26,897 nt of DNA from assembly GCA_003133205.1 (NCBI GenBank), contig PKWK01000210.1, positions 1,232-28,128 on the forward strand, given 5' to 3'. Below, in pieces: positions 1 to 26,897 of the stretch. The notes beneath the pieces were generated by a model. That model was not told the DNA's origin and did no database searches. It saw only the letters and a program-made list of their open reading frames with translations. The translations under genes and the position numbers were made by a program. How positions within the stretch are numbered: position 1 is the stretch's first letter; every line of letters begins with the position of its first letter. Source of the DNA: Granulicella sp. Its GTDB lineage: Bacteria > Acidobacteriota > Terriglobia > Terriglobales > Acidobacteriaceae.

Positions 1-173
1 CGGCTGAATTTGTCTCTTGCGAGAACCTCTCTCAACTCTTCCAAGGTCTCTTTGCTGACGCATACAGTGAAGTAACGAAAGGCTTTAAGAAGTGCTTGAT
101 GCGGTATGGAATCCGGCCGCAAGGCCGCAGAGACCAGTGTGCTGGTATCAAAGACCACCCTCTGTTCGCTCAT
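1..173 (-). CDS. PIN-domain (VapC-like) toxin, 3' part cut off by the window edge
   Basis: The ATG at 173-171 opens a frame that runs off the window edge, showing 57 residues. It begins MSEQRVVFDTSTLVSAALRP, the first strand and first acidic residue of a PIN ribonuclease domain (VVFDTS); later conserved acids lie outside the window. Its start overlaps the antitoxin stop by four bases (ATGA), the usual coupling in PIN toxin-antitoxin pairs. PIN toxins of this type cut RNA and are neutralised by the partner protein. The family call rests on the short N-terminus plus the neighbour. It is too short for a track of long ORFs, but the frame is open throughout. Confidence 0.72.
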   Translation of the reverse strand, partial: MSEQRVVFDTSTLVSAALRPDSIPHQALLKAFRYFTVCVSKETLEELREVLARDKFS

Positions 174-457
174 CGGGATTCATGGACCAGGCGATTCACC
201 TCTTCATCCGTGAGTGCAGCAGCAGCAGTTTGCTGGGTGGGTGTCATGGTCTGTTTGGCTTGCAGACTCCATGCCTCCAACTCAGCCACTGTCCGACTGC
301 GGCGCCGCCTAGCGTCCAGCAACTCTTCCATGTCGCGCGGCGACACGATGAAGGCAGCCGGGCGTCCATGCCGGGTAACGGATACGGTCTCTCGTTGTGC
401 CATGTCGATCAACTGCCCAAAGCGGTTCTGAGCCTCAACTGATGTGACGGTAACCAT
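170..457 (-). CDS. Phd/YefM-type antitoxin
   Basis: A 95-residue protein starting MVTVTSVEAQNRFGQLIDMA, the standard Phd/YefM N-terminus (short strand, then a helix with the RFGQLID pattern), followed by a strand ending RHGRPAAFIVSP. This half binds DNA as a dimer; the charged C-terminal half (ARRRRSRTVAELEAW onward) should wrap the toxin. The reading frame can be extended nine codons upstream, but I chose the ATG at 457 because GGAGGAG lies five to eight bases before it and the homologous N-terminus begins there. The stop overlaps the PIN toxin start. Such antitoxins repress their own operon, and an inverted repeat just upstream fits that role. Confidence 0.85.
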   Translation of the reverse strand: MVTVTSVEAQNRFGQLIDMAQRETVSVTRHGRPAAFIVSPRDMEELLDARRRRSRTVAELEAWSLQAKQTMTPTQQTAAAALTDEEVNRLVHESR

Positions 458-474
458 GGACTCCTCCAAACTGG

Positions 475-492
475 CTATTATCACTATAATAG
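475..492 (-). promoter_or_regulatory. Inverted repeat upstream of the antitoxin, candidate autoregulatory operator
   Basis: CTATTAT (475-481) and ATAATAG (486-492) form a perfect 7-bp inverted repeat with a 4-base spacer, 18 bases upstream of the antitoxin start. The motif GGCTATT also recurs directly at 473-479 and 500-506. AT-rich palindromes at this place are typical binding sites of Phd/YefM repressors. The role is inferred from position. Confidence 0.5.
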
Positions 493-528
493 AGATTATG
501 GCTATTTACAAATCTCTCTTCCGCTGCC

Positions 529-548
529 CTAGTGCCGACGCACATAAA
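529..548 (+). repeat. Left terminal inverted repeat of the ISAs1 element
   Basis: CTAGTGCCGACGCACATAAA matches the reverse complement of the right end (CCAGGGCCGACGCATATCAA); the core GCCGACGCA is identical, with a few mismatches and a one-base indel outside it. Confidence 0.75.
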
Positions 549-598
549 TGTCCATAGCTTGCTATATGCAGGGAGCCGAAAATGGGTAAGAAGGGGGA

Positions 599-1735
599 AT
601 GGACAATCCCCTGAAGTATTTTGCTGAGTTGCGCGATCCTCGCATAGAGCGAAACCGGGAACATCTGCTGGAGGAGATTCTTCTGATTGCCATAGGGGCG
701 GTGCTGAGTGGAGCCGAAAGTTGGAACGATATTGCAGAATACGGGGAGGACAAGCGGGAGTGGTTGAAAACGTTCTTAACGCTTCCCTCGGGGATTCCGT
801 CGCACGATACGTTCAACCGGGTGTTCGCAGCGCTGGACCCTGAAGAGATGGAGCGAGGCTTCGTGGCGTGGGTTTCGTCGATCGCCAAACTGACAGCGGG
901 CGAAGTGGTGGCCATCGACGGCAAGACCGGGGTCCCTAGCGACAGGTCTTCGTCGGTGGGGTGGAAGACGCTGTGCGGCATGCGCGAGGCGGGCAAAAAG
1001 GCCTTGGTCCACATGGTTTCGGCCTGGGCCGAGGGCAACGGTCTGGTGCTGGCGCAGCGCAAGGTGGATGAAAAATCCAACGAAATCACGGCGATACCCA
1101 AGCTGCTGAACGCGCTGGAGTTGACTGGAACCGTGGTCACCATCGATGCCATGGGTTGTCAGCGTGACATCGCCAAGCGGATTATCGAGAAGAAAGCCGA
1201 CTACGTGCTGGCGGTCAAGGACAACCAAGGCCTGCTGGCCGAACAGGTGAGGGATTCGTTTCTGCTGTTGGAATCAGACGCTGTTGCTGAAGAAATCGAC
1301 TGTGGCCATGGACGGGTCGAGCAACGAAAGTGCTCGGTGATTGCCGATTTGAGTCTGATCGACAAATCCGCCGAATGGGCTTCGTTACAAGGATTGGTGC
1401 GTATCGAGTCCGAGCGCTATCACAAGGCGACGGGTAAAACCGAGCGCGAAATCCGCTACTACATCACCAGCCTCAGAGCCGATGCCGCGCGGCTGAACTC
1501 GGTGGTCCGCCAGCACTGGGGGATCGAAAACAAATTGCACTGGGTGCTTGATGTGGGTTTTGGCGAAGACCTTGACCGCAAACGCGCTGGCCACGCCGCA
1601 CAGAACTTCTCCATCCTCAACCGCATAGCCCTCAACCTGCTCAAACAGGACAAATCTTCCAAGCGCGGAGTCAAGGGAAAACGCCTCAAAGCAGCGTGGA
1701 ACCACCCCTATCTGCTCAAACTGCTGGGAATTTGA
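599..1735 (+). CDS. ISAs1-family DDE transposase
   Basis: A 378-residue protein, normal length for the family. An N-terminal association domain (about 1-95, starting MDNPLKYFAELRDPR) precedes the DDE catalytic domain. The three acids are visible: D107 in VVAIDGKT, D183 in VTIDAMGCQ and E310 in HWGIENKLHWVLDV. No frameshift or stop interrupts the frame, so it may be active. The ATG at 599 follows a purine-rich AAGGGGG; an earlier ATG at 582 is in another frame. The stop codon lies inside the right terminal repeat, common in compact insertion sequences. It catalyses excision and insertion of its own element. Confidence 0.93.
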   Translation: MDNPLKYFAELRDPRIERNREHLLEEILLIAIGAVLSGAESWNDIAEYGEDKREWLKTFLTLPSGIPSHDTFNRVFAALDPEEMERGFVAWVSSIAKLTAGEVVAIDGKTGVPSDRSSSVGWKTLCGMREAGKKALVHMVSAWAEGNGLVLAQRKVDEKSNEITAIPKLLNALELTGTVVTIDAMGCQRDIAKRIIEKKADYVLAVKDNQGLLAEQVRDSFLLLESDAVAEEIDCGHGRVEQRKCSVIADLSLIDKSAEWASLQGLVRIESERYHKATGKTEREIRYYITSLRADAARLNSVVRQHWGIENKLHWVLDVGFGEDLDRKRAGHAAQNFSILNRIALNLLKQDKSSKRGVKGKRLKAAWNHPYLLKLLGI

Positions 1736-1751
1736 TATGCGTCGGCCCTGG
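1731..1751 (-). repeat. Right terminal inverted repeat of the ISAs1 element
   Basis: The reverse complement of the left repeat with the shared core TGCGTCGGC. The transposase stop TGA (1733-1735) is inside it. Confidence 0.75.
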
Positions 1752-1801
1752 TGGTTTCTGGTGGCTTGATCATGCCAAGGTTGGCGGGGTTCGGACAAGA
1801 A

Positions 1802-1829
1802 GAAGGGAGATGCCGAAGCATCTCCCTTC
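1802..1829 (-). terminator. Hairpin terminator after the TonB-dependent receptor gene
   Basis: A perfect 12-bp stem, GAAGGGAGATGC with its complement, closes a four-base loop. On the minus strand the loop reads C-TTCG-G, the very stable UUCG tetraloop. It starts 29 bases past the receptor stop codon and is followed by a short T-rich stretch (TTCTTGTCC). It probably ends the receptor transcript and may also block readthrough from the insertion sequence. Confidence 0.75.
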
Positions 1830-1857
1830 CGTGTTGTACGACCTTTGCCATTGGCTT

Positions 1858-4800
1858 TTAGAAGGACACCCGGAGTCCCTGCTGCAGCGTACGGTTCACG
1901 CTGGAGATGGTGTTGATTGTTCCAAAGGCAGATGAGGTGGGACCTACGTTCGGAGCACCGAACTGGGTATGGTTGAGGACGTTGAAGGCCTCAAACCGAT
2001 ATTCCACTTTGAGCCGTTCGCCGAAGTGGAAGTTCTTGGTCACGGACGCATCCAAGTTGTTGGTGAAATCGCTACGGAAAAAGTACATGGGAGCCGTGCG
2101 GTAGTTGTACGTGCCGCTGGGTTGGCCCGTATCGGTAGGATCGCAGGTTCCCTTGCCGCTCACACAGTTTGCATACCCTGCGCCCGATCCGGTGTAGAAC
2201 GCGCTGGTATTGAAGGCGTGGGTGAAATCGCGAGGATGGACCTGAAAGTTCTGGTTGAAGCCAGCTGATCCGGTCGCAAAGTCGAAAGCGCCGGAGTTGC
2301 CGGTACTGCCCCACTGGAGCGGAGTTCCAGAGAGGAATTGGTAGATGGTGTTGACCTGAAATCCACCGATGAGGGCATCGACAAGGACGCCGTGAGACAA
2401 GAATCGGGCGTTTCGGCCGAATGGCAACTTGTACGAACCAGTAAACGAGAAGTGATGCGGATAATCCGATGTCGACTCGCCGTACTGAAGTTGAGTCTCG
2501 CCGGCGTTCATCTGTGAAGTAATCAAATTGCGAGAGTACTCATAGTTGGCGTTGAACGTCAGACCTGCCTGGGTGCGAAGGTGGAGACGGACCATGAGTT
2601 CGTTATAGGTGGCCGAAGCGCCGGGAACAAGTCCCTGGGTCACAGCGCTGAATTCAGGGTAGGCCTGCAGCAGGTTGTATTTGAGGATGGTAGCGTTTGT
2701 GGCATAGGTTCCTGTCACGTTTGGAAGCCCTTTGAAGGGATTCGTAATGGCACAGTTCAGGTTCTGGGTCGGAGTCTGACCGCAGGGATGAGTCGCGTCG
2801 ATGAAGGACGCGTTGGCTGGATCGGCTCGGCGACTGCGGCTGAGGTATGGAAGAATCGGAGTCGAGCTCACAGCGTTCGAGTACGAGAGATGGACCTGGT
2901 GGGCGCCGACGTAACCGATGTCCAGCACCAGGTTCCGGGTAAGTTGCTGCTGGATGTCGAAGTTAAAGCGTTCGGCGTACGGCACGTGGAGGCCAGGGCC
3001 ACGGAATTGGACACCTGCGCCCAAGTTAGTGTTCACGCCGAGAGCGTTGCCGGTGGGCTTCAGCAGAGGCGCAACAGAGGCCGCAAACGGGTCAGATAGT
3101 GTAAGCGGAGGCGTGACGTTGGTCGTCGAGTTGAAGGTATAAGCGGTCGTCGCAGTGTATCCGTAGGTTTGTGGTGTGTTGTAGTCGTTGAATGGGTTGA
3201 CGAAGATGCCAAAGCCGGCGCGGAATACGGTCTTCCCGTTGAATTGCGCCGGAGCAAAAGAAAATCCAAATCGCGGGCTTATGTACACGGGAGCCGTGTT
3301 GTATTCGTTACGGTGATTCGCGTCGGCGTAGATGACTCCGCCGGTGGGATGGAATGACGCGGTCGGCAACTCCGAAGTTTTGGACGAACTATAGATGCTG
3401 TTATATGCAGTCATAGCACCTGCCGTCGCTGAGTTGGTCGCATTCGGATCAAAGCCCACGACGGCAAAGTTGTGAGATTCGTTGACGGGCGTTTCATGTT
3501 CGATTCGAAGACCCAGGTTGAGGGTCAGGCTGGGAAGAACCCGCCAGTCGTCCTGAACAAAGCCGGCGAAGTAAGCGGCGTTGTACATTGCGGGAGTGGC
3601 TGTCGTCTGGCTGCCGGAGGTGGGTATGCCGTAGAGGAAGCTGGCGAAGGATGCCCCGTAGGGGATCGTGGCGCCGCCGGTGCCGGCGTTGACGAAGGTG
3701 TTGCCGAAGGAGAACGAACCGGTCGGGTTTCCGGGAGAGAGCTTGGCGTACTTCTCGAGGCGGAGATCCGGACCGATCTTCAAGATGTGATGTCCCTGGA
3801 CGCGAGTGATGCCAGAGAATATCTGGTAGGTGGTGAATGCCGAGAGATTTCCAGCGTTGGTGCTGAGGCCCGCGAAGGCGGTGCCGGTTTCGCTGAAGGC
3901 AATACGCGGCATGACGAGTTCGGTGGCCGCACTGGTCAAGTAGGACGGGAAACCTACCTGGGTCGGGTCATAGCCCTGGCTGGAAAGGCCCGCATTGGCG
4001 TAGGCGCGAGTGATACTGCCGCGGACGTCCATGGTGGTAGAAGCGTTGAAGGTGTGGATGTAGTCGATAATGCCACCGTTGTAGACGTTGTAGCTGCTGG
4101 TGCCGGTGGAGATGTTGTTGAAGATGTTGGACTGGGTCTTGGCATACTCGCTGCGATGCGTCTCGAAGAAGAGCTTGTTGTTGTCGTTGATGCTCCAGTC
4201 GAGGCGACCGGCGTGGGAGTTGTAGTCGTCGCGGGTAGGAACGTTGGAGAAGAAGTTGTTCTCGCCGTCAACGGCACCGGGGAGATTGGCATGCGGGTAG
4301 TATGCCAGCAAGGCATTCGAGATTGGATTGATTTGGGAGATTTTGTTGAAGGCCAGGCGATTGCGGGTGATCTTGCCGCCGGAGGAGACGCCGGAGTTGG
4401 GATCGTAGAGCTGATATGTGCTGGGGTTGCCATTGACGCATAGGCCGGTGGCGGAGCTGTAGCCGCCATTGGTCGCGCAGCCCAAGGACAGAAGCGCGGA
4501 GAAATCTCCGGTGCGTTCTGCATCGGTGGGGACTGTAGTGGTGTTCGCGTTGGGGACAGAATCAACGAATTTCTCGAATGAGTAAAAGAAGAACAACTTG
4601 TTATGGCCGTTGAAGACTTTGGGAATCCAGACTGGACCTCCCAGAGTGGCTGCGTATTGGTTCTGACGGGTAGCGGGAGTTTTGGTTCCGGGCGCGACAA
4701 ACCAGCGCTGCGGGGCATTGATGGCTGAAAACTGGTTGAACTCTGAGAGCGTTCCATGAATTGCGTTGGTGCCAGCCTTGGTCGTGATATTGACTGTGCC

Positions 4801-5505
4801 GCCTGAGGTGTCGCCGAAGGACGCATCGGTCTGGAAGATGTCTGTGCGGACTGCATCCACCGAATCGATGTTCGGGCTAAAGCCCGGTACGCGGCTGGAG
4901 TCCTGATTGTTGGGCACACCATTGAGCAGGTATTCGTTGGACTGTGAATTTCCCCCGCCGAGGGAGAAGTCACTGGCCGCGCTGTTGTCGAAGGGGCGGG
5001 TCTGAACAACCGAGTTCTTCGCCTTGGGTACGACGCCGATCTCAGTCTTCGCGAAACCGAGCGGGGAGCGGCCGTTCGACGGCAGATCCTCGATCTCTTG
5101 TGCGGACAGGATCTGTCCCACGGAGGCTGTGGTTGTGTCGACCAGCGCCGTCTCGGTAGTTACGAATACGTTTTCGGTGGACGAACCGACATGCAGAGTT
5201 ACATCCTCCTGAACCTTCTGGCTGGTCTGGAGCGTGATGTTTGTATGTTCATAGGATTGGAAGCCAGCCACGGTCAAGGTCAGTTTGTAGGGCCCGGGCA
5301 GGAGAAACGGCGTAGTGTATTGACCGGTAGGGTCGGATTTGGTCTTCACCTGCACGCCAGTGTCTGTGTTGGTGACGGTGATATCGGCATTTGGAACGAC
5401 GGCGCCGCTCGAATCGGTGACTCTGCCTGAGAGAGTCGCGCGGAACTCTTGACCAAAGGCAGATGCGCTGACGAGCAGCAGGAACAAGACGGCGATGCGT
5501 TTCAT
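1858..5505 (-). CDS. TonB-dependent outer-membrane receptor with carboxypeptidase-regulatory-like domain
   Basis: A 1,215-residue protein. The signal peptide is MKRIAVLFLLLVSASAFGQ. Residues about 22-105 form a carboxypeptidase-regulatory-like beta-sandwich (ATLSGRVTDSSGAVVPNA). A plug domain follows to about 230 (LSAQEIEDLPSNGR), then a large beta-barrel ending in RVSF; the terminal Phe is the barrel-assembly signature. Such receptors import ligands across the outer membrane using TonB energy, and this long type is expanded in Acidobacteria. The frame extends 15 codons further upstream, but I start at 5505, where the signal peptide begins and GGAG sits seven bases before. No SusD partner is present. 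Next to pectin-degrading genes it probably takes up oligosaccharides; the ligand cannot be read from sequence. Confidence 0.92.
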   Translation of the reverse strand: MKRIAVLFLLLVSASAFGQEFRATLSGRVTDSSGAVVPNADITVTNTDTGVQVKTKSDPTGQYTTPFLLPGPYKLTLTVAGFQSYEHTNITLQTSQKVQEDVTLHVGSSTENVFVTTETALVDTTTASVGQILSAQEIEDLPSNGRSPLGFAKTEIGVVPKAKNSVVQTRPFDNSAASDFSLGGGNSQSNEYLLNGVPNNQDSSRVPGFSPNIDSVDAVRTDIFQTDASFGDTSGGTVNITTKAGTNAIHGTLSEFNQFSAINAPQRWFVAPGTKTPATRQNQYAATLGGPVWIPKVFNGHNKLFFFYSFEKFVDSVPNANTTTVPTDAERTGDFSALLSLGCATNGGYSSATGLCVNGNPSTYQLYDPNSGVSSGGKITRNRLAFNKISQINPISNALLAYYPHANLPGAVDGENNFFSNVPTRDDYNSHAGRLDWSINDNNKLFFETHRSEYAKTQSNIFNNISTGTSSYNVYNGGIIDYIHTFNASTTMDVRGSITRAYANAGLSSQGYDPTQVGFPSYLTSAATELVMPRIAFSETGTAFAGLSTNAGNLSAFTTYQIFSGITRVQGHHILKIGPDLRLEKYAKLSPGNPTGSFSFGNTFVNAGTGGATIPYGASFASFLYGIPTSGSQTTATPAMYNAAYFAGFVQDDWRVLPSLTLNLGLRIEHETPVNESHNFAVVGFDPNATNSATAGAMTAYNSIYSSSKTSELPTASFHPTGGVIYADANHRNEYNTAPVYISPRFGFSFAPAQFNGKTVFRAGFGIFVNPFNDYNTPQTYGYTATTAYTFNSTTNVTPPLTLSDPFAASVAPLLKPTGNALGVNTNLGAGVQFRGPGLHVPYAERFNFDIQQQLTRNLVLDIGYVGAHQVHLSYSNAVSSTPILPYLSRSRRADPANASFIDATHPCGQTPTQNLNCAITNPFKGLPNVTGTYATNATILKYNLLQAYPEFSAVTQGLVPGASATYNELMVRLHLRTQAGLTFNANYEYSRNLITSQMNAGETQLQYGESTSDYPHHFSFTGSYKLPFGRNARFLSHGVLVDALIGGFQVNTIYQFLSGTPLQWGSTGNSGAFDFATGSAGFNQNFQVHPRDFTHAFNTSAFYTGSGAGYANCVSGKGTCDPTDTGQPSGTYNYRTAPMYFFRSDFTNNLDASVTKNFHFGERLKVEYRFEAFNVLNHTQFGAPNVGPTSSAFGTINTISSVNRTLQQGLRVSF

Positions 5506-5559
5506 GCGACGGCTCCAAGTTCTAGTTTTGGGGAAATGACGCTCTTCCAAGCGGGCTCA

Positions 5560-5589
5560 AAGATAGAGAACGCGTTCACGCGATGTCAA
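5560..5589 (-). promoter_or_regulatory. Sigma70-type promoter of the TonB-dependent receptor gene
   Basis: On the minus strand a consensus TTGACA (5589-5584) is followed after 18 bases by TATCTT (5565-5560, four of six consensus bases). The resulting leader before the ATG at 5505 would be about 50 bases. The spacer carries a palindrome listed separately. Confidence 0.55.
5568..5577. promoter_or_regulatory. Palindrome GAACGCGTTC in the receptor promoter spacer, candidate operator
   Basis: A perfect 10-bp palindrome placed exactly between the -35 and -10 elements, where a bound repressor would block RNA polymerase. It differs from the palindrome near the IclR gene, so a different regulator (LacI-type sites often have such CG-centred symmetry) may act here. 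Function is inferred from position only. Confidence 0.4.
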
Positions 5590-5899
5590 TAATAATTTGA
5601 AAGCTATTTGCCCGAACTTGCGGGTGTCTCTACTAATTTCCATTTATCGCGGGCAACGCGGGGGAAGAGTCGGCGATGGGCGTCTGGGAAGCCGATTGCT
5701 GACGTACCCAACACTTTTTCATTGGGGTCTGTTGCCTCGCGAATTGCCGGTCCAGGGCGGCGACGGCCATGGAAGTCCATATCTTCGGGTGATGGCGCGC
5801 GGCTCCTGGCGGCATTTTTGGAACCTGATTGGCTCGCTAAGCCATTGGAAATACTCAACGGCCGTGGGGCGTGGTTTCGGCGTGAACCCATGTCCCTGG

Positions 5900-6778
5900 T
5901 TAGCGAGGATGGGTTTGGCTGGATGCGTCGAGGATTTTGGCGAGGCGGTCCGCGGACTCCCGAATGGCCGCCTGGATCTTCTTCTCCAGTTGCTCGGACA
6001 TGCGCGTGGCCGGTGTCGAGATGCTGATGGCGGCGACGACAGGCTTGGTTTCGGTCCGCAATGCGGCACCGAAGCAGATACCCCCGCGAATCGACTCCTC
6101 CCGATCCGACGCGACGCCGGTGCGCCGCGTCTCTTCAAATTCCTTGAAGAGCTTGTGGCGATCGATGATGGTGTATTCCGTTCGGGGAGTCAGACCATAG
6201 ACTTCGAGGATGCGGTCCGCGAGCGCGCGATCCTGAAACGCAGTAATTGCCTTGCCCATGGCGCTGCAGTGCGGCGGCAGGACGCGGCCGATCTTGTTGG
6301 TCATGCGGATTTCGTGGAAGGTTTCGATGCAGTCCAGGACATGGATGCGGTCGTCGTAGAGGTAGGAAACGCTGGCGGTTTCATCGAAGGTGTTGGCGAG
6401 ACGCTCAAGTTCGGGCCGAACGAGGACGCGCAGGTGATCGGCAGCCTGAACGAGCCAGCCAAACATCAGCTTGGGGGCGAGTTGGTAGGTTCCGTCACGA
6501 TGCTGCTGTAGATACTTGTGCTTCTCGAGCGTCAGCAACACCCGGAAGAGGGTTGTTTCCGGCAGGTTGACACGCTCGCTGATCTCCTTGAGGGAGATGG
6601 GAACCTGGCCGTCGAAGCAATCCAGAACGTCGAGAGCGCGGCCGATGGTGCGGAGGTAATACTGCTGATCAGTGGAGGAGGCATCGCCTGATTGGAGCGC
6701 CCATTTGGGGATGCGTCGCCTGATGGCCTTCTCCGGGACTGCGACAGATCCAGTTCCATTTAGTGTGTCTCGCGTCAT
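5900..6778 (-). CDS. IclR-family transcriptional regulator
   Basis: A 292-residue protein. A winged helix-turn-helix covers about 42-98 (RALDVLDCF, then ISLKEISERVNLPETTLFRV as the HTH). The effector-binding IclR domain follows at about 115-285, with the conserved LPPHCSAMGKA and a later Cys in GGICFGAAL. The frame extends 30 codons upstream, but AGGAG three bases before the ATG at 6778 and a low-complexity upstream stretch favour this start. The ~40-residue N-terminal extension before the HTH is longer than usual. IclR proteins include KdgR, which controls pectin catabolism in response to 2-keto-3-deoxygluconate; location among pectinase genes suggests a similar role here, with an unknown effector. 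A palindrome upstream may be its site. Confidence 0.93.
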   Translation of the reverse strand: MTRDTLNGTGSVAVPEKAIRRRIPKWALQSGDASSTDQQYYLRTIGRALDVLDCFDGQVPISLKEISERVNLPETTLFRVLLTLEKHKYLQQHRDGTYQLAPKLMFGWLVQAADHLRVLVRPELERLANTFDETASVSYLYDDRIHVLDCIETFHEIRMTNKIGRVLPPHCSAMGKAITAFQDRALADRILEVYGLTPRTEYTIIDRHKLFKEFEETRRTGVASDREESIRGGICFGAALRTETKPVVAAISISTPATRMSEQLEKKIQAAIRESADRLAKILDASSQTHPR

Positions 6779-6803
6779 ATTCTCCTCGCGCGGTTTCGCA
6801 TTG

Positions 6804-6809
6804 ACTATA
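6804..6809 (-). promoter_or_regulatory. Possible -10 element of the IclR-family gene
   Basis: The minus strand reads TATAGT, five of six consensus bases, 25 bases before the ATG. The only -35-like sequence, CTGAAA, is 19 bases upstream and poor, so the promoter may depend on an activator or the call may be wrong. Confidence 0.35.
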
Positions 6810-6849
6810 GCAGCAGACGACCGCGTCCTTTCAGTTTTAATCATTAACT

Positions 6850-6862
6850 TCCATAATGGAAT
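6850..6862. promoter_or_regulatory. Palindrome TTCCATAATGGAA, candidate IclR-family operator
   Basis: A perfect 6-1-6 palindrome in the divergent region between the regulator (minus) and the hydrolase genes (plus). It touches the -35 box of the plus-strand promoter and lies about 40 bases upstream of the regulator's possible -10. E. coli IclR sites are built from similar TGGAAA/TTTCCA half-sites, though in the opposite arrangement. One site could control both directions. Binding is inferred. Confidence 0.5.
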
Positions 6863-6892
6863 TGACACTTGCGGCTGCTGTTGGGTAGAACA
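6863..6892 (+). promoter_or_regulatory. Sigma70-type promoter for the two plus-strand glycosidase genes
   Basis: TTGACA (6863-6868) is followed after 18 bases by TAGAAC (6887-6892, four of six). It directs transcription toward the ATG at 6981, giving a leader of about 80 bases. The palindrome at 6850-6862 abuts the -35 box. Confidence 0.5.
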
Positions 6893-6980
6893 GAGGCTCT
6901 TCGGTCAGCCTTTCCGGTTGGGATCGGCCCGGAGGCGCTCGGTACTCAACGTTTCTCCCATTCGATCTTAGAAAGAGCCC

Positions 6981-8585
6981 ATGCATCGTAGAGATCTCCT
7001 TCGTTATGGCGCCGCGACTGTGGCCGCCAGTCTTCAACCCGCGCTGTTGTCGGCGGCGACGTCCGGCAAGCCGGGACCGGTGGCCGGGAGCAATGTTGAG
7101 CAGTGGGGCATCTTCGAGGTGTCGCTGCCCGGTCCTTCCGGCGGGAATCCGTATAAGGATGTGACGCTGACGGCGCGATTCACGATGGAGCATCGCAGCG
7201 TGCAAGTGACTGGATTTTATGACGGCGGCGGCGTGTATCGGGCGCGGTTCATGCCGGATATGCCTGGCCGATGGAGCTATGAGACGCAGAGTTCTGCGCG
7301 CGAACTCGCGGGCCATACTGGTGAGTTTGTTTGCACGCCGCCAACGACGCCCGGCAATCATGGGCCGGTTGGGACGGCGCATCAGTTTCATTTTCAGTAC
7401 GCGGATGGGACACCCTACTTCCCTTTCGGGACCACGACGTATGCGTACCTGTTCACGGCGGACGCCAACGCGAAGGCGTCACTGAGCGGTATGCAGGAAG
7501 CACATTTCAACAAGAGCCGAGTGTGCGTGCTGCCGAAGCCGCTGGGAGCGGGGCCGCAGACTCTGCCGTTTCCGAGCAGTGGCGCGGGGGCCGATGGGCG
7601 GGGCGGCACGAACGACTTGACACGCTTCAATCCGGCTTATTTTCAACTATTGGAAAAGCGGCTGCTGGACATGCAGAAGGCGGGTATCGAGGCCGATCTG
7701 ATTCTCTTTCATCCCTACGATGCGTGGGGCTACAAGGCGATGGGCGCCGAGGCGGACGATTTTTATCTGCGATACGCGATTGCGCGGCTTTCCGCATTCC
7801 GGAACGTGTGGTGGTCGATTGCGAATGAATACGATCTGGTGAAGTCGAAGACCATGAGCGACTGGGATCGCTTCTTCCGCATTACGCAGGCTGAGGATCC
7901 GTACTCGCACCTGCGTTCGATTCACCATAGCCGGGTGATTTATGACCATTCGAAGTCTTGGTGTACCCACGCGAGTTTGCAGAGCTACGACTTCGAAAAG
8001 TCTGCCGAGAGACGCGCTGCGTGGAATAAGCCGATTGTCTACGACGAGATTCAGTATGAGGGCGACATCGATCGGCGGTGGGGGAATCTTTCGGCGGAGG
8101 AGATGACGCGACGGTTCTGGCTGGCGGCGGTGCGGGGAGTTTATGCGACGCATGGTGAGGTCTTCATCTCGGATGCGGGCGAATCGAGTTGGTCGGACGC
8201 GGGCCGACTGCGCGGCGAGTCCGGGGCGCGGATCGCATTTCTGCGCGCGTTGATTGAGCGCATTACTAAGGTTGGGCTGACGGAGTTTGAGGGCGCATAT
8301 TATCTTTCGGCAGGCACTCCGAACGAGCTTTACCTCTACTATCTGGACTACCATCGGCCAGCACGCTACGACTTCCCTCTTCCGACTACGGCGAATTTTT
8401 CGGCGACCTTGATTGACCCGTTCGAAATGACCGCAACCCCGGTGCCAGGCTCGTTTACGGGAAAGTCGCGGCTGGCACTCTCGGGCAAGCCGTACCGTGC
8501 GGTTCTGTTCCAGAAGACTTCGGATGTGAAGGGTAAGCCGAAGTCCGCGGATGAGCCGCAGGTTCCGGCGAATGAGCCAGGTTGA
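6981..8585 (+). CDS. DUF5060 / apiosidase-like glycoside hydrolase with Tat-type leader
   Basis: A 534-residue protein. The N-terminus MHRRDLLRYGAATVAASLQP has the twin-arginine look of a Tat substrate. Residues about 38-120 form a DUF5060 immunoglobulin-like domain (WGIFEVSLPGP). A TIM barrel follows (about 130-440) that I relate to the apiosidase-like DUF4038/GH140 group (PYFPFGTTTYAY, HFNKSRVCVLPK). The likely acid/base is E283 in SIANEYD and the likely nucleophile E356 in PIVYDEIQYEGD, the barrel positions of clan GH-A. A small beta domain ends the protein. GH140 enzymes remove apiose-linked side chains from RG-II; that substrate is plausible here but not proven, since DUF5060 proteins are diverse. 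The next gene starts six bases after the stop. Confidence 0.8.
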   Translation: MHRRDLLRYGAATVAASLQPALLSAATSGKPGPVAGSNVEQWGIFEVSLPGPSGGNPYKDVTLTARFTMEHRSVQVTGFYDGGGVYRARFMPDMPGRWSYETQSSARELAGHTGEFVCTPPTTPGNHGPVGTAHQFHFQYADGTPYFPFGTTTYAYLFTADANAKASLSGMQEAHFNKSRVCVLPKPLGAGPQTLPFPSSGAGADGRGGTNDLTRFNPAYFQLLEKRLLDMQKAGIEADLILFHPYDAWGYKAMGAEADDFYLRYAIARLSAFRNVWWSIANEYDLVKSKTMSDWDRFFRITQAEDPYSHLRSIHHSRVIYDHSKSWCTHASLQSYDFEKSAERRAAWNKPIVYDEIQYEGDIDRRWGNLSAEEMTRRFWLAAVRGVYATHGEVFISDAGESSWSDAGRLRGESGARIAFLRALIERITKVGLTEFEGAYYLSAGTPNELYLYYLDYHRPARYDFPLPTTANFSATLIDPFEMTATPVPGSFTGKSRLALSGKPYRAVLFQKTSDVKGKPKSADEPQVPANEPG

Positions 8586-8591
8586 TTCCTT

Positions 8592-11243
8592 ATGAATATG
8601 CGTAGAGCAGTGCTGTTTTTCTGGATTGCATCGACGAGCGCGTTGGCGGCTCCGCACATCCATCTCTCAGCGACGCCGAGTGCCAGGGAGATATTCGCTG
8701 GGCAGCGTCTGGAGCAGGCCGTGGCGGCGTTGCCCGGGGATGAGCAGATACTGCTTGCGACCCGGCTCGATCCCCTGCTGAAGCCGTATGACAAGCAGAT
8801 TCCGGATTTCTGGCCGGACGCGAAGGAGGCGTTTCTTCTGCGGCGACTGGGCAATACGATCATCGTTGCGGGATACGATCCATCGGGCGTTTTGTATGGC
8901 GCGATGGAACTGGCGGATCGTATCCGCGCTGCTCATGCGTTGCCCGCGGCGCTTGACTATGAGGATCATCCGCAACTGAAGTTGCGTGGTGCGGCGATCG
9001 GCCTGCAGAAGCCTGAGATCACTTACGAGGGGGCGGAGTACGACTATCGCTATACGCCTGAAGAGTTCCCGTGGTTCTACGACAAGGCTGCGTGGACGAA
9101 GTATCTCGATCAGCTTGCGACGCAACGAATCAACACTCTGTATCTGTGGAACGGCCACCCATTCACTTCCCTGCTGAAGCTGCCGAAGTATCCTGAGGCG
9201 CAGGAACTGCCGACGGCGCAGCTCGATCGGAATATCGAGATGTTCCGCTGGCTCACGGCTGAGGCGGACAAGCGCGGCATATGGGTGTTGCAGGGTTTCT
9301 ACAATATTCATCTGTCGCACACATTTGCGAAGGCGCATGGTGTGCCCTTTCATCTCTCTGCGCCGACGCCGCTGTCGAGCGAGTACACGCGCTACTGCAT
9401 CTCGGAGTTCATACGGCAGTATCCGAACGTCGGGCTGTTTATGACGCTGGGCGAGGCAATGGGGCCGCACTATGGGCCGGAATGGCTCACGAAGACCATC
9501 ATCCCAGGTGTGCGCGATGGGCTGGCCGAGCAGGCGAAGGCGTTGGGTTATCCAGTGCCCGAGCCTCCGATTGTGGTGCGCGCGCATGCAACCGACATCG
9601 CTGACGTGATGGCTGCGGCCAAGCCGCTGTATAGCAATATCGACACGATGTTCAAGTGGAACGGCGAGTCGCTGACCTGGACGAATGTGCGCGGGCCGGT
9701 GAAGCAGGAGTTCGAAATGCTGGTGGCTGGATCGAACGTTCAGATCTCGAACATCCACCTGCTTTCAAACCTCGAGCCCTTTCGGTGGGGCGATCCCGAC
9801 TTTATTCGGCAGACCATTTTGAACTTCGTGCGCATCGGAATCGGCGGCGCGCATGTGTATCCGCTGCGCTACTGGGACTGGCCATACACCGCCGACAATA
9901 CGACGCCGCGATTGATGCAGACGGATCGCGACTGGATCTGGTATCAGGCCTGGGCGCGGTATGCGTGGAACCCGGAGCGCGACCCTGCGAAAGAGCATGC
10001 GTACTGGGTGGGCCAGTTTGCAGATCGATTCGGAACTGCAGAGGCAGGAGAACATCTGCTCGCTGCGTATGAGTTGTCCGGTATCTGCGCGCCGAAGCTG
10101 CTGCCTCGCGTTGGCATCACCGAGGGCAACCGGGAGGTGCTCTCGCTCGGAATGACAATGCCGCAACTGATCGACGCAGCGCGGTTCAACCCAGCGCAAA
10201 CGCTGTGGACCGGAGACGCTCCCGACGGTGAGCGGCTGGATGAATACGTTGCGAATGAGATCAACCACAAGGCTCATCATGGCGAAACTCCGCTGGGCGT
10301 GGCTGCGGAGGTTGCGGCGAGTTCCGCGAAGGCGGTAACGGAGGCTGAGGCAGCCGCGCCGGGAATCCGCGCGAGTGCTCGGCCGGAGTATGAGCGGATC
10401 GTCAACGACATGCGCGCGATCGCTGCGTTGATGGCGTACTACAACCACAAGACGCAGGCGGCGGCGCTGGTGATGCGGTTCGGGTACGACCATGATCAGG
10501 CCGATCTGGCGATGGCCGAGCCATTGCTGGCGGCGAGCGTTGAAGACTTCGCGCGGCTGACGCAATTGACTGAGGCGACGTATCGCAATGCGGCGGGGAT
10601 GCAGACCTCGCAACGACAGATACCGGTGCGGGGTGGTCCGACGACGAACCACTGGCGCGATTTGCTGCCGGTGTATCGCGCAGAGTTGGCGACGTTCCAG
10701 CGGAGGCTCAAGACGCTGGGAGGTGCGCAACCCGCGAGTGCGGAGATGACCCCGACGCGGCTTCCGCAGGTGGCGTTTACGCTTGCTCCGGGCGCGGGCG
10801 AGACCTTTTCTGTGCGTTCGGGCGAGAAACTGTACGCCGATGCGATGACGCCCATCGTAACTGTCGCGCCAGAGTTGGATGGGCTGACGGGCATTCGCGT
10901 GTCGGCGCAGCAGGAGACGCCGATTCACTTCACGCTTGCGAAGCCGGCGCAGATTCTTGTGGGCTTCTTCAAGTCCGATTCAAAGAAGGCGATGAACGTT
11001 TCGCCCGCGACGGAGCAGTGGAATATTCTGCTGCCAAATGCGCTCACGACGGCGAAGGGTCTTCCGGTTACGGTGTGGACGAAGCCGCTGCCGGCAGGAG
11101 TGAACGATCTCGACCTTGGTAAAGGGGCGTATGTCGTGGTGGGATTTATTCCCGAAGACGCGCATGTGACGCCACACGTCAACTTCAGCACGACAGGTGA
11201 GAATGGTGAGCCGCCTAATCTCGATTGGCTATTTGAGGATTAG
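8592..11243 (+). CDS. Large secreted GH67/GH115/GH20-like protein, candidate alpha-glucuronidase-type glycosidase
   Basis: An 883-residue protein with a signal peptide (MRRAVLFFWIASTSALAAPH; the ATG at 8598 could be used instead of 8592). Residues about 20-120 resemble the alpha/beta domain that precedes the barrel in GH20, GH67, GH84 and GH115, ending IIVAGYDPSGVLYGAMEL. A TIM barrel follows (about 130-470; RINTLYLWNGHPF, NVGLFMTLGEAMG, GGAHVYPLRYWDW), then a helical region (about 470-710) and a C-terminal beta domain ending at 883. I cannot assign a CAZy family; E287 or so in FMTLGEAMG is a candidate catalytic acid. Co-transcribed with the DUF5060 gene (six-base gap), it probably acts on the same polymer. 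Glucuronic and galacturonic acids in RG-II are reasonable substrates. Confidence 0.7.
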   Translation: MNMRRAVLFFWIASTSALAAPHIHLSATPSAREIFAGQRLEQAVAALPGDEQILLATRLDPLLKPYDKQIPDFWPDAKEAFLLRRLGNTIIVAGYDPSGVLYGAMELADRIRAAHALPAALDYEDHPQLKLRGAAIGLQKPEITYEGAEYDYRYTPEEFPWFYDKAAWTKYLDQLATQRINTLYLWNGHPFTSLLKLPKYPEAQELPTAQLDRNIEMFRWLTAEADKRGIWVLQGFYNIHLSHTFAKAHGVPFHLSAPTPLSSEYTRYCISEFIRQYPNVGLFMTLGEAMGPHYGPEWLTKTIIPGVRDGLAEQAKALGYPVPEPPIVVRAHATDIADVMAAAKPLYSNIDTMFKWNGESLTWTNVRGPVKQEFEMLVAGSNVQISNIHLLSNLEPFRWGDPDFIRQTILNFVRIGIGGAHVYPLRYWDWPYTADNTTPRLMQTDRDWIWYQAWARYAWNPERDPAKEHAYWVGQFADRFGTAEAGEHLLAAYELSGICAPKLLPRVGITEGNREVLSLGMTMPQLIDAARFNPAQTLWTGDAPDGERLDEYVANEINHKAHHGETPLGVAAEVAASSAKAVTEAEAAAPGIRASARPEYERIVNDMRAIAALMAYYNHKTQAAALVMRFGYDHDQADLAMAEPLLAASVEDFARLTQLTEATYRNAAGMQTSQRQIPVRGGPTTNHWRDLLPVYRAELATFQRRLKTLGGAQPASAEMTPTRLPQVAFTLAPGAGETFSVRSGEKLYADAMTPIVTVAPELDGLTGIRVSAQQETPIHFTLAKPAQILVGFFKSDSKKAMNVSPATEQWNILLPNALTTAKGLPVTVWTKPLPAGVNDLDLGKGAYVVVGFIPEDAHVTPHVNFSTTGENGEPPNLDWLFED

Positions 11244-11293
11244 GTGCCAGGAAAATCCGCATCGTGGAGTAGCTGCAACTCATCAGACTTGAT

Positions 11294-12178
11294 ATGCCTC
11301 AACTCGATCAGCCCTCTAGCGCCGTCGCGGCTTCACCATCACCCACTGTCCATGTCCGACTTCTAGACAACCCAATCTGGAACGCACTGAACACAAAGCA
11401 CAGCGCGCTGGCCGTCGGGGATGGGCTGGCAAAGCGCTACCCCGCAGAGATTGGTCCGTTGAGCGGCGTCGTCGAGCAATCCGCCGCGGCCTATGAGGCT
11501 TTGCGAACGCTGACAGGTCCGAATGGTGTAGCGGCCCTGTTTCTCGAGTCACCACCGGAAATGCGGGAGGGTTGGTCGCTGGTGCGCGGAGGCCTGATGA
11601 GCCAGATGATCTGGTCGGGCGGGAGCGGACTGAGAACCGCGCCGCTGGATGGACCGGCTACGCTGCGGTCCCTGACGCGGGCGGATGTCCCCGCAATGCT
11701 GGAGTTGGCTGAGTTGACCGAGCCCGGACCATTTGGCCGACGCACCAGCGAGTTGGGTGAGTTCTTCGGCATCTTCGAAGCCGGCCGGCTGATGGCGATG
11801 GCCGGCCAACGGCTTCATCTTCCCGGGTTCGCCGAGGTAAGCGCCGTGTGCACACATCCCGATGCACGCGGTCGCGGCTATGCGCGCGCTTTGATGTCCG
11901 AGGTGATGGCAGGCATTCTGCGGAGGGGCGAAACGCCCTTCCTGCATGTGTTCGCTGACAATTACCCCGCGATTCGGGTGTATGAAGGTTTGGGCTTTAT
12001 CCGCAGACGCAGCTTGCACCTGGCTGTGCTGAAGTCGATTGTGAGGTTGGTTAGTGGTCGATCGATGGCGGGGTCTGCGGTGGGTCGTGGCGGCTCAGCA
12101 GTTTCTCTGCCTCGGCATCTGTTACATGGAAGAAGCTGCCGTGCTTGGCGTACTCGGGGAAATGCATCTTGTCGTTGA
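11294..12178 (+). CDS. GNAT-family N-acetyltransferase (FR47-like)
   Basis: A 294-residue protein. Residues about 22-120 match the N-terminal part of FR47-like acetyltransferases (LLDNPIWNALNTKHSALAVG). The catalytic GNAT fold covers about 125-250: the acetyl-CoA loop is ARGRGYARAL, after VCTHPD, and the later FADNYPAIRVYEGLGFI is the usual last helix-strand. It transfers acetyl from acetyl-CoA to an amine; the substrate is unknown. The last ~43 residues (from LVSGRSM) lie antisense to the 3' end of the GH43-like gene and look like frame overrun rather than family sequence. No good ribosome site precedes the ATG. It has no obvious link to sugar metabolism. Confidence 0.82.
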   Translation: MPQLDQPSSAVAASPSPTVHVRLLDNPIWNALNTKHSALAVGDGLAKRYPAEIGPLSGVVEQSAAAYEALRTLTGPNGVAALFLESPPEMREGWSLVRGGLMSQMIWSGGSGLRTAPLDGPATLRSLTRADVPAMLELAELTEPGPFGRRTSELGEFFGIFEAGRLMAMAGQRLHLPGFAEVSAVCTHPDARGRGYARALMSEVMAGILRRGETPFLHVFADNYPAIRVYEGLGFIRRRSLHLAVLKSIVRLVSGRSMAGSAVGRGGSAVSLPRHLLHGRSCRAWRTRGNASCR

Positions 12179-13016
12179 CGCTGCTCCAGTGGACCCAGTC
12201 GCTGGTTTCGACGCCCTCGTAGCGGGCGCGGGGAGCGCGATAGTGATCGTAGTACACGATCCACTTATCGCCGACGTGAATAACTGAAGGGCCTTCGGAC
12301 CAACTTTCGGTGATGGGGCCTGAGAGCGGAGCCCACGGGCCTTCGACGGTTGGGCCGGACGTCCAACGGACCTGGTAGCGCAGCGGATCGATGGACTGAT
12401 CCTTGACGACGAAGACCCAGTCATCCTTGCCCTCGAAGTGTCGGCGGAGCATGGTCGCGTCGATGACGACGAAGCCGGGATCGAAGAAGAGAGCTGGCTT
12501 TGAGAAGGTTACGAAGTCTTTGGTGCGTGAGGCCCAGATGCGATTGCCGTCGTTATTATCCGAAAAAGCGGAGGACGAGATGAGCAGCCACTCTTTCGCT
12601 TTGTCGTTCCAGTAGGTCTCGGGTGCCCACACGTTGCGGGCGGTGGGGAAATCTTTCATGATGGGCACTTCGGTCTGGTGCGACCACGTCATCAGGTCGG
12701 AGGACGAGGCGGTGCCGAGCGTGCTTCCCTTCCAAGCCCACGTCCACACCGCTCGAAAGCCGTCGCCCGAAGGGTTGCGTGTAATGAAGACGTCGCGTGT
12801 GATCTCATCCTTGACCTCGGGCTTGATCCACGGCTGTCCGTCGTTGAGCGGCGTGAAGGTGTAGCCGTCGCGGCTGAGGGCGAAGTAGATGCCCTGGGTT
12901 CCGGGCTCCTTGAAGTAGGCGAAGACTGTGGCGCCTTTCTCGGGAGCGCTGGCGGCCTGTGCCCAGGCGGATGCGCTGAATACGAGCATGACAAGACAGC
13001 AGAGTAGGCGCTTCAT
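12051..13016 (-). CDS. GH43-like five-bladed beta-propeller glycosidase
   Basis: A 321-residue secreted protein starting MKRLLCCLVMLVFSASAWAQ (signal peptide, cleavage after AWAQ). The propeller shows the usual GH43 acids: D75 in TRDVFITR (candidate base), D186 in FVVIDATM (pKa modulator) and E241 in WSEGPSV (candidate acid). WAPETYW and WIVYYDHYR are also typical. The frame extends 48 codons upstream inside the previous gene; I start at 13016 because the signal peptide begins there and the ATG overlaps the upstream stop (ATGA), implying translational coupling. GH43 enzymes are mostly arabinofuranosidases, xylosidases or galactosidases; arabinose in pectin side chains is the natural guess. 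It is the last gene of the long minus-strand operon, and its 3' end overlaps the convergent GNAT gene by 128 bases. Confidence 0.85.
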   Translation of the reverse strand: MKRLLCCLVMLVFSASAWAQAASAPEKGATVFAYFKEPGTQGIYFALSRDGYTFTPLNDGQPWIKPEVKDEITRDVFITRNPSGDGFRAVWTWAWKGSTLGTASSSDLMTWSHQTEVPIMKDFPTARNVWAPETYWNDKAKEWLLISSSAFSDNNDGNRIWASRTKDFVTFSKPALFFDPGFVVIDATMLRRHFEGKDDWVFVVKDQSIDPLRYQVRWTSGPTVEGPWAPLSGPITESWSEGPSVIHVGDKWIVYYDHYRAPRARYEGVETSDWVHWSSVNDKMHFPEYAKHGSFFHVTDAEAEKLLSRHDPPQTPPSIDH

Positions 13017-15430
13017 TCGGCGTCCGGCGTCAGCGGCTTCTCGTCCGCGGATTTCTTGCGGGTTGGAGGATCGGGCACGTCGCTGGATAGAAGTGTCTTG
13101 CCGCGCCATTTGGAGGTTGCTGTGCGGTTGCCGGTGGCGTCGAAGTTGTCCCAGGTCCATGTGCCGTCTTCTGCGTAGTGCTTGTGCCAGACAGGCGTCC
13201 CGTCTTCGCGGAGGTAGCGCTCTTCGCCGATCTTGCGGCCGGCGCGGAAGTCAATCGACCACATGAGTTTTCCATTGGGGTAGAAGAAGGTCTCGGGGCC
13301 ATCGAGCAGCACGCGTCCGTCTGCGGCATGGCCTGCGCTCCAAGTGACCATGACTTTATCGCCGCCCGGATAATGTTCCGTGGAGTGTTGCATATCCCGA
13401 ACGGAATCGGAGGCGGTGATGTCTGCACCAGCGTTCTTATCCAGCACCCATGCTTCGTTCAGCTCGATTTCGTAGTCGGGCTTGTTCTTCGAGGTGACGA
13501 CGTGGACGAGGCCATCGGGGCTCTGAGTCGCGGTTGTGTAACCGACGGTGAGGATGTCTGGCGCCAGATGCTTCATCGTCCAGGTCACTCCATCGTCGTC
13601 GCTGAGGGCGACGTACGCGCCGTCCTTGTGGATATGCTTTTCGTTCTTCGGGTTGTAGTCGGCGACGAAGAAGAGACGCCCGCTTGCGAGACGGATGATG
13701 CTGGGCCGCTCGCCGCTGGCAAGCGGATCAAAGGGGGTCTTCGATTTTTTCCACGTCTTGCCGCCGTCCGTGCTGCGGGCCAGCGGCATGCGGCCTTCGA
13801 TGTTGGAGTTCTTGCCGCCGAAGCCGAGCAGGTCTCCGTTCTTCGCGATGACAATGGTGGTGTGGCGTCCCGCGGTACGGCCACCGGTGTCGTACCAGGT
13901 CTTGCCTTCGTCCTTCGTTGCCCAGACCACGCTGATCGATCCGTTGCCGTCGTCATCCTTACCGGTCGAATCGGTGGGGATGTAGATGGTGCCGTCCTTC
14001 GCGCGAACGATGCTGTTGATGGGCTGTGAGACGTAGCGGCCGATCGGCTTCTTAAAATAGGGGAACGTGACCTGCGACCACGTGACACCGTTGTCGGTCG
14101 AGGTGGCGTAGCAGAATGGGCCTGCACCGATCAGTCGAGGAAAGCCCCAGAACATCCAGATCTTGCCCGGGTGCGCTTTGTCGTTCCAGATGACGGGGGC
14201 TGCGAGCGCGGCGTCGGCGAAGTGCGGAAAGACCTCGGGTGTGTCCCAGTCTTCGGCTCCGGCGCGGCGTCGCATGATGAGGATGGTCTGGTCGGGATCG
14301 TCCTCGTTGATGGGGGCGTTGTAGTAGGCAGCGAGGACGTCGCCGTTAGGCAGTTGCTGAATCGCAGAGTTGTGATAGTTGACGCCGAGTCCTGGTGCGA
14401 GGCCAAGCTTCCAACCTACGCCGGGCATGCTCTTGCCCTGGAGACTGGGGAAGATTTCGTGCACGTGATACCAGGGCTTCGCGGGATCTGGGGCGCCGAC
14501 CGACGCGCTGCCGAGAAGGCTCTGCTGCTTGACCGCGGTCTCAAAAAAGAACTTCTGCCCGGGGCCCGGTTTTGTATCGACAGGCGGCGCCTGTACCACG
14601 CGGAAGCCGATATTGCCATCCTTTGAGGCATACGCGGGAGCCATGCTGGCGCGATTGGCAGCACGCGCGAAGTACGGCGCGGTCGCGGGGACGTTGAGAT
14701 CCGGTGTGGTCTTCGTCGCTGTGTGGCGGAAGTCGAGTCCGGCGCCGCGCACGACTTTTGTGTAGCCGGCAACGGCGCCGACTGGATCGACCTGTTCGCC
14801 GGATTGATATGGGGCGTACCAATCCATCGTCCATTCGGGTCGGCCAACGCCCATGTTCTTTACGCCGAATGCATTCGCGGCGTCGGGTTTCAGCATCTGG
14901 TTCGAGTTGCCGTAGATGTCCTTGCCGCCGGCGCGCGCCACATACTCCCACTCGGCTTCAGTGGGCAGACGCCAGGGCTTGCCTGTCTTCTTCGAGAGCC
15001 ACGCGCAGTACGCCGTGGCTTGCTTCCAACTCACTCCGGCGGCGTAGGCAGGTGTCGCTTCGCCAGCTATGTAGGTTGGGTCGAAGAGTCGATACTCCGC
15101 GGGGCTGACCTCGGTCACGCTGATGTTGAAACCCTTGGAGATCCGTACTGAATGCGCCGGGAGTTCGTCGAAATCGCCATGCTCCGGGCGCGTCGACATG
15201 ACGCCGAAGCCTTTGGTGACGGAGTCGGGGAGCTCTGCGGCATCGGCTCCCATGACGAAGCTTCCCGGCGGAATCGCAACGATTGCAGGTACGCCATCCT
15301 TCGCCAGTGGGGGCGCGACGCCAGCCATCGTATCCGGGTGGCCATCCTTCTGTGCGATGGCGATGCCCATAGCCAGTAGCACCAACGCGCTCGTCGCCAA
15401 CAGCCTCAGTTTTGAACTGCTCGGTGTCAT
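13013..15430 (-). CDS. Secreted fusion: FGE-like domain + BNR sialidase-like propeller + YwqK/MORN-like C-terminus
   Basis: An 805-residue protein. A signal peptide (LLATSALVLLAMGIAIAQ) precedes an FGE-sulfatase/SUMF1-fold domain at about 47-281 (IPPGSFVMGAD, TGKPWRLPTEAEWEYVARA, GFRVVQ). A BNR/sialidase-type propeller covers about 290-680 with four Asp boxes: STDNGVTW, TKDEGKTW, STDGGKTW, SDDDGVTW. The end (about 705-780; FFYPNGKLMWSIDF, YLREDGTPVWHKHY) resembles YwqK/MORN-like repeats. The FGE-like part lacks the cysteine pair of true formylglycine-generating enzymes, and no sulfatase gene is in the window, so it is probably a binding module. AAGGAG lies seven to eight bases before the ATG. 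Sialidase-like propellers cleave 2-keto-3-deoxy sugars; in a pectin locus the likely targets are Dha or Kdo of RG-II rather than sialic acid. Confidence 0.82.
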   Translation of the reverse strand: MTPSSSKLRLLATSALVLLAMGIAIAQKDGHPDTMAGVAPPLAKDGVPAIVAIPPGSFVMGADAAELPDSVTKGFGVMSTRPEHGDFDELPAHSVRISKGFNISVTEVSPAEYRLFDPTYIAGEATPAYAAGVSWKQATAYCAWLSKKTGKPWRLPTEAEWEYVARAGGKDIYGNSNQMLKPDAANAFGVKNMGVGRPEWTMDWYAPYQSGEQVDPVGAVAGYTKVVRGAGLDFRHTATKTTPDLNVPATAPYFARAANRASMAPAYASKDGNIGFRVVQAPPVDTKPGPGQKFFFETAVKQQSLLGSASVGAPDPAKPWYHVHEIFPSLQGKSMPGVGWKLGLAPGLGVNYHNSAIQQLPNGDVLAAYYNAPINEDDPDQTILIMRRRAGAEDWDTPEVFPHFADAALAAPVIWNDKAHPGKIWMFWGFPRLIGAGPFCYATSTDNGVTWSQVTFPYFKKPIGRYVSQPINSIVRAKDGTIYIPTDSTGKDDDGNGSISVVWATKDEGKTWYDTGGRTAGRHTTIVIAKNGDLLGFGGKNSNIEGRMPLARSTDGGKTWKKSKTPFDPLASGERPSIIRLASGRLFFVADYNPKNEKHIHKDGAYVALSDDDGVTWTMKHLAPDILTVGYTTATQSPDGLVHVVTSKNKPDYEIELNEAWVLDKNAGADITASDSVRDMQHSTEHYPGGDKVMVTWSAGHAADGRVLLDGPETFFYPNGKLMWSIDFRAGRKIGEERYLREDGTPVWHKHYAEDGTWTWDNFDATGNRTATSKWRGKTLLSSDVPDPPTRKKSADEKPLTPDAE

Positions 15431-15456
15431 TGCATTTCTCCTTCAGGGCAAGCCAA

Positions 15457-17148
15457 CTACTTCAGTTCGTATTCCATTGGGCCCAGATCTTTGTGCGACA
15501 CGACCTGCTTGCCATCCACCAGCAGCATCATCCCCTTGCCTCTGCCGTAGCGCTTGCCGGTTGAATCCCACAGGACTGTTAGCAGGTGGCCGTGATACGG
15601 CAGCGCGTCGATGGCGAAGTAGGTCCATTGGCCACGAGGCAATAGCGGCTGCAGCACGATGCGATTGTCGGCGCGCGGGCGCAGGCCAATGAGCCCGGTG
15701 ATGAGAGGATCGGAAAAACCGGAGTGGTTGTAATAGTTGCCGCGCCCTACTTGCTTGTCCTTCGCGATCAACATATCCTTCGCTATCCATTCATCGGTGT
15801 CGGCATCGAGGTCTTCGTCGATCCAGTCGACGACGTGTCCATTCTTTAGGGTCTGGTGCTGGGCGAGGACATAGCGATCGAAGAGCTTGTAGTAATCCGC
15901 GTGATTCATTACGAACGTGCTTGGTTTGTTCTCATAGGAGGCCAGCGCGAGCAGCGTTTGGGTCATGGCGAAGGGCCATTCAGGACCGTTCCAGGTGCAT
16001 TGATCGGAACTCTTGAAGCGGAAACGCGGGCTGCGCCGCTCCGCTGTCGTCGCTCCGTACTTGCCATCAAAGCCTTGCGGATCGAAGAGTTGCTTCCATG
16101 CGACGGCGTGAGAGGCGGCGGGAATGTCGAACATCCAGGGGATATAGCCGATCTGCTCGCGAACGCCTGCTAATCGCAGAGTCATTCCCGGGTCGATGAA
16201 CTTTTTCTGCTTGCGAATTCCGGAATCCGCAGCAGGCGACATCACTTCATAGAACTGATCCTTCGGATCCCACAGGCGCGTCTCGATCAGCGTGTACAGC
16301 GCGTCGGCCTTGCGATTGAAGTCGTCCGCGGAGGCATTGTCTCCTGCGGCTGCCGACATCTCCGCGATTGCGCGCGCGTCGCCGTACATGTAGCTGTTTA
16401 GTGTGGGCCGATAACCGTCTCCGCTGATGCTCTTCTCCATTGCGTCGCGGGTGTCAATCGACCAGAAGAAGCCGTTTGAATCCTGCTGTGTATCTTCCCA
16501 GGCTTTGTAGTTGATCTTCAACGCAGGCAGGAGGGACGCACCCAGCGCGCGGTCGCCGTTCGCGAGGGTGAGGTCGCGGACCGTTGCCGCCATGGCATCG
16601 CTGTACTTGTGCGAATCGACACCAGGCGAGAACCAGTAACGCGCGTCGTCCTCGGCTACGGCCGGATCTCGCAGCCAGCGGGCTTCTGCGATGTGAAAGG
16701 GCGCGGCATCGGGTAATGCGCCGTAGCTGCCGTCGGCCATCTCCGGCTTGGGCAGCCACTCCGTAATGACGTAGCCGTGCGGAGTCTTGACTAGGTGCTT
16801 CTTCCACGCGTACCAGCGGAAGTAATACATCTCTTCGAACTGCTTGTCGGATGCGTCGAACCAAGGTATCTCGTGTTGCATCCACGCCCAGGAATCTTCG
16901 CTGCCTTCGTCCTCGTAGAGCTTGCCTGTGGCTTCGCGCTCCTGTTGGTGAAACGTATCGACGTAGTGGCCATAGTCGGCTGGCTTCAGAACCGAGGCAC
17001 CCGATCCACTCTGCGGGCTTGTGCTCGACTGGGCGGGCAGGGCCATAACGAACAACAACTGCGCCACCATCCAGAGCGCAATCAGCGTTCGAACCCATCC
17101 GCGCTCGTCAGATATATTCAATCTCCTTCTCCCTAGTGATCCAGCCAC
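15457..17148 (-). CDS. (alpha/alpha)6-barrel glycoside hydrolase, MGH1-like, possibly GH142-related
   Basis: A 563-residue protein with an N-terminal hydrophobic segment (TLIALWMVAQLLFVMALPAQ), probably a signal peptide. The body reads as an (alpha/alpha)6 barrel: YWFSPGVDSHKYSDAM, FIDPGMTLRLAG, NGPEWPFAMTQTLLAL, SGFSDPLITGLIGL; a short beta domain follows. It resembles MGH1-like/GH63-type enzymes; GH142 (beta-L-arabinofuranosidase of RG-II side chain D) is in the same fold group, a relation I suggest but cannot confirm. The start is unsure: the GTG at 17148 overlaps the aldolase stop by one base (TAGTG), but a strong AAGGAG lies inside the frame 23-28 bases later, just before a TTG. It lies 26 bases upstream of the sialidase-like gene. 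Confidence 0.75.
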   Translation of the reverse strand: MAGSLGRRRLNISDERGWVRTLIALWMVAQLLFVMALPAQSSTSPQSGSGASVLKPADYGHYVDTFHQQEREATGKLYEDEGSEDSWAWMQHEIPWFDASDKQFEEMYYFRWYAWKKHLVKTPHGYVITEWLPKPEMADGSYGALPDAAPFHIAEARWLRDPAVAEDDARYWFSPGVDSHKYSDAMAATVRDLTLANGDRALGASLLPALKINYKAWEDTQQDSNGFFWSIDTRDAMEKSISGDGYRPTLNSYMYGDARAIAEMSAAAGDNASADDFNRKADALYTLIETRLWDPKDQFYEVMSPAADSGIRKQKKFIDPGMTLRLAGVREQIGYIPWMFDIPAASHAVAWKQLFDPQGFDGKYGATTAERRSPRFRFKSSDQCTWNGPEWPFAMTQTLLALASYENKPSTFVMNHADYYKLFDRYVLAQHQTLKNGHVVDWIDEDLDADTDEWIAKDMLIAKDKQVGRGNYYNHSGFSDPLITGLIGLRPRADNRIVLQPLLPRGQWTYFAIDALPYHGHLLTVLWDSTGKRYGRGKGMMLLVDGKQVVSHKDLGPMEYELK

Positions 17149-18005
17149 TATACCGCCGGAGTTGCAGGTGCATCCATCGTGTCGCGAACGGAATCACTTC
17201 CATTCGAATCACGAAGCTCGACGCCCAGCCGCACAGGAGGCAGAAGAGCTCTAGCCTCTTCCAGAGCCAGCGCCGCGCCGCGCTTGAGGCATGCGATGTC
17301 GTTGGTGCAGAACAGAAGATCGATCTTTTGATCGAGCCAGAACTTGAAGTCCGTTGGGCCACACGCCGAAGCGATGCATTTGTGATTTGCGCGCGCCGCC
17401 TGAACGATGCGCGCTGCCGCCTCGCGGACCAGTGGATGCAAAGTTTGGCCGGGATAGCCGAGACTCGCCGCGAGATCCGCCGGCCCGATGAAGAGATCGA
17501 CCCCAGCCACCGCGGCAAGTTGATCCAGATTCTCCATCGCCTTTGTAGTTTCAACCTGGGCCATCAGGCACAACTCTCGGTTAAGACTCTGCTGTGTCTC
17601 GGTTACTGAGTTCAACACGCCATAGTGGACGGCGCGCGAGACACTGAAGTAGCCGCGACCGCCAGCCGGCGCGAATCGCCCGTATTCGAGCATTTCATCC
17701 ATCTGCGACGTCTCATCGACCATGGCGACATCGATGATGTCGGGGCCGCATTCAGCAGCCTTGAGGATGTTTTCGCGGCGTGAGTCCGGGATGCGGATCA
17801 TGGTGAGCATGCCGGACCCGGACGCCATGCGGCAGAGGTCTGCCGCTTCAGCGAAGGTGATTGGAGCGTGCTCCATCTCGATCCAGATTGCCTGGTAGCC
17901 GAGATGTGCGGCCACCTCAAGGAAAACGGGATCATAGAAGTAAAGAGCAGCTCCCAGCAAAGTTCTGCCACCGTTCAGTTCAACTGCTTTGCGCAATCGA
18001 TTCAT
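17148..18005 (-). CDS. HpcH/HpaI-family class II pyruvate aldolase
   Basis: A 285-residue cytoplasmic protein covering the whole family fold. It cleaves 2-keto-4-hydroxy (often 3-deoxy) acids into pyruvate and an aldehyde. Residues matching E. coli HpaI are present: H46 in EMEHAP (H45), R71 in MIRIPD (R70), E152 in QVETT (E149) and D177 in IGPADLAASLG (D175); the glycine-rich PAGGRGY loop is also conserved. AGGAGG five bases before the ATG is an ideal ribosome site. The start overlaps the symporter 3' end by 26 bases, and the C-terminal ~25 residues (VELRDSNGS onward) are extra to the family. In E. coli, HpaI acts on a C7 diacid and RhmA on 2-keto-3-deoxyrhamnonate. Neighbouring kinase and PdxA genes suggest a C7 diacid here. 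Confidence 0.92.
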   Translation of the reverse strand: MNRLRKAVELNGGRTLLGAALYFYDPVFLEVAAHLGYQAIWIEMEHAPITFAEAADLCRMASGSGMLTMIRIPDSRRENILKAAECGPDIIDVAMVDETSQMDEMLEYGRFAPAGGRGYFSVSRAVHYGVLNSVTETQQSLNRELCLMAQVETTKAMENLDQLAAVAGVDLFIGPADLAASLGYPGQTLHPLVREAAARIVQAARANHKCIASACGPTDFKFWLDQKIDLLFCTNDIACLKRGAALALEEARALLPPVRLGVELRDSNGSDSVRDTMDAPATPAV

Positions 18006-19551
18006 CTCTGCCTCCTAAAGCCTTCTTGCACACAGATTGCCGGTTCATCGCCAGCCAATCCCATAACGTAGGGCCGGCCACGCGATCAGCCGGCACCACA
18101 ATGCTTGCAATACAGCCAACGACAAACATGAGCGTGTTGCCCACGGCGCCGATCGTGAACTCGTGCCATGGATAGTTCCACGAGTGAAGGTTCCAGTTGT
18201 GGCCGCCATTCATCGTCAACGTCGCCCATGCAGTGAAGATGAGGTTGGCGGCAATGGCGATCAGAGCCGCGGCGCGTCCTGCCCGGCGAATGAGGAACGC
18301 AAGAAGAAATAGCCCGGCTAGCCCACCGGCGACGACAGCCGTTGCCAGGTAGTAGAGCGACAATGCGGAGCCCTGGCTGGCAGAAAGACGAATGGCAACT
18401 CCGATGGCCAGCAGTCCGCAGACGGCCACAGATACCTTGCCAATGCGCAATCGCTGCCGGTCGGTGCGGTGCGGTGCGAAGTGACCATAGAAGTCTTCGA
18501 CGATGATGACGCCCAGGCAGTTGAGATCCGAAGCTAGCATCGACATCGCCGCGCCGAAGAGCGCCGCTAAAAAGAGGCCGGCGACTCCGGGTGGCATCTG
18601 AGTGACCATGAAGTGTGGAAAGACCTGGTCGGGCTTGGTGATGGTCGCTGGCAGGTGCTCGCCGGTGACGCGATAGAACGCCCACAACAGGCTGCCGATA
18701 AACATGAACGCAGTCCACACCGGCAGGCAGAGTGCTGCTCCCATGCCGATGCCGCGAAGGGCCGCGCGATCCGTCTTCGCCGCAAGGTAGCGCTGCACGA
18801 CGGTCTGGTCTGCCGTGTACTTTTGCAGATAGAAGAAGAGTCCGTAGATTGCCATCGTCCAGAATGTCTGCGCGTGCAGATTGAAGCTCATGCTGCCCAG
18901 GCTTGTTTTGTGGCTGACGGCGATCAGATGCATGATGTCGCCGGTATGGACGTGAGGTGAGAACAGCAGCAGCCCAATGGAGACAGCAACGCCGGTCCAA
19001 AGAACGAAACCCTGTAGGACATCGGTCCAGATGACTGCCTCAAGTCCGCCGATGAGCGTGTAGGAAATTGTGATCAGACCAAGAATTACGATGACGTGCG
19101 TAAGGCTCCAACCCGTGATACCGCCGACTGAGAGCGCGAGCAGATAGAAGACGAAGCCCATCTTCGAGAAGTGCCCCATGGCGAAGGCGAACGAGGAGTA
19201 CATCCTAACTCCGGGGCCAAAGCGCTTGCCAAAGTACTCGTACACACTCATCGCGACGACGTGCCGGAAGAACGGCACTACGACGAAGCCGATCGCCGCG
19301 ATGACCAGCACAAACATGATGCCCGGCACGAGCAAGGACCAGTCGCCCGCGTAGGCCGCGCCTGGATAGGCGATGAAGGTGACGCTGGTGATGATCGTCG
19401 CCAACAACGACATTCCGATCGCCCACCCGGGGATAGTCCGATTCGCCAGGAAATACTCTTTAGTCGAAGTTTGACGACGTGACACATGCACACCGACACC
19501 GACGAGCACCGCCATGTAGAGACCAACGACGAGGATGTCGAGCGTGCGCAT
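17980..19551 (-). CDS. Sodium:solute symporter (SSS family)
   Basis: A 523-residue inner-membrane protein with about 13 hydrophobic segments. The start MRTLDILVVGLYMAVLVGVG and the following STKEYFLANRTIPGWAIGMS are the typical first helix and loop of the SSS family (sugars, sialic acid, amino acids, with Na+). The conserved segment YTLIGGLEAVIWTDVLQGFV confirms it. AGGAGA lies nine bases before the ATG, and the PdxA stop is one base upstream. Placed between PdxA and the aldolase it should bring in the compound those enzymes process. SSS members include the sialic acid transporter of Salmonella (SiaT/STM1128 group), so a 2-keto-3-deoxy sugar acid is an acceptable cargo type. Substrate remains inference. 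Confidence 0.93.
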   Translation of the reverse strand: MRTLDILVVGLYMAVLVGVGVHVSRRQTSTKEYFLANRTIPGWAIGMSLLATIITSVTFIAYPGAAYAGDWSLLVPGIMFVLVIAAIGFVVVPFFRHVVAMSVYEYFGKRFGPGVRMYSSFAFAMGHFSKMGFVFYLLALSVGGITGWSLTHVIVILGLITISYTLIGGLEAVIWTDVLQGFVLWTGVAVSIGLLLFSPHVHTGDIMHLIAVSHKTSLGSMSFNLHAQTFWTMAIYGLFFYLQKYTADQTVVQRYLAAKTDRAALRGIGMGAALCLPVWTAFMFIGSLLWAFYRVTGEHLPATITKPDQVFPHFMVTQMPPGVAGLFLAALFGAAMSMLASDLNCLGVIIVEDFYGHFAPHRTDRQRLRIGKVSVAVCGLLAIGVAIRLSASQGSALSLYYLATAVVAGGLAGLFLLAFLIRRAGRAAALIAIAANLIFTAWATLTMNGGHNWNLHSWNYPWHEFTIGAVGNTLMFVVGCIASIVVPADRVAGPTLWDWLAMNRQSVCKKALGGRDESIAQSS

Positions 19552-19552
19552 G

Positions 19553-20551
19553 CTAGCGGGTCTCCTGCGTGATCGCGGCGCGTCCCGCGGTCGAGGAATT
19601 CAACCTGCCGATCGCCATCTTCGCCGCCATGCGCATGGCCGCCTTCATGTTGCGGCAGTCGGCACGATTCTGGCCGGCAATATCAAATGCGGTGCCATGG
19701 TCGACCGACGTGCGAATGATGGGGATGCCCAGGGAGATGTTTACCGTCTCCTCGAAGTCGATGAGCTTCATCGGGATGTGTCCCTGATCGTGATACATCG
19801 CGACGATCAGGTCGAATTCTTTGCGTAGGCCGCGAATGAAGATCGCGTCTGGCGAGTGCGGGCCGGTGCAGTCAAAGCCAAGCTGTCGCGCTTCCTCCAC
19901 CGCCGGCGCGATAACTTCGGAATCCTGCCGGCCGAAGAGGTTGTGCTCGCCAGCATGCGGATTCAGGCCGCAGACGCCGATTCGCGGGGGGCGTCCGAGC
20001 ATCAGCTGCATGGCTTCGGCTCCCAGTTCGATGGTACGGACGATGCGATTTTGCTCGAGCTTGCATGCCTGCTCAAGCGCAATGTGGGTGGAGACGTGCA
20101 CGGTGGCTAGCTTCTCGCTTGCCAGCAGCATTCTCGACTCGGTGGCGCCGCAGAGTTGTGCGATGTACTCGGTGTGGCCCGAAAAGCTTTGCCCCGACAT
20201 TGTGACCGCTTCCTTGTTCAACGGCGCGGTGACCATCGCATCCGCTTCGCCCGCGAGACACATCTCGGTGGCGCGGCGAACGTAGGCAATGGCGGCCAGG
20301 CCGTATTCGGCGGAAAGCGCGCCGAAGCGGATGGGTTGGGTGGAATTGAGGGTGCCGGTCGCTACGAAGCGGATGCGTGGGTCCACTGTTTCGCGATAGC
20401 CGGGCGCGACAGCGTCGAGCGCGACGTTGTCGCCGATGACGATCCATTCGGCCAGGTCGACGAGGTCGCGATCGGCGAGGGCCTTCAGGGCGATCTCGGC
20501 GCCGACGCCGGCGGAATCGCCGATAGTCACCGCAATTCTAGGCAGGTTCAC
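19553..20551 (-). CDS. PdxA-family 4-phosphate dehydrogenase, probably PdxA2 (D-threonate/D-erythronate type)
   Basis: A 332-residue protein, the normal length for PdxA. It starts at a GTG: VNLPRIAVTIGDSAGVGAE is the family N-terminus and GGAGG sits four bases before it; an upstream extension would run far into the kinase gene. The three metal-binding histidines are present: H126 in FSGHTEYIA, H156 in VHVSTHIALE and H254 in AMYHDQGH. TAPLNKEA is conserved. PdxA of vitamin B6 synthesis oxidises 4-phosphohydroxy-L-threonine with decarboxylation; PdxA2 does the same with D-threonate 4-phosphate to give dihydroxyacetone phosphate and CO2. The kinase immediately upstream (14-base overlap) and no other B6 genes point to PdxA2. 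It shares an operon with the symporter. Confidence 0.9.
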   Translation of the reverse strand: MNLPRIAVTIGDSAGVGAEIALKALADRDLVDLAEWIVIGDNVALDAVAPGYRETVDPRIRFVATGTLNSTQPIRFGALSAEYGLAAIAYVRRATEMCLAGEADAMVTAPLNKEAVTMSGQSFSGHTEYIAQLCGATESRMLLASEKLATVHVSTHIALEQACKLEQNRIVRTIELGAEAMQLMLGRPPRIGVCGLNPHAGEHNLFGRQDSEVIAPAVEEARQLGFDCTGPHSPDAIFIRGLRKEFDLIVAMYHDQGHIPMKLIDFEETVNISLGIPIIRTSVDHGTAFDIAGQNRADCRNMKAAMRMAAKMAIGRLNSSTAGRAAITQETR

Positions 20552-21713
20552 TGGACCTCCGTTCGCAAAACTCAAATGCATGGACGAGTGCCTCGCGCTC
20601 GCCAAAGCCACCGGATTTTGTAATGACCGCGCAGCCGTCTGCCATGCCGCCTTCGACAAATCCCCATGGAATGCCGCGCGCAATCTCGCCCGCTAGCATG
20701 ATGCTGGACGCTCCCAGTGCGTGCAGAACGAAAGACGCAGTGTCGCCGCCGGTAAGGATCAAGGCAGAGACTGGCCCCGCGGTAAACGCCGCGACTACAT
20801 CTTGCTCCGACGCCGCAGCACACGGGATGCGGTAGATCGCACGGTCCATTCCACCGGATTCCCGCTGTAGATGCGCGACCTGGAAGCTTGTAACAGCGTG
20901 GGGTGTACCGACGAAGAGGAGGGTGCGGCCATGGCGCTGCGTGGTCTGCGATGCTGCCTTTGGAATGGACGTTGCGAGCTTGCCGGCAAGAGCATGGGCC
21001 AGCCCGGCCGAACCTGCCCAGACGAGCGGTTGCTGTACTTGTAGTCCGGCCGCTGCGAGTCGTTCGAGGTCGTTTTGCGAAGTCGAATCGCATAGCAGGA
21101 CGCGAGTGCCCTTTGTTACAGCTCGCACAATTCCCTGCTCCAGGTGCTGCTCGGAGCCGGCGGGCAATACTTCGACGCCGTTCGCGTCCTCGTGCGGGAA
21201 CTGGCCGCGCAGAGGAATCGCCGCGTCCTGACCGCTCCAATCGCGGACAGTGAGGACGCCGGATTCGACTGTGCGTCCGGCCTCTGGAAACGCGGGCGCG
21301 ACCAGGGCAAGCGCAGCGCCCGAGCAGCGAAGAACTGCACTAATCTCCACGCCAAAGTTCCCGCGAGCGGCGGAGTCTATTTTCTTGAAGAGGAGAGTTC
21401 CCTCGAGAATGGGTTCGAGCGCGGTTACGCGATTTGCGACGCGCTCGCTGGCTTGTTCCGGCACCAGGTCTCGCGTCTCGGTTGTGAAGGCCCACACTTC
21501 CTGCTTGCCCCGAGCTTCTGACTGACACAGAGTTTTCACGTCAAAGCTGGACTCATCGAGCAACACGCGGACCGGGCGTCCGCAGGTGAGAAACGCGACG
21601 CCGCTGTCGCACGCGCCCGTCAGATCATCCGCGATGATGACAATTTTGTCTACGCTCATTCGATGCACACCGGGCTGCGTGTGCAACACCATGGTATTTG
21701 AGGAGGGCGTCAT
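20538..21713 (-). CDS. DUF1537 four-carbon acid-sugar kinase
   Basis: A 391-residue protein. The N-terminal half is the sugar-binding domain (KIVIIADDLTGACDSGVAF at about 23-41; KKIDSAARGN), and the C-terminal half is the nucleotide-binding domain (ALILTGGDTASFVLHALG; CAVITKSGGFGEREAL near the end). This family phosphorylates C4 acids such as D-threonate, L-threonate and erythronate, and also 3-oxo-isoapionate, at the terminal hydroxyl. I start at 21713 because its ATG overlaps the rhamnosidase stop (ATGA) and GGAGG precedes it; M19 (MSVDKIV) is an alternative but has no ribosome site. It is followed at once by PdxA, a pair known as DtnK-PdxA2 for D-threonate. Confidence 0.92.
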   Translation of the reverse strand: MTPSSNTMVLHTQPGVHRMSVDKIVIIADDLTGACDSGVAFLTCGRPVRVLLDESSFDVKTLCQSEARGKQEVWAFTTETRDLVPEQASERVANRVTALEPILEGTLLFKKIDSAARGNFGVEISAVLRCSGAALALVAPAFPEAGRTVESGVLTVRDWSGQDAAIPLRGQFPHEDANGVEVLPAGSEQHLEQGIVRAVTKGTRVLLCDSTSQNDLERLAAAGLQVQQPLVWAGSAGLAHALAGKLATSIPKAASQTTQRHGRTLLFVGTPHAVTSFQVAHLQRESGGMDRAIYRIPCAAASEQDVVAAFTAGPVSALILTGGDTASFVLHALGASSIMLAGEIARGIPWGFVEGGMADGCAVITKSGGFGEREALVHAFEFCERRSSEPA

Positions 21714-24277
21714 CGGTTGCTCCCTCCGCTGTTGGTGAAGACATAATCGCCAGTGGCGCGCAAGACTACGATGGAGCGCGTTCCACCTTCTGCAACGGAG
21801 GCCGGCACTGGCCGCCCGTTCTCGAGAACGCTTCCCTGCTCTGGCGCGAATGGAAGGCTGATCGTCGCAATGGTATCGGGCGGCAGCGTGATGCGGACCG
21901 CACTGAGCTCGACGCTGACGCGGATCGGACCGCGCGGCGTGGGTTCGGCTCCGCGAGCCCAACGCAACCCGGCGCGGTCAGGGCGTATGCTGACCTCGCG
22001 AAACCCTCCGGCGGTCGGCTGGATTCCGAGTAATTGCTCCATCAACCATGCGGTGGGGCCGCTGGACCAGCCGTGGGCGAGGCTGACGTAATAGCCCTTC
22101 TTGCCGTCGGCCTCCAGAGAAGCGTGGAAGTCCTGGCCCCCATCCCAGCGGGGATCGTACGCCTCCCAGAAACTTGTCGCGCCATCCGCCAACATCCCGC
22201 CCCAATACTGGCGCATCCACCGGAGCGCCTCGGGCCTGTGGTCAAGGCGCGCCATCGCATCGAGAAGATAGAACCCGTAGTACGGCGTGATGACGTTCTG
22301 TGGGGCCTCGAAGTTGGTCATCAGCCCGGTGGGCGCTCCAACCCGCGAGAGCACGCGTTCCCAGATGGCCCGCTGCTCCTCCGGGTTCGCTGCGCCCGAC
22401 ATCACCGCCATTGCGTTCGTCTGCCAGCGCATGCCGAACGTGTTCGTCGCTGGGTCCAGCAGACGGCCCCGCGCCGCGAGTTGCATGCCTTCGGCCTTTG
22501 CTGCGTAGAATTCAGCGTTTGCCGCGTCACCCATCTCGCGCAAGAGATACGCGGCTTCCTGATAGGCCAGGTAGAACTCAAGGTGGGTGGCTGCGCGTGC
22601 CTCAGGGGTGTCCGCGCTGAAGCCTTCGGACCAATCCACGAAGACCTTGTGCTTCTCAGGATTCGTGAACAAGCCGCTTGCATCCAACTCGCGATCCATC
22701 ACATGCAGTAGTTCAAGCATCTGCGGATGCACGCTCTTCAGGTATTCGAGATCGCCGCTATGGCGATAGAAGTCGGCCTGCCCGGTGATCCAGAACGCGG
22801 AGTAGCCGGCGATGGTGTTGACGTCGCGTTGAACCGGCGAATCGCCGATGAGCGCAGTCAAGGTGGACTCCATCAACGGGCGCTCGGCAAAGACGCTGCT
22901 GATCACCCGGCCGCTTACGTCGAGGTCTCCCATCCACCGGCCTCGATCACGCTTCACTCCGTCCCAGATGCCCTCCTGCATGCAGAGATGCGCGGTATAA
23001 GCACCTGTCTCCCAGATGCGGTTCAGCAGCGGATCGGAGGATTCGAACGAGCCTTTGTACTCGACCGGATAGGCGATTCCCTGCGCATCGATCTTGCTCC
23101 AGGTCGAGGGCGCGTCGGCGGGGAAGCTGAGCCGCACATAGCGAAAGGCGCTCTTCGGGCCAAAGACCTCGCCGTGCGGCGGCACCGTCACCTGCCGTAC
23201 GCCGAGGTATGGATGGCTAAGCGCCTCCGCGGAGGACTCGCCGTAGCTGGTGTCTACGGTGACAGCACGGTCCGAGGAGGAGACGAGGTGGATGCGTCCG
23301 CTGATCTCTTTTCCGAAGTCGAAAGTCAACGCAAACGAGGCGCCGGCCTGGTTGCGAACGACTTTTACTTCGGCGCCAGCCGATGCAACGAGGACGCCAT
23401 CGGATTGCTGGGCATTCTGTCCGGTTACGTCGCGAATCGAGACCGGTGCTATGAAAAAAGTCCGCATAGCGGGACTAATACCTGCGTATCCTGGCCACGC
23501 ATAGAGGCCGGCATCGGCGTTCCACTGAAGAAAATCGCGCTTGCTGCCCAGAACTCCCAACGTCTGAACCGCAGGCCAGTTTGAGTCATCGAAGGATGCC
23601 GAGGACCAGTTCGGCGGGGCGTCGAGCGAGCTTCGCCACGAGGCGTCGGAGATCAGCAGCGGAGGCGCGTCGACCGCGATGCTGCGCGAGACAATCTTCA
23701 CCGCCAGCACCTCGCCGTACGTCACTTGATTGATGACCGGGCTAGCTCCAGTGTGAAGTGAACTATGGCCGCGAACCTCCTGAATTGCAATGACATTCTC
23801 GCCCGCTTGCAGGGCCTTTGCGACTGCGGCAGTCATCACATGAAAGCCTTTTCCGCCGTCCTGATCCGCGAACTGCAGGACTTTCGTGCCATTCAGCGTG
23901 ACTGTGGCGGCGCGTGGCCCGGCAAGGTAGAGCGTTGCCTCCGAGGGAACAGCGCTGACTGTGAAGTGGGCGCGAAAGTAATGGGGCGCGATCTTATCGT
24001 CCTGGCCGCGGACCGTCGCCTGAAGAGCCGGTCTGAGCGCGGCCGCATCGTCCTTCGTCCAGATAAACTGCTCGTGAAGCGTTGTAGATTCAACGAGATG
24101 GAGTGCAGCCGGATCGTGGGCTGGATCGAGATATCCCGACGCCTGCGAGCCATTGCGAGCTTGGCCATTGGCTGAGATTGCAGCGGCGAGGATCAGGAAG
24201 CAGCACGAAACCGACCTCAAGGCTAGCCCATAAGCCTGGGTTGACCGATTTGCTCTATTTTCCGCGTGGTTCCGCAT
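21710..24277 (-). CDS. GH78-like alpha-L-rhamnosidase
   Basis: An 855-residue secreted protein with signal peptide (SVSCCFLILAAAISANGQ). An N-terminal lectin-like region of jelly-roll type covers about 40-400. The six-hairpin catalytic barrel (about 400-750) contains WDGVKRDRGRWMGDL (about 438-452; typical GH78 general-acid region), SFWEAYDPRWDGG (E705 a candidate base) and SLAHGWSSGPTAWL (near 735), a strong GH78 signature. A beta-sandwich closes the protein. The frame extends 164 codons upstream, overlapping the divergent GH28 gene; the start at 24277 gives a proper signal peptide, with only a weak AAGG before it. It hydrolyses terminal alpha-L-rhamnose from pectin or other glycans. It is the first gene of the eight-gene operon, with the kinase start overlapping its stop. 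Confidence 0.87.
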   Translation of the reverse strand: MRNHAENRANRSTQAYGLALRSVSCCFLILAAAISANGQARNGSQASGYLDPAHDPAALHLVESTTLHEQFIWTKDDAAALRPALQATVRGQDDKIAPHYFRAHFTVSAVPSEATLYLAGPRAATVTLNGTKVLQFADQDGGKGFHVMTAAVAKALQAGENVIAIQEVRGHSSLHTGASPVINQVTYGEVLAVKIVSRSIAVDAPPLLISDASWRSSLDAPPNWSSASFDDSNWPAVQTLGVLGSKRDFLQWNADAGLYAWPGYAGISPAMRTFFIAPVSIRDVTGQNAQQSDGVLVASAGAEVKVVRNQAGASFALTFDFGKEISGRIHLVSSSDRAVTVDTSYGESSAEALSHPYLGVRQVTVPPHGEVFGPKSAFRYVRLSFPADAPSTWSKIDAQGIAYPVEYKGSFESSDPLLNRIWETGAYTAHLCMQEGIWDGVKRDRGRWMGDLDVSGRVISSVFAERPLMESTLTALIGDSPVQRDVNTIAGYSAFWITGQADFYRHSGDLEYLKSVHPQMLELLHVMDRELDASGLFTNPEKHKVFVDWSEGFSADTPEARAATHLEFYLAYQEAAYLLREMGDAANAEFYAAKAEGMQLAARGRLLDPATNTFGMRWQTNAMAVMSGAANPEEQRAIWERVLSRVGAPTGLMTNFEAPQNVITPYYGFYLLDAMARLDHRPEALRWMRQYWGGMLADGATSFWEAYDPRWDGGQDFHASLEADGKKGYYVSLAHGWSSGPTAWLMEQLLGIQPTAGGFREVSIRPDRAGLRWARGAEPTPRGPIRVSVELSAVRITLPPDTIATISLPFAPEQGSVLENGRPVPASVAEGGTRSIVVLRATGDYVFTNSGGSNR

Positions 24278-24391
24278 CCGCACCTTGGCCCCGATATCCT
24301 CGCCGGAAGAAGATTGACTTCTGTTCTCGACATGGCACAGTATATGCACACAATTGAAAGTTAGCGAACTGTTTTGAAGAGGCGACGACTG
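24278..24391. promoter_or_regulatory. Divergent promoter region between rhamnosidase and polygalacturonase genes
   Basis: About 114 bases must hold promoters in both directions. On the minus strand TATACT (24344-24339, five of six) could be the -10 of the long operon, but no convincing -35 is at the right spacing. On the plus strand TTGACT (24314-24319) and TATATG (24341-24346) are 21 bases apart, too far for a standard promoter. AGTTNNNNAACT at 24360-24371 is a short symmetric motif. I did not see a copy of either palindrome found near the IclR gene. Confidence 0.35.
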
Positions 24392-25675
24392 ATGCCACAA
24401 CTTCGGGCCTACCTCTGGCCCAGATCCAGCAGAAATCTGATCCGAATATTCCTGATCCTCGGTCTCGTAGCGCCCTGTGTCCGGGCCGAAACGGCGACCT
24501 GCGATCCCCGAACAATGGGCGCTAAAGCAGATGGTCACACGAAGGACACCGACGCGCTGCAACGGGCAATCGACCTTTGTGCGAAGGGATCGGGAGGGGT
24601 GGTTCACCTGACCGCTGGGACATACGTCTCCGGCCCGCTCGCCCTGAGGAGCCATGTGCGCCTGTCGCTCGACCAAGGGGCCACGCTGCTGGGGTCGCCG
24701 GACATGCAGGACTTCCCTATTCGGGCGGATGCGCCCTGGCGCAAGGTGTCTCTGCTTCATGCGGATCACGTCGTTGATATCTCTATCACCGGCGCGGGCA
24801 CTATCGACGGCAACGGCAAGATCTGGTGGGACGCGAAGGCCAGCGCACCCAAAGGACAGCCCGAAGCGCCACGTCCGCTTTTGATTGATCTGACAAACTC
24901 AAAGCAGATTCTGATCGAAGGGGTGACTATCCAAAACTCGCCGCAGTACAACATCACGACGTTCTGGTGTGACGGACTGACGGTGCGCAACGTGACCATC
25001 CTGAATCCGGGCCGGGGTGCGCCTAACACCGATGGCATCGACCCTTTCTCGACCAGCCATGTGCTGATTGAACACACCACCATCGATACTGGCGACGATA
25101 ATGTCGCGATCAAGTCAGGCCTGGTCGAGCGCGGCGATCCGAACGTGCCCAGCACCGACATCGTCATCCGCGACTGCACTTTTCGGGCGGGACACGGACT
25201 GTCCATCGGCAGCGAGACCGCGGGCGGCGTGCGCAATGTAACCGTGGAGCGAGTGACCTTCACAGGAACCAGGCAAGGCATTCGCATTAAGTCCGCGCGG
25301 GGGCGCGGTAACGATATTGGCAACCTCACCTATCGCGACATCAAAATGGATGGCGTCGAGACTCCCATCGAGATCACCAACTATTACACCGGCATGGTGA
25401 AGGACGATCCCGGTCAGCCTGTCACCGAGCACACGCCGAAGTTTCACGACATCACGATCGAGAATCTCACGGCGACCGGAGCAAAGCGCGCGGCTACAAT
25501 CATGGGCCTGCCCGAGAGCCCGATCAAAAACCTCATCCTGAAGAACGTCAATATCGCAGCCGCAGCCGGAATGGTCATCCAGAACGCGCAGATTACCGAG
25601 AATGGAGTGGTCGTCACGCCGGGGAGCGGCGATCCGAGCACTCGCGGCGTCGGCGTGACCATCAACGGAAAGTAG
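24392..25675 (+). CDS. GH28 polygalacturonase
   Basis: A 427-residue secreted beta-helix enzyme. A signal peptide (LIRIFLILGLVAPCVRAE) leads into the first coil (DPRTMGAKADGHTKDTDALQ). All four GH28 motifs are present: NTD (212-214 in APNTDGID), DD (235-236 in DTGDDN), GHG (267-269 in RAGHGLSIG) and RIK (298-300 in GIRIKSARG). The acids at 214, 235 and 236 do inverting hydrolysis of galacturonan, and H268 and K300 bind substrate. A TTG at 24374 could start the frame, but I choose the ATG at 24392 with AAGAGG nine bases before. It faces the operon's first gene and probably cuts the pectin backbone or acts on side-chain galacturonate. It ends 13 bases from the convergent fucosidase. Confidence 0.93.
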   Translation: MPQLRAYLWPRSSRNLIRIFLILGLVAPCVRAETATCDPRTMGAKADGHTKDTDALQRAIDLCAKGSGGVVHLTAGTYVSGPLALRSHVRLSLDQGATLLGSPDMQDFPIRADAPWRKVSLLHADHVVDISITGAGTIDGNGKIWWDAKASAPKGQPEAPRPLLIDLTNSKQILIEGVTIQNSPQYNITTFWCDGLTVRNVTILNPGRGAPNTDGIDPFSTSHVLIEHTTIDTGDDNVAIKSGLVERGDPNVPSTDIVIRDCTFRAGHGLSIGSETAGGVRNVTVERVTFTGTRQGIRIKSARGRGNDIGNLTYRDIKMDGVETPIEITNYYTGMVKDDPGQPVTEHTPKFHDITIENLTATGAKRAATIMGLPESPIKNLILKNVNIAAAAGMVIQNAQITENGVVVTPGSGDPSTRGVGVTINGK

Positions 25676-25688
25676 GCAGCGACCGGTA

Positions 25689-26897
25689 CTAGCTGCTCAC
25701 TCCCACCTTGTATCGCTTCCACTCCGGACGGATCAGGTGGTGATCGACTACCGGCGGCGCGTCGCATTCGACCGCGATCACGGTGACGAGGTCGTCGGGC
25801 GGCGCCGACGGCAGGCCTGTCAGTCGCAGCGATATTGCGTCCTGAGTGAATTTGATCTCTTGGCCCGTCTTCAATACTCGGGCCGAGAGCGCCTTCACCC
25901 GCACTCCACCGATTGCAACGACTGCCTGCGGCTGGTAGAAGCTCAACCACTCCGCGGCGGGCGTTCCCGAGGGCCAGAAGTAGACGTGGACGTATAGCGT
26001 GTTTCCTTTGCGCGTGAAGTTGTCGTAGTTGCCAAAGCTGACTGATGCGCCGCCGTCCGCGCCGTAGATTGACTTGCCGTTGACCTCGAGCCACGCGCCG
26101 ACCCGTTCGAGCACGCGCACCGATTCCTCCGGCACAGAGCCGTCCGCCATAGGGCCAATGTTCAGCAAGTAGTTGCCGCCCTGTTGCGCGCATGTCGTCA
26201 GATCGTTCACGATTCGTTTGGGCGTCTTCCACTCGGTGTCGTTCTTCTGGTAGCCCCAGCCGAGGTTCATGGTGTCGCATGTCTCCCACGCGCGCGCGGC
26301 CGCTTCAATTCTGTGCTCAGGCGTCGAGAAGTCTCCGGCTAGCCCATTGCGATTGTTCACGATGATCTCGGGCTGCAAGTCGAAGACCATCTTGTTCATC
26401 TTCTCCGACTCCCACTGCTCTGCCGTGAGCGGCTTGTCCACGTCGTACCAGAGGATGTCGATCTTGCCGTAGTTCGTCATCAGCTCGCGGATGAGGCCGT
26501 GGGTGTACGCGACGAACCGCTTGCGCGCCGCCTCGTCGGTCTCGCAGCGGATGCCGTCCGGATGGTGCCAGTCCATCAGCGAGTAGTAGAAGCCGACGCG
26601 CATTCCCTCGGCGCGCGTAGCGTCAACGAATTCGCGGACCAGATCGCGACCCGGGCCCTGTTTCATCGCGCAATAGTCGGTCAGCTTCGTATCCCATAGG
26701 CAGAAGCCCTCGTGATGCTTGGTGGTCAGCACCATGTACTTTTGCCCAGCGCGTTTGGCGAGCCGTGCCCACTCGCGTGCGGCGCCGGGCTTCGGCGTGA
26801 AGAGCTTCGCCAGCATTTCATATTGCGGAATCGGAATGCCCTCCGACTCCATCACCCACTCCTGGTGGCCGATCACGCTGTAGAGGCCCCAGTGGAT
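25689..26897 (-). CDS. GH29 alpha-L-fucosidase, 5' end cut off by the window edge
   Basis: A frame open to the last base of the window shows 402 residues and begins inside IHWGLYSV, a GH29 motif normally about 60-80 residues after the start, so the N-terminus lies outside; the GTG at 26876 is an internal codon. Motifs: KYMVLTTKHHEGFCLWDT (substrate loop), KIDILWYDVD with the candidate nucleophile Asp, TPEHRIEA, and NYLLNIGPMADGSV closing the barrel. A C-terminal beta-sandwich follows (KSIYGADGGASVSFGNY). GH29 enzymes release alpha-L-fucose by a retaining mechanism; fucose and 2-O-methylfucose are both in RG-II. The stop lies 13 bases from the GH28 stop. Confidence 0.92.
   Translation of the reverse strand: MHWGLYSVIGHQEWVMESEGIPIPQYEMLAKLFTPKPGAAREWARLAKRAGQKYMVLTTKHHEGFCLWDTKLTDYCAMKQGPGRDLVREFVDATRAEGMRVGFYYSLMDWHHPDGIRCETDEAARKRFVAYTHGLIRELMTNYGKIDILWYDVDKPLTAEQWESEKMNKMVFDLQPEIIVNNRNGLAGDFSTPEHRIEAAARAWETCDTMNLGWGYQKNDTEWKTPKRIVNDLTTCAQQGGNYLLNIGPMADGSVPEESVRVLERVGAWLEVNGKSIYGADGGASVSFGNYDNFTRKGNTLYVHVYFWPSGTPAAEWLSFYQPQAVVAIGGVRVKALSARVLKTGQEIKFTQDAISLRLTGLPSAPPDDLVTVIAVECDAPPVVDHHLIRPEWKRYKVGVSS

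Follow-up and report, generated by a model that had tools for sequence, protein, structure and literature searches.

A gene cluster of Granulicella sp. that probably releases the RG-II sugar Dha and degrades it

How might a bacterium make use of Dha, a rare seven-carbon sugar acid that plants carry in the cell wall component RG-II? This question was raised by a 26,897-nucleotide stretch of DNA from the soil acidobacterium Granulicella sp. (contig PKWK01000210.1, referred to here as the window). According to PMC12168206, all plants have RG-II in a form that is highly conserved, and no other plant component contains Dha. A search of the open-licence literature, outside which most subscription papers lie, turned up no Dha catabolic pathway and no fate for Dha after release, making its breakdown a step of pectin recycling for which we found no described pathway. 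The gene cluster in the window probably frees Dha from the plant cell wall and degrades it to two ordinary metabolites, through what we predict to be a new pathway built of known enzyme families.

The first-pass annotation had proposed a minus-strand operon for Dha use, and every gene it named was located there, in a run of eight genes (24277–12051) that overlap or are separated by short gaps. The run opens with a GH78-like six-hairpin glycosidase (21710–24277, minus strand; PF17389 1.4e-17, PF17390 9.9e-9), whose reading frame is open up to 24769 with an ATG at 24277. Outside the operon, one side is flanked by a pectin-related GH28 polygalacturonase-like gene (24374–25675, plus strand; PF00295 2.4e-56) and a GH29 alpha-L-fucosidase-like gene that is open at the window end (25689–26897, minus strand; PF01120 1.9e-78). 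On the other side lie an IclR-family regulator (5900–6868, minus strand; PF01614 1.2e-38, PF09339 4.5e-12) and a TonB-dependent-receptor-like outer-membrane protein, possibly for outer-membrane uptake (1858–5550, minus strand; PF25183 1.3e-167, PF13620 5e-21). Scans of the window with Rfam (gathering thresholds) and for tRNAs gave no matches.

That RG-II is the source of the sugar, as suggested earlier, gains support from two glycosidases and from co-occurrence. Residues 44–553 of the (alpha/alpha)6 protein (15457–17148, minus strand) aligned by phmmer with residues 611–1095 of 5mqr_A (E = 1.6e-105), the C-terminal module, which we take to be the GH142 module; 5mqr itself, a solved RG-II enzyme, is presumably BT1020, the bimodular GH143-GH142 enzyme of Bacteroides thetaiotaomicron. 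By this alignment the protein can be named GH142-type, a predicted beta-L-arabinofuranosidase for Dha uncapping in RG-II chain D. The RG-II signal also reaches beyond the span noted at first, into a divergent plus-strand flank with an apiosidase-like protein bearing DUF5060 and DUF5605 (6981–8585; PF13204 3.4e-13, PF16586 1.3e-23, PF18310 4e-13) and a protein with no Pfam family (8592–11243) that matched the solved enzyme BPa0997 (6hzf) at E = 2.5e-173 and is GH138-type, on our assumption that BPa0997 belongs to family GH138. The two activities of the 5mqr enzyme are described in PMC6811678. Among 398 sampled genomes of the family, GH142 occurred in 34 and the aldolase discussed below in 35, with 25 in common (Fisher 2.6e-24, a value that ignores kinship). 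Counted against the Dha reading are the 9 of 34 GH142 genomes with no aldolase and the 10 of 35 aldolase genomes with no GH142, including G583.

For the cut that would release Dha, the candidate hydrolase is a fusion of an FGE-sulfatase domain with a BNR sialidase-fold propeller (13013–15430, minus strand). It has the six-bladed sialidase fold (GH33-type). Of the GH33 motifs (Tyr-Glu nucleophile pair, Asp and arginine triad), its arginine triad and Glu positions appear changed, and an invariant Tyr631 lies at the position of Tyr370 in 1w8o by alignment offset only. No GH143 module was recognized, as neither 13013–15430 nor 12051–13160 matched 5mqr at E 0.1 and profiles of the fusion and of the adjacent GH43-like protein gave no 5mqr match at E 1 and 0.1; 5mqr was also not among the 50 matches listed in a structure search with the sialidase fold, which excludes nothing. 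The GH43-like protein, of five-bladed-propeller type (12051–13016, minus strand), scored 63 bits (2.5e-17) against the alpha-arabinofuranosidase model NF052546, below its cut-off of 500, and its structural model (mean pLDDT 65) gave weak fold matches to GH32, GH130, GH62 and GH43. As a GH143 Dha hydrolase it was ruled out on sequence, with no match to 5mqr by sequence or profile.

The first-pass annotation had held that a consistent lack of the sialidase-like gene in homologous operons would speak against its proposal, and no such consistent lack is seen: the FGE-sialidase lies within ~6 kb of the aldolase in 21 of 46 aldolase copies and a BNR_2-type sialidase-like gene in 6 more, while neither type is near in 19, some of them at contig ends. 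Several sialidase-like types occur near the core in relatives. Their variety would also suit a different substrate, Kdo or another ulosonic acid freed by the sialidase-fold enzyme, with the kinase and PdxA acting on something else; retro-aldol cleavage of Kdo yields arabinose, by established chemistry, and would leave a four-carbon acid kinase and PdxA without use. We give this reading very little credence, Kdo being all the same the other ulosonic acid of RG-II according to PMC12282258.

The predicted Dha aldolase, an HpaI-type class II enzyme (17148–18005, minus strand; 3qz6 and 2vws among its matches), carries the HpcH/HpaI domain (PF03328 9.3e-25, 87.6 bits vs a curated cut-off of 25). Against the HpaI, RhmA and two GarL equivalog models it scored 90–103 bits, under NCBIfam cut-offs of 369–441, and because it falls under all four cut-offs we assign it to a separate subfamily. 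Members of this subfamily are at present annotated after HpaI or RhmA; the Dha route, if true, would supply them with a function. The earlier statement that the aldolase has all key residues was nearly right: in an alignment to solved aldolases it keeps the His, the Arg and two metal-ligand positions, whose functional roles we assume, but the Asp of the three solved aldolases aligned (presumably Asp42 in HpaI numbering) is replaced by Glu43, two places before Glu-His and invariant in 24/24 relatives aligned. A search of a plasmid collection with the aldolase (E 1e-30) gave no match, and so no example of the core from beyond Acidobacteriota.

Between the GH78-like gene and the aldolase are the genes that would handle the sugar acid. 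The DUF1537 four-carbon acid sugar kinase, a predicted D-threonate kinase (20538–21713, minus strand, with start at 21713 or 21659), was over cut-off for both PF07005 (3e-33) and PF17042 (3.2e-15), and its score of 182 bits against the D-threonate kinase model NF047819, the better of two models listed, is under the cut-off of 450. The predicted 4-phospho-D-threonate dehydrogenase PdxA (19553–20581, minus strand, with start at 20581 or 20551; PF04166 9.8e-94) scored 330 bits against TIGR00557 (cut-off 290) and 265 bits against the PdxA2 model PRK03371, under its cut-off of 583; its PDB matches include 4jqp (3.6e-74) and, within the best three, the D-threonate 4-phosphate dehydrogenase 6e85 (7.4e-68). 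That kinase and aldolase both fall under all equivalog cut-offs seen counts against the Dha reading. The SSS sodium:solute symporter, a predicted sugar-acid importer (17980–19551, minus strand; PF00474 2.8e-42, TIGR00813 over cut-off), recurs in relatives: of the 46 aldolase copies, 37 have it immediately upstream. Kinase and PdxA lie within ~6 kb of the aldolase in 31 copies; counted against are the 14 beside which they were not found (the contig of L008 is too short to judge), and genomes G006, G008 and G009 have no PdxA anywhere. A DUF1537 search matched all four genomes searched and 3/14 controls, and is uninformative on Dha.

One step has no enzyme in the window, as the first-pass annotation had already recognized: no Fe-dependent alcohol dehydrogenase (Fe-ADH) was found there (best chance match E 0.008), and no other reductase was seen among its Pfam results. 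Relatives fill this gap: 17 of the 46 aldolase copies are immediately followed by an Fe-ADH gene, and the aldolase is present in 18/18 Fe-ADH genomes (Fisher 6.8e-22 over the same 398 genomes, kinship again ignored). The window's nearest relatives, G001 and G744, have an Fe-ADH of the aldolase-linked clade away from the aldolase, and we infer that the window's genome has one as well. Counted against the Dha reading, Fe-ADH is absent from the aldolase locus in the window and in 25 of 46 copies (four AKR-bearing copies excluded), and at E 1e-120 it was not found in 13 of the first 26 genomes, mostly draft MAGs. AKRs were rejected as the general reductase of the window clade, since the only aldolases with an AKR right beside them are four distant ones (L090, L092, L093 and L094).

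Across two clades the order kinase, PdxA, symporter, aldolase, Fe-ADH is constant, and the recurrence of the gene order in other genomes makes the operon more than chance. The single-contig genome G583 holds a self-contained version with the full core (sialidase-like gene, kinase, PdxA, SSS, aldolase and Fe-ADH on one strand, with an IclR and a TonB-type gene divergent), and IclR homologues lie within ~10 kb of the aldolase in seven loci (L001, L012, L021, L088, L091, L095 and L097).

The two Fe-ADH proteins scanned (L018 and L012) were over cut-off for PF00465 and PF25137. Fe-ADH scores against lactaldehyde reductase and 4-hydroxybutyrate dehydrogenase models were 203–229 bits, under cut-offs; these are aldehyde-reducing enzymes of the kind that would be expected for this role. 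Counted against the assignment, the best NCBIfam model for the Fe-ADH is the regulatory protein ErcA (258–265 bits, cut-off 550). The wider Fe-ADH family is large: of 8000 proteins scored in a database search with the Fe-ADH profile, at least 6514 reached E 1e-100. The lactaldehyde reductase scores (TIGR02638, 213–229 bits, cut-off 523), an aldolase score of 97 bits against the L-rhamnonate aldolase model (cut-off 441) and the nearby GH78 and GH29 genes could instead point to a rhamnose- or fucose-derived 2-keto-3-deoxy acid, split to pyruvate and lactaldehyde, the latter going to propanediol, with D-threonate use independent. We find this quite improbable, as it leaves the fixed five-gene order unexplained and the sialidase-like genes without a role, and no rhamnonate dehydratase was noticed by eye among the ORFs listed.

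A GarL-like role draws on the distant subfamily members. Here the substrate would be a C6 aldarate, 5-keto-4-deoxyglucarate, from which the aldolase would form pyruvate and tartronate semialdehyde, while kinase and PdxA would serve a separate, neighbouring D-threonate pathway. The L090, L092 and L093 aldolases are within ~10 kb of a galactarate dehydratase (an equivalog in L092, 877 bits over 731; by tblastn in the others) and directly adjoin an AKR; two of these loci, L090 and L092, carry a glucarate-dehydratase-like gene as well. In L088, DtnK-PdxA-SSS-HpaI is followed at once by a gene resembling galactarate dehydratase, which at 395 bits stays under the cut-off. The L090, L092 and L093 aldolases, however, form one branch (SH-aLRT 100) outside the window's 23-row clade. 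When the L092 and L088 dehydratases were used as tblastn queries, neither the window nor the GH142-linked loci showed a match close to the aldolase, and kinase, PdxA, symporter, aldolase and Fe-ADH hold a single order over two clades. We regard an aldarate substrate as unlikely.

The Dha route, which we hold to be fairly probable, would run as follows. Outside the cytoplasm, the GH142-type enzyme would take the L-arabinofuranose cap off Dha and the sialidase-fold protein would cut Dha from the RG-II backbone, after which the symporter would import it. Cleavage of Dha by the aldolase would give pyruvate and D-threuronate, a C4 aldehyde acid. Fe-ADH, whose gene stands beside the aldolase in many relatives and at another site in the two closest to the window, would reduce D-threuronate to D-threonate; the kinase would form 4-phospho-D-threonate, and PdxA would oxidize and decarboxylate this to DHAP and CO2. 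The stereochemistry fits, as D-lyxo Dha maps onto D-threonate, and the earlier Fischer-projection reasoning was correct. NADH used by Fe-ADH would be regained at PdxA, so the route would be redox-neutral at a cost of one ATP. The pathway first put forward from gene content is thus backed by Fe-ADH linkage, the GH142 and GH138 matches, co-occurrence and stereochemical fit; its activities and substrates are predicted from families and context. On balance, we lean toward regarding this as the first Dha catabolic pathway, comprising a Dha aldolase, an Fe-ADH D-threuronate reductase (moved or replaced in some lineages), DtnK, PdxA and a new Dha-releasing sialidase-fold family. If true, it would be a last step of RG-II recycling, redox-neutral to pyruvate, DHAP and CO2, and the four-enzyme route would close the gap on the fate of Dha and provide for enzymatic Dha supply and assay.

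Parts of this scheme resemble known systems. In D-threonate catabolism, reportedly the work of Zhang et al. 2016, DtnK and PdxA2 act in sequence. That study is cited in PMC10971088. Like it, the operon pairs a DUF1537 kinase with PdxA and would yield DHAP, but with an aldolase, reductase, symporter and RG-II glycosidases ahead, so that D-threonate would be an intermediate and not the food. Like BT1020 (5mqr), the operon combines a GH142-type module with a propeller that would carry out the Dha step, here on separate genes; its sialidase-fold and GH43-like proteins have no sequence match to 5mqr. The HpaI, GarL and RhmA class II aldolases share PF03328 and the base and metal-ligand residues with the operon aldolase, which differs in forming its own subfamily, with Glu in place of Asp and scores below cut-off in four equivalog models. 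The galactarate/glucarate route, which uses GarL and tartronate semialdehyde reductase, likewise joins an aldolase acting on a 2-keto-3-deoxy diacid to reduction of the aldehyde acid, and distant members of the window's aldolase subfamily lie in such operons; Dha is a C7 and not a C6 substrate, and its C4 product would go on to be phosphorylated and decarboxylated.

Eight minus-strand genes with short gaps or overlaps between them lie within 24277-12051 of the window, bearing out the operon content claimed by the first-pass annotation: a GH78-like gene, a DUF1537 kinase, a PdxA, a sodium:solute symporter, an HpaI-type aldolase, an (alpha/alpha)6 glycosidase, an FGE-sulfatase/BNR protein, and a GH43-like gene. 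Its plus-strand neighbors encode an 883-aa protein and one of apiosidase-like type. GH28 and GH29 genes flank the operon on one side, and genes for a TonB-type receptor and an IclR regulator on the other. In the fused protein (13013-15430, minus strand; "FGE-sialidase," the candidate Dha-releasing hydrolase) a formylglycine-generating-enzyme-type domain precedes the sialidase-fold propeller. Positions 12051-12178 are shared by the ends of the minus-strand GH43-like gene and a GNAT ORF on the plus strand, and a DDE transposase (PF13808, PF01609; 599-1735) lies close to the window edge.

Residues 611-1095 of PDB 5mqr (BT1020, a bimodular GH143-GH142 enzyme) align with the (alpha/alpha)6 protein at E 1.6e-105, and the 883-aa protein matches 6hzf (BPa0997, GH138; E 2.5e-173). 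The GH143 enzyme is described as bimodular: one site is a beta-L-arabinofuranosidase, the other a Dha hydrolase, and they act on chain D (PMC6811678). Chains C and D are given as disaccharides that contain Dha and Kdo, with beta-1,5-arabinofuranose at the end of chain D (PMC12282258). GH137, GH138, GH139, GH142, and GH143 are reported to co-occur strongly, with joint action on RG-II as a possible reason (PMC7922503). Upstream of the RG-II operon in one relative (L006:1656-5077) are an OiaK-like 3-oxo-isoapionate kinase (463 bits, under the cut-off of 700), an MFS transporter, and a gene resembling Asp/Glu racemases; this neighboring set may serve the use of apiose, which is also an RG-II sugar.

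In the Fischer projection of Dha, C4 and C5 are left and C6 is right. Cleavage between C3 and C4 would give pyruvate and CHO-C5-C6-COOH, and this C4 aldehyde acid, once reduced and rotated by 180 degrees, would have C2 left and C3 right. The earlier claim that the reduced retro-aldol product is D-threonate was borne out on this redrawing. PdxA2 converts the 4-phosphate to DHAP. DtnK and DenK are described as DUF1537 kinases (PMC10971088).

PdxA matches were present in 10 of the 13 genomes searched, and the operon PdxA is not a second copy, because it is the sole PdxA in seven of them (G744, G003, G004, G014, G017, G020, and G022). Taken alone, these copy numbers would be compatible with a role in vitamin B6 synthesis; a catabolic role is favored by its operon position and by the relatives, all draft genomes, in which no PdxA was found. 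The latter (G006, G008, and G009; loci L006, L008, and L009) have the aldolase, GH142, and FGE-sialidase; searches of these genomes found no PdxA and, at E 1e-120, no iron-dependent alcohol dehydrogenase (Fe-ADH, the candidate D-threuronate reductase) of the aldolase-linked family; the proposed chain does not account for the C4 product there. The aldolase locus of G002 lacks kinase and PdxA, with a DUF1537-PdxA pair at another site; G018 has PdxA elsewhere, with no kinase match in the 16 kb covered there.

The aldolase had been credited with all key residues, which stands with one correction: the position two residues ahead of Glu-His is Glu in the window aldolase, invariant in 24/24 aligned relatives, and Asp in the three solved HpaI-type enzymes compared. 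It falls under the cut-off of all four listed equivalog models. In the tree it belongs to a 23-row clade (SH-aLRT 99) containing all 18 GH142-linked copies; every row of a 10-row clade (SH-aLRT 92) has kinase, PdxA, and Fe-ADH. L023, which also has these three, pairs with L087, and 11 distant rows group weakly. The aldolases of L090, L092, and L093 form one branch (SH-aLRT 100) near galactarate-dehydratase genes, and the subfamily therefore probably acts on 2-keto-3-deoxy diacids of differing length. At these three loci an AKR-family reductase, which may be a tartronate semialdehyde reductase, adjoins the aldolase. G403 carries three aldolase copies, several FGE-sialidase matches, kinase, and PdxA on a single contig (L102).

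A contig scan yielded 26 aldolase loci in Acidobacteria; with 17 from other genomes and the window, this made 46 copies in 44 loci, all chosen for holding the aldolase. The symporter is just upstream in 37/46 copies. Within ~6 kb are kinase plus PdxA in 31, PdxA alone in one (contig end), and neither in 14; GH142 is that close in 18 and FGE-sialidase in 21. Fe-ADH lies immediately downstream in 17 copies (one partial, at a contig end) and AKR immediately beside four, with neither directly beside the remaining 25, including the window and some contig ends. In several Acidobacteria loci the Fe-ADH gene sits between aldolase and GH142, or after the aldolase where GH142 is missing. Two aldolase clades contain Fe-ADH, but within the window's clade several branches lack it at the locus (L003 vs. 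L011, L006 and L008 vs. L005, L013 and L016), a pattern suggesting repeated loss or relocation. Its best NCBIfam model is the regulatory protein ErcA, followed by lactaldehyde reductase, choline dehydrogenase, 4-hydroxybutyrate dehydrogenase, and sulfoacetaldehyde reductase, all under cut-off.

Across 398 genomes sampled evenly within the Bryocella elongata (G025) family, 35 had the aldolase (E 1e-60), 18 had Fe-ADH (E 1e-120), and 34 had GH142-type proteins (E 1e-100); a phylum-wide sample had the aldolase in 10/396 (E 1e-50). All 18 Fe-ADH genomes of the family also had the aldolase, and by coordinates the two adjoin in 16; they are far apart in G744 and on separate contigs in G011, where a partial Fe-ADH lies beside the aldolase. 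Aldolase and GH142 occurred together in 25 genomes, aldolase without GH142 in 10, and GH142 without aldolase in nine (Fisher values, which ignore kinship: 6.8e-22 for aldolase/Fe-ADH and 2.6e-24 for aldolase/GH142). Absences in relatives are weak, since most are draft MAGs; G583, a single 5.1-Mb contig, has the core and a sialidase-like gene, with no GH142 found at E 1e-100. In G001 and G744, the relatives closest to the window, Fe-ADH lies away from the aldolase locus, yet each of the two copies groups within the aldolase-linked Fe-ADH clade. By eye, the G001 Fe-ADH locus (L047) also shows apparent transketolase halves, a sugar kinase, ABC transporter parts, and a fucose-isomerase-like gene, with GH78-like and apiosidase-like matches near the Fe-ADH. 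With its activities predicted, the window operon is well supported as a candidate new pathway built from known enzyme families.
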